Shown: positions 1 through 64,000 of the stretch, piece after piece | Numbering within the stretch: position 1 is the first letter of the stretch | How the letters are laid out: the number at the start of each line of letters is the position of its first letter | Assembly (NCBI GenBank): GCA_018902385.1 | Contig: JABSSW010000004.1 | Coordinates: 1 to 64,000, forward strand | DNA: 64,000 bases | Reading direction: 5' to 3' | Origin: Physcia stellaris | Taxonomy: Eukaryota; Ascomycota; Lecanoromycetes; Caliciales; Physciaceae | Program-made: the position numbers and the translations under genes | The notes under the pieces: generated by a model | What the model was told of the DNA's origin: nothing | Database searches by the model: none | The model's input: the letters and a program-made list of their open reading frames with translations, nothing else

Positions 1-889
1 ACGAAATCGTCGTCAAAACGATCAAGTTTTTAGCGTGAAATTCATTTTATCGAGTGTTTGTTCGACATTTGTCGCTGTTTATTTATTGATTTAACGTTTT
101 CAATTTTTTACACAATCATGCGTTTGAACAGAAGAAAACTATGACTATCGTGATTCAAGCGAGAAAATTTCGCGTTATCGATTTCTTGATGATTGTTACA
201 AAATGATGTATTTGAAGAAAATTAAATCAAAAAAAGACGAATTTAATATTTGCAAAAAGATTGTTAACATGATCAGCAAGCAATCACGATAAACATTCGT
301 TCAGTAAAAAAAATCATCAAATTTTCACAAAGCGATCGACGAGAATCAATTCTGTGAAATTTCGAAAATTCAAAATTCAAATTATGAATTGAAAACATTC
401 ATTGCATGCGATATAATCGTACGCAACGAACAATGATTTTTCAATGATCGAACATACATAAAGTTTTTCAAACGATTCAGTCAATGATAAATAAATCGAC
501 TCAGATTGAAAGCGAAAACGATTGAACAGCTCGAAATTCTGCGCAAATCATTGAACGTAATCTCATTGCAATCGAAAAATGACTTCATTCGTGATCAAGT
601 CTGAACCTTTTAGCAGTGAAATCATGATTCGATCGAGTTCTTTGTCGAAATAGCATGCAATTCAGCTGACGTGTCAAATCAATTGATTTTGCATACAGCG
701 ACTCTTTGCTTCTTGCATTTTACATATCGATTGCATCTGATCGCAATTGAAACAGACAATGAAAATCTTTAATGTTATATTGCGACGATGTGTTCTCAAG
801 ACTTGATTATGTGTCAATTGTAAACAATCGTCGTGAATTCTTTCGATCAATCGTTTCTTGACAAAAAAACAAAATATGCAAATCTGTTT

Positions 890-3800
890 TCATGCAACGA
901 TTCGACTCTCGAAAAGCTCGAAATTCTCTTTCTTCGCGACGATCGCATTGCATGCAAATCTGACGACAACGTCGTATGTTTCACGCTTTTCGCTTTCGAG
1001 TTCGTTGTCGAAAAACTCGTCAAAATTCTTCGATTCAATTGAAAAAACTTGATCGAAAAAAACAGAAAAAGCTGACACAAAAATCGAAATCAATTTTAAA
1101 ACGTCGAAATCAATCAATTGACTCGACGCAAACACAATGAATAACGTCGTGAATCGTGTGCTGATAAACAAAAAAATAGCTACATGCAAAAAGATGTTCG
1201 AACGCAACGAAATATTTGAACGTTTCGCAATGATCGCATGTCGTTTTGATGACGAGAATGAAAAAACGAGAAATCGAAACGAAATTTGAAAAGCGACATC
1301 GAGAACATTCTGAACAGATCGTGAAAACGAGAAAAATGAATTGCTAACAGCTGAACGACGAAAAATGTCGATGACAATGTCGCGAAAAAAATTGATCGAA
1401 ATCTCGTGATGAGAATTGACTGACTTCGTTGAAAACTGACGAAAACGATGATGACAAAATTCGCATGACACTCGTTTAATGAAATCATTCATGAATTGAT
1501 TGCACGCAATGTCAGCATCTTCGTCAAAATAAACAGTCAGAAACTCACGATAACATTGTTGATTTTGAAGAAATCTCGTCATGCGAACACAATCGTTGCT
1601 CAAAAAATCAATTCGATATTTCGAATTTCACTGAACAAATCAACGATTTGTCAGCAATGTCAAACAGATTGTCGACATATCGTTTCGATCGACTCGTTTT
1701 GTTTTCTGTTCGTAATTGACAAAATCGTCGAAAACATTCAAATGAATGACTTTACGAATGAAAAAATAATGAACATCAACATTGAAAAACGACGTCGTTA
1801 CAAAAAAAAAATCGATTAATTCTTGACTTCATGCAATCATCATTCGAACTCGATTCTCGCGCGAGAAAACTTCATGATAAAATTCGCAATCGATGATCTT
1901 TGTTAAGATTTTATTCATTTGCTTGTTGCGAACGTAAACGATGTCACGCGCAATTGATATTTGATCGGAAAAAACGATTGCTTTTCAGATTTCAATGTTT
2001 TGCATGCAAATTCTAATCGCTTCGCTGATCAATGAATTAATCAATTCAGACGAGCGATCGTTCGACGACGAGATTGTTTGCACGCAATACTGAAAATTAA
2101 ATCGATCATTGCTGAAACGCATCATATCGCATCGAATGAAATGCAACGTCTGTTTGAAATTCATTTCGACGATGAACGACAATGTGATCGTCATGCAAAC
2201 GAACGAGACAGAAATTTCACGAAACTGAAATATGAAAAACATTTTTTGTCGATAATGATTGATTATCAATAGTTGATGAACTTCGTTCAGAACAATACGA
2301 TTCAGACGATCATTGACATGCAAAAATTGCGCAAACTCAACGAAATCAAAAATGACGACGTTTTCAATGTTCACGAAAAACAACGATGATATTGCATGAA
2401 ATTGATTTCGAATGAAAAAAAAATCGTAATTCATGCAATGAATGTTTCATTGTTTGCATCGTTTTTGAAAATTTTGTTTCAACGCGATCAATGACACGAT
2501 GACAATGATAATTTCCGTTCGAAACAATTGAGAGAAAATCACAAACAACAATGTCTTGTCGTTGTCAGTAGACATCATCACGAGCATTTCCGAACGACTG
2601 CGTGCAATCATCAACAATTCATTGCGTTGATTCGTGTTGCGAAACTCTGCTTGCGAACCGAACAACTGTTTCATGCATTGTTCAATGGTCGGTCAAATCC
2701 ATAGCTCACTTCGTACCTTCAAATTAGAATCTCGATTCTGACGTTTGAAGTGAATCGAGATCAAATCGCGATTGAAAAATCGTTTGTGAAACTCTGCCAT
2801 ACTGCGAATCGCATGCAACTGAACGATTTCTTCGTGTCATCGAGTATTGACCTCCAGATAGTTCGCTAGCAATCCATCCGTAAAATCAAAAAACAGATCA
2901 ACATCGTTGCCATAGATCATGCGATTGATGAAAAAAATGTGATTTGTTTGCATGACATGAATTCTGCTCGCGTTGTTCTGTTTGAAAATTGACAAATTAA
3001 TTTTTTCAAAATCGTCGTCGCAATTCGAGTTCGAATCATGAGTTGCATGCGATGTCTGTGCGTTGAAAATTTTCGAGACTTCATACACTTTGCATGCAAA
3101 ATTTCGCAACAATCGTTTGTCGACGCATACAAACATATGACGATATTGTTTGATGATAATGACGAAACTCAACGTCAACGTGATTTGTCGTTTCATGACA
3201 ATGTCGAATTGATCGACGCTTCATATCTGTTCACGCTTTTCAAACAAATGTTCACGATCAATCGAATACTGCATGCAAAGACAAAGAAAAAAACAAACGA
3301 CGAAACGTAAATGAGATATCGCATCAACAACTCACTCATTTTCGACAACAGAAAACGCGCAATGAGACGAAAATCGACTTTTCATGCAATTTTGTGATAA
3401 TCATTGACGACGATCATCAGTTTATGCGACAAATACAGATTGCGTGCAATTTCTTGATTGCATCAAATCGCGTCAATCAGCTCTTTACGACGAGAAAACA
3501 AATTTGAAATCTGATACATCAGCACACTGAACATGCGCAAAAATCGTTGAACTGCTAGCAGATACGAATTGGCTTTGAACTGTCGAATTCGAAGTTGAGT
3601 TTCTGCTTTGAAAAATTTTTTTCGCAAGGCTGAAATGCTCTGAAGGCGCTTGTACAATCAATCACGAATTGCATTCAGTTGATTGCGTGAATCATCGAAA
3701 AAAAACTTGCCGAATCTGTTGTCGAAATAATTGTCAACAAGATTGCTCACTGAATACAAAGACGTCTCATGCAGATTCAATAGCAAATCATTCTCGAAAA

Positions 3801-6029
3801 TGACATTAATCGAATGAATCATAGCGTTGATACTTTGTCGTCATTGCATGAAATTCAGATTGACATTCTGATGAGAAATTTGCATGCAATCGACGTTGAT
3901 GATGATGATCGAATGTCGTATCGTGTCGTTGCTGATTTTTCAAATAAGCAGTCGTCAGCAACTCAATTTCGATATAGAATTGAACGCGATATTGATCAAG
4001 TACTTGATTCGTTGTCGACGAACGATTTTCTGCAAATTGATTTTTGAATTCGTCGACTTAGCGAATTTGACGAAAAAATAACTCAGAAATCACAATTGCA
4101 TGCAATGAATTCATTCATTCAATCGAAAAAAGAGATTTTTGATCGCGATTCAGAATTCATTCGAACTGATCACATGCAATGCAACAAAATCAATGATCGA
4201 ACAAATGAAAGCTGAATTTTTTCAGCGAAAACGAATCAAGATGTGCGACAGAATGCTGATTGTTTGCACAAAAGTCTCTGCACGCGATCGCAAAGTTGAA
4301 ACGTTTTCGTTGAAAATTTTTTCGTTCGAATTCTCATCATTCGAATTCTCATCGTCAGAACTCTCGTCGTTCGAAAACGATAAGATGTTCGTCGATCGAA
4401 AACATTTCAACAAAAACAAACGCTTGAAATTGACTGTTAGCAGTAGTTCAGCAATGTCTTTGATCTCGTTAATTTGATTTGTCAGATCGAGCAAATTCGT
4501 CAAATATCGAGTTGTCAAAAAACAAGTCTCGATATTTTTCGATAGTTGAATCAAGAACAGTATCAGATTGATTCATAGTGTGTCGTATCGTGTCATGATA
4601 TTTTTTTTTTGCACTTTTAACAGAATTTTTGTCGCTGTGCGATTTTTTTCGAAAGAATTGAGATAACGTGCAGTCTGTCGATTGATGAATAAAGAAATTT
4701 TGTTCGAAATGATTTTGTCACGAAATTTCATGAAATTTTGTTGCATCGCTTGATCGATCAAATGCTTTCGAATTAAAATGATGAAATCTGTGACATGCAA
4801 TCAGTTTTCATGTTATGTAAAGTCGAATTCGACGAGTTCAAAATTATCGTTGTCGACATTGAAACGTATCGAATCGTCAACAAAAATATTTTTAAAGCTT
4901 TGAAACTCGACAACAAGATCGTCAAAAAAAGACAAAAAATGAAATACGATAATGTGATGCAAAAAAAAAAACGAGTTCGAAAAAATTGAAAATGCTTATC
5001 ACTAAAAATTGCTGACAATAGATTTCTCAACGTTTTTTTTTTTTTTTCAATTTCGTCATTCAGTTGAATATGTTCGTAATACGCAATCAAAAAAATGTTT
5101 GATTCGCATAAACGTCGATTGAAAACATGTTGTCAAACGCTTGACTTCATGTTGCGCAATTGATTTCGTATTTTCGATTCATTTTCGTTTGCACGCGATT
5201 TGACATCGAAGTGTTTGCATGTTGCGAGTCGAAAAAGATGAAAAAAATCTGACTATCGCTGAGCGAAAAAAAAACTGAGAACGCAACGCAAACGAACGAT
5301 ATTCGCGAGCAGAACAAAAAAACTGCACGCAAACTGATTGCACGTCGTTCTCATTGATCGAAATTTTGCTTTTTGCGTTTTCGATGTCATGAATCGAAAA
5401 CAAATGTTTTTCAATCGTACGTCGATTTTTATTGACTAATCGATTGTTTTCAATGCATGCATCACATCGAAATTCGAATTCGATGAGCAATTCGAGTACA
5501 CGTTCGATGTCATTGAATGAATGAATTTGACGAAAATCGCGAAAATCATGAATGCGAATTTCGATCAAGACTGTTTGCAATCGTTTTTTTTTCACTTTGT
5601 GTTGATTTTTTAGATGATTTTCAATGATCGAAACGAATACGCAATAATCATGCTCTGTACAAACAAATAAACGAAATGAAGAATGATAATTGAAATTGCA
5701 AAATTTCATGTAAACGATCGAACGAAACGCGCGAATTTCGTGATGAAAATTTAATGACTGAATCAGACGACTGAGTCATTGTTGACAATCAACTCGATGT
5801 TTTTGATTTTGACGCTGAAAATTGTCGTTTCGAAAATGACGAATTGATTTTTAAGTATTGCAAAAAATAATGACGTGTTTGATTGCATGCAAAGAAAATT
5901 TGCAAACAATCTAGAAAATGATGAATTTTCTGAAAAAACGCTAAGTGATTTTTCATTAACATGCGAAATGACTAAAGCGATTTCATCAATCAAACTTCTG
6001 TCATCAACTGATTTTTCTAAAGAAATCAT
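890..6029 (-). pseudogene. Decayed telomere-linked RecQ-like helicase (TLH type) with N-terminal zinc-finger region
   Basis: Successive minus-strand open stretches line up in the order of a TLH-type RecQ helicase. An N-terminal part lies at 6029-5763. A Cys/His zinc-finger region like that of OrsD/DUF3505 proteins lies at 5709-5179 (C-x-x-x-H then H-x-x-x-x-H, followed by a second C-x-x-C). At 3196-2837 is the segment that in this family carries a GHS...YG motif, here read as NHI...YGN. The Walker A region at 2674-2447 reads TDNDKT where TGNGKT is expected. Motif II at 2434-1985 reads NEVH for DEVH, followed by MTITL for MTATL. A Cys-rich zinc cluster (QQC...C...CEFCH) lies near 1600-1490. 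The breaks and the Gly-to-Asp and Asp-to-Asn changes fit G-to-A mutation. Such genes are usually subtelomeric. No intact product is possible. The family call is by motif order, not by search. Confidence 0.72.
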
Positions 6030-6099
6030 TTCGTTTTACTGTTAGAATTTGTTACAATGATGTACAGTTTCGTGAAAATATACAATCATTGATACGAAT

Positions 6100-7170
6100 T
6101 GAAATCAAATAATATCGTTTCGAAAAAACGTATTATGCAATCATATTACATTTCGATTTTGTAAAGCAAAAATTCGATCAAGAAAAACAAATAATGTTGA
6201 AAAAATTTGATCTTTTCGCATATTAATCGATTTGATTTTCTGACAGATTTTAGTCAAATCAAAAAAATTCGATTTTGCATTTTTCGCATCGATGCATGTT
6301 CGCAATACATGTCGCGCATTCGATGCATTGTTTTTCTTATCGATTTTTCGATTATTTGACATATTTTATGAACTTTTTACAGTCAAATTACATAGAAATT
6401 GAATCATTGATGTCGCAAAAAATATTTGAAAATTTTGAAATTCACAATGATATTACATGATGTGATTCGCATTCTCGTTCGTCATCGCAAAATTCAAACA
6501 ATTGATATTTGTTTCATGATGTATTTTTTAATCAATTTTAAATATCAAATTTCACATCGATGTTTCATTTCATGAAAAAACGCAAAACGTTTTCAATCAT
6601 TCGATCGCACGTTTTATCAATTCGATTTTACGTCATATTTGAAATCAATAAATCATCGAATTTCGATTCGTTCGTTTTTGCAATTTTCGCATCGATGCAT
6701 GATTTAACTTTACAAAATTTACGTCATTGAAAAAGTTTGTTCGAAAATTTTAAACAACACATCGTTGAAAAAGTTTCAAAATCACTTCGTTGAAAAAACT
6801 AACTTGCAACAATGACAATCATTCGTTTCAATAAATCAAAATTTATCGAATTAGAAAAACTTGTTCGAAAATTTCAAAATACACATCGTCGAAAGAATTT
6901 CAGAACTCGTCGTCGAAAAACTTGCACGAAAATTTCAAAACACGCATCGTTGAAAGAATTTGCACGAAAATTTCAAATTGATCAAAATATTTGCTTTAAA
7001 CAGAAAAACACAAACAGAAAACACAAACGAATGTTGTGAAAAAATGTTGAAAAATACAATTTTCGCAATGATAAATGCGCATGATTCGATTGATATAATT
7101 TAACGAAACGAAAATTAATGCGTTTTTGTTGAAATTAATGTTTTGACATCGCATACATCAAAATCTTCGA
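6100..7170. repeat. ~1-kb dispersed repeat, copy 1 (mutated)
   Basis: This stretch matches 12955-13790 and 14110-15060. Shared landmarks in order are a TTTCGCATATTAATCG segment (copy 1 near 6215), a GCATCGATG box, a CAGTCAAATTACATAGA box, ATGTCGCAAAAAATATTTG, and at the far end AATTAATGCG followed by TTGTTGAAATTAATG. Copy 1 lies directly upstream of the decayed helicase, as expected if helicase and repeat belong to one subtelomere-like unit. It is mutated throughout; compare copy 3, which is unmutated past 14740. Confidence 0.7.
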
Positions 7171-7257
7171 TCTGTTTGTATTTAGAAATTACACGCAATT
7201 CATGCAATCATTGTTCATGTTTGTTTAACATAAAAATTAATTTGTATTGTTAAAATT

Positions 7258-8355
7258 AATAAATTTATTCGTGCATGAATATTTATTTTTGATGCACGAA
7301 TATTTATTTATTCATGCACGAATATTTATTTATTCATGCACGAATATTTATTTATTCATGCACGAATATTTATTTATTCATGCACGAATATTTATTTATT
7401 CATGCACGAATATTTATTTATTCATGCACGAATATTTATTTATTCGTGTAAAAGTAAATTTGTATTGTTAAAATTGATAAATGTATTCGTGCATGAAAAT
7501 TTATTTATTCGTGCATAAATTAAATTATATTTTAATTTTGAATATTTATTTATTCGTGCATGAATTAAATTATATTTTAACTTTGAATATTTATTTATTT
7601 GTGCATAAATTAAAATATATTCGTGCATGAATTAAATTAAATTAATGCATAAAATAAATTATAATTGTGTATGTTATAAATTTATTTATATAAATATTGA
7701 TATATATTAATATTATTTTTAAATTTATTCGTATATGAATTAAAATTTATTCGTGCATAAATTAAAATATATTCGTGCATGAATTAAAATATATTCGTGC
7801 ATGAATTAAATTATATTCGTGCATGAATATTTATTTATTCGTGCATGAATATTTATTTATTCGTGCATGAATTAAAATTTATTTGTGCATGAATTAAAAT
7901 TTATTCGTGCATAAATTAAATTATATTCATGCATGAATTAAATTATATTCGTGCATGAATTAAAATTATTGCATGAATATTTATTTATTCGTGCATGAAT
8001 TAAAATTTATTCGTGCATGAATTAAAATTTATTCGTGCATGAATTAAAATATATTCGTGCATGAATTAAAATATATTCGTGCATGAATTAAATTATATTC
8101 GTGCATGAATTAAATTATATTCGTGCATGAAAAATTATTTATTCGTGCATGAATATTTATTTATTCGTGCATGAATATTTATTTATTTGTGCATGAATTA
8201 AAATTTATTCGTGCATGAATTAAAATATATTCGTGCATGAATTAAATTATATTCGTGCATGAATTAAATTTTATTCGTGCATGAATATTTATTTATTCGT
8301 GCATGAATATTTATTTATTTGTGCATGAATTAAAATTTATTCGTGCATGAATTTT
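7258..8355. repeat. 22-bp satellite array with sequence variants
   Basis: About 50 units of 22 bp are arranged head to tail. The first eight or so (7290-7445) are nearly identical, of the form GCACGAATATTTATTTATTC followed by AT. Later units alternate two types, one with GAATATTTATTTATTC and one with GAATTAAA(A/T)TTTATTC or TATATTC, each starting GTGCAT. The alternation suggests higher-order units. Because 22 is not a multiple of three, a continuous read gives a 22-residue peptide period without stops; this is not a gene. Confidence 0.92.
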
Positions 8356-8419
8356 GTTGATTTGATATTAATATTTTTGTTATTTTATTATTTTAATTCA
8401 ATTAACGTTCATGTACAAA

Positions 8420-9265
8420 TTTAAAAACGATTGCGTTATCGCAAAATTCTCGAAACTTAATTAAATTTTCGAGATAAAAAAATTCGAAAAATTCGTAAAA
8501 CATTAAACATTAATTCGATTTGATTAAACATTATCATTTTATTATTTCATTTTTAACGTAAGTTTCAAAATCGATTTTAAATTTTTGATACGTCAAATAT
8601 TCATCGAGAAACAACATCGATATCGCAAAAATCTCGAAATTTAATTAAATTTTCAAAATACAAATTTTCAAAAAAATTGTAAAAAATTAATCGTTAATTC
8701 GATTCGACTCAATCTCATCACTTTTTTATTTTGTTTTTTTCATAGATTTCAAAATGGATTTCAAATTTTCGATACGTTAAATATTCATTGAAAAACAGCA
8801 TCGATATAACAAAAATCTCGAAATTTAATCGAATTTTCGAGTTATTAAAATTCGAAAAATTCGTAACAAATCAAACGTTAATTCGATTCGATTCAATTTT
8901 ATCATTTTTCGATTTTATTTTTTACGTAAATTTCAGAACTGATTTTAGAATTACGATACGTCAAATATTCATCGAGAAACAACATCGATATCGCAAAAAT
9001 TTCGAAATTTAATCGAATTTTCGAGTTATCAAAATTCGAAAAATTCGTAACAAATTAGTCGTTAATTCGATTCGACTCAATTTCATCACTTTTTTATTCA
9101 ATTTTTCTTGTAAATTTCAAAATTGATTTCAAATTTACGATACGTCAAATATTCATCGAGAAACAACATCGATATCGCAAAAATTTCGAAACTTAATCGA
9201 ATTTTCGAGTTATCAAAATTTGAAAAATTCGTAACAAATTAGTCGTTAATTCGATCGAAACAAAT
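8420..9265. repeat. ~184-bp tandem repeat, array 1 (about 4.5 units)
   Basis: The landmark GATACGT(C/T)AAATATTCAT recurs at about 8587, 8771, 8955 and 9139, a constant 184-bp spacing. Each unit also carries AACAACATCGATAT, a TCGAAATTTAATCG box, a TTCGAAAAATTCGTAA box and a TTTTTTATT run. The same unit forms array 2 (11855-12920). The unit size is nucleosome-like and resembles that of many satellites. Its role is unknown. Confidence 0.9.
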
Positions 9266-9716
9266 TGAATGTGAAAATAATGCGAGTTTTGACATTAATT
9301 ACATATAAATTTTCAAAAATGAATAAATTTCATAATTAATTTGAATAAAAGTTTTGATAATTTTTTTGTCGAATTTTTACAATATAAATTTCTAAATTTT
9401 ATCAATTATTTGTCATAATTGTCAAATAAAAAAATTATATGTGTTAATTCATTGTTTTTCTTCATATTTTATTCAAAAAAATGTCGAAATTGAAAAAATA
9501 ACATTTCAAATTTTTTAATTAATAATAAAAAAACGTGCAAAAAAGAAAAAATAATAATTCATACAAGAAATCGAATTTTCGATTTTTGAAAAAGAAACAT
9601 TTCAAGAATTTCTTGATTAGAATCAAGAAATTCGTGAGAAATTTCTGAAATCAAAATCGTTTATTAAAATATATATAGCAAAAATCAATGTTAATAAAAT
9701 TTTAAAAAATTATATC

Positions 9717-9890
9717 TGTTACGAACGTGTTTCGAAAACATTGTTGCAAAATTGAAAAAACACGTGATTAAAATTTTGATATTTGCAAACTTTACATCAA
9801 ATCATTTCGATTTTTATTTGTACATTTTTTTTTTTTTTAGTTTTAGAATTTTCGTTTAATGAATATCGATTATTATGCACGATTGTAACA
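9717..9890. repeat. Left LTR of the 2.1-kb element
   Basis: It is nearly identical to 11679-11849 apart from a few substitutions and small length changes in the T tract. It starts TGTTAC and ends GTAACA, so the ends also form a short inverted repeat typical of LTRs. Confidence 0.87.
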
Positions 9891-11678
9891 TTATTTTTAA
9901 ATTTCATTTTTATTATTCAATGAAAAACGTATGCTGTTACGAACATGTCTGACAGATAAACTTGACAGATGTTTGACAAATAGATAAATGATATGATATA
10001 ATCGAACAGCGAATTATGTTTTAATTTTACGTCGAAATTAACGTGATTTGAAACTTGACGTCGTACATTGTTTGCAATTTCAACATTTTGTATTTACTTG
10101 TTTTTGCAAATTTATTGTTTTCGTCTAGTTAGTCAATCAATACAGTCATACAAGCACGACTCATGATATATGCATGTATTTGTATGCGTTTTTTAACAAA
10201 TCATCAATGATCGTCAAAAAAACAACACGAATTGAATGACATCATTATTCAACGATGTTATCGAATCAATCAATCAAAAATCAATATTTGTTTCATCATA
10301 TCGCAAAATCAATTGCAAAATCAATACGATTATACATTCATTGATCGTTTTTCTATTTGAATTTTGTTCGTCATATTTTTCGATAATTGCACGAGTCGAT
10401 ACACAAACATCTATCGATTTATTTATTTGTTTGATATATTTTTTCAGCAATTGCACGAGCATTCGTTCATTACAATTCGAAAAAAATTCTGAAATACACG
10501 CGTTTGTCATTCAAATCGACGCGATTTTTTCGATTTTTCAATTCGTTCGTCATGAATTTTTCTACGAAATCTTCATCTATTTTAGAAAATGAAAACTGAT
10601 ATTAATACAAAAACAAAACGAAATCGTCAAAAATATAAACGAATGATTAAAAGTTCTAATCATTTCGAAATCGTCGTCAAAATTTTCGATTCAAATTTTT
10701 GTTTTTGTTTCGTTTGTTTTTTTTCAGTCTGTTTCATTTTCGTCGAAACATCACACGAAAACTGTGAAAAATGAAATAATTAAAACGATGAAATTTCGCT
10801 TTAATAGAAAAAAAAATAAAAACACAACAACAATTTCAACAATTTCAACAACAATTTCATCAAAAACAACAACAAAAATCTCGATATTTAGATTTGTCAT
10901 ATTTTCAAAACAGACGAGAAATTCATTTATTTCGTTCGTCATTTTTGCAACAATTACATCAAAACGTTCACGTTTTTCATTATTTACATTCAAAATCACA
11001 TCAAAGTTCGTGAAAATTACATTAATCAATGATTTTCTTATTTCGTTCAACATTTTTATCAAAATTTCGAAAATCGATTTCGAAATTTTATTTTACAATT
11101 CATGATTTTTATCGCATGTTTGTTGAAAAATCAAAATCATTTGATTTGTGTCAACATCAAAATCGTCGTTTTTTTTCACCGAATTGTGAAATTTGTCAAT
11201 TTGATCGATCAAATTCTTTTTACGAATTTCGAATCATTTTTTATTTTCTGTTTGCAATCAATCAGAAAACATCGATTAGTCAAAATTTGAAAAGTTCAAA
11301 TTCGAAAAATTTTCAGCAATTTACGTTTGCGAAAACGATTCGTTCTGTTTTGTTTGAGAAATCGATTTTTTCGTGATACAAAAAGTCAAATTTCTTTTAC
11401 ATTTCGTTGCAATCAAGATTTTTAACAAAATTTTCATTTTTGCAATCAAGATTTTCATTCGCATGATTTCGATTTACATTTTCGTTTACGTTTTCGTCGT
11501 TTTTTCGATTTTCGTTTTCAAATCACGTTTGTTGCATTTGTTTCGATCATTTCAATTTTCGCAATGATTTGTTCGATTATCGACGTTTCAATCAACGATA
11601 TTTCTTGAATCGTCGATCGATTGAAAAAATATGAAAGAAATAATCGTTTCGAAACGAAATTTGCAAAAAAAAAAATAA

Positions 11679-11849
11679 TGTTACGAACGTGTTTCGAAAA
11701 CATTGTCGCAAAATTGAAAAAACACGTGATTAAAATCTTGACATTCGCAAATTTTACATTAAACATTTCGATTTTCATCTGTACATTTTTTCTTTCTAGT
11801 TTTAGAATTTTCGTTTAATGAATATCGATTATCATGCACGATTGTAACA
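11679..11849. repeat. Right LTR of the 2.1-kb element
   Basis: This is the partner of 9717-9890 and is followed directly by ATATC, the target duplication also found before the left LTR. It keeps a CTTTCTAG stretch that has become all T in the left LTR, so it is slightly less mutated. Confidence 0.87.
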
Positions 11850-11854
11850 ATATC

Positions 11855-12920
11855 AAATCAATCGTTAATTCGATTTGATCAAATTTGATTACTTTTTTAT
11901 TTTGTTTTTTACGTAGATTTCATAACTGATTTCAAATTTACGATACGTCAAATATTCATGAAGAAACAGCATCGATATCGCAAGAATCTCGAAATTTAAT
12001 CGAAATTTTCGAAAACTGATTTGAAAATTTTTTATAAAATCAATCGTTAACTCGATCGAGACATGCTATATGTAAAAATGATGCGTTTTTGTGTTGATTT
12101 CAAAACTTCTTTCAAACTTGTCATATGTCAAGTTTTCATTGAGATTCTTTATCGATACTGTCGCAATAGTCGAATTCTCGAATTATCAAAATTTGAAAAA
12201 TTCGTAACAAATCAATCGCTAATTCGATTCGACGCAATCTCATCAATTTTTTATTCATTTTTTTTCGTAGATTTCAAAACTGATTTCAGATATTCGATAC
12301 GTCAAATATTCATCGAGAAACAACATCGATATCGCAAAAATTTCGAGATTTAGTCGAATTTTCAAGATACAAAATTTTCAAAAATTGTAAAAAATTAGTC
12401 GTTAATTCGATTCGACTCAATCTCATCACTTTTTTATTCAATTTTTTTTGTAAATTTCAAAACTGATTTCAAATTTACGATACGTCAAATATTCATCGAG
12501 AAACAGCATCGATATCGCAAAAATCTCGAAACTTAATCGAATTTTCGAGTTATCAAAATTCGAAAAATTCGTAACAAATTAGTCGCTAATTCGATTCGAC
12601 TCAACTCTATCACTTTTTTATTCAATTTTTTTGTAAATTTCAAAACTGATTTCAAATTTACGATACGTCAAATATTCATCGAGAAACAGCATCGATATCG
12701 CAAAAATCTCGAAACTTAATCGAAATTTTCGAAAAACTTGCTTGAAAAATTTTTAAAAAATTAATCGCTAATTCGATCGAGACATAATATATGCGAAAAA
12801 AATGCGTTTTTTTAAGTTGATTTCAAAATTGTTTTCAAATTTGTGATATGTCAAATATTCATCGAAAATTCGCATCGATATCGTTGAAACAGATTTCATC
12901 GATATCGAAATTAATTAATT
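11855..12920. repeat. ~183-bp tandem repeat, array 2 (about 5.5 units)
   Basis: The landmark GATACGTC or its variants recurs at about 11942, 12122, 12296, 12479, 12662 and 12844, a spacing of 174-183 bp. The units match array 1 at 8420-9265. The 2.1-kb LTR element lies between the two arrays, which probably were one array before insertion, together with other sequence at 9265-9711. Confidence 0.87.
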
Positions 12921-12954
12921 TTAATTTCATTCATCAAAATTTGCGATATCGATG

Positions 12955-13790
12955 CATCGATATCGTTAAAATGAATGTTAAAAAATATTTGATTTTTTCG
13001 CATATTAATCGATTTAATTCTTTGACGAAATTTAATCAAATCAAAAAAATTCGAATTTGCATTTTTGCATCGATGTATGTTCGCAAAAATTCGTTCGCAT
13101 TCGATGCATTATTTTTTTCATCGATTTTTCGATCATTTTTCAAATCGTTGACATATTTATCGAATTTTTTACAGTCAAATTACATAGATATTCGATCATT
13201 GATGTCGCAAAAAATATTTGAAAATTTTGAAATTCACAATGATGTTATCAAAATCATGATGTGATTTGCATTTTCGTCAATATCGCATTATTCAAACAAT
13301 TGATATTTGTTTTATGATGTATCGTTTATTCAATTTTAAATATCAAATTTCATATCGATATTTCATTTCATGAAAATGCATATTCAAAACGTCGCAATTT
13401 TTCAAATGTTCGATTGCACGTTTTACAATTCGATTTTACGTTATATTTGAAATCAATAAATTATCGAATTTCGATTCGTTCGTTTTTGCAATTTTCGCAT
13501 CGATACATGATTCGACATTGAAAAAATTTGTTCGAAAATTTCAAACAACGTATCGTTAAAAAAATTACATCGTTGAAAAAGTTTGCGCGAAAATTTCAAA
13601 TCAAATTGAATTCGTTAAAATACAAAACAGATGACACAAACGATTGTTGTAAAAAAATGTTAAAATACAATTTTCGCAAATGTGTTGTGCAAATGTTGCA
13701 ATCAAAATTCAATTGATATAATTTGACGAAAAAAAAATTAATGCGTTTTTGTTGAAATTAATGTTTTGATATTCGTATATTTTTTGTGTT
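12955..13790. repeat. ~1-kb dispersed repeat, copy 2 (mutated)
   Basis: It shares ordered landmarks with copies 1 and 3 (TTTCGCATATTAATCG, ATGTCGCAAAAAATATTTG, the AATTAATGCG end). Its right part, for example GTAAAAAAATGTTAAAATAC near 13650, is the mutated version of unmutated sequence at 14965-15050 in copy 3. The following stretch 13791-14100 also matches mutated sequence downstream of copy 3 (compare 15085-15210). No gene is seen. Confidence 0.75.
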
Positions 13791-14109
13791 TTTATTTGCA
13801 TGTAATTTATTAAAACAACGAAATTCAAAACAATAAAATGATAATCATTCATACATTTTTCAATAACAATTAAATATTTATACGCAAAATTTCAAAAATT
13901 CGTACAATGAAACAAATTTAACGAATATATATTGCGAAATTTGCAAACAAATTAATTTAACAATTATTAATATAAATTATTTTGTTTTTTGTTATGTATT
14001 TTTGATACAATGTTTTTTATATTATCAATGCAATTTCGATTGAACGTATTGACATATTGTACGCATAATTGTTAAAAAAAAACGATAACATATTCGAAAT
14101 TGAATAAAA

Positions 14110-15060
14110 ATACATAATATCGTTTCGAAAAACGTATTGTACAAATACAATTATAAAATTACATAATATCGTTTCGAAAAAACGTATTATGCAATTATAT
14201 TACATTTCGATTTTGCAAAACAAAAATTCGATCAAAAAAAACAAATAATGTTGAAAATATTTGATTTTTTCGCATATTAATCGATTTGTTTCTTTGACAA
14301 AATTTAATCAAAATCGAAAAATTCGAATTCGCATTTTTTGCATCGATGTATCATTTTTCTTATCGATTTCTCGATCATTTTCAGTTTTTGACATCGTATC
14401 GACATATTTTATGAACTTTTTACAGTCAAATCGCATAGAAATTCGATCATTGATGTCGCAAAAAATATTTGAAAATTTTGAAACACAATGATGTTATCAA
14501 ATCATGATGTGATTTGCATTCTCGTTCAATATCGCAAAATTCAAACAATTGATATTTGTTTCATGATGTATCGTTTATTCAATTCTAAATATCAGATTTC
14601 ACATCGATGTTTCATTTCATGAAGAAACGCAAAACGTTTTCAATCATTCGATCGTCAATCAATTCGATTTTACGTCATTTTTGAAATCAATAAATCATCG
14701 AATTTCGATTCGTTCGTTTTTGCAATCTTCGTATCGATGTATGGCCTAGCCCTACAGGATCTACGTCATCGGGGAGCTTGCTCGGAAGTTCCAGGTAATA
14801 CATCGTTGGGGGAGCTACCTCGCTGGGGGAGCTCTAGGATATGCATCGCTAGGGGAGCCGCATCGCTGGGGGAGCTCCAGGACTCGTCGCGTTGGGGGAG
14901 CTTGCACGGAAGCTCCAGGCTGGGCTCGTTAGGATACAGGGCAGGAGGCACAAGCGGTTGCTGTGGGGGAGTGTTGGAAATACAGCCACCGCAGGTGTAC
15001 TCCGCAGGTGCTGCAGTCAGGGTCCATTGGTATAGATCGGCCAATGGGGCTTAGCGCCTT
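14110..15060. repeat. ~1-kb dispersed repeat, copy 3: mutated left of ~14740, unmutated right of it
   Basis: The left 630 bp are AT-rich and match copies 1 and 2. At about 14740 the sequence turns GC-balanced without leaving the repeat. For example ATGGCCTAGCCCTACAGG here corresponds to ATGATTTAACTTTACAAA in copy 1, and GGTATAGATCGGCC to GATATAATTTGA in copy 2. Nearly all differences are C-to-T or G-to-A in CC, CT, AG or GG context. This copy therefore records the ancestral sequence and the edge of the mutated zone. Confidence 0.78.
14768..14935. repeat. Degenerate minisatellite built on CGCTGGGGGAGCT
   Basis: About six units of CG(C/T)TGGGGGAGCT, with TGCACGGAAGCTCCAGG linkers, are spaced some 20-35 bp apart. 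A further decayed group lies at 15318-15415 (CGCTGAGAGAG, CGCTTTGAAGGAGCT). In copies 1 and 2 the same units appear as CGTTGAAAAAGTT, as expected after G-to-A and C-to-T change. No coding function is inferred. Confidence 0.75.
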
Positions 15061-16150
15061 GGCATCCGCACACTTCTTGTGCTCCACCTGCATGTATGTT
15101 ACCAGAAAAACGAGATTCAGAGCAATAGAATGGTAGTCACCCATACATCTTTCAAAAGAATCGAAATTTGTGCAACTCTTCTGATTACATCGTTCGACGA
15201 ATATATCGAAATCTGTTCACTAGGGCCTGAGCATCAATGTCGAGCAATCGATTTTCCGTCTCTGATCTGATGGATCATTGCAAGCCGCTTATCCGACTCC
15301 GGTCTGCATCTTTACATTGAGGTAACTTGCACGGAAGCTTCAGGATACGCATCGCTGAGAGAGTCTCAGGACTCGTCGCTTTGAAGGAGCTTGCACGAAA
15401 GCTTGAGGCATCATGGTATCTGTTTTGGGCAGAAGATGCAGGCAGGAGGTACAGGCGGATGCTGTGGAAGAGTGTTGAGAAGTACAGCCTTCGCAGTGGT
15501 AGGTGCGCATGGTCCGAGTGACCTGACGAAACGAGGACTAGTGCGTCCTTGTTGGGATCAGTGCCTTGGCATCGCACACATCAGAGCCTTCGGCCTGCCT
15601 GTACTCAGAAACTACACTCAGTCCGTGCAGTCATTGCCCATGCGTAATCCATACAAGAAGAGATTGAAACATTCCGTAGTCTCAGGCCAAAATCATGTCA
15701 ATGTAAAAGAATCCCCCATTTTGTTATACCCCCATTTTGTTATACTGACAGGGACAAGACGAAGCAATTGAGCTGAGGGAATGTCACTTCTCTGCAACTA
15801 TGCTGCTGCACTCGTCTAAGCAATCCAATTGCGATCACTCAGAGGGATATACATCATATCATATGCCCGGGCAAGACCTTCATTGATAAGGAGCGACTAC
15901 AGTTTGGGTACTAAAAATCTAAAGCTTTGGTTCGATCTTCCATTCCGTCAACACGTGCTTGGCTTATTTGACAGAAGTCGTTCTATTTGGGAAAGCCATC
16001 CTCTGCCTCCATTTCTCAACTCGTTGAAGAGTTCTGCATGACACTGAATGAGAGGATGGGATGTTCTGCCCTTGAACACCGTTAGAATCTTCGCGGTCTC
16101 AGATCGACAAAGGTATGGGAGTTATCTCACGATAAGGTCTGGGCTACCGC
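15061..16150. other. Gene-free stretch at the island edge
   Basis: This is GC-balanced sequence that partly continues the repeat family (15085-15210 resembles 13800-13960). It contains a perfect 16-bp tandem duplication, CCCCATTTTGTTATAC, at 15714-15745, possibly a transposon end. No convincing coding region was found; the open frames present are short and compositionally random. Confidence 0.5.
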
Positions 16151-16521
16151 TTAAACGTACACACAGCCGGTGCCTTGCTGGCCACAAACCATCTGTATCT
16201 ATGATCAGCTGCCAGATCTGGGAGATGAGGGTCGACGTTGTTCGCAAGCAGCATCGGGCTTTTAGAAGAAAAAACTTGAGATGGCACTTACGCGTCTGCC
16301 CCCTGGGCAGGCCCAGAGATCACACGTGGGCTTCTGCCCCTGCACTGGCAGCCGGACGTCCCGATTTTGGTCCCGCTGGCGCAGACAGGCAAGATTTGTC
16401 CGCAGTTGACGCGCTGCTCTAGCAGAGCGTCGGCCCCGGCGTTGGCCTCGGCCTCGGGCTCGGCGATGGCAGCCGCGAAGGCGCCAACTGAGAGGAGCGA
16501 GAGAATGGTAAGAAATTTCAT
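16151..16521 (-). pseudogene. Small secreted cysteine-rich protein gene with a one-base frameshift
   Basis: The ATG at 16521 opens a typical signal peptide (MKFLTILSLLSVGAFAA) and an acidic, alanine-rich propeptide-like stretch, then a C-G-Q...C...C-x-C pattern. In the starting frame the coding sequence ends at 16288. In the neighbouring frame, exon 1 continues with C-D-L-W-A-C-P-G-G up to a GTAAGT donor at 16291. After a ~99-nt intron (branch-like CTGAT, acceptor near 16193) exon 2 gives M-V-C-G...G-T-G-C-V and a stop at 16151-16153. The second half thus keeps a regular Cys pattern but needs one extra base near 16330 to join the first. It is either a recent null or an indel error in the assembly. 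As a short secreted Cys-rich protein it is an effector candidate; its function is unknown. Confidence 0.6.
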
Positions 16522-16662
16522 GATGATTGCTTAGAGGGGGGTTTTTTTTTATATTGAAGGTCGAGAGGGACGAGTGTTCTGAAGTTTGAATTGCTTTGGG
16601 GCTTCTTGGAAGTTGCTGAGCGTGGTGAAGAAAGCAAGACTCCTAGGCGGAGGCCGATGGTG

Positions 16663-16670
16663 TTTATATA
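16663..16670 (-). promoter_or_regulatory. TATA box of the secreted-protein gene
   Basis: TATATAAA reads on the minus strand about 140 bases upstream of the ATG at 16521. Similar TATA boxes precede the other secreted-protein genes in this window. Confidence 0.45.
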
Positions 16671-17233
16671 GACATCCTGAGGCCCTTGGATACGTCAGGC
16701 TCTCGCTGGTTGAAGAGGAGACGGACGGACGGTCGGAACTGGGCATGCTCAGTCGAATCGTCATACGGCCTCATGATGACTCTCTACACCGTACATTTTC
16801 ACCGCTTCATGATCGAGCCAAGAGCTGCGATAAGCTTAGAAGAGGGAGTGCATTAAGGGCGCCGATAGCTGCAGTAAGCTTATGCTGTGCACAACATCAC
16901 TTCCTATTTGGATGCCGCTCCGCTCCGAGTACAACATGGCGATAGGCTTTGAAGCACCGTTGAACTGCACAGAGCCCTCAGTGGTTTGCTCATGGTCATT
17001 TCGTAGATGGAAAGTCTAGCCTGCGACATCATTGAAGTCGAAACGTTGCAATTGTATCCTTCATTGATCGGAAGATCCACATCATACTTCGAATCATGAC
17101 TCAAAAAAGCCCGTTGTCTGGGAGCTGCTCTTATCATTGTCGTCTCATGCATAATCATGAGTCGTTGAAGCGCCAGGGAAAGCTGTCAGCACCAAACATA
17201 CGCGACGTGACTATTGTCTTCTTCTTCTACCCG

Positions 17234-17303
17234 TCCATCACCATCCTGCCCATCACCATCCCGCCCATCAACATCCTGTCCATCACCATCCCACCCATCA
17301 CGG
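17234..17303. repeat. 15-bp minisatellite, unit (C/T)CCATCACCATCC(T/C)G
   Basis: Almost five units in tandem. Read on the minus strand they give a Gly-Asp repeat, which explains an open frame there. I treat that frame as an artefact of the repeat. Confidence 0.8.
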
Positions 17304-17471
17304 CCCCAAAGGGCTTCCACTGTTACTACGCCACCTGGACCTTTGCCTACTGCTCCGTCTACCACATAAGCCTGCGTTCCAGTTACACCAAGACCGTACG
17401 AGGACAACGCACGTCAGCACGCGGATACCTGCTTGGTCCGCTTCGCAGCGAATAAGCATGGGATACCTTGA

Positions 17472-17700
17472 TTAATGATGTTGCAGGAAAGTTTCGGTCG
17501 ACGTGTCACCGCCACGGCCCTGAGATGGTAATCGGAGCGAAGGGAATGTGGGAATATCTATAGCTACCATGTAGAGAACTTGTGCGAAGAAAAAGCCTGC
17601 GATAAAACATCTTCCCAACCCAGGAAAGGCGAAGTCGAAAAGTCCATATGACAGGCCGATTTGGGTAGGTATGTGGGTTCGAGCCAAGAAAGAGAGGTGT
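17472..17700 (-). pseudogene. Possible remnant of a membrane-protein gene
   Basis: The minus-strand frame has a hydrophobic run (QIGLSYGLFDFAFPGLG then FIAGFFFAQVLYMVAID) that looks like two membrane segments. It has no ATG start, and the hydrophobic reading is lost upstream. It may be the 3' end of a decayed gene or chance. No family is recognised. Confidence 0.22.
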
Positions 17701-18167
17701 AGGAAGGGATTCGCAGATGATGGGTACGAGGTACTGAGGTGAGATATTCTGGGTGTTTCTGATCTCTTCGATCACAAGTGCGATCCCAAAATGGTCACCG
17801 CTTTACCAGAAGGACGGCTACGCACAGAACCATGCGGTTATGAGCAGTACATACAAATCACCATATAAGGTGATAGCGCCTGTACGGTAAAATTCATGTA
17901 AGTATCAAGGTAATAATATACAGAGGTATCCGCAGATGCGACTAGAGAGCAGATTTACAGATTATCAAGTAGGATAATCGATTTGGAACGAATCGAGGTA
18001 CCTCATTCGCGATTTTATTTCGAGTTATAGGACCTTCCAGAATCCCTGATTTACGGACCATAGGTCTGCAAATTTGAGGACGTGACACGTGGGGTATCAC
18101 CAATATGTGAGAAACCGCCCGTAGCGTACACAAGGACAAACAGTAATTGCGAGCCTGGTTATGGAAA

Positions 18168-18222
18168 CATATGGTGAGCAAGGCTGTATGGTAAGCAAGC
18201 CCCTATGGTCAGCAAGGCCCTA
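18168..18222. repeat. Short imperfect repeat TATGGTNAGCAAG, three units
   Basis: ATGGTGAGCAAGG, ATGGTAAGCAAG and ATGGTCAGCAAGG follow one another at about 20-bp spacing. Their origin is unknown. Confidence 0.55.
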
Positions 18223-19141
18223 AAGCAGGAAATGCCGTATGGTAAAGATATCCCTCAGGAACTTCTTTACCTTACGGCTGCGATTCTCGCACGGCATCTG
18301 CGGGCCTACTCATCCCGGGCGCGTACCCATCTTACCATTGACGATTTGTTCAGAATGTTTGCTGGGAAGCCCAAGAGAACGGACCTTCTGCACACATCAG
18401 ATACCTCACCAAGAAGAACAACTCACCTCCGAAGCTCTCCAACCAACCCAAGATAACTGCGTACTTCGACCCTGCAGCCAATCAGAACAGGCGGATTAAT
18501 CAGGACTCGAGAACGCCAAATCCGAAGCGCTTTCGTCAACGTACGTCTGCGGGCATGGCCCGCACCAAGTCATTACCACCTACCAAAAGTACACCAGAGA
18601 CATCGGCCGTTTCGCCACACAAAGTGCCCAGTATCACCCGCATCACATCCTTGACCAAGTCCTCGAAATCCTCGGCCGAAATCACCTCTTTGCAGACCTC
18701 CTCCCAGACCTACTCTCACGTCTGCCGCACTTGCAGCAGTATCTTCAGATCAGGCATGGGCCCACAGCACGCCTACGACCGATCCATTTCAACCATGGGT
18801 CTCGCAACGGCTCAGAGAACCCTCGAATGCGCGGTCGCATTGCTGGCCCCCGAGATCCTTCAACCTGCGCTGGAAAAGTGGGACCTCATTTTTCTTACTT
18901 CTTGTATACATTACTATTAGACTTTTCAATTGATGAACCGCTCGTCTCCGGACACGTCAAGGCAGCCTCCGGTAGTGCACAACAAGGGCGTTGTGGTAAT
19001 TTTCGTTCGGTGACACTTGTTACGGCTAACCTCCACACAGGGCTGGATGATAGGCGACAGCGAATCCAATTTACAATACCTCCGAGGCAGCAGCACGCTC
19101 CTGCTACAGCGCCTAGTACAGTTCAAATTCTTACCTGGTGA
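18205..19141 (+). pseudogene. Unidentified coding remnant in shifting frames
   Basis: The ATG at 18205 starts an 83-codon frame. Further on, 18420-18500 in another frame reads Q-P-K-I-T-A-Y-F, which fits the PCNA-binding pattern Q-x-x-(I/L)-x-x-aromatic-aromatic. A third frame is open from about 18507, after a plausible acceptor AATCAG, to 19141. It contains amphipathic, leucine-rich sequence (HHILDQVLEILG, LLPDLLSRLPHLQQYL). No single frame covers all of it and no start is clear for the third part. It may be a degenerate gene or a gene with unrecognised introns. I do not recognise the family. Confidence 0.28.
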
Positions 19142-19205
19142 AGCAGATCCACACCCTCTCAAGTACAATCACACGGTATCAATCTTGTGCATCACCAGAT
19201 CTTGA

Positions 19206-20016
19206 ATCCCTCAGGGCAGAAGGAACATTATACGATGCCACTTAAAACATGGAAACAATCTTGTTTGATGCAGAGTCCCATGAGTACGTAGCCACAAGTC
19301 TTCAACGAGGGTGGACAACCGCCTGTAATGCCGCGTACGTGTATTTATGTACCGCACGGACTTCCAAATTCGTGGAATTAGGTCACCTAATCGTGTTTTT
19401 TACTAAATATTGTGGCATTGAGGTTGAACAGTTGAGATGTCTCTTGGATACCAGTGGTATTTCTAGTCTTGCCTCGTACTGATGAGAGGCAGCTGATAAG
19501 GACAGGCAGAGCCTTCTAGAGCATGTCATCGCCACTCCTAGACAGAAGGCAACGGCATCAAACATCTGAGGACTATGACAGTATCAGTGATTCTAATGAT
19601 CGATGGCTCTCTGCTGGCTGGCGTCGTTGCGACAGAGGCGCCTCGATAGCGGATACGCTCGTTGTCTAGGTAGGGATACTATGATACATACTCCGGCCGA
19701 AGAACTTCAATTGCTTCCAGACTGGATGGTGCAGATTTCAAGGGAATGTCAGGAATTTGCGTTGGTTTGTATGTAGTACAAGGGCTGAAGCTGATCTGGA
19801 GAGGTTAGCGAATTAAAAATTATCGTCGTCGAGAGACTTAAAATTGCTGAAATAACAGACTGAGTACTCGTACGTATTTTGTAGAGTGTTTCGAAGAATT
19901 TGTCCAAGGGCTGCGCTCCGTATGCTAGGAAACAATTCTCGTATTGAGTTAACGGACGATCTCTACTTCTGTGTTAACGAGGCGTTCTCATTCGTTGAAA
20001 TTCCAGTCAAGGCTCA
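19206..20016. other. Intergenic stretch, nothing recognised
   Basis: Only short random open frames are present. There are no repeats, RNA genes or conserved motifs that I can support. Confidence 0.4.
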
Positions 20017-20024
20017 TTCCGAAC

Positions 20025-20405
20025 CAATGTTCGCAATAGTGCACTAGTGCTGTTTTTGGCCCAAAACTGCATTGCACTAACACGTTTTTGAATGGAACTA
20101 GTGCAATTTCGGCTAGAACTGCACTGCATCAATGCACACTACATGAAACAATTCTAGTAACAATTCTAAAAATTGCAGAGTGATGTCAGAATTATCTCGA
20201 AATTTAATTTCAAAAATCTTGAACATTCGCAGAAAAACCGAGTTAAATATACATAATACATGTTTTGTTCAGTGCATTGGTGCAATTTGTCTCAAAACTG
20301 CACTGCATCAGTGCAAATTTTTCGAAAACTGCACTAGGAAAATCGAGAAAACTACAGTAGTGCACGGGTTGCACTACTTAGTGCAGTGCACTATTGCGAA
20401 CATTG
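20025..20405. mobile_element. hAT-type MITE (381 bp) with 8-bp target duplication
   Basis: The terminal inverted repeats are perfect over 21 bp and begin CAATGTTCGCAATAGTGCAC. The element is flanked on both sides by TTCCGAAC (20017-20024 and 20406-20413). An 8-bp target duplication and CA-starting inverted repeats are marks of the hAT superfamily. Internally the motif GTGCA(A/C)T...ACTGCACTGCATCA is repeated several times as subterminal repeats, which in hAT elements bind the transposase. It has no coding capacity. CC, CT and GG dinucleotides persist, so it has escaped heavy mutation. Confidence 0.9.
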
Positions 20406-20413
20406 TTCCGAAC

Positions 20414-20836
20414 AAGCCTTGAGATAACGCTAACGACAGCTAACCATCCACTGTGGTATTAAGATCTTAGGTAATTTGCAATCATCGTTGACGACGTCGC
20501 ATATTTGAAAGGTGTGACATCGCCAAGCAGCGCTAGGTTTAGCATTTGGTTGGTGCCAACAGTCTAGTACTCCCGCGTCCCAGCAAACATGTTGCTTTCT
20601 TTCTTTTCATCGCGGCTCATATGTTATTTATATGTTTTGATCTGCTCAAACGTTGACAGTGATGAAAATAGCGACGAAACACTTCTACGAGAGTAACGGA
20701 ACAGTCATGCCGTCTCGATGATAATACGTATCATCAATCTGCGCTAGCTACTAGGTTCAATGTTCAGAATAGCAACGGGATTGATTTGAGAACGGGTCGC
20801 TAGAATGTATCACCGCAACAGTTCCACCAATATGAC
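20414..20836. other. Upstream region of the 20917 gene
   Basis: No gene is seen. It lies between the MITE and a TATA box, so it probably contains the promoter of the secreted-protein gene. The MITE sits about 510 bp upstream of that start codon. Confidence 0.4.
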
Positions 20837-20843
20837 TATATAA
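20837..20843 (+). promoter_or_regulatory. TATA box of the 20917 gene
   Basis: TATATAA lies 74 bases upstream of the chosen ATG. This distance supports the start at 20917 rather than an in-frame ATG at 20890, which would leave a very short leader. Confidence 0.5.
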
Positions 20844-20916
20844 CATCGTCGAGCGCCAGAGATTCTGTCCAACAGCAACCCCCCCACACTTGTTCTCTTT
20901 TCCACAACCACCCACC

Positions 20917-21943
20917 ATGTCCTCATTCGCTCTATTCCTGGTATCTTCTATCGTCACTCTCAGTCTCACCCACAGCCCATTCGCTCAAGCCTTAGCAGCA
21001 CGTGCACCAGATGCCTGCGGGCCCAAAGTCTCCCAGGCAGATGATCCGAAAGACACATGCTCCACGAAGCCATTGATTGCCCAAACCCCGGAGACCTTCG
21101 GCATAACCGTGAATACCACCACGGACTCAAAAACCCACGCAGTGGACTGGGCGACCTGTGATCCCCTCATAGCAGAAATCTGCGAAGACATGTTCGCACC
21201 AGACATGAAGATGAACATCGTCAGTAATCCTCCTCTTTCTCCTTCTCCTCGACCCCCTTCCAATCCAATACGTCTCCCCACAAACAGAAAGACAAAGAGA
21301 GAAAAGCTAGCTGATGAAACCCAATAGTGGACCTTCCGCACCACCTCCCCCATCCAGACTGACGTCACCAAACCCCCCTGCACCATGGGCTTCTGGATCC
21401 CCGCCGAGCCGGATAGGGCCAAAGCTGCCGGCACCATTACCAGCACCGGCGCGGCGTCAAACCCCAAAGACCCGCAAGCGCAGTGCAAGAACATCTACCG
21501 CGCGATGCTCGACGCCGCCGCAAGCCAGAGCCCAAAGTCCGTCCTGACCAGCATCAACCTGGTCGAGAAGCCAGGAACGCCGCCCGCGCCGTTTCGCTTG
21601 CCCGGCAGCGACGAGGCAGTCGCTGCGGGCTCAACCGGTGAGTTTCCTCCTTTTCTTCTTCTTCTTTCCCAATCTGTGCTGTACCGGAGTCACAGCTCTA
21701 ACGCTGCATCTCGCCGAAATAGGACGTGCCCACAACGCAGGCTACCCAAGCTACCTGCTCGCCTATGATGAAGGTGACTCACCCACATCCCCTTCAGTAT
21801 CTTCCACCTGCCAGGGCAAAACTCCGCAAGGTGATCCATGCGACTGCGACAAGGACCCCAACTGCTCATTGATGGTGTGTCCGAACGAGAGGGCCGATGG
21901 AACGGCGTGTGATTGTTCGGATTTGTACCCTTGCGACGTCTGA
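20917..21943 (+). CDS. Secreted protein of unknown function with Cys-rich C-terminus (3 exons)
   Basis: Exons 20917-21219, 21328-21637 and 21723-21943 join in phase to 277 residues. The introns are 108 nt (donor GTCAGT, branch-like GCTGAT, acceptor AATAG) and 85 nt (donor GTGAGT, acceptor AATAG). The start ATG follows ACCCACC. The N-terminus is a clear signal peptide (FALFLVSSIVTLSL...AQALA). The middle has spaced Cys and a W-T-F-R segment at the first splice junction. The last 40 residues contain C-D-C-D...C...C...C-D-C-S-D...C-D-V. No enzyme motif is seen and I do not recognise the family. It is probably extracellular. It looks intact and has normal base composition although it lies ~5 kb from an AT-rich block. 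Confidence 0.78.
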
Positions 21944-22219
21944 TTGTGATGTGGCTCTTTGCTATGATTTGGATGGGCTATAAGTTGGGGAGAGGAGAGG
22001 AGAGGAGGGAAAGGGGGATGGGATGTAAGATCAAAAATAGAATGTATAGTGGGAAGGCGAGATCTTTGACTTTTTCCAAGTAACGCGGATACATCGGACT
22101 GTGACGGCTAGTATCCCGAGCTTTTCAAGAAATTGAACAGCAATGATAGATCTTTGTCCTCGGCCCTTTGCGCCTTTGTCGATAGCTGATTTCTGCTTAA
22201 CATGTGCTGATAAAAACCG

Positions 22220-22620
22220 TTGTGGATTTACCGAAATTTGAGGTCAGATTACGACAGTTTCAGAGCACTCTACTTATCCGCCCGACCGACCACCCGGGTC
22301 TACACTTCTTTTTCTCTCTTCTTCGGCATCCTCCTCATGACCACTGGCCGCGTGATGCTGCTCGCCATCCATAGCTCCTCCACCGCACAGTACGTCCAGC
22401 ATCCATCGCATCGCTATAGGCGCCTTCATCATAGGCCCGATCATCGTCTGCTACTGTGGTGTGATGGCATTGCACGGGCATTTGGAGAGCGTTTCAGGAG
22501 CAGGACGGCGTGGATTATTGGGTTCGTAGGGAGAAGGGTGCGGTGATTGCTATGTTTGCGTTTTTTCTTTTTGTGAAGGATGCCCTCGGGGCAATATGAA
22601 TGGGTGTGCGAATTGCCTTG
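22220..22620 (+). pseudogene. Remnant of a small membrane protein
   Basis: One frame gives FFGILLMTTGRVMLLAIH and then S-S-S-T-A-Q-Y-V. The neighbouring frame continues with IAIGAFIIGPIIVCYCGVMA and L-H-G-H-L-E. The two would join if one base near 22392 were absent, and together would give two or three membrane helices. No in-frame ATG precedes the first helix. It is probably a decayed gene; the family is not recognised. Confidence 0.3.
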
Positions 22621-22883
22621 GTATTATGCTGATGAGAGCTATTGGCGGCGATAATGGATTGGGGAATATCTTAGAGGAGACAGAGAATAGAAGAGTGATG
22701 GGCGTTTCTGAGCTGAAAAGCCCGCCTACTGTACGTTTATTGAGATGGAGAGGGCACAATATTCCTTTATTCGCTGAATAGGCAGTATATGTTATACATA
22801 CAACCCATAGCATGTACACTAGTTTAACGCCTTCGAATGTTTCACTTTCTTAATCTTCTTTGTGTCGCGTCGGCCACCTCAAG

Positions 22884-23874
22884 TTAGGCTCTATAGACCA
22901 CATACAACGCTCCTCCAACTACGGAATATCCACCAGTCCCTTCGCAATCCTTCAGCGGATTGCACTTCGCCACTGCCGCGTCCATCAACAATGTCAATGC
23001 CCTTACACCACCGTTGAAATTCGTCACTTCAGCGAATTCTGTACTTTGCCATGTTGTGATGACGTGACGGGCAGCGAGGGGACCCACAACGGACTCGATC
23101 TTGGCAGCAACGGAGTCTGTATCAAATCCACATCGATTAGCAATAAGCAGCATTGGATCGCTCGGGGATGTGAAACGACCTACAAGGACGAATCTCCTTG
23201 ACATCGAAGCCCAAATCTTGTAGCCCTTGTACCGAGAGGATCTCACGCGCGAAGGGTCCCAGTGCGCCACCGGTGAAGGACTTTGCCTCTCCGGGATTCT
23301 CCTTAAGCCAGTGCTCAATATCGGTAGCTACTTGGAGAAGGCTGAGTTCGCTCGCTTTGTCCTGGGCCAACTCCAGCGCCTTCCCAAGTGTCCCGGGTCC
23401 AGATAGTGCCTTTTGCGTTGCTAGCTTGATGGGTAACGTCGACTGAGCGACGTCAATGGATAAAAGGTCATCACAGTATTGAATCATGGGCTGAAGGTCC
23501 TGGATCTCATGACTCATTTCGTTGTGCAGTTGTACTGTCTGTTGATATTGGTGTAAAACCATCTTCCCGGCTAGTGCTATCTGAATGGATGATGTGTCCT
23601 GGCTGGCCCAGGACAGCAAATCTTCAAGCTCTTGGATTTTGGGCTGGAGGTTTTGGATCATGCTATTCGACTCGGCGTGAGATTGTACCAGTGTTTGATA
23701 CTTGGATCGAAATTCGTTCGCTCTGAGTACTGCGGTCAGAAAGTCAGCTCATCATTTTCGCGATGGTTATATCAAGCAGTTTTTACCAATGATTTCCTTA
23801 TCCTTCTCGGTAAAAACTCCTTCGACTGCATTGAATGCAATTATCACGGGTAGGAATATGGTGAAGAGAAGCAT
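22884..23874 (-). CDS. Secreted helical protein of unknown function (3 exons)
   Basis: Exons 23874-23787, 23729-23184 and 23116-22884 join in phase to 288 residues. The introns are 57 nt (GTAAAA...CCGCAG) and 67 nt (GTAGGT...GATACAG, with a good GCTAAT branch site). Residues 1-20 form a signal peptide (MLLFTIFLPVIIAFNAVEGV). The rest is Gln/Leu/Glu-rich with long helices and two related coiled-coil-like segments (I-Q-N-L-Q-P-K-I-Q-E-L-E-D-L-L and H-E-I-Q-D-L-Q-P-M-I-Q-Y-C-D-D-L-L), suggesting an internal duplication. The C-terminus is richer in Gly, Ala and Val with two Cys. The function is not recognised. It appears intact. Confidence 0.72.
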
Positions 23875-26773
23875 GGCTAACAAAGCTTGTCGTGGGTTTT
23901 TGGCTTAGGATTGACAGTGTTGCTGGCTTGAAGAAATGTTCGTAGCTGCCTACTCTTGTTGAAGAGACTTGCCGATTTAGATCTGGGTGTCCAAGCACTT
24001 TAAGCTAGGGTGGCTCCTGGCCTCATCGGGATCAAGAAGCATGCAAGGTTTACTGTCGGACGCAAGCTGTCTAAACACGCCCAAGGCCCCGGAGAAAAGG
24101 GAAATGATTTACTTTTTCGACCACGATGCATTCAAAATATCCCAGTTGACTCACCGCTCCGTTGTGCCAATCAACCCATATCTTAACAAAGCTACGTATC
24201 AGGGAAGGTCTATATGCTCGTCCCGCCGTGTTCGTCTGTCCGAGGGGCGGGAAGCATATGGTTCCTGTCTCAATGCAAGTTGCCTTCCGAAACAACGAAA
24301 TTCGTTTAGCCGTTCACCGCCATATTACCATTTCAAATCTTTTTTGATTCCACTAGTCAGACACACCATCGATGTAGAAGTTGCTTCAAATGCAATGTGC
24401 GGACTAATTACCAAGCCCTCGTTCATCGGGTGTTTGTCGACCCCGGAACGATAAACCCCTGAAGTTGTTTTTGCCAACTCACTCATGAGGAGGTGCCCTG
24501 AAGATCGTCATTCCCTGCATTTACGGATGAGTGCATGCTAACACGATCTACGTGCAAACGATAGCTGCCGAGCATTTAATGCCTGTATTACAAAAGCTCT
24601 CGGGACTATTCCTCACTACCCAAGCTCGCAGTCCCTTACCGAGGTGGGGCATGTGGCGACGTTGAGCTATTGCTGGTCTTTCCATACGATAACTGGCTCT
24701 ATTCTTGGCAATTGAGTTCTTGGCCCACATGGGAGCTTATTCAAGGAACGTTTGAGAGAGGGTAAGATTATTCTGTGTCTCTTGACTTATTATCCGACGC
24801 TGAGACGATATCCGGAGTAATGCATAAGCATCGTCATATGCCAGGATTTTCTTTGTCTTGAGATGAAGCAGCATCCCATCGGACCTCCTACGGTGGCAGA
24901 TTTCTTTCTATGACTGTAGATCGAACATAGGATAGCGCTGTGAAGATCTTGATGAGATCGAGATTTTGCCTGATGATCGACGATAGTGATGGCCACAAGC
25001 CCGGCAGCGCTCTTCTGAAAGACGGCACTTGTAGCTATCATGGAGGAAACGACCTCTCGAAACATGTCAGACTAATCCTGTTCCTGTGAACCCTTTCGGG
25101 GGCAGGGCTTGCCTACTAGAATCTCTCATGTACCGGCACCATCAAAACCTGTTAGATTCCTGCAGTAAAATCACAGCACAGCCGCGAAGCATCTCGCTCA
25201 ACGCTTACGATAGCAAAGCCGAACGAGCTACACGTAGATGCTAAGAGCTCGACGCTGGCTCTCCAATAGTGGTTAGCGACGCTGTGGTGCGTTCCTTTCG
25301 CCATAGCAAGCGGGGTTTAGTTGCGGGTGTAGAGTGTTTGGCTTCCGGTACATGGATTCAACGAACAAATCCATCCACCATTCCCTGCGTTACGAGTAGC
25401 GGTGACTCAACTAAGGTTCCAGTCCAACACTTTGCTTTGAACGTGCCCTGCTCCGCCCATGATTCGCTTTGGTAGAATCTCATCCTTCGTTTCGGGCTAT
25501 GACTGGGATAGCGCTTTGGGGTCATCATGCCACGAACATAGTTGTCGTTTCGCCCGAGGGTGACTCATCTCGTGGACAGCTTGGAACCGGCCATGCAACA
25601 CCGGTGAGCATATCATTAGCTCTATATAGTTTCTCGAGTAGTTAGGTAATCTAATTATCATACTGTATGTCACGCAAACAACGATTGCAATGGAGCATTT
25701 GAGGAATCAAGAGGATCGTATGGTCGGTTGAAGTGGCCTTCGTAGTCGACTTACTGGTGGCATAGTGTCCGTTATCACCAACGGTTCCCACATGGCCTTA
25801 CGCCATCATCTTCTGCATGTGCCATCATATTCTACCTCTGCCATTATCATCTGCTCACAGAAGCCCTAACGTGAGAAGGTTTCCGACTTATCCGAGAACA
25901 GAAAAAACGATCTTGACAGGTTATTCTTTCTTCAAGCGAGGCTACTCTTTTGAGTGAGCTAGCGAGTCTCGCGCGAGGATGACGATTCTCTAGAGAGTAA
26001 ATTCCTCTGCCGCCTTGCAGCTCTTACTACGGAGGTGACTGGGTGATGGCGCGGGAAGTGTTGCGCCATGGGGTATTAAATCTCCGATGGATTCTACGTA
26101 CCTGGACATTCTATCTGCGAGAACACATTTGTGAGCGCTATAGTGGAGAATTGAGCGACGCACTCGAGTGTCAACGCTGGGACTTGGGATGTGGATATCA
26201 TGCCTGATCTCGGGCCGGATGGGAGGGCGACATGGGATTGGAGCCCGATGTTTATTATAGCGCCCGAAATATTGACGCTCTGAGATGGGTGGGAACGGAG
26301 CGCAGGGTGGAGGGAAGCTGGGGGAACGATTCCGCTTGACGATGGCTGCGGAACCCCAACTCGAATGTATAAAATATGACAAATGTGCGCTCAGGACAGC
26401 CAGCAGTGGTTCTTTCCAAAACACTCTGATAAGTAAAAGGCCTTGACGCTGTGTACCGGAGGAGAAGCTATTGGGAATAGAATGGAGTATGAGAATTTGT
26501 ACAATCTCGATTTTGTATTGCGTTTCGGGAACATGATATGAAAGAATTTCCGCTTTTTGATCGACTGCGTCCTTCGAAGACCAGAGTTCGAGTCGGCTTC
26601 CCTACACCTCGTCAATATCCGATATGTATGCCCGGCTCAAGGAAGCCCTCGATCACAGGCTACTGGCAAGGTGTACTCTGGCCTCCGAAGCGCAGTTGAT
26701 GGTATTAAGCCCGTTTTCGCTCGTCTCGTGAATGTTAATTCCAAAATACTGCCTTCCACACGTCCCCATACTT
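23875..26773. other. 2.9-kb stretch without a supported gene
   Basis: Both strands hold only short overlapping open frames. A T-arm-like string (GAGTTCGAGTC near 26585) lacks the rest of a tRNA. No repeats or conserved domains are recognised. Confidence 0.45.
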
Positions 26774-27046
26774 TTATTGCCCCTGCATCCTCTTCTCCTT
26801 GACCACGGCGATCGCAGCGATTTCCTCGGACAGCTGCTTCAGGCGTTCCTTTATTGCAAGCCCTGCTTTCAGGGACGTGTCGTGGGATCCTTCGGCGTCG
26901 TTCGTTGGTAAGCCCACCGCCCTCATGCTGGTGGTCATAATGCTCGAGACTTCGGCGTAGAGCCGTTCGCCGTGTTCGTTCAACTCTTCCTCGGAGAGTT
27001 TTTCGTAGTATTCGGGGCTTGTGGTGGGGTTGCTTGACTGGGCCAT
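26774..27046 (-). CDS. Small hypothetical protein (90 aa)
   Basis: A single exon with ATG at 27046 preceded by a pyrimidine-rich leader (CTCCACCTCCTCC, typical of fungal 5' leaders). The protein is hydrophilic, charged and predicted helical (E-Y-Y-E-K-L-S-E-E-E-L near the start, I-K-E-R-L-K-Q-L-S-E-E-I near the end). It has no signal peptide or membrane segment. Codon use looks like real coding sequence and it lies only ~240 bp from an AT-rich block. The family is not recognised. Confidence 0.62.
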   Translation of the reverse strand: MAQSSNPTTSPEYYEKLSEEELNEHGERLYAEVSSIMTTSMRAVGLPTNDAEGSHDTSLKAGLAIKERLKQLSEEIAAIAVVKEKRMQGQ

Positions 27047-27284
27047 CGTGATGGAGGCGGGAGAGGAATTGAAGCTGGAGGAGGTGGAGGGAGGAATGAA
27101 TCAACTGATGTAGTCGTACTTTTGAATTGTTATGGGTGGTGAAGAATGTGCTTGTCGGATTCTAAGGTATGCAGGACGCGTGCACGAGTGTTTACATGCT
27201 CGCCTTGGCGCGCTATCAAGTGACATCATTTCTTGACAATTCGCAGCGTTTTGTCGATTTCGAAACGCTTGCGAATGTTTGACT

Positions 27285-30200
27285 TTTTTTTTTTTTCTCA
27301 ACTATTTCGTTTTTCAGAATTTGTCATTCATTTTGTTAACACGTTATTTGAAATCTGATTGTTATAATCATTGCAACAACAATCGATCATATCGACATTT
27401 CTGTATATTGATTTTTTGATGTTGCAATCATGATGTATCGCAAAATCGATTTCGAAATCAAATTCATTTCGTTGACGTTGTTTGACGTTCATTGAAAATC
27501 AAACATCATTGCGATCAAAAACATTGTTATCGTTCAACAATTTATCGATGAAAAAATCGTCAAAAAATGTATAAAAAATTTCATTTATTAATTCGATTCA
27601 TTTCGAATCGATCGCGTATTTTGACGATTTACATCAAAAATATAATGATCGAATTTAGAAAACAACGTTTTTGAACATATCACGACGAATTGAAAATCTT
27701 TTTGAACGAAAAATGAAAAATCAAAATTAATGTTTTTACGATTTGTAAAACATTGAAAAAAAAAACATAAATCGAAAAAAACAACGATTTTCGAACAAAC
27801 AAAATGATTAATTGCGCGTTGCATGACAAACAAATATGTTCGATTTCATCGCGAAACAATTGATTGTTATCGACGAAACTATATTCAAAACACAAACGAA
27901 TTGACGATGCATGACGTATGAATTTATCGACGAAAAAATACGATAAAATGAAAATATTCGAAAAAATGACGTTTACAACGTTTTGTTCGCATACATTATT
28001 GAAAATTATTTATTTTGTACGAATATTCGTCAAAATTATTTTAACAACGAAACGTTTTTTGAATGAATAATCAACGCGTTGTTATTTTATTGCAACGTTT
28101 ATTTTGTTTTTCGAAACGTTATTGTCATGAACAACGTCAACATTCACATCAAAATTCGAATTCGAAAAATCATTGAAATCAAAAATTGTTTGATCAAATA
28201 TTTTTTTATATTTATTTGATTTCAATTCAATAAATTGATTTTCGATTTGTTAAAAATTTAAATGCGACGACATTGACGCGATTTACGAAATCAATTTCAA
28301 AACGATTTTGCGATTTTTTTGCAATATGTCGTGAAATTCAACGAATGTGATCAACATGCGAATGCACATTTCAAATACAACATGAAAAAATATAAAAATT
28401 ATCGATTTGAAAACGATTACGAAATTTTTCAACGAAAATTTGATGTTTGAACGAAATTGAAAAATTAATTTTTTGTATTTAGCGAAAATATAATCAATAT
28501 TACATACAAATCAAACGTTATTTTCTGACATTGTTGAAAACATTGATTGACATCAAAAATGTATAACAAAAACGATTGTATGATTAAATTAATAATTGCA
28601 AAATTAATTATTTTACAAATTTTTGTTTATATAATCAATCAATTTGTTCAATCGTACACACATTTCGAAATTTATTCGAAAATATAAATTTGTTGAATTC
28701 AATCGAAAATTTGATGTTGACGTGATCAAATTGATTTTTTCGATAATCGAATTGCTTGATATAATTTTATCGAAATTCGATTCGCAATGTTTTGTTGATT
28801 TGAATTTTGAATGTTTTACAAACGAAAATATTTGAAATAATTTTGACGTTAATCGAATTCGAATTTATACAAATTTTTGATGTTGAAATTTTAATGAATT
28901 TTGATCATTTTATTGATCAAAAAATATCGAATCGTGAAACGATTATTTTATTTACAGATTTTTTAATTATCATTCAACAAAATCAACAAAAACGATTTCA
29001 AAATCATTTTTCGAATTTCGACATTTTTCGCATCATGTATTGATTCGAAAATTTCGAATTCGAACGATTCAAAATTCGTTTATTTGTCAAAAAAAACGTC
29101 TATTTTGTATGTTAAATCAATCAATTTTTTCGATATCATCATCAAAAAATTGAAAAAAAAAATCATTTGAATTTGAAAAAAAATCGTTATTTTTTCGTTG
29201 AATTCGTTTTTTTTTTTTTCGTATTGTTTCGCGTCATAACGATTTGTATTTTCTGAAATTTTCGTCGAATCGATTGATATGATTTAACGAAATGTTTTGA
29301 TTTAAAATTCAAATTTGCATTCGCGAATTTTCAATGAAAATTTTTTGATATTAACAATCGATAAATTCGTTTCATCGAAAAAATGTTTGATTTTGATTAA
29401 TCGATTGCGATTTTTTGCAAATTTTTTTTTGAAAAATTTTCAACGTCAATAATTTTCAATGATTTTTTTTTTTCGTCATCGATTTCAATTGAATTAAATT
29501 TTCGTTGAGAAATCGATTCAACAATCGTTTGAAAAAACAATGACGAAATCATTTGTTAAATCATTTGCGAAATCAATTGTTGAAAAATTTGTGAAAACGA
29601 ATAAATCACGAAAATTGAAAATTTTTCAAAATACGATTGAAATTAATACGAAAACGTTTGCATAAAATATGAATAATCGTTATATTGAAAAAAAAATTGA
29701 TTATACATTTGCGAAACATATTGAAAAAAAATCTGTACAAATGAATTGAATTTTCGAAATTCGATTTTTGTAATAATTTCATCGCGAAAACGATTTTCAC
29801 GAATCATTCGTCGATTTTCGATTTTTTTTTTCGACGTTGAACGTTTTTTTTTCGTTGATAATTTCGTTTTCGTCGTTTTTTTTTTTTTTGTCGTTTTCGT
29901 TTTTTATTTAATTTGTTGATTACAACGAAAAAAATTTTTGATTTCGTATCGACAAAATTTTGATATTTTTTCATGTGATCAAACATCAAAAAAAAAAATT
30001 GTAAAAACGTCGTTTTTATCGTTTGAAATAACATTCGTTCAAATTTTTAAATGATTGAAAATGAATTTGTAATAATTATTATTTTTTTTATAACAAAATT
30101 CGTTTATATTGTTGCACACATTATTGACGCAAAAATAATTATTAATTAATTTCGCATGATAATCGTCAATTTTTTCGCGTTGTTTATTACGAATTGTGGT

Positions 30201-31731
30201 GATCGTTTCGAATTGAATTGTTTTGATTTGACGAAATTTTTGAACGTCAACGATCGTGAATGTAACGATTGCATTCAACGTTGAATCAACAAAATTTTCA
30301 CATCGAACGTTGATTTTCAATTCGTAATTTGAATTTCGTTTTCACAAATCGATTAACGCGATTTTCATTACGATTCAATTTTCGACGAAAAAATCAAATA
30401 ATGTAAAACGAATAATCGAAACGTTGTGACAATTTGTTTTGATTGTAATTGCAATTTTCGTGAAATCGATAATTTCAAAAATCGTTTTGACGTTTTTTAT
30501 TTGAAATTCGAATGTTTCAACGTTGAAACGATTTTTAATTCAATTATCGTGCATATTATTTTCAAAAAAACTGTTTATTGAATTAATTCATTTGATTTTT
30601 GCGTTGATTTTTGTGTAATAAATTCGTAAAAAAATTTTGAATTTGAAAAAATATTGTTCACGTGTTCAAATCACGTAATTATCAATTTCGTTGTCGACGT
30701 TGAATTCAATTTTCATGACATTTTCTTTTGCAAAAATAAATCGAAAATTTATAAAATTAAACGTTGTTTTTTGAACGACGTTTTGTTGTGTATTTGCAAC
30801 ATTTTGCGTACGATTTAATGTTACACGTTGACGCACGTCGTTAAAATTTCAAATTTGATGTATAAATTTCGAAAAAAACGTTTTTTGTATTTGAATTGAT
30901 CTTTCAATTCGACGAATTGATTTTTTGTCAATTTTTCGAATCGACGTGTAAAAATTGACGTACGAAAATTGTGACGAATTGATTTTGATACATTTCGAAT
31001 TTGATTCGATTGAAATGTATCGAATAAAACAAATTGATTCGATTCAATTTTCGAATGTCGTGATGTTTGCGACGATTGATCAAATTCAATTGATTGATTT
31101 TTTGAATCGATTGATTCACGTATAAAAAATCGATTTCAATTCATTGTTTTGTCGTTTGTAAAATTTCGATAAATCAATGAATTCGAAACAATTTCATCAA
31201 AATGCGATTCGAATGTGCGAAAACGATCATCGAATGAAAAATCATCAAAAAAAGCACGAAAAACGATTTGTACAGAAACTCGTTCGAAAACTTGTTCAAA
31301 AATTTGTTCAAAAACAGTAAAATTGATTTGAATTTTCAACAAATGAGTTTCGTTGATTAATCGTTTCTCAAGTCGTTCATTTGTTTTTCGAGCAATTTTC
31401 TTGTTGACGATTTTGATTGCAATCGTTTTACGAACAACGATTTGTTTTTTGACGTTAAACATGTCGAAAAACTGATAGCACGAAAAATTGTAAAATGCAA
31501 ATGCGTTTTTTTTGATATTTGATAAATATTTTTCGATTTGAATCTGAAACGAAAATGAAACGAAAATGAAAAATCGATTCTCAAATGACGTGTTAACAAA
31601 ATGAATGACAAATTCTGAAAAACGAAATAATTGAAAAAAAAAAAAGTCAAACATTCGTAAACGTTTCGAAATCGACAATTTGTATCAAATATTTGATATT
31701 TTCTCATTCATTTCTATTGAACATAAAATAT
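27285..31731. mobile_element. AT-rich block 2, left part: heavily mutated unidentified repeat
   Basis: CC, CT, AG and GG are almost absent. In 28021-28140 I count 16 C: seven before A, nine before G, none before C or T. No LTR or inverted-repeat pair was found for this segment. Its right edge coincides with the copia insertion and its left edge is sharp near 27285. It contains decayed minus-strand coding sequence (see 30039-31678). It is probably an old transposon or repeat of unknown class. Confidence 0.55.
30039..31678 (-). pseudogene. Decayed coding region of an unidentified repeat protein
   Basis: The minus-strand frame 31678-31136 gives a 180-residue stretch rich in Ser, Phe, Lys and Glu (for example R-K-T-N-E-R-L-E-K-R-L-I-N-E-T). 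Downstream, 30320-30039 contains a Cys-patterned segment (C-V-N-N-V-C-N-N-I-N-E-F-C-Y) that may be a zinc-binding region. No Pro, Gly or Trp remain in either stretch. No known transposase or reverse transcriptase motif is seen. Confidence 0.4.
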
Positions 31732-31876
31732 TGTCAAATTGCATGAAGTCGTAAATCATTGATTGCATGATGTTTTATGAAATGTTAATTTACATAATTT
31801 TTAACATTTAATGTCATTGAAATGCGCATTAATTATTAAGTTTTTAACGATTTCTGATTGATCATTTAATTTTACA
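31732..31876. repeat. Left (3') LTR of the copia element, fully mutated
   Basis: 145 bp. It differs from the right LTR at about 26 positions by hand alignment. Twenty-one are C-to-T or G-to-A in this copy, nearly all in CC, CT, AG or GG context. Confidence 0.85.
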
Positions 31877-34758
31877 CATTTTTTAAAAAAAAATATCTGA
31901 TATTTCGTTTTATTTTTGATGTTTTATTCATTTTTTAATGCGATTTATGATGCGATTTATTCGATTTCTGATTGATCGAATTCGTTGTATTTTTCGATTT
32001 TGATATCGAAATAAATTTTAAATCAATCAGTTTCACGAATGTTTTTTGCTTTTGAAATGATAAAATTTTGATGAAATCGTCGATCAAAATGTTCGTTGTA
32101 AAAATTCATTGAATGTTGATCGTGCTTTTTGCATTTTTCTAACGAAGTCAATGACGATGTATATCGACATAACGTAATTTAATGATTAATTTGATCGTTG
32201 ACATAATAAACGTTCGTATAATTTGACGATTATCGCATTGAATGTGAATGAATTTTTTCATGTTCATTTGTATTGATTCAAAAAAACGATTTTATCACAT
32301 TTTGATGTTGATCGTCATTGACATGATCAACAATTCGATTTCGATGAAATTCGTGATGATTGTTTTTTGTTTTGTGATTTTTCAATCAATGAAATCGTCG
32401 AAAAGCATGAAACAATATTCATTTAAATTTTGACGAATATTTAAATCGTTTGCGAATAACGCATTTGACGAAATTAAAAAAATGATAATTGTATAATTTG
32501 TTTGATTTTTGTAAACAATGACGTAATATTTGATGTGTGTTAAATATTTTAACGTTCGAATCGTTTGTTTCGCATGATGTTTAAATGAATTCGTAAAATA
32601 TTTTGATAATAACGAGATTGCAACGATTACATTTGATCAAATTGTTGTTGCAACGAAATTGATTGATTCGATTTTCTGTTAATATATATGAATTTTTTGA
32701 AAAATAACATTATTTTCATTTTTTATCATCGAAATATGAATGAATATAAATGATTTTGATTTTTTTTTATCATATCAATGTTGAATTTGTTGATGAATTT
32801 GTCGATATAATTGTTTTGACAAAACGACGTTGTTTGTTGCTTTTTATCGCGTGTAATGCGAATATTGAAAAATCATTCGATTTCATCGATGTTTTTCATT
32901 TCATATGTTTCGAAAAGTTTGTTTTCGAAAACGTCGACTTGTTTGAAATATTGAAAATAATACATGATTGTTATGTCGTTCACGAAAAAAATAAAATCAT
33001 GTAATCATTGATGAATAAACATTCGATGTCGAATATTTGTTTCAAATTTAAATTGTTAAAAATAATCGACAAATGTCGATATCATAATATTGAAAATTGT
33101 TTCAAATCATATAATGTTTTCGATAAAAAAAATAACACATTGTTTGTTTTTTTCAATCGTCAAACGATTTACAATAAATTAATTCGTTTATATCATTATT
33201 GACGAATGCATTGACGACGTCATATTAACGTATGTTAAAATCGAAAATTGTGATTATGATTATTAATGTTCGAAAAATTTTAATAATTAATATAATTGCG
33301 TAAACATTTTGCTCGATTTGTTGAAAATTTTTCGAACACACAATCGAATTTTGTGTTTTATCAAATATTTTTCGTTGTCGAATTTGTATTTGAATATTCA
33401 TATGATAAATATAGAAGTTTTTTTTGCTTGTTTGACATGATTTCATGAAAATTTTTTTTCAAATTTGTTTTGATTATAATGTTTTAATTTTCACGTTAAT
33501 AATTCGTAAAAAATCGACGATTTCAAAATGTTTGAACATTTAATGATAAAAACGTGATTCGACGAAAAAATCGTCACGATGCGATTTTTTTTTTGTCATT
33601 GAAATCATGAATGTTTCATAAAATAAACGCATTTTTTTTGTGAACGCATTTTTTAAAACGATAAAATGATTGAAATTTCGAAACGAATTTGATTTGCGAA
33701 TGCGAATGAATTTTTCAAATTGAATATTGATTTCGTCAATCGTTGTTTTCGTTCAATGTTTCGATTTTTTTTTTTCAACGACGATGCAAACGAAAATAAT
33801 TTCTTTATTGTTTTTGCAACGACAAATGACGAGAAATTTTCTGTAACAACAAATGACGAAAAATCAAACGTATTTGACGTGTTTTTTCATTTCTTGACGA
33901 AAATGAAACAAATGAAAATAAATATTTTGATTCAAAATCGTTTTCAGTTGTTTGTTTATGAGATTTTTTTGCATCGCGATCGATAATAAATTTTGTAAAT
34001 GTTAATTTTCATACATTTTCGTCGTTGTTTGATTCGATGTTCATTATTTTCGTGAAATCGCTTTGCGATATGTCAAACGTATCGTTAATCAAAAAAAATT
34101 CGTTGACGAACTGAATTAAATTTATTTCGTTAAAACGATAACGTAAATTTTCGTTGAATGTGACATCACGTGTACGTATAATTTTTCGTTGATTAAAAAT
34201 TCAAATTAAAAAAATGTTGATGTTGTCATATTTTACAAAAAAATCGATGTGTGTTTTGATTTTCATTTTTTTTTTTTTCGAAATATTTTTATTCAAAAAA
34301 TATGTTTTTGTTTCATATTGAACGATGTGAACAAAATTCGACTTTTTGTCGATAATCATTTCGAACGATGTTTTTCATTCATGTTTTTTGAAAAATGTAC
34401 GATTCATTATGTAATCAGCGATTTCATTGATTCACGATTATAAATAAACAAATAAATTTGTTTCGAATTTTATTGTTCGTGATTTGATCAACAATATGTC
34501 ATTTAATCGTTCGTTGTGATCGTTTTGTGTTGAAATATCAACGATCGAAAATTCAAATGTAATGTTTTTGAATGCGCAATAATTATTTCATTGAATGTTT
34601 AACGCACGTTCGTCGTCAAAACGTACAAATACGATTTTGTCGTTGTATTTGATTTCGATTGTATGAATAATTCGAATAAACATTTTCGTGATTTGTTTTT
34701 TGTTTTCGTGCGTGTATATCATGTGAAAATCTGTTTCGAAACATGTTATATACGATAT

Positions 34759-35406
34759 TTATTTGTGTTTGTTCAAAATCGTTGTTATATCGATAAAATC
34801 GTAAATAATTCGATAAAACGATTTGTTCGAAATTTTTGATTTTTCAAAAAATTTGAATACGATTTTATGTGTTTTGAAAAATGCACATTTTTCGTATTTG
34901 TTAATTAAAAACATTTTATTTTTGTTAATAAATTTCATTTTTTCAATTGTTTTTTGCAAATGTTATATTGCGTCATTGTTAACATAAACGAAAAATTGAT
35001 ATCATTTTAAAATAAATTTTTGTCGCACAATGATTGCAAAAATGTTCATTTTTTCAAATTTATTATTTTCGAAAACGTAATGTGTTTTTATTCGTGACAC
35101 GTAAACGATCGATGTATCGTTTTTGTGTAAATGTTTATGAATTGTATCAAAATACAATTTTTTGTTTGCGAAAATGTTTTTCGCGACGATGTTTATCATG
35201 AAATCAAATACGTAATTGACATTTAAAAATTTCATTGATTTTTTTTTTGTAAATGTATCGACGTTGATACGCATTCGATCATATGTTAAAATAAAAAATA
35301 ATTTTATGTCGAACATAATTTTCGATTCGTTTGTGCAATTTCGTTTTTTTTGAAAACGTTGTTTTATCGTGTTGTTAATCACGTGAATGTCGAAATCGTA
35401 ATTCAT
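34759..35406 (-). pseudogene. Copia pol fragment: protease to integrase N-terminus
   Basis: Two neighbouring minus-strand frames carry the copia signature of a YVxDF...NIV segment followed by F-D-T-I-H and Y-V-F-E, then a C-x-F-x-K-x-H zinc/integrase start and an F-Y-R-I-I-Y-D-F-I-D stretch. All Pro, Gly and Trp expected there are missing, which fits loss of CCN and GGN codons by the mutation process. A further open stretch upstream, 36045-35638, probably belongs to gag but has no clear motif. Confidence 0.68.
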
Positions 35407-36727
35407 AAATCATGACGAACGAAATAAATAATTTGACGAAAACGAATCGTTTGTAAACGATTTTATGACATTGACGTGAATGACGACGAAGAATTTTATT
35501 TCGATTTTTGTATTTTTGTTATTATCGTTTTTTTTTTTTTGACGTTTTTCGTCAATTCGTTTGATATTTTGTTTTATTTGTTTTTTCTTTTTTGAATTTT
35601 TTTTTTGTTTCGTTTATTTTAATCACGATTTCTGATTTTAGTTTGAAATCATCTGAACGTATATTCTCGTTGAAATAGAAACAATCGTCGTAAAAATGTT
35701 TTTTTTCGCAAATGCAAAAATTTCGAAATTGATTTTGATTTCGAAATGACGAAATGTCAAAAAAATTTCGATAATTTGTGTGTTTGCATTCGTCAATTGC
35801 GAATGTCGAATTAAATATCGTTTTTTTTTTTTTCGAATTTTTTTCAAGCGCATGTGATGACGAAAAATTTCGATAAAAATGAAAAATTGTGTTTCGTGAT
35901 TCGTCACGTTGTTTTGTTGAAATAAATATATTTCAGCGAAAATAAATGTCGTTTTGTCGATTGTTTGTAAAAAATCACGATACGTTCGTTTGCTATCGAT
36001 AATTTCAGCAATTTTCGTCTGCTTAGCGAAAATCAACATCTTCAAATAATCGTTTATTCAAACATCGATGTTCTGACGATTCGATGATTTTTTGATCAAA
36101 CGATTGTATTTTTGTTTCAATTTCAAACTTTTAGTCGAATCGATGAATGCAAAACGTGCTTTGAAAACACGTAAAACGATTCATGAATGAATTTCAACAT
36201 TTTGAATAAAATTGAAATTTGTAATCGTTGTTGTATTATAAATGTGATCGATTATCTTTGTCATGAAATTTTTTTGTTTTTTTCAATTTTGAAGCTTTTT
36301 CTTGTATTTCGACAACGCGATTTTGTATCGAACATGCTTTTCGATGAAATTCACATTTTGTTGTGTGTCAAAATTGAATTTTACGAATTCAAATTTGTTC
36401 GTTGATCGAATATTTTTGAATGAATTTATGAAATTTCAAATCGAATATTTTGTGATTTTGATTCGTACGATCGAAAATCACGCGTTTCAATTTTTGAAAA
36501 ATTCAATTTGAATTTTCGCTTCGTATTCGTCATCGTGTTGAACGAGCGAATAAATAAAAAAAAATTTTTGATTGTTGTTGATTGTAAAAAAGTGTAAACA
36601 CAAAAATGTTTTCGCGATGTTTTGATTTTTCGTGTTAGTTTGTCGAAACAATCGAATGTTGAAAATATTGATAATCAAATAAATCACGTATTGAATGCAA
36701 CAATTAAACGTGATTCGAATTCATAAT

Positions 36728-36872
36728 TGTTAAATTGCATGAAATCGTAAATCATTGATTGCATGTTGTTTTATCAAATGCTAATTTACATGGTTTCTAG
36801 TATTTAATGTCATTGAAGTGCGCACTAGTTACTAAGCTCTTGGCGACCTCTGATTGGCCACCTAGTTCTACA
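36728..36872. repeat. Right (5') LTR of the copia element, distal half unmutated
   Basis: 145 bp. From about 36780 onward it keeps CT, GG, AG and CC (for example GGCGACCTCTGATTGGCC). The mutated zone therefore ends inside this LTR, about 90 bp before unique DNA. Confidence 0.85.
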
Positions 36873-37464
36873 GATATTTCTATTGAATGCTGTACAGTGC
36901 ATATACCCAAGAAGGCCTACCATTCGAGTCCGCTCTCTTACTGATCCCAGGTTTTGTCACCATTGAAGCTGGGCAAAACGCGATCACACTTTGCTCTGGG
37001 TAGCTTCGCTCGATCAAGTGCCACCACACCATCAATAGCACCGGTGTAAAAGCATGGCGTTTACGGCTGCAGCCGTGGGCTCTCCAGTACGCTTCCCTCA
37101 CTCTATCCATCAATCCTCATTTGCCAGTGGTCCCCAATTGCGCGATGTGCCTCGCGCAGCCTTGCGGCCTTACATGCTGCCCAGCGCAACCCTCCAGTTT
37201 GGACACTGCTTGATCATGGAAGATTGCAACTCCCCCAGCATTGGAAAGGGTGGTGACAAGTTCCTATCTCAGCCTCGTTCAAGGAAGCTCTTGAATGCAG
37301 AATCTCTTTCACACTTCCTTCACTCTTGCAGAATCTTGTATTGAGCATAAGCATATTAGTTTCATCAAGGCTATCAATTCTTTTGGGGACGTGATATTTG
37401 GATGGTTCTCATTCCACGATCCCCACATCGGATGGGAACACGGGCTTGAGCCACGCACAGAAAG
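36873..37464 (+). other. Leader region between the copia element and the 37465 gene
   Basis: GC-balanced sequence with no supported gene. A 96-codon open frame (37054-37344) lacks recognisable features. The sequence probably contains the promoter of the downstream membrane-protein gene. Confidence 0.4.
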
Positions 37465-39379
37465 ATGAAGCGGCTCAGGCGAAATCTTCTGATCCTTGCG
37501 ATACTGGCCGATAATAGTACCACTGTTAATGCTGGTGTGTCAAACTACCTTAAGTGTGCGAAGAATGCCACCATGATCGAAATGCCGAACAGCTCGATCC
37601 TGCTCGATCACAACGGTGAGCCTACGAATAGTCGAGCTACAGCTTGGGGAATTAGCTATCAATTGTGTATGGAGCTCTGTACAGGCCCAGCCAAAATCGA
37701 TATTCACGGATCCGACTACCTCACTCAACATATGACTTCCTGGGTTCTCCCCTGGCTTGCATTAACCGCACAGCTACCTTACTCAACCAGTAACAAACGC
37801 AGCAATATCATGGCTCTCTTCTTAGCGTTAGGAAGTCCAGCACTTATGGTCTACACTCTGGCCTTGACAGTCACTAATTCTCGAACAATTCGTCGCAAGT
37901 TCAAGAAGTGCTTGAGAAAATGTAAAGAGCTGAACCTTCCAGGACTAGCGGAGGCAGTCGACTCGGCGCAGACTATCATGGCTGATTCTCAGCACATCCC
38001 AATCCAGGCATACCAAGGCCCGCAAAGGGTCTTTTCTCAGCTTGTTGTGTGTCCAGACACCTGGATATGGTGGACAATCCTCAAAGACGAAATGTGCGTT
38101 ACGAGGAAGACATGGGATTTCTCTCTTTTTGCTAATGTCGCTTTCGTCTGCATCGCCCAAACCTTAGCTGTGTTCGATTTTTTACTTCAACAACCGGTAC
38201 TTCCAACATTGGGATTGGCTTAGCTATCAACAGTCTCTGGATTTGGATGGTACCTGTGGTCTTTGTGGGGTCGGTACTGGGGATGCGAACCACTACACGA
38301 CCAATCAGTGCGGCAGTTGGTCGCATCTCCAACCCAGTACTGGGCGGAGAGACTGGTGGTAATGAAGCTATTAACGGCATCAGAGATAGAGCGACGTCCA
38401 CGGGTGAGCTGCAGGTCTGGCCAAATGCCTCTCATGACCTTGAAAGCCAAGGAAACAGTCCTCCTGGACCTGATCAGCAACTGAATCCACTGTCGACTAC
38501 CTTCTTTGGGTTTAGTGCCGCTGGATGTGATACAGAAAGAGGGACAATATTCAATTATGCCCGCGCTTGGAGCCACATGCATGTGACCGAGCACGTTGTG
38601 CATTCGTTCGAGCGTCTCGTCGCAAATCAAGAGCACCGACGCACTGTCAGTGGCCGGAAATGGGTGAATTCAAGTCAGAGATGGAAGGAAAACCTCGAAG
38701 GTTCGCCAGCAGATAAATGCAGATATGTTTCTTCCACAGGACAAGATCAACCAAGCATTTCGACTCAAGCGTCAGCTTCTCCTGAGCTGCTCCAAAATTT
38801 CATAATCGCAGCTTTGATTTCCATGATTACCCAATGGGGCACGACAGGTGCCGCAATAGTCATCGCATACAAGTAAGCCAATCCCATCCCTCATCACACG
38901 CTCTGTCTTACATCCTTAGTACCCCAGTGGTAGGCCTCGGCTGCCAATCCGGAAGTTACCTCGTATATGGACTTGCTGCCACGCAGATATGGCTCATTCT
39001 ACTCCTAGCAGCTTTCCTCTCGCATCGTCACTCACTCCTCATGGAGAGAAGTCCACCTTTTACTCGAGCGCAACGATATCGAAGCAATGTTTTCGCGGCT
39101 GTAGCAATCTGCACCCGCCTTGTAGGCAAAGTTCTCGCAGTAGCTAACGCACTCTTCCTCGTTGCCACTTCAGTTTTGCAATTCACAGGCTTATATGACA
39201 CATGTTGGTGCAACGCTTGCATTCCCAGTCTTGGGCGTCTGAAAGGCTGGGTAATTCTTTTCGCAACCGACAGTGAGATCAGTACTGCGAGTAGCACCTC
39301 GTGGTGGGGTGGTACGGCATTGAGCGCTGTCTCGGCAGGATTTGCCACGGGTCTCCTTTTGTGGATACGGACAAGGTGA
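37465..39379 (+). pseudogene. Conserved fungal polytopic membrane protein, frameshifted
   Basis: The ATG at 37465 opens a signal/anchor segment, paired Cys (Y-Q-L-C-M-E-L-C) and the W-V-L-P-W-L-A-L-T-A-Q-L-P motif known from a widespread uncharacterised Pezizomycotina membrane-protein family. After F-D-F at a run of six T (38178-38183) the family reading continues in the next frame (T-S-N-I-G-I-G-L-A then S-L-W-I-W-M-V-P-V-V), through 38872. A 47-nt intron (GTAAGC...CTTAG, 38873-38919) then joins to N-T-P-V-V-G-L-G-C and further helices ending at 39379. As it stands, the product stops at residue 252. A T-run length change is the simplest cause. It could be a sequencing error. About 600 residues and 8-10 helices would be expected for the family. 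Confidence 0.7.
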
Positions 39380-40857
39380 GCAATTGGGTTAGCTAACACT
39401 GGGTAGATTTTGGGCAGATAGGAAATTCTTTGCCAGATAGATGCAATGCATCAATCAGCAAGATCACCACACAAAACCCAACCAGTAGCTGTGATTCGCC
39501 ACCTCTACTCGCAAGCTGACAAGGTCTTGGCCTGACTAGACGACGAGTATTAAAACACTCGGGCTGCATCCGAATCTGTCTGATAAGTCTACATTACTGA
39601 AATTAGAGACACGATGCGTGGCGTGAATGTGCACAAGCTTCGAAACCTCACTGCTAATCATTACGGTCTTCCGAGCAACACTGACTTGACTTTTGTAATC
39701 ATTAGCTTAATCTGCAGAAACAATGGTCCAGGCGCAATTCGGTTATTCAGGAACTGGGAATAGCTTGTGAAGCTACAGTGATCTGTGGAGACGACAGAAT
39801 ACCTTGGACCAACTTGAACAAGGTTTGAAATACCTTGGTGGCGATGGGTTGACTTTGGGTTCTGCACTGGTGGCTCTGAATTATATCTTGGTCGTTTTCG
39901 TCTGATCCTCGGGAAAAATTCTCGCTTGTACTAGTCTTCCCCATAACGGCTTCGTGGGTATAATATCCGATTGTATTTCCTACATCCAAGCCGTGTACAC
40001 TGCATTCGCTAGCCGCGATCTTGTAAAGGACGACTTACAAGGGATAAGAATCATAGACGCCAGATTCCAGTCTACTCTTTGACTTTCACAAGATTATACG
40101 GAGAGAAGGATCATCGCTTATAGCGGTAGTGGCGTCGATCAAACCAGCCGCCTGGCCTTTTCCGGAATCCCATCGTCCTGTCAGTCCAGATCGGGCAACC
40201 AGGAACGATAGCGTCCTCGTATTGAGTTTTTCGATCGTCGCGGAATATATTTGAGGGTTTCACCGATTCCAGAAATCTGCGGAGACAAGAGTTCCGTGGT
40301 GCGCTTCGGTATGAAGGTTCCGATGGGGGCCGAATCTGGAGTTGTGGCTGAAGCGCGATTGCCGCTGAACTGCCTCAGAGTTCTACAGTTCTAGTGCTTT
40401 GGGGCAAAGTGGAAACTTGAAACTGCCTTAATTCCACCATGGGTTATGGGAGTGCATTATTGTATAGCTCTATTCTATGGAGAGAAAGCTGACTCCCTTG
40501 CAGAGCACAATACGAGAGATGGCACTGACCAGGAGATTTTAGAGATAGATGTGAAGTAATCCCACAGGAAAGAGTCGCTTTATGATCTTTCTGGTTCAAA
40601 AAGGTTCTCTAAGATCGGATTTCTGCGAACATGACATACACATGTTATCTGCGTTACAGACCTTCGATTTGGGGGGTCGTCTCAGCTACTCGCTTCGAAG
40701 TACGCCACCCTATTGTCCCTAGGACAGTTTCAGTCTCTTGTCGATGAACCTACCATGAACAAAACTATGACAGCGATCTGCTGGTCGCTTATACCACTGG
40801 GGGCCAAAAGAACCGAACGACATCATCGAGCGAGCTCCATGAACTAGGCACGAACAA
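39380..40857. other. 1.5-kb intergenic stretch, nothing recognised
   Basis: Only short open frames without coding character. The right end probably holds the promoter of the 41037 gene. Confidence 0.45.
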
Positions 40858-40864
40858 TATAAAA
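40858..40864 (+). promoter_or_regulatory. TATA box of the 41037 gene
   Basis: TATAAAA lies 26 bases before an in-frame ATG (40890) and 173 bases before the ATG at 41037. Transcription normally starts 30 or more bases past a TATA box, so the first ATG would be at or before the transcript start. This favours 41037. Confidence 0.5.
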
Positions 40865-41036
40865 GCAGAGACTTCCGTGTTTTTGAATCATGACGTCCCC
40901 CAACTACGAGTTACCAGAGCTGAGGCAAACGGGATCCAGCGTCTTCATTCTCCTGACAGTTAAGTCTTCCCTATTTCGCCCTATTTCACTGCTTCCTCGG
41001 ACCTCGAATCACAACACAGATCTTACAACATCCAAC

Positions 41037-42047
41037 ATGGCCGCAGCTGTTGCCATCGATGTCATCGGTGTCGTCTCGGGCGTACTTGGTATCTTCCAGT
41101 TCGCCCAAGATCAGATGCCAAGCCACACGGCCAATCCCGCCGACAGCTCCTCCCTCCGTGTCCATCTCGGCGGTGGTGCCAAGACCGTTCCCAACGCCGG
41201 CGGTAGCCTCGGGGCCATCAAAGTCTACAATGAGGAACAGACTCTCATCGGCGCCGGCTCTGGTGACGGGCCTATTCCTATGGGTAGCTTCCAGGACATC
41301 ACCATCACCCATGGCTACGGCCCTGGCCAACAGCCCACATACGTGCAGATCAGCGGCACCGATGACGCCGTATGCATCGCATATCTAATCCAGACATGGC
41401 CCGATGGTACCCAAAGAGGCTGGCTGGGGGACATGGGCCAGGCATGCGGTACCACCTGGGGTTATTCAAACGTCATTGTCGGCACCGACCACAAGCCTAC
41501 CTGTACCTGGCTCGACCAGGATCACACGGGAATTCTAAGCGGCAGCATGCAGATCCACATGCAGGATTTTACCAATTTGACCACAGACTACAGCACCGAT
41601 CCCGGGCACTACTGCGCCTGGCCGGCCATGTATTTCGAGCCCAGGACCGAGGATACCGGCTTGCCTGACAATCAAATTTGGGGCGCTCCTGCGCCTAGTA
41701 CGACGGCAACAGCAGCGACGACAACCCAGACGACTTCTCCGGCCAAGCGCGCCCAGGCGTACAAACGAGGACTGCGGAAGCGCTCGGCGAAATTGGCCAG
41801 CACCATTGTGGGCAGCCATGATGAAGCCCACAGCGCGATCAAGCTCTGTTCCTCGGAGACGTCGCATGGTTCGGACTTTGTCTCTTTCGCGGAGGGCGTG
41901 TTCTGTGATATGGAGACGAAAACTGCCTGGCCGTTGTGTGAAAAGAGTGTGAAGGGTGAGTGCTATGACTGGGAGAGGCATGCGCTGGTTGAGAAGGGCG
42001 GAAAGACGACGAAGAAAGGGTACAGTGATGTGCAAAGGTGGGAATAG
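41037..42047 (+). CDS. Conserved hypothetical fungal protein (336 aa), single exon
   Basis: The frame is open from 40890, but the ATG at 41037 (context TCCAACATGG) is preferred. It gives the hydrophobic start seen in this family (V-A-I-D-V-I-G-V-V-S-G-V-L-G-I-F-Q-F) and fits the TATA position. Residues ~35-210 form a domain with conserved-looking N-A-G-G, D-A-V-C-I-A-Y, W-P-D-G, W-L-G-D-M-G-Q-x-C-G and K-P-x-C-T-W-L-D motifs, common in secreted or surface hypothetical proteins of ascomycetes. A Thr/Ala-rich linker and a basic segment with K-R and R-K-R sites follow, then a Cys-containing C-terminal part (C-S-S-E-T...F-C-D-M...L-C-E-K...G-E-C-Y-D-W). Function unknown. It appears intact. Confidence 0.75.
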   Translation: MAAAVAIDVIGVVSGVLGIFQFAQDQMPSHTANPADSSSLRVHLGGGAKTVPNAGGSLGAIKVYNEEQTLIGAGSGDGPIPMGSFQDITITHGYGPGQQPTYVQISGTDDAVCIAYLIQTWPDGTQRGWLGDMGQACGTTWGYSNVIVGTDHKPTCTWLDQDHTGILSGSMQIHMQDFTNLTTDYSTDPGHYCAWPAMYFEPRTEDTGLPDNQIWGAPAPSTTATAATTTQTTSPAKRAQAYKRGLRKRSAKLASTIVGSHDEAHSAIKLCSSETSHGSDFVSFAEGVFCDMETKTAWPLCEKSVKGECYDWERHALVEKGGKTTKKGYSDVQRWE

Positions 42048-43981
42048 GACAGTGGAATAGAACGTGTGCGAGGAAGTTCCATTTCGGTGGATATTACTTG
42101 TCTGAGACTATGATGGTTGCAGTCGTCGGCGAGTGTGAGGTAGAAGCTTCCTCTGAGCAGCCCGCGGAGAGGTACTACCCAGTGTGCAGTAGAAAACAGG
42201 TGAATGATGCCCGCACTTTGTAAAATTATCGTCAGAGATTTTATTCTACAGAGATCAAGCCGAAAGTTTGGCATGGGAATTGACCGACTGATCAAAGAAA
42301 AATTCGCCTTTTTCCCCTCTATTGAATATCCAAGCTAACAGGCAAAATGGAGTAAAATCAGAGTAGAGTCATCTTCAACTACATTACGCCGAAGCGAAAA
42401 AAGGATTTTGCATTATCGGCTCCAAACTATGCGTCCCCTGTAAATAATCTTTTTTGCTGAGATTGGTCCTCGAAGTGATGTTGCAATTGACTTTTTTCTC
42501 TGATGACGGGTTCCAAAGGCTCCAACGAATTCATCGAAAATGCCATCGAAAGCGACAGTTTCAAAACCCCAGAATGATCCGAAGCGCACACTATCAATTT
42601 CTTGTTATTAAAAAGCGCGCTTTCCTAGCTTTACGTTAGATGATTCATTGACTTACAAGCCTTGATCGTGATAGCAAAGGTGATTAATCGGAGGCCGAAG
42701 GAGCAAGACAGCCCCAATTGGGCGAGCACATTGAGCAGATCGACACCGAGCTACGGACTGGAACTGAACTTGATGTATTGAGCCTGAATCGCCCTTAGAT
42801 CAATTGCCCATTGAACGTGTGCAGACAATATACAAATCAATGCTTCAAGAAGTGGGCGAAGTGCATAGATGATCACTTGGAGTCGTATTATGGCTAAGCA
42901 TCAAACTTTGGTTAGCAATGCTGCTGGCCGTCGCCGTGGAAAAGTGACTGTGGAGTCATGCAAGTTGATCATGCGCTATGAGTTGCATGTCTGATGTATA
43001 GTGCAATGACCTGGGACAGCCACCTTAGTACTTGGTGGTAAGAGCGGCAGGTGAGTACTCCCGGCCTAGAAGACACATGAAGTCTAGGTAGTTGGAACCC
43101 TTTGCTGCTGGGGCGCATCAAACAGGATTGGTCGCGAGTGGAAATTAGTACCTAACACATACAATTACAATGCAGTGCAATTCAGCGAAGATAACCATTC
43201 AGAAATCATACGCACCCCGAGGGGCCATGATGCCATTATAACATATACATTCAACCAGGTCATAGACAATCATCATCTGCGCCCAGCTGAAAGGTTCACC
43301 CTTTTTCTATCGTAATCTTCAGAGCTCGTAAGAGTATGATGACAACTCCAGACACTTCCCAAGCTTCCAATTCTCACACGGGCCTTGTATCGCTAAAAAA
43401 GCTACCATGCAAGTTAAACGATCCCGAGACACTTATAAAGAAGAATCATAAGGAGTCTTTAATATTAATAATCGATATAGACGTGATATCATCATATGTA
43501 GAGTTCTGCAACATAGTTTCTGCATGACTGAGACACGTGTATCGGATTTCTGTATACGTGGCCCGGAGATTGAAGGGCTGAGGAGCCAATCGGTCACAGC
43601 AATTCAGATTCTATCCCGATACAGGAAGCGCATTCGTAAGATATAGACAAACGGAAACATGTCTGGCGATCTGTCACTCGTGATTTCCAAGTCGACCACT
43701 TGATGTACACGGTTATGGAAATACTTTGACACCCTCGCTCAGAGCCGAAATTAGATGCGGGATATGTTGTTATTTCAATTATCGAAATCAACCTGGTTGT
43801 TAGTTCAATTATCGAAATCAACCTGACGAACAACGGCACATGAAACGCTATGAGTGAGGGTCCTGTTACGTTGTATTCATCAATCCTCAACCTCTATATC
43901 CCAGTATCGTGGCTTCACTATCCTTCAAGACCCATCGTGTCAAATTCCTGAAAATTCCTCGCATCACCAAAGTGACTGCTA
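42048..43981. other. 1.9-kb intergenic stretch
   Basis: No supported gene. It contains an exact-register 30-bp tandem duplication at 43766-43825. The sequence lies between the convergent 3' ends of the 41037 and 43982 genes, so terminators are expected but no clear signal is assigned. Confidence 0.45.
43766..43825. repeat. 30-bp tandem duplication, one mismatch
   Basis: GTTGTTATTTCAATTATCG plus AAATCAACCTG is followed directly by a second copy with ATT changed to AGT. It looks like a recent local duplication. Confidence 0.85.
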
Positions 43982-45138
43982 TCAGAAGTTGTTGTAGACC
44001 TGACCACAAGGTCCTGCAATATCCCCAGTGCTTCTGAAATCCGCTCCCGTGTCTCGATTGTAGGTCAAACCACTGATCTTACCGTTGGGACAGACACTGC
44101 TGACGCCCACACCGCTACCACTTGGAGCGACTGCTTGCTGAACAACACAGCCCTGGTAGGAGTACCAGAAGGCTTGGATACAGTTGGGAATGCCGAAGTA
44201 GCATACGTTACAGCAGCCTTCGAGGGTTTCTCTATCGATAATTAGGGAGATCAGTATATGTAGCTGTTGAGCTGGTGAAGCTGGGCTGGGCTGTGGAGAA
44301 TCTATACATACCCTTCCGGAGTGTCTAAATAGTAGCGGCTATTGCTGGTCTCCCCTACCCCAGTCCCGTCGGATTTCCCATAAGGGATGGTTGGAACCTT
44401 GGTAGGAATCGGCGTCGCGCATGCTAATAACTTCAGTTTAGGCTATGGTTTAAGACGGACACCGGAGTACTACGTACGGTATTTTGTGGAAGTCACCACT
44501 GGTGGCTGTACGGTTTTAGAGGTGGAGACTGTCTTGGTTGTCGTTGCCGTCTTTGTGGTGGTGACAGTGGTAGTGGGAGTTGGAATGTTCAGACATGAGC
44601 AGGCGCTTGAGATTGCGGTAGTGGCGTAAGCCGACACATAGGCTGGTATGGTAGGACTTGACTCGCGTCGCTGTACCGCTGCAAGAGTTGCATCACGTTG
44701 CTCCACATCGGATTCCGCTTCTCGGCGAATTTTGGCGGGTGGGTTTCCTGGTTTAAACACAATAGACGTCCTGAATTCATTTAGTAGCTGTTCGTGGACC
44801 GGTTTAATATCTGTATACTAACGAAGTCGTGCCAGTCGTAATCGTCGAAGTCTTCGTCGTAGTACTAGTTACTATCAGCACCTTTCTTCTTGTCAATCAC
44901 TCGTTAGTTCATACGCTGTTGAGGTGACCTTGATAGTAGACGTGGAAGTAGCGGTTTTTATAGAAAGAAACGACGAACAGAAGGGAGTCGCAGTGTAAAG
45001 CTTCAATACATCGACGACAGACTGTACTTTGGAGCACTGGGACGGGGTAAGGTTGCGTGCGTTGACTTCTTGGACAGGGGAGGAGTAACTTGTGGTAGCC
45101 AAAAGAGCTGCTACTGCAAGAATCTGTGTGCAATGCAT
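43982..45138 (-). CDS. Secreted Ser/Thr- and Cys-rich protein (5 exons, 306 aa)
   Basis: Exons 45138-44915, 44864-44823, 44770-44478, 44423-44312 and 44231-43982 join in phase to 306 residues. The introns are 50, 52, 54 and 80 nt with GT-AG ends. A signal peptide (MHCTQILAVAALLATTSYS) is followed by T-P-S-Q-C-S-K-V and T-A-T-P-F-C-S-S-F-L, then Thr-rich linkers flanking S-S-A-C-S-C-L-N-I-P-T-P. The C-terminal domain has C-C-N-V-C-Y, a Trp-Tyr segment, C-V-V, V-C-P-N-G and P-C-G. The architecture (short Cys head, O-glycosylatable Thr linkers, Cys-rich tail) is common in ascomycete cell-wall or apoplastic proteins. The exact role is unknown. A TATA box lies 67 bp upstream of the ATG. Intact. 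Confidence 0.8.
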
Positions 45139-45204
45139 GGCTATTGTGCTCTATTCGACTCTCCTTGTAAGGAAATACAAAGAAACAGGAGGATTCGGGG
45201 ACTC

Positions 45205-45210
45205 TTTATA
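45205..45210 (-). promoter_or_regulatory. TATA box of the five-exon secreted gene
   Basis: TATAAA on the minus strand, 67 bases before the ATG at 45138. It lies about 380 bp from the end of the AT-rich element. Confidence 0.5.
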
Positions 45211-45586
45211 CTGCAGTACTACTGTCATGACGAACTTCAGCGGTAAGCCTAGGATATTGACATGTCCGTTGCGAAGAGCGGGTCTCGGAAGGACTTGTCA
45301 GGCTTACGGAGCAGCTCGAGAGTCGTCACCATGGATATTTTACGAGGTCGCAATCCCCTCACGGTGCTTTTCCTTGCCAAGATGCTGGCTTCGAGACTTG
45401 TGGCTGCTGACGGTTTGCGTTAAGGTGATATTTGCCACTAGCTTCTCGCATCTGTTGCCATCCCCCACAATGACGATAATTGCGCTCCCGAAAAGAGGCC
45501 TCGACACGAGGTGGAGTGGGGAAGGAGCACAAGGCGGAAGGCTTGTTTGGCAGTTTTAGCCTGGATGCCAATTTTAGCGCTCCTGT

Positions 45587-45730
45587 TTGGGCTGCTGTGC
45601 CCGTTCATACATCAATAAATTTATTGCCCAATTAACGTACGTTCATTCGTCAATCAACGCGTTCATTGATCAATAAACAAATATTGACAAATAAACGTGT
45701 TGATTGATTAATATTCAAATCATTGACAAA
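45587..45730. repeat. Left terminal inverted repeat
   Basis: It pairs with 53010-53159. The shared core CTGTGCCCGTTCAT is exact, and a further shared block ATTCAAATCATTGACAAAT lies about 120 bp inside. Confidence 0.75.
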
Positions 45731-48700
45731 TGATTTAATGTATTGTTTAACGCACGAATATTGTTGATGTTTCAACGCATGTTGCTTTTGTGATTTGACG
45801 TATTAGCTGAAAATTCGCAAATTTTCGTCGATAATGTGCAGCGAAATTTTTTCGCAAATTTTTCGTCGATATCGTGCAACGAAATTTTTTTTTTTGCAGC
45901 GAAATTTCTGTCATGTTTATACATTTGCACAACGCATGTTTCATCGCAAATGATCGTCGAAACATGAAATCAATGATCGAAAAAAAATTTTACATTCGAT
46001 TGTTTAAATTTGAATGAATTTGACAAAAAATCAAAAATTTTATTTCAATTATAAAAAAAATGAATGATGATGAAATTAAATTTGAAAATTGTAATAAAAT
46101 TTTTGATGTTTTGAAATGAACAAATTTCAATGAATTTGAATGAACATCAATGAATTTGAATGAACATGTGTCGCAATGATTGAACAGCGAATTGTCGTAA
46201 TATTTGAAAAATGAACATTATATTTACAAAATGTGACTGTAAAATAAAATGACTAAATAAAATTAATGAATACATTGAGTGTGAAATGCTGATTTTCGTC
46301 GCATAATGATTGACACAATGTAAAAATTATTGAATGTCGCATCGAATTTATATATCAGAATAAAAAATCAATAATCATTGAAACAAAATCGACTGATTAA
46401 TTTAACGATACGAATTGTAAATAAACACTTTTCATTCATAAAATCGTTGATTCGAATCGTATGATGAACAAATGAACAAAATGCAATTGAGATTTCATTC
46501 ATGAAACTAAAAGTCAAAACGTAATCGTAAAACAAAATCTGACGATGAATTTCGATTTGAAACATTTGTTTGACTAATTGAAAATTCTCGCTAATATATG
46601 ATGTATAACAGACAATAAACATTACTTTTTTGATTTGACAATGTTGAAAAACAAAATTTCGAATTGAAAATCAGAATTTCGTGCTGAAAATCAAAATTTC
46701 GATGCACAAAACACGAAACTGAAAAAAAAAATGATCGAAATGTTTGATTGAACAATGATGATTGCGAAAACGTAATTGAAAATGAAAAATCATGACAAAA
46801 TACGAACGATGTGATCGTATGAATTAATGTCGAAAAAAATTGTGACAAAATAAAAACGAAATGATCGTATGAACGAAAAAATTGAAAAAAAAAAAAAAAA
46901 AAAAAAAAAAAGAAGAAATTGAAAAAAAAGAAAAAGAAATTGAATGAATTTCGCAAAAGAAAAAATTTTATACAATTGTTAATAAATTTTTCGTTGATTG
47001 AAATTTGATATCACTCATTTCTTCGTGCTGAAAAAAAAAACTCGTTTCATCGTGACGAAAAATCTCGATCATTTCTCGACGTATGTGAAATTTACGACGT
47101 GATGAAAATTTCAGAAACGCGTTGAATCGTGTCAAAAACACGTTTTTGAAATTCAGAATTTCGTATCACAATTCATCGTCGTGATGATGAAAAAGACATC
47201 GTCTAAAAAAATAAAAATGATGAAAAAAATTGAAAAATAAAAAAAAAGACGAAAAATTGATCGACGATGCGAAATCAAATTTCGTTATATTTTCAATTTC
47301 AACATCACGATTTCACGATCGTGAAACATTTTTTCATATGATGAAAACATTTGTTTGAATCATTAAATCACTCATTTGTTTAAAAGATTATTTGAATGAA
47401 ATTCACAAATAAAATTGTCGATATTCGTACGAGTAAAAATTCTGAATGATCGATTAATTCGACAATGTTGCATACACTTTATATTCAACAACAATGAAAC
47501 AACGATAATGTGTTTCTGTTACGTCATTTAGAATTTGATATGTTTGCAAAAAAAATCGTTTTGATTTCATATATCACATTACGATCAACGAAATCAACAG
47601 AGCGACGATTTAATGCATACATCATTGTTTGTGTACGATTTAAGTCGCTTCATATTTAAACAATGAAATTGTTTGTATATTTTTTCAATTTTTCGAGTTT
47701 TTGATATTTTTGACGTTTGATTAAAAACAATTTTTTTACAATTTCGTGTATAACGAAATATGCAATAAAATCGCTTTTCATAACAAAATTTCTTTATACA
47801 TAATCATTGAAAAAACGTTCAAACGTTCAAACGTCGAATTTCATTTTCATGCGTCGCACGCGTTTATTTATATTTTCAAATGAATTCGTTTTTTCGTTTC
47901 ATACGTACGTTGATTTTTTTTTTTTCGAAAATAATATCAAAAAAACGATAAAAATTTCTCTACGACACGAAATCGTGATGTTGAGATTCGATTTTTATCA
48001 ATTTTCGAAAATTGATTTTTGAAATTTTTGCTTTTTCTGTGATAGAAACAACATTCGAAAATTCAAAAGCGAATCGTTCGATTTCGATATCAAAATCGAA
48101 ATCGTCGTAATTGTCATGTTGTTCAGATTGAAATGATTTCTCGTTCTGAAACAGAAATAATAAAAAATCGACGACGATTTCAACACGATTATTGATTGTT
48201 TCGTCGATTTCGTCGTTTTTTTTTTTGATAATTCGCAATTTACAAAAAACGTCAATCAACGTTTTTTGTTGAATGATCGTTGCGAAAAACATTGATTTGT
48301 AAACATTAAAAACGTTTTCACGTTTTTAATGTAAATTTTCGTGTTTTTTTGATGCAAAAAAAAAACGATGATGTTGACGAAAATCGAAAACATCATTTTT
48401 GCGATCGCGAATTTCATTCGCATCGAATTTACATCATAAATCAATTATCGATTTATATTGAATCAAAAAAAAAACATATTTAAAAAATATTTCGACGTTT
48501 TGTGTCGAAATTAACATTCGTCGCACGTTTCAAATTCGTTTTTGACGCGACGACAAACGAAAAAAATAAAATTCGATTTATTTTTTTCAATTTGAAAGCA
48601 ACGAATGCAACGTTCGTTCGTTGATCGATCAACAATTTGATATGTCATTAAATTTTGAATTACAAAATTAAAAATAAATTTATTTGAATGACAAACGTTT

Positions 48701-51017
48701 TCAATTTTTGCGAATGCGTTATATTTGCAATGATTCGATTGAAAATAATCAAAAATATTGTATAATCGTCGTATATATTGACAAATTGCGAACGTTTTTC
48801 AATCGAAAAAACAATGCGAAATTGAATCATTTTTTTGTCAATTTCAATTCGTTTTTTTTTTCATTTCAAAATTCACGACGACAACGTTGATTGAAAAAAC
48901 ATAATTTTCGTTAATCATTACAGTTCGTTAATATTCGTACGAATATCGCAACTTTTTGCATGCATTTACGAATGATCAAAAATCGAACGTTGTGCGACAT
49001 CGTGATGTTTGAAACAAAAAAAAAAATAAAAAAAAAAAAATATAAAAAATGATTTCAAAAAAAACGTTAATGAATTTCGATTTCGATTTCGATTTCATCA
49101 ACAACAACAACACATTATTGAATTTCGATTTTCTAACAATATGAAATTTTGAAAAAAATCATTTTGAATTACATGCGTGCACTTTGCATATTCAATATAA
49201 TAAAATTTCTCGTTGATGTTATTTTTCATTTATTCGTACGAATTAATCAAAAGAAAAAATAATAAAAGCAATGAAATTTTATCATGTTGCTCAATTATGA
49301 TAATCGATTCGAAAGAATTTTTTTGATCAAAAATCTGCTCGATTTTTTCCGTGAAACTAAACAGAAAATGAACAATTTGACGAGTACTTTTCATATCGAA
49401 TTATTAATAACGACGATTAATTTCTTTAACGATAATTTTGTCAATATCGTACGTTTTCGAATTAAAATCGTCATAACATATGTTTGAACGATGAATAAGT
49501 AATGATTTTATTTAACAAATGAAAATATTATGTTTCGTATGACAAAATGTTTGAAAAAAAAAACTCAAAATTCTGATGCGACAAATTTCGATATAACATT
49601 TCAATTATCAATCAGTTTGATCATCATTGATTCACATTTTACATTGCAAATTTCGATTCAAAAATCAAAAAATAAACATTCGATTTTCGAACGAATTAAT
49701 TTTAAAAAATATAAATGAATAATAATCACATTGAAAAAATAAAAAAATAATATTGAAACATTTTAGAATTGAAAATTTTGAAACGATAAATTTCGATGAC
49801 AATTTAATTATTTCATATTTTATTTTTTCGTTTTCTGTATATTTTTTGAAATTCTGTTTTTTTCATTTGACAAGTTAACAATGATTGCAATTTGTTTCAT
49901 GAAATTCACATCAATCATTGTACATTTTCGTACGAATGTTAGTTCGAAATCAAATGATATAAATATAAAATTATCATGTCTAATTACGATAAAAATGTGT
50001 CGCAATTCTGAAATTTGAATTCATTCAAACAGAACATAATCATTCAAAAACATACACATTGCGTAAACGATGATCATTACATTGCAACATTGCGTCAATT
50101 GAAACATTCAAAACAAAACTTTTTATTGATTATCGAAATATTAACGTTAACGTTACAAAAAAAACGAAATTTTAATCATACAATTTTTTTGTTAAACGAT
50201 TACTTTTCGAACGTTCTGATCATTTCTTCAATTCGATTTATCAAAACATATTGCTGAAATTCGAATTTTTCAGCGACATTGTCGCATTTTTGATCAACGT
50301 CATGACAATAAATGAAACATCGTTTGTCATGCTTTTGACAAATGCAACGAAAAAAAAAAAAAAAAATTTGCAATTACAAAAAATTTGTTTTTGTTTCGAC
50401 TTGAATTGATATTTCGTCAATTGTTTCATGATAATTTTCTGTGATTTGTCAAAAAAACTGTCTTTCATGAACTTGTTCAATTTCGAAACGAAAACGTCAA
50501 ATTTTTTGATCAAAAGTCGTCGACTCAATACATCAAATTTCGTTTGAATCGTATGCTGACGTGTAATCTTGATAATGCGCGTTATTCGTTCAAAAAATTG
50601 AATCGATTTGCTTTGACGACGCGATAGCGATCAAAAATAATGATTTTGACAATATTTTTCATCTTGAATTCATAAATCTTGATGTTTTTGTTGAACTTTT
50701 TGACTTGTTTTTTTTTGACAATAACAAAATGATGACGCAAATGCGCGAATATTAAATGAATTTCGATTTCGAAATCGTTTAAATGCACGAATTTTTGATT
50801 CGAATCGTGTTCATTATCATTGTCATTGTCATTGAATTTCGAATCATCACGACGTTCGACGATATTTGTGCGCGATTCAAAATCAGAAAAACGTAATTCA
50901 ACGATCGAAAAATCAAAAATTTCTGAAAAAATCAAGAAAAATTCAACAAAAAATTTCACAAAATTTGTCATTCGTGCGTCAAATATGAATACGTCAACAA
51001 AAAATTCGACACGAAAA

Positions 51018-51251
51018 AATTTGAAATTGATGAAATTGATTCAAAAAATTCGTTGCGATCGAAAATATAATCAAATTGCGACATCGCAAAAATAACTTTT
51101 CAAAAATCTGTGACAAAAAAATCAATGACAGAAAAATTTGAAATTGATGAAATTGATTCAAAAAATTCGTTGCGATCGAAAATATAATCAAATTGCGACA
51201 TCGCAAAAATAATTTTTCAAAAATTTGTGACAAAAAAATCAACGATAAAAA
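51018..51251. repeat. 117-bp tandem duplication inside the TIR element
   Basis: Two adjacent units with 117-bp spacing share TTGAAATTGATGAAATTG through GCGACATCGCAAAAATAA almost without change. A minus-strand reading gives a duplicated 39-residue segment. The sequence to the right (51236-51300) is a run of ATCAACGA(C/T)AAAAAA units. Confidence 0.8.
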
Positions 51252-53009
51252 TAAAAAAATCAACGATAAAAAAATCAACAACAAAAAAATCAACGACAAT
51301 GAAATCAACAATATTAAAATTTGCGACGTTTTTTTCGTTGTCAAATTCATTCTCAATGATCGCATTATGTTTGTCGAAATTTTGAATTTTCGTGAATCAA
51401 TTTTTTGTGTACATTTTTCGATCGTGTGTAAAATTTTCGTAAAACGACATTTTTATCGTGTTATGTTTTGCAACATTGATATCGAAAACAATTTATAAAA
51501 TGATTAATCAATAAATTCAAAAGCATTTTATCTTTGATAAATTTATTTCGAACAAATTTTGCGATCAATGATCGATGTTATGATTTTTCGTTCATTTATT
51601 CAACGTTTTCTTGACAATCTTGTTGACGTTTTCAATGAAATTTTGAAATTGAAAATGTTTGAATTTATCGTTGATGATGCGTACATCGTATCGTTTCAAA
51701 AAATACGCAAAATTTTTTTGAATTCAATTTCATTGTCGAATTGTACGATTTTCGAAAATTCGATTATTATGATGAAAAAAATTATCGTTTTCGCAACGAT
51801 TGTCGATTTTTTGTTGATGAATACTCGTAAATAAATAAATTTAAAAAAATAATTCTATTGACAAACGTTAACAAAAAATTCGAACATCGTCAATTAAAAC
51901 AATGAAAAAACAATTTACTTTGATGTGCAAAAATCAATTGTTCAATTCATTCGACTGATTACGAAAATTTATCAAATTCATTTGAATTCGTTTCATGACA
52001 AAATTGATTTTGATTTGTTTCAAAAATTTTTTGACGATAACAAAATTACTTTTTTGACAAATCGTGCAAATAATAAAAATATGATTGATTTTCGTTTGAA
52101 AAATGTCGTAATATTTGTCGCGTATAATAAATCAAATTCGATTTCGATCGTCGTGATTTTGATATTTGTCTTCATTCATGACAAATTGATAAATTCATTG
52201 AATTTCGACGATTCGTTTGAAATTCAATTTTGTTATTTTTTGTCGATTGTTTCATTGAAATTCGCGATAATACAATATATTTTTTATCAAAACGAAATTT
52301 CGTTTGACGCGATTTTTGAAATTGCGTTTCGTTTGATCGAAAATTTTGATTTGCGAATTTTTCAAATAATAACATATGATAAAAAAATTTAAAAATTTAA
52401 TTTGATTTTGTTGTCGAATTTGCGTAATCACGTCGTGATTTCAAATTCGATGCAATTGTGAACAATTTCATTCGAATCAAAAATGTAATAACTGTTTCGA
52501 CGATCGAAAAATTGAATAATTTCTGAAACTTGTTCGAAAAGTTGAATGATATTGAAAACTTGTTCGAACATCTTGAATTAAACAAAAAATAATAACGTGT
52601 AAACGTGAATTTGACAATTATCAATTAAATCGTCGAAAATCAAATAATCAAAAATGATCGAACATTCGAAAAACTCGAAACAAAACGCACATATAAAAAA
52701 ATTCGATCATTTTTCAATTATTGCTGTTTGCGTCATTTTTGTTTGTTGTTGTTTCAAAACTTTGTTTGTTATTTGTAAAAAATCGCGAAAACGACGAAAT
52801 ATTTTGATTTGTTGAAAACTCGAAACGATTTTAAACGTCATGATTGCAAATTGTAATTTGTCGAAAATTCGAAACGATTTCAAACGTCATGATTGCAATA
52901 TTCGAAACGACATCAACGATTTTCATTGCAAATTGCAAAATTTTCATGTGTTTTTTGTTTTAGTTCGTATGCGAAATTTTTGCGAAATAAAAGCAACAAT
53001 AATAAACAC

Positions 53010-53159
53010 GTTGATTTGACAATAAACGAAATGATTTGTCAATGATTTGAATATTGATCAATGAACGCGTTTATTGATCAACAGACGTTGATTGATAAAC
53101 GAACGACGTTGATTAATCAATGTTCGTCATTGGTCAATGAACGGGCACAGCTGCCCCAA
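53010..53159. repeat. Right terminal inverted repeat
   Basis: It is the inverted partner of 45587-45730. It includes three or four short internal copies of a TTGAT(C/T)AA(T/C)AAACG-like motif, giving the end a repetitive subterminal structure. Confidence 0.75.
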
Positions 53160-53906
53160 CCGCTTTATGTCTGGTCTGATGATCTGATCTGCATCTTTTA
53201 TCGATTCCACTTGGACATTCCGCTCCAATCACAGCAACACCTGGAGCGACCTATTGAAAGATCCTCACTCAGTGGCATACTGAGACCCGAAGTGCGCATT
53301 CGACAACACCAATGTTCGGCAGCTTTGCGAGAGTTTAGATGGTGTGCACCAATGTAGGTGCGTAACATAACTTCTCTTGGCATCGTACCTTCAGTGCCTG
53401 TAAGCCTGCATGCTTACAGCAAACGTACCACCTCACCAAGCAACCTCGACCGAGTACTGTCAGGTTAGAGAGATCTTTGAGGCGCGATCGTAAGCCCGCA
53501 CTTGTCTTCTCGCCATTGATGTAAATCGTGAATGACCTGACTTGGAGGCTCCAAAGGTATGTGTTCATGCCAAAGTTGATCTTGGCCATCCGGGCCGTTC
53601 TATCATGGAAAGCTTGAGGAAAACAACGAGGAGTCCTGATGGATACCATAAAGAACAGCTCGAATGATGAAAAGCCATGAGATCTGACATGATGATGATG
53701 CAGAGATGACGTGACCTACACTTGGTGATATTAGAAGCCTGCCGAATACTGATAATCTGTCCCGGACAAGGCTTAGGCTCTTCAGGTCTCTGTGTCGGTC
53801 GATAATTGAACTAGGTAGAAGTCTCGCACTCCCGCTGGCTTTCTACAGTCAGTAGTACTGTTGTGGGGCCATTACCATGAATGTGCATGTCAGATCTTGA
53901 TCACGG
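53160..53906. other. Island edge without a supported gene
   Basis: GC-balanced sequence directly right of the TIR element. Short open frames only; nothing recognised. Confidence 0.4.
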
Positions 53907-54329
53907 TCAAAAACTTCCACCATGATATTGTCGTGTCTCAATCACCCATTCTATCCCCCTACCTCGCCTACCTCCAGACTCACCATTTGGACCTGGCTTC
54001 TTATCGACTAACATCCTCACCCAGCATCTTCTCGTCCCATCAACTCGATACCACTCCCACTCCCACGTTGTCGGATACCCTGCCCGCAACCATGCCGCCC
54101 TCTTCTTGAAATAAAGCTCTATGTACTCTTTCGTCACGGGATGCATCTCGCGTCCAAACTGCCAGCCCACGATTCCAATCTGTATCGTTGGTGGTAGCGG
54201 ATTTACTCGTTCGGGATTCAGGTTGGGGATCATCCGAGAGAGGTGGAGGAAGAATCTGTAGAGATGGAATGCGCTGAGGGGATAGATCCCAGCATACCAT
54301 ATGAGCCTTGACGAATAGGAGGGCGCCGA
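53907..54329 (-). pseudogene. C-terminal part of a conserved fungal hypothetical protein, start missing
   Basis: The minus-strand frame is open from 54329 to a stop at 53907. It reads W-Y-A-G-I-Y-P, F-H-L-Y-R-F-F-L-H-L, I-G-I-V-G-W-Q-F-G-R-E-M-H-P-V-T, R-A-x-W-L-R-A-G-Y-P-T-T-W-E-W and D-G-T-R-R-C-W-V, which has the look of a conserved family in ascomycetes. Upstream a stop (54330-54332) interrupts the frame. An ATG at 54360 in another frame gives a short hydrophobic start (L-I-G-A-L-L-F-V-K-A). A frameshift near 54310 or an unrecognised splice acceptor would connect them. Function unknown. Confidence 0.5.
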
Positions 54330-54332
54330 TTA

Positions 54333-55287
54333 GGTGCTGTATCCGTCCCCACAACCGCATGATGCAAAGGTCAACAGTTGTGACTTCTGAAATTTATATT
54401 TAGATCATTAAGAGGGACCTCAGCCTCAGCTTCGCTCTTGCGGGTTATCACTTGCGGCGGGTCTGGGCATCATATACGCATCTGACGTTGATGCGGGATA
54501 TTTCGCTCATCATCGCTTGTTGGTAATTTCACTCGCCCCAGTCAGAATTGATTACGGAAAAAGGGATGAGTCACCCGTCACATGAAGGGTACCCGACCTC
54601 GAAACTCATAAAAAAAAACTGATAAGAATCAAGTGTTGAGACTCGACATATCTCCCTAATCGGGCTACCGTCTGTTCGTTCTTTTTTGGATGGACAATTG
54701 TGAGCTTGGGAGTATTCATCTCAAAATGAGATCGGCACCCAAAAATTCAAGAGCGAGTGATCCAACAGAAGTCTCTCGTGGGCTGGCAACTGCGCCAGCG
54801 GTCACCCGCGACTATGCGATGAGCGGAGATGGAATCGATTTCCAGCGACAGGAGAAGCTAGGTTTAGAGCTTGTTGCGGGAAGGAGTGCGAAAATGGCCG
54901 GGCAACGAAACGCTAGAATCGATAGGATTAGCCCTAACAGGCATGACATAGAGGCATTGATAAAACTCCTACATGGGATATGCAATTTGTACTCCGTACA
55001 TACTTACACCTCCATACCAACCACCCAATGAGACTATCCTTGAAGGCATTACATCAATCTATTTCGTACGTTTTGACGATGTGCTAGTTAGCCACTTTTC
55101 TGAGCTAATGATCAATTGGGCTTGGTGTCGCTTGCCGGACCGCGTATCCGATCCTACATTGCAGCCTTACAGTACCTTACAATCCGTTGTGTCCTCGACA
55201 TCTCGCAAATCATCAACGGGATACGACTCCTGTTAAGTCTTAGTTCCAGTCCAAATCCATCTTCAGTCAGCATAAAGGTGGCCGAAA
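54333..55287. other. Intergenic stretch upstream of the F-box gene
   Basis: No supported gene. A 113-codon open frame (54690-55031) has no recognisable features. The right part should contain the promoter of the 55288 gene; no TATA box is obvious. Confidence 0.4.
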
Positions 55288-56706
55288 ATGCATCTCATCG
55301 GTCTTCCGGACGAGCTCTTGACCCAGATTCTCGGAAACGATAACGAAGATGTGAACAGGCTCGACCACCATGATTACTTCAATCTATCATTAGCCAGCAA
55401 GCGGCTACAATCACTAGTCATTCCCCTACTTCATCGCTCCCTCGACATCCAGCTGGGCGCCTATGCTAACGCCGAGCCCAGCAAGACTCAAGCCTTCGCC
55501 TGCGAACGTCTGCTGAAAGAGCCTGAACTGGGATCATATGTCCGCAAGTTGAAAATTGAATGCATCCACGGACAGGACAATGGCGGTGAGGGCACGTGTC
55601 TAGACATCCTCCGTGTCACGCCCAACGTAGGAAATCTAGACCTCAGTCATTATCGCGCTTTTTCGAAGCCTTTTATCGAACGATTTACGAATCTTATCTG
55701 CACGGATCTCTATGCGAACCTAACCACGCTCAGCTTGTCGTCCTCTCCATGCGCCTGTCAGATAAGGCGTTTCTTCTCCATTCGAGGATTAAAGTGTCTC
55801 TCGCTTGGTTATTACAGTCGGTATTATGAAGAAGACTGTAAGAGTGATCACAGCGCGCTAGTGGACCCTCAGTCGAAAGATATAGGCGCCTCGAGCGTCT
55901 CCTATCTCTCACTCCAATCTTGGCAGCCCATGCCATCCCTCTCCCATATTTTGAGCCTCCCAAGGAAGCTCTTGAAGTTCGAGGGCTGTTGGAACCCCCC
56001 GGACATTACCTACAGCCCACTCAGCGTTTCCAAATTCCTGTCTCCACGCAAGGATACGCTAGAAGTCCTTGACATCACCGCATCGGTCGATAGATACGAC
56101 GATTACGAGCCGCAGGTGACTGACGGGACACTGGCGAACTTTGCGGAGTTCACGGCGTTGAGGGATCTCAGGTGCGACATTGACATCCTATTGGGAGATA
56201 GCATGGGGGTTCCAGAAGCCGGAACTCTGGCGGAGAGATTGCCAGCGCAGCTTGAGACTCTTACCGTGCGCCAGCTCCCCCGTCTCATCAGCAGATACGC
56301 CCACAAGCCTTATAGCATTAATTCCATGACAATGCTTGAGAAAAGCCTAGCTTTCGTGCGCTGCCTCTCCTGCGCAGCCCACCAGCGTCAACACCCTGCT
56401 TCCCTTCGCTCAATAATACTTCACGAGTCATCTTACATGCCTGGCCCCATGGAAGGGCCATACATGCGCCCTAAGCTGAAGCATATGCAATGGCGCGACG
56501 ACGAGAAAACGGCGTGGTGTGAACGAGGTCCCTTCCCGTTGTCGGAGGTTGGAATGAATCTGACTGTGCACTTGGTGTTCGTTGTAAGAGGGTGGATACA
56601 TAGACCAAAGGGCTCCGAGGCAATAAGAAAGCAAGAAGAAAAAGAGGCGAGAAGAGTCGAAGAGCTGGAGAGGGGGCTCAATGTGGATAGCAAAGATGGC
56701 TACTAG
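55288..56706 (+). CDS. F-box protein (472 aa), single exon
   Basis: The ATG at 55288 is followed closely by an F-box (residues ~3-50: L-P-D-E-L-L-T-Q-I-L ... D-Y-F-N-L-S-L-A-S-K-R-L ... L-L-H-R-S-L). The remainder has scattered leucine-rich segments (L-K-C-L-S-L, L-S-Y-L-S-L-Q, L-E-V-L-D-I, L-R-D-L-R-C, L-E-T-L-T-V) typical of degenerate LRRs in fungal F-box proteins, and a charged C-terminal helix (R-K-Q-E-E-K-E-A-R-R-V-E-E-L-E). Known members of this class recruit substrates to an SCF ubiquitin ligase through Skp1. The substrate is unknown. The gene looks intact and is the longest uninterrupted frame in the window. Confidence 0.85.
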   Translation: MHLIGLPDELLTQILGNDNEDVNRLDHHDYFNLSLASKRLQSLVIPLLHRSLDIQLGAYANAEPSKTQAFACERLLKEPELGSYVRKLKIECIHGQDNGGEGTCLDILRVTPNVGNLDLSHYRAFSKPFIERFTNLICTDLYANLTTLSLSSSPCACQIRRFFSIRGLKCLSLGYYSRYYEEDCKSDHSALVDPQSKDIGASSVSYLSLQSWQPMPSLSHILSLPRKLLKFEGCWNPPDITYSPLSVSKFLSPRKDTLEVLDITASVDRYDDYEPQVTDGTLANFAEFTALRDLRCDIDILLGDSMGVPEAGTLAERLPAQLETLTVRQLPRLISRYAHKPYSINSMTMLEKSLAFVRCLSCAAHQRQHPASLRSIILHESSYMPGPMEGPYMRPKLKHMQWRDDEKTAWCERGPFPLSEVGMNLTVHLVFVVRGWIHRPKGSEAIRKQEEKEARRVEELERGLNVDSKDGY

Positions 56707-57244
56707 GACCAGAATACCAAAAACCGAATGCACAATTGGTAACCCAACTTGGGAAATACATCAAATCTAGAATCTCATTCATGTCAATTTACCTGCCGAA
56801 TCCCAAAGACGGGTACCCTTGATTTGGTGCGTGATTTATATTTTTCATTAACACTCAATTTCGTGCGAGGGTTGACATAGGAATATATCCATGTTATTGG
56901 TTACGCTCCCATAATCACTGTGGAGGGACCCTTAGTAACGAGAGGGAGACGGCGAGGACAAGAGCGTGATAACCGTATGCAAACTACCGCATCTCTGCTA
57001 TAAACACCATGGGGTATCAGATTTTGCAGTATCCTGCAGATGCTCAAAACGGATGTTTCTTGCTTGCTATTCTTAGATTATCACTTCTACATCTCTTGAT
57101 CGGTTCTCCAAGGATAAAGGCTGCCGGAACGGTTCAAACACAAGATGACTTTGGCCAACTGCTCGTTCTGCGACTTCTAGTCGCCTTTAGCCTTGACCGA
57201 CATCTACATGTACGACCTCTGAGCTTGAGTCTCTATCAATGAAC
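56707..57244. other. Intergenic stretch between convergent genes
   Basis: No supported gene; a 77-codon open frame at 57009-57242 is probably chance. The terminators of the F-box gene and the methyltransferase pseudogene should lie here. Confidence 0.4.
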
Positions 57245-58279
57245 TCATACGGTTTGTACTTTGTTTTGATCAATCTGTCTCATGCCTATTGTGATCGCAG
57301 GGGCGGACGCAATCGCCGCATCTTCTTGAGCCTCTCTTGCAGCTTCTTCAATCCGCCGGCAATAGGCCGGTCCAGGCTTTGAGGGATCGCTATTACCCAT
57401 GACGGCAAAGCTCATCTCCTCGCCAAACATGAAGTGAATCTGCATCATCTGCATCAATAGCTCTGAAGGGGTTGGATAGCATTTGTGGAAGACTTCCTCA
57501 AATTTTGCTCTGCAAAGAAAGAAGTGTTGGGACCCAGCTAAGCGGCAAGATTAGCCTGGAGCTTTCGACGAGATAATTGAAACTGTCTTTCTTAGTGTCT
57601 GCATGGATAGACTTGATCCCAAAAGTTGAAGGATTGAGCTCCGACCATTGGAGGTAGCCTCCTGGCTCTGTTTGCTCACGAACATGCGAAGGTCAGTGTC
57701 TTCGCAAAGACAAGTAGTAGAAAGCATAGAACGAGACACTGACTTAACAAGGCGAACAGCTTCTCGAGTATGGAAGTTGGATCGCCATCTCTCACCACTG
57801 AGAGGAAAAGCCGAACATGAACGAAATCGTAAATTCCTTGAAGATCTTCAGGTATCGGCTTGTAAATGTCCAGACTCTTCAAAGATATATTGGCTGGAAG
57901 CCATTCTTTCGGAGGATACTGTTCAGTGGACGCGTCGAAGCCGTCGAGCCGAGCCAAGGGCAATTGACGGTGGATATTTATGAGCCAAATGTTGCCAATA
58001 CATCAATACTTGCGGCATTCATAGGGTGTGGTGACGCACCCAGTGCCTGTGCCGACGTCTGCTATCTTGTAGTCTGAGTCGTTCTTCGTATGTATCGCCG
58101 GATGGATGTTGTATCCTATCACGTCTCTCCAGAGGTGGTGCTGGAGGTTAAGCCGTTTACAATTTGAGCATACATCTCACATGCTACAACAGTGGTTATC
58201 GCCACCTTGATGACGAAACAAAGCTACGCCCAAGACAGTAGCGGTCAGGCGGTGACGAGGTATTAGACGATGAAGACAT
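57245..58279 (-). pseudogene. UMTA-like SAM-dependent methyltransferase with broken splice sites
   Basis: Exon 1 (58279-58206) encodes an N-terminus with P-P-D-R-Y-C-L-G-R. Next is R-L-N-L-Q-H-H-L-W-R-D-V-I-G-Y, then the SAM-binding motif A-D-V-G-T-G-T-G ending at a GTGCGT donor (58039). After it comes I-W-L...R-L-D-G-F-D-A-S, D-I-Y-K-P-I-P-E and F-V-H-V-R. Intron 1 should end with AG before 58153 but reads CG. Intron 2 should end with AG at 57992-57993 but reads AA. The next intron (donor GTCAGT, acceptor ACAG, near 57752-57672) is sound and yields K-P-G-G-Y-L-Q-W-S-E. A further frame break lies near 57510 before the C-terminus ends at 57245. Such enzymes methylate small molecules; this copy is probably non-functional. 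Confidence 0.68.
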
Positions 58280-58631
58280 CCTCAAAAGCTCTAGTATGAA
58301 GAAGACGAGGCCAATCCTCTTGACAAAGTCCGAGTCCACTGTAGACTGTTAATGGACATTAAGTACGTATGCAGAGTATGAGGTGCATTACTATTGTCAG
58401 CCCCGCTCTTGAAGTAAAAGTACGTGAAGGATTGGGCCCCAGGTAGCAATACTATCGTACCTTGCTGCAGTGGCGCAAAGCTTCGGAGTTTACTCTCGTA
58501 TCCTACCCAATGTCCGAGCCTCATTCCGATTACTTAAACAACGCGTCTCAGCCCATCATGCCATTCCTCGTACCTGGTCTGACTGACCACTTTTGCACCT
58601 ATCCACCCTCTCGACGCTTCCAGTCTTCATC

Positions 58632-59468
58632 ATGTCCAGCCGCAATCTAGTCCCCCGAGGCAGCTACAAGCCCTCTCCGCTCGGCCGGACCCTCTTTGTC
58701 AGTCTCCGCGCCCTCGACCCCTTCCTCCAGTGCGCGATCCTTAGTCAGTATGTCAGCATAGGCTGGCTGCCTTCCTTTCTAGGCGGCGCTCTACTCCCCA
58801 GCACCGTCGATGCTAGATCTGGTATCCGCCTATCGCCAACATCACCTCGGTCGGCATCGACCAATTCCACTCTAATCTTCGAGCTCCCACCATATCAGAC
58901 ACTGTTGCTATGCATGTCAGTCGCTTCAATGCTCAAGCAGAATTACTGGGCTTTGTTCATCGGGCGGGAGGAGATGCTACCCAGCTATGCTCTAATCGTA
59001 GCGGCGGCTGCAACAGTGATGAACAGCCTCAACAGCGCATTGGGGCTTTGGAGCCGAACATCAGCATGCCCGGCCCCTCCGCCTTCTACTCTCTTCTCCC
59101 TCGTCGCCAACCCCACCATCTCTCTCGGCACACTCCTTTTCGCGCTCGGTATCTTCCTCGAGCTGGGCTCAGAAATCCAGCGCAGCGCGTTCAAAGCCGA
59201 CACCAAGAACAAAGGAAACCCCTATGATGGAGGCCTTTTTGGATACGCGAGGAATATCAACTACACTGGCTTCTCGCTGTGGAAAGCTGGGTACGCGATG
59301 GTTGCAGCTGGGCTGGGGTTTGGGTTTGTCGTGGCGGTGATACTTTTGAATGATTTTCGGTGGAGGGCGGTGCCGGAATTGGAAGGGTATTGTAAGAGAA
59401 GGTATGGGAATGATTGGGAGGAGGTCAAGAGGAGGGTGAGGTGGGTGCTGATACCTGGTGTGCTCTAA
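58632..59468 (+). CDS. Integral membrane protein, ICMT/DUF1295-like methyltransferase family (278 aa)
   Basis: The start is the ATG at 58632 (context TTCATCATGTCC). The protein has five or six hydrophobic segments. The C-terminal part resembles isoprenylcysteine methyltransferase / steroid 5-alpha-reductase-like (DUF1295) proteins: G-L-F-G-Y-A-R-N-I-N-Y-T-G-F in the position of the family's G-L-F-R-Y-x-R-H-P-N-Y-x-G, then a helix, R-W-R-A-V-P-E-L-E, and Y-G-N-D-W-E-E-V-K-R-R-V-R. In the family the second helix of the motif binds SAM or NADPH. Here the usual His-Pro is Asn-Ile, so catalytic activity is uncertain. Single exon, apparently intact. It is divergent from the methyltransferase pseudogene at 57245-58279, with ~350 bp between the starts. 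Confidence 0.72.
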   Translation: MSSRNLVPRGSYKPSPLGRTLFVSLRALDPFLQCAILSQYVSIGWLPSFLGGALLPSTVDARSGIRLSPTSPRSASTNSTLIFELPPYQTLLLCMSVASMLKQNYWALFIGREEMLPSYALIVAAAATVMNSLNSALGLWSRTSACPAPPPSTLFSLVANPTISLGTLLFALGIFLELGSEIQRSAFKADTKNKGNPYDGGLFGYARNINYTGFSLWKAGYAMVAAGLGFGFVVAVILLNDFRWRAVPELEGYCKRRYGNDWEEVKRRVRWVLIPGVL

Positions 59469-59983
59469 GACAAGGTTAGATGAAGGCAGACTGGAGGATT
59501 CGACCAAGGGCGACTCGCTGTTCGATGCGCGATTGGACAACGACTCCGAGGTCTGGTACCAAGCGGTACCATTTTCTTGCATATACCCTAACAGGCCTCC
59601 GAGAAACCGCCTTCGGACTCAATCAGAACACGATGTTTTGACTCCCGTCATTCATATGCTTGTAGCGGGGACGGATCCGCGTCTGGTCACAACGAGTATA
59701 TAGTGGCGATGCATGTGAGTTAAATTCGCACCACACCAGACTACCGGGGTATTCGGACAGGCTTACGAAACTGTGGGTGGTCTGAAGATCGTCTTGAGAA
59801 CGCATGCAACAAGCCTGAAGGATCTGCCTGAGCTCTCTGTGAGTCACTCACTGTTCGAAGGCCTTAAAGCAAGAAGAAGAAGAGGAAGAAGAAGAAGAAG
59901 CAAACGTTGAGAAAACGTAGATTCCGAGGAGCGTGAGAGGGAATATCAAGATTGTAAGTCCGTAGAGAAGATCTGTTCAAGAT
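59469..59983. other. Intergenic stretch with an AAG microsatellite
   Basis: No supported gene. A GAA/AAG-rich microsatellite lies at 59871-59900. The flanking genes converge here. Confidence 0.45.
59871..59900. repeat. AAG trinucleotide microsatellite (imperfect)
   Basis: About ten AAG units with one AGG interruption. Confidence 0.9.
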
Positions 59984-61967
59984 CTACTGTCTCGCGCCAT
60001 TAACCTTGATCCTAACACCCACACTGTCAGGATGATGAGCCCCCAAAAAGCCATCCCCTACGTAATCCACATCCCTCTCCTTAGTTGTCTCATACAATTC
60101 CATATCAAACCGTCGGAAGAGAATCACAAGCGCAAGATTCATTTCCGCTAGGGCGAACCTACATGACGGTCATCAGCTGGTTAATCGGGGGTTGTCAACT
60201 TTCAAAGGAATATTACCTCATCCCCTGGCACATCCTTGTGCCCTTTCCGAACGGTACGAAATATCGATCAAGATCCGGACTGTGGATCCAGCGATCGGGT
60301 TCAAACGCCTCAGGAGCAGGAAAGACTTTCGGATCGAGTAGGACATCGTGTGGCGTCATGCCAACTGGCGTCTATGGCATCTCAGTCATCGCTGTGGTCA
60401 TAATACTAGTAATGACGAGAGTTAAGTTCTTCTTACTTTCGGCGGTATGATCCAGTCCTTATACCTTAGTTCCTCGTGTGCCATAAGTGGCCATCTGGAC
60501 GTGGTCATTGCCGCTATTCTTAGGATTTCTTTGACTACAGCGTTCTAACCACAACTGTCAGAATACTTCAAGCCAACAAGAACTATAATAGAGGGTTGAC
60601 TTGCCAGGTAGTGTCTCTTTTCAAGCTCCTTGATGGACGGGGCTCTGGACACATCAGGCATGGCATCTATAGCCTCTTCCTGCATTCGCTGCAGCACGCT
60701 AGGATTAGTCAAGATGTAAAAGACCCCCAGTTCCAACGTCCTGGCTGTAGTTTCTCCTCCGGCTACTATGACTGTGAATCCTTCTTGTGCCAGGCGATGT
60801 ATGTTCTTCTCATCCGCCTGCAGAGAGCTGTCCCGGATGGTTCTGAATAACAGATTCTTTCCTTGTTCCATGCCCGAGGCGGATTCGATGTGGCCTTTCT
60901 CTTCGTGCAAGAGGTATGTCTTAGCTCTAGCATACGTTTGCTACACATGATGACCACCATCAATAACCCGCTTAGTCGTTACTAGGCGTGTCTGCAGGGG
61001 ACTAACCTCATGGATCTCCAACAAACCTGCCATCTCGGGCTTCAACCACCTAATGACCTTAATCGGCAGAGCCTTTCCCAGAGCCAGCATCGAAGGGAAC
61101 TGTTTCACCAACGGCGTCATCTTGGACGTAGTCTCCAACGTCGCCCACCACCGTCGCGCACCCTCCTCATCCCTCTGCAACCCCATGGATTCGCCCATCG
61201 CATACTGATATATCGTATCCGTCGTGAACGCGACGAAGACACCTCTTAGCTCCACGACTTCCTTCGCAACGCATTTGCGCTGGAATGTATCTGACAGGAT
61301 CTGGACTTTCTCTTGCATGATACCGTCCGCGCTCGCGATAGCTCGGCTCGAGAAGAGGGGGCTGAGCGCTGCTCGACGCTTGCCGTGGAGCGTGTGGTCT
61401 ACTGTTCCGAATCCTGGACATCCAAATACGAATAAGCATGAGTAAGACAACCTCAATTAAAAAGGCGTCACCCCAGCCAATTCCACACCCATAAGGAGCA
61501 AAAGAAAAGGGAAAAATTACCAGCCTCCCCGGTTCCTGCCATTTTTGCCGCCGGGGGCCATTTATCCCTCCGAGTCGGATTGTTGGCGTACAAAACCTCA
61601 TACCACTCGGGATCATCGACGTGTAATTCATCGGGGTTGATCCTGACGAATCGGTCCATAGATTCTATGCATCTCTCTTATTTTGTCTGCGAAGAGGCCG
61701 TGGCCTTTGATGATGTCGTGGTAGAATTCGTACCATTTCGTTGCGGCGGCTATAGTAAGTTTCGGAGTAAGCATCAACTCAAGGCGTGTTTCGGAGTGGT
61801 AACGACCTAAGGAACATTCCGAGAAGGGTAGTAAAGCCCCGAAAAGGCTTACCGAGCTTGGGGCCTGGGAAATTTGAGAGAGGGTGGAAGTAGAGGCGGT
61901 AGATGACGAGGAAGAGAGGGTAGAGGATGAGAGCTGCGAGAATCGAAGAAAGGGCGAGCGAAGCCAT
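59984..61967 (-). pseudogene. Cytochrome P450 monooxygenase, seven exons, one-base frameshift in exon 2
   Basis: Exons 61967-61853, 61749-61521, 61413-61007, 60940-60605, 60544-60437, 60371-60217 and 60158-59984 give ~507 residues, normal for the family, if one extra base near 61648 is ignored. The N-terminal membrane anchor is followed by N-F-P-G-P-K-L. The I-helix is A-G-G-E-T-T, the K-helix E-I-L-R, then F-E-P-D-R-W and the haem loop F-G-K-G-T-R-M-C-Q-G. Exon 2 reads K-W-Y-E-F-Y-H-D-I-I-K-G and I-Y-G-P-I, then must change frame to reach [13 protein letters not shown]. The intron between exons 4 and 5 starts with GC (CTG/GCAAGT), a known minor donor; all others are GT-AG. As sequenced, translation stops shortly after the shift. 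It would act at the ER membrane; substrate unknown. Confidence 0.82.
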
Positions 61968-63799
61968 TTTGCGATATGGTTTATAAGATGATGAGTTGAG
62001 GTTCAGCGCTGTTGGCTTTTACAGCCGTGTTCCAGGAAAGTAGTAAAGTCCCGGGGTTCTCGACGTAACTTATCCCCTGCACTGACGATACTTCAGATAG
62101 CTCGAATCATCCTGACTCACACAATGTAGACTTTATAAATACACCCGCCAAGATTGTGCTGCACGAGATACGAGGCTTACATCCACATTTATGGCTGTCA
62201 CTACTTCCACTGATTTATAGTTCACGGCGCATTATCCTATCTAAGTGTGCAATGTCGATATTCGCATTAGGCTCGCTGCAATGTAACCACCTGGAAAGTA
62301 CCCATGTACATGTAGTGCTGAGAGGGAGTGCTAAAAGCTTACTCATCTAGGGTCCTTCCAGCTAGTCAAGATAAGCCTGCAGGAAAGATGACAGAGCCTA
62401 CACGAGGTTTTCATCTGCATTTAGAAATCTACACAGAGTTCAAGCCAGCATAGTTGCTTCTATGAGTCAAAGAAACAATTCTCTCGAGATTGCGAGATTT
62501 GGCGGATGAAACGTAGTGAAATGATACCTTACCATTGGGGCACCTTTGAGGCACGAAAAGAGATGCTGAGGTTCTGAATAGTTTTCAGACTGAGCTAGCA
62601 CGCAGAGAAGCAATACGCTTATCTCAATATTGCGTTTGGTATCGTCGTCGTCGGCGTCTGCGAACGTCGCGGTGTTTATGGTTTGTCGAGCTCCTTACCG
62701 AAGTCAAGCCCCGTAGATCGAGTCCAACATTCATGAAAGGATTTGTGCAACTGAGACGAGGCTTACCTTATCAATAAGCAAATAAACTTTGACACGAGCT
62801 AGGGCTCTTGTAGTTTAGGGGAACAACTGAGGGAGATGGCGAGTAATCCCTCAGCAAGTTGATTCACGTGAGAAGTCGTCGTGGCTTATCTACAGATTAG
62901 AGATGCCCTGTAAGGGTAAGAATCTGATTGTCATTTCTCAGTCTTTCAGGTTTAGTTGTCATGATGATTTTCCACGGACGGGCTGTCATGATTCATGCAC
63001 ACTCTAGCAGCATGCAATATTCAGAGTATTCAGAGCAAAAGAAAGGATGGCTTCAATCTCTTGAAGGGACAAATGACTGCCTAAGAAACATTGATAACAT
63101 CACAGATAATAACTAATACCTCGATGACTTCCAAGATGAGTAATGATCCATGAACACTCATGACATCACAATCGAGAATCAGACGGCCATCCCCAAAAGC
63201 CTTTAAAGGAACTATCGCAGTACTCGTCTGATGCCGAGTTCATGTGACGTTGCCGACAGAGGTCGGACTGGCGTCTCGAGTAACATAGACGCAACGTCGT
63301 CCATTTTGTCGTTCTTCGAAAAGGCTCTTTCTAGAATCTGTGTTATCTTTTGGGTTTGCGGGGGGTATTGCCACGGAGCGTTTTTGATAGAAGCGCTTTG
63401 AGTCCCTCATCTGAAAAATTCCGAGCGAGATTTCTGCCCGACGTTTACAGTACTCGACCGGGGCTGGCAAGTCTTCTCTGCAGGTTTAGTGTAGTGAGGC
63501 AGGTTCGAGACATCAGCGTTGAGGGTAAGAAAAACAGAATTATCGACTGATCCTCAACACTAGGAGTATTATTCCGCGTACGATTCCGAAGAGAACCAGT
63601 GTAATTGGTGGAAATTATGCTCAGAAGTCCTGATCTTCCTCGTCAGAAGAATCTGTAGCTTACTTGGGTTCTCCTTGAACGTATATTTCAAGGTCTTGGG
63701 AATATGAGGCTGCACACTTTTTTCCATCGCTCGCAAGTTTAAGCTCTGGTTTGAGGAGGTCATGTCTTCCGGAGTGTTGAGGATCTGTTCACTTTTTGG
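61968..63799. other. 1.8-kb stretch without a supported gene
   Basis: Short open frames on both strands (for example 62928-63116 and 63240-63470) show no recognisable domain. The left end should hold the P450 promoter. Confidence 0.4.
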
Positions 63800-63934
63800 T
63801 CACTCTGCACACCATTCGACACCCAAGTACTTCTCGCAGCGCTCGTCATCATCTTTTTCCACGACTACCGCCAGATTCTGATGCTGTAGCAGATGGAAAG
63901 AACATCGGACAGAGAGACTAGCATCTTGCTTCAC
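63800..63934 (-). CDS. Possible C-terminal exon of a gene running off the window
   Basis: The minus-strand frame ends with V-V-V-E-K-D-D-D-E-R-C-E-K-Y-L-G-V-E-W-C-A-E before a TGA at 63800-63802. The composition looks coding, but only ~44 codons are open and a stop (63935-63937) lies upstream, so an intron would be needed. No family recognised. Confidence 0.22.
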   Translation of the reverse strand: MKQDASLSVRCSFHLLQHQNLAVVVEKDDDERCEKYLGVEWCAE

Positions 63935-64000
63935 TTAGCGTCCTTTGTAACACGAAATTGGAGCAATTGTTTATCGATCCGTTGCGTAGTCCTCTGCTTT

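Follow-up and report, generated by a model that had tools for sequence, protein, structure and literature searches.

The AT-rich DNA of this lichen-forming Lecanoromycete very probably records a RIP-type defence in which cytosine is converted to thymine on both strands, at CpC first and then at CpT, with CpA and CpG almost spared. The context order CpC > CpT >> CpA > CpG is seen directly in alignments of retroelement copies. The same signature marks three blocks of the window (the whole stretch of 64,000 nucleotides analysed here), which alternate with gene blocks that lack it. The blocks are as follows; no strand is assigned to them.

1..14740: AT-rich block A1, signature as in A2 with CpT loss less complete, GC 28.7%
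14741..27284: gene block, signature absent (internal control), GC 49.6%, CC odds 0.94, CT 1.02
27285..36780: AT-rich block A2, CpC/CpT>TpC/TpT nearly saturated on both strands, GC 25.3%
36781..45609: gene block, signature absent (internal control), GC 49.0%, CC odds 0.90, CT 1.07
45610..53140: AT-rich block A3, signature as in A2, GC 26.2%, inverted ends 45620-45771 / 52989-53141
53141..64000: gene block, signature absent (internal control), GC 49.1%, CC odds 0.94, CT 1.10

The dinucleotide counts in A2 are CC 0, GG 1, CT 58, AG 38, CG 558, and CA 464. In 500 mononucleotide shuffles of the block the means were CC 123, CT 438, GG 183, and AG 451, and the minima were 89, 393, 149, and 409, respectively. 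The corresponding counts are CC 14, GG 7, CT 292, AG 274, CG 849, and CA 1027 in A1, and CC 3, GG 1, CT 93, AG 55, CG 417, and CA 458 in A3. When expressed as C/(C+T) on the two strands of A2, the values are 0.463/0.574 before A and 0.435/0.546 before G, and 0.000/0.001 before C and 0.028/0.024 before T; in the gene blocks the ratio lies between 0.435 and 0.594 whatever the 3' neighbour. TpA/ApT is 0.39-0.42 and the CpG odds are 2.8-3.7 in the AT-rich blocks of the window. Tandem arrays are also present in these blocks.

An earlier note on this DNA had counted 16 C in 28021-28140 (7 CpA and 9 CpG), which is exact. Its general claim that CpA and CpG are spared and that CpC is practically gone holds for the blocks, but CpT is strongly reduced rather than absent, and remains at 0.38 of expectation in A1.

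A single CpC/CpT rule suffices to reproduce the composition of the AT-rich blocks. Applied in simulation to the gene blocks of the window, it gave a GC content of 25.5%, TpA odds of 0.41, and CG odds of 3.08, compared with 25.3%, 0.41, and 3.71 observed in A2, where the CA odds are 1.31. The lowest GC content attainable under the pure CpY rule is 24.6%. One might consider that the RIP is of the ordinary CpA-led kind and that the make-up of the elements produces the CpC/CpT pattern, because RID/Masc1-class genes and transposon-rich AT blocks are present as in other RIP fungi. However, a simulated CpA rule gave TA 1.79, CA 0.00, and GC 0.354, which is unlike A2, and the canonical published CpA-based index thresholds flagged none of the 438 analysis windows with GC < 35%. 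CpA>TpA is not the dominant change (142 of 2156 CpA sites in the alignments below), nor is TpA/ApT raised. The chance that this explanation is correct is negligible; simulation and family alignment together rule out both canonical CpA RIP and CpA+CpT RIP.

Two apparent elements, a transposase relic, and a dispersed repeat were recognised in or at the borders of A2 (strand given where assigned):

27251..31678: apparent element whose ends are inverted terminal repeats (27251-27375 / 31556-31678)
27857..28201, + strand: weak DDE_3 transposase relic with two TGA and one TAA (PF13358, E 7.2e-5, below the curated cut-off)
28548..28820: short dispersed repeat; at least 40 other places match it at 81-94% identity (44 matches listed, with 40 out of 292 candidates scored)
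31730..36879: apparent element whose ends are direct terminal repeats (31730-31883 / 36726-36879)

The direct repeats differ at 28 positions (14 CpT, 6 CpC, 4 CpA, and 4 transversions). The right outer repeat is nearly unmutated, and the difference between left and right lies mainly at CpC and CpT. As had been described, the signature runs through 27285-36780, except that the terminal repeat at 36726-36879 shows little effect in its outer part. The inverted ends in A2 have nine mismatches (CpT 2, CpA 2, CpG 1, and transversions 4), and the mismatches of the repeat pairs in A1 and A3 are scattered over CpA, CpT, CpG, some CpC, and transversions. Repeat pairs in saturated blocks say little about context: what they show is the residue after exhaustion of CpC and CpT, and they lend no support to the rule.

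The main test was an alignment of an intact retroelement (L035), taken as the reference, with six mutated copies; its family consists of a single intact copy plus 23 other matches at 63-75%. The changed sites are CpC>TpC at 2113 of 2169, CpT>TpT at 1957 of 2275, CpA>TpA at 142 of 2156, and CpG>TpG at 70 of 2000, CpG being the best preserved context. CpA>TpA, which the earlier note had named as a main change that would contradict it, is a minor one. A small CpA share does exist, with 55 of 370 CAC and 41 of 542 CAT sites changed, and it weighs against the explanation preferred here. CpC was mutated ahead of CpT. CpC and CpT exceed CpA and CpG in the other diverged pairs compared as well: L051/L054 (both ways), L036-L051, L036-L054, L049-L057, L040-L057, and L049-L040.

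C>T-type changes account for 4282 of the 4518 substitutions in this set, the others being 148 reverse transitions and 88 transversions. This spectrum rules out general AT pressure and an assembly or sequencing artefact, to which the tandem arrays within the blocks might point: the context is sharp, only 236 other substitutions stand against 4282, and the adjoining gene blocks are normal. We give such an origin next to no credence.

Both strands are affected, as the earlier note had claimed; this holds in the composition of the blocks, in the alignments of the L035 set, and in strand counts for each copy. For example, in L043 343 of 378 CpY sites are changed on the + strand and 474 of 531 on the - strand, and all six copies are alike. 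An APOBEC-type cytidine deaminase acting on retroelement cDNA or on exposed single strands would account for the sharp context of the C>T-type changes, but it is highly improbable. Its marks would be one affected strand and a 5'-neighbour context; here the strands are equally affected, the base 5' of the target cytosine has little influence, and DNA transposons are mutated too, CpC being gone from 18 of 23 DDE_3 cores. Strand-asymmetric patches are likewise unsupported, a CC/GG strand imbalance being found in five of 23 partly mutated windows versus 32 of 101 intact ones. A search for the APOBEC_N domain yielded no match in this genome or in any control genome, and is hence uninformative.

The copy L056 differs from L035 at 396 of 397 CpC, 407 of 417 CpT, 26 of 389 CpA, and 14 of 370 CpG sites. 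Its 41 other changes over 7-3092, about 1.3%, comprise 25 reverse transitions and 16 transversions. Near-complete loss of CpC and CpT against so few other changes bears on the possibility that 5-methylcytosine, placed at CpC/CpT by a methyltransferase of heterochromatin (DIM-2, for example), deaminates slowly and spontaneously and that repeats trigger no burst. A DIM-2-like gene is present in the genome, and the identities within the L036 family, which grade from 81% to 69%, would fit slow decay too. However, a rate estimated at one hundredfold or more over background would be needed, and the changes spare CpG, where methylation is usually found. Slow deamination is accordingly considered unlikely, although less so than the other alternatives.

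The signature is confirmed as real and recurs across the genome. Among 87 loci picked by repeat or transposon matches, a non-random sample, 70 have GC < 35%, and two of these (L005 and L084) overlap the window. In 69 of the 70, C/(C+T) before C and T is less than half of the value before A and G. The sole exception is L023, where the ratio is 0.25 when C follows and 0.14 when T follows. AT-rich blocks elsewhere with abundant CpC and CpT, which would have spoken against the earlier note, were not encountered: the two are abundant together in none of the 70 loci, L023 being a partial exception. Transposon copies carry the signature and the gene blocks of the window do not. Yet within this repeat-biased sample some repeats are unmutated or little mutated: five of the 23 DDE_3 cores retain CpC at 0.26 or more, while 18 have no CpC at all, and L036 and L037, a long duplication 95% identical over 3.4 kb, lack the signature. 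The process either spared L036/L037 or has yet to act there.

The rule also leaves its mark on reading frames. The stops in 150 reverse-transcriptase matches are 250 TGA, 33 TAA, and 3 TAG. The excess of TGA is explained by TGG>TGA being the sole stop made by the CpC/CpT rule; the TAA stops (33 of 286) are not a direct product of the rule and count against the RIP-type explanation. What the rule leaves are reading frames that stay open but lack Gly, Pro, and Trp, and gene finders may report them as real proteins. One such fragment has 30 relatives in a protein collection (29 ENA and 1 JGI); in these metagenome-assembly relatives Gly is absent in 28 of 30 and Pro in 28 of 30, which further argues against an artefact. 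Three Gly-free metagenome fragments match this genome at just 70-72% over their length; therefore the trait is probably shared by other genomes.

The likeness to RIP in Neurospora crassa and the Pezizomycotina lies in C>T change on both strands, mutated transposon copies, genes of the window without the signature, and the presence of RID-class and DIM-2-like genes. In the broad sense of the term, C:G to T:A dominance (4282/4518), effects on both strands, and a RID/Masc1-class gene are all found here. In N. crassa the preference runs CpA>CpT>CpG>CpC (PMC5496416), which bears out the contrast drawn by the earlier note with CpA-led RIP, and CpC is likewise the last RIP context in Trichoderma reesei (PMC5496416). 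CpT as a RIP target has been reported before in other fungi: CpT is the predominant RIP signature in Magnaporthe oryzae and Botrytis cinerea T4 (PMC4352252), CpT>TpT dominates the alignments of RIP-capable control genomes in the RIPper study (PMC7882544), and CpT exceeds CpA in Neurospora Tad1 (PMC2621366). In these cases, and in Sclerotinia, CpT is a major target, as here. However, the CpT-leaning genomes of PMC4352252 show CpA signatures too, with CpC unmentioned in the passages compared, whereas in the present genome CpC is the foremost target and few CpA sites change. A CpC-first, CpA-sparing RIP was not found in a limited search of the literature, including passages of PMC5555474 and PMC7493409; within that search, CpC first together with CpA spared is the new part.

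RIP-like mutation in Basidiomycota, at TpCpG in Microbotryum and at CpG in Rhizoctonia (PMC4352252, PMC4014442), resembles the present case in C>T change in repeats and a non-CpA context, but it targets CpG, which is the best preserved context here (70/2000). Among lichen fungi with reported RIP, Cladonia rangiformis shares with the present genome two GC classes, sharp borders between genes and transposons, and RID and DIM-2 homologues, but its repeats peak at about 16% GC (PMC12542154), lower than the minimum of 24.6% that a CpY-only rule allows. In the repeats of Endocarpon pusillum, for which RIP is reported, TpA/ApT is 1.47 (PMC3897900), in contrast to 0.39-0.42 here.

A search for RID and DIM-2 homologues found a DIM-2-like gene and two class-I (RID/Masc1-type) methyltransferases, L001 and L003, both of which group with RID/DmtA-type proteins. 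L001 has EET at motif VI and, in the tree, falls towards DmtA with a long stem; L003 has EQT at motif VI and is RID-type. The target-recognition part of both lies in a second exon.

The RIP-type process preferred here would turn cytosine into thymine in repeated DNA on both strands, choosing CpC first and CpT next and almost sparing CpA and CpG. Repetition would be its trigger, as the transposon content suggests, and by analogy with RIP it may act in bursts during the sexual cycle. One of the two class-I methyltransferases might set the unusual context; the cause proposed in the earlier note, a RID- or DIM-2-type enzyme whose context has changed, may thus hold. More tentatively, RIP target choice may have been reversed in one lichen lineage via a second class-I methyltransferase, L001 beside L003, with L001 or the pair reading the 3' pyrimidine and preferring CpC; we rate this at somewhat under an even chance. 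If it is true, TGG>TGA would be the only direct stop, long Gly- and Pro-free frames would survive, and the genome would appear RIP-negative by CpA-based indices.

To our knowledge, how the RIP machinery selects cytosines is unsettled. Because CpA and CpG are spared and CpC and CpT are changed, the usual detection indices miss the signature, and surveys using TpA/ApT and CpA indices would call such DNA RIP-free. The reversed order of preference, together with two class-I enzymes in one genome, would offer a natural contrast for finding the reader of the 3' base.

The window covers the initial 64 kb of contig C4 in a genome assembly of 44.0 Mb and 147 contigs. GC content is 25-29% in its three AT-rich blocks versus 49-50% in the intervening gene blocks. 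In the second AT-rich block (27285-36780), the dinucleotides CC, GG, CT, and AG occur 0, 1, 58, and 38 times, compared with means of 123, 183, 438, and 451, respectively, expected from 500 shuffles; CG and CA occur 558 and 464 times. On both strands of this block, C/(C+T) is close to one half when A or G follows but does not exceed 0.001 when C follows or 0.03 when T follows; in the gene blocks of the window it is 0.435-0.594 whatever the 3' base. The C residues of 28021-28140 had been counted by 3' neighbour in an earlier note, and a recount agrees exactly. At the block edges in the window, counts of CpY (C followed by C or T) change within about 50-100 bases. A G-rich repeated stretch with GGGGGAGC motifs (14740-14900), in which CpC and GpG are undepleted, begins at the end of the first AT-rich block.

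The second AT-rich block looks like two elements. The features of the second and third blocks are as follows.

27251-31678, unstranded: element with inverted ends, within the second block
27857-28201: weak DDE_3 relic, below the curated cut-off, inside the 27251-31678 element
31730-36879, unstranded: element with direct terminal repeats, second block
45620-53141, unstranded: inverted ends, third block

The direct terminal repeats differ by 28 mismatches: 20 are of C/T type at CpC or CpT, 4 are at CpA, and 4 are transversions. Among the DDE_3 locus cores of the genome, C/(C+T) before C is 0.00 in 18 of 23, and the other five (L066, L069, L072, L079, and L085) retain values of 0.26-0.43. The first AT-rich block also carries tandem arrays (7259-9255 and 11854-12883) with units of 22 and about 183 bases, the 183-base unit being present in two distinct arrays. 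In an unmutated block, an F-box-like protein gene, slightly below the Pfam cut-off, lies at 55288-56706 (+), and a gene for a DUF1295/ERG4-like membrane protein at 58593-59468 (+). The top matches of the latter are metagenome proteins (94% and 77%); the sole organism-named match among 14 is from Heterodermia aff. obscurata, at 61% and covering 63% of the query. The source is likely a Lecanoromycete that forms lichens and is close to Physciaceae.

Of 527 candidate reverse-transcriptase matches in the genome, 150 were scored, and 30 of these were taken as loci. The intact-looking retroelement L035 (GC 51%) was taken as the pre-mutation state for comparison with six copies sharing 71-74% identity with it (L042, L043, L044, L047, L056, and L059). 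This polarity is supported by the change classes, because C>T-type changes number 4282 and reverse transitions only 148; transversions number 88. The pooled changes, which are non-independent because the copies have a common history, are 2113/2169 for CpC>TpC, 1957/2275 for CpT>TpT, 142/2156 for CpA>TpA, and 70/2000 for CpG>TpG. L056 alone gives 396/397, 407/417, 26/389, and 14/370, respectively. In three other pairs of loci, the changed fractions at CpC, CpT, CpA, and CpG are 0.77, 0.60, 0.19, and 0.19 (L049 to L057), 0.60, 0.48, 0.23, and 0.22 (L036 to L051), and 0.68, 0.60, 0.22, and 0.21 (L036 to L054), the same context ranking despite greater background divergence.

The L035 family consists of one copy at 100% (L035 itself) and 23 other matches at 63-75%. 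In the L036 family, two copies look intact and the others are graded from 81% to 69% among the 44 matches listed (40 of 254 candidates scored). The long, intact-looking copies L036 (G000:C5:1166521) and L037 (C12:60312) are 95% identical and differ by 0.02-0.05 in every context. Therefore, with no context marked between them, this long duplication is unhit.

In the L035 set, 96-99% of CpC sites and 81-89% of CpT sites are changed with any 5' neighbour, and the CpT rate is 85-87% irrespective of the second downstream base. The CpA change depends weakly on that base (CAC 55/370, CAT 41/542, CAA 33/717, CAG 13/525). The order of attack was examined in 844 windows of 400 bp, drawn from the window and from every locus but L005, with L004 and L084 overlapping other entries, and sorted by remaining CpC. 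CpT lags CpC: a CpC value of 0.071 is accompanied by 0.244 for CpT, and 0.000 by 0.058, while the ratio stays at 0.518-0.596 before A and 0.424-0.480 before G. Since CpT loss trails CpC loss in the sorted windows, CpC is the first target and CpT comes after.

When the measured context rates were applied to the gene blocks of the window, the simulated GC was 0.255, with odds of 0.05 (CC), 0.21 (CT), 1.41 (CA), 3.08 (CG), 0.41 (TA), 1.39 (TC), and 1.32 (TT). The observed values in the second AT-rich block are GC 0.253 and odds of 0.00, 0.11, 1.31, 3.71, 0.41, 1.43, and 1.34, respectively. A single CpY rule explains the AT-rich blocks; at full CpY conversion, the simulated GC floor is 0.246. Because the measured rates alone yield a TA of 0.41, the low TpA is a by-product. 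A CpA rule applied to the same gene blocks was rejected, giving GC 0.354 and TA 1.79 versus the observed 0.253 and 0.41.

In three stop-to-stop frames of L035, the full CpY rule creates 25 TGG>TGA stops and no other kind, and a CpA rule creates TGG>TAG (25), CAG>TAG (30), and CAA>TAA (22). The stops observed in the 150 scored reverse-transcriptase matches are 250 TGA, 33 TAA, and 3 TAG, with 10 matches stop-free; the 33 TAA are no direct product of the CpY rule. A 237-aa open frame in the first AT-rich block, 890-1603 (-), whose translation lacks Gly, Pro, and Trp and matches nothing in Pfam, appears to be a side effect of the mutation rule and not a gene.

Total loss of Gly (GGN) and Pro (CCN) requires CpC hits on both strands, and is therefore a protein-level mark of the rule; the L035 frames contain 6-8% Gly and 3-7% Pro. 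With a Gly- and Pro-free fragment of locus L054 as query, 30 proteins (29 ENA, 1 JGI) were obtained, Gly being 0 in 28 of 30 and Pro 0 in 28 of 30, in a search that favours such matches because the query has the same make-up. Three of the 30 were compared with this genome, with best full-length matches of 72% (P0145), 72% (P0141), and 70% (P0136) and shorter parts up to 80%. Because the full-length matches here reach only 70-72%, these three proteins are probably from other genomes; P0145 and P0141 are without Gly and Pro, and P0136 is without Gly and has two Pro. The ENA metagenome protein P0138 (423 aa) has 1 Gly and 24 Pro, as if a single strand had been mutated; a search of this genome for one-strand patches of this kind gave none above background.

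The C5-methyltransferase domain has four matches in the genome, representing three genes. The DIM-2-like L002 matches PDB 9bap and 9baq (DNA (cytosine-5-)-methyltransferase, 1456 residues, E 2e-181), which we take to be Neurospora DIM-2. The class-I genes L001 and L003 are 39% identical, and one of these two methyltransferases shares 72% identity with a protein of Heterodermia (Physciaceae, Caliciales, Lecanoromycetes). In a class-I tree of 50 rows (L001, L003, and 48 picked by the authors from 120 listed hits), L003 groups with proteins of Usnea and Alectoria, and L001 with proteins of Heterodermia and of metagenomes, on a stem of 0.97. The L001 clade is nested in a larger group, supported at 98/97 and without a resolved inner order, that includes DmtA-type proteins of Aspergillus and Histoplasma. 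The tree program gave a long-branch warning. Motif VI, with a pattern that missed some rows, is EQT in L003; L001 has EET, as do those DmtA-type rows in which the motif was located. The labels RID, Masc1, and DmtA are taken from hit protein names and passages of PMC4352252.

According to passages of the literature, the order in N. crassa is CpA>CpT>CpG>CpC, with CpC last in T. reesei too (PMC5496416), and change in rDNA is CpA-led (PMC5555474, PMC7493409). Over ten genomes, the text seen of PMC4352252 describes CpA, CpT, and CpG signatures, CpT predominating in two and being tied to a RID motif, with CpC unmentioned. The RIPCAL paper (PMC2621366), in the parts seen, lists CpC>TpC among four possible forms, and reports dominant CpA with some CpC depletion in S. 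nodorum and CpT exceeding CpA in Neurospora Tad1. The 59-genome survey of PMC7882544 is based on TpA/ApT and CpA indices; in the text seen, the word Lecanoromycetes is absent and CpT>TpT is the dominant form in RIP-capable control alignments. RIP is reported in two lichens (PMC12542154, PMC3897900), with neither CpC nor CpT in the text examined. The Rhizoctonia process is termed CpG-biased, yet CpC tops the CpN classes in a table of the same paper (PMC4014442, seen in part). This limited search, which is less than a full survey, yielded no description of a process led by CpC and sparing CpA.

At the canonical RIP index thresholds given in PMC7882544, 500-bp windows score positive here in 1 of 646 cases overall, and in 0 of the 438 with GC under 35%. 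The process works like RIP in the broad sense, most testable broad features of which are found here, but differs from canonical RIP in its dinucleotide choice. It is probably a variant of RIP, the apparently new part of which is the lead of CpC together with the sparing of CpA.
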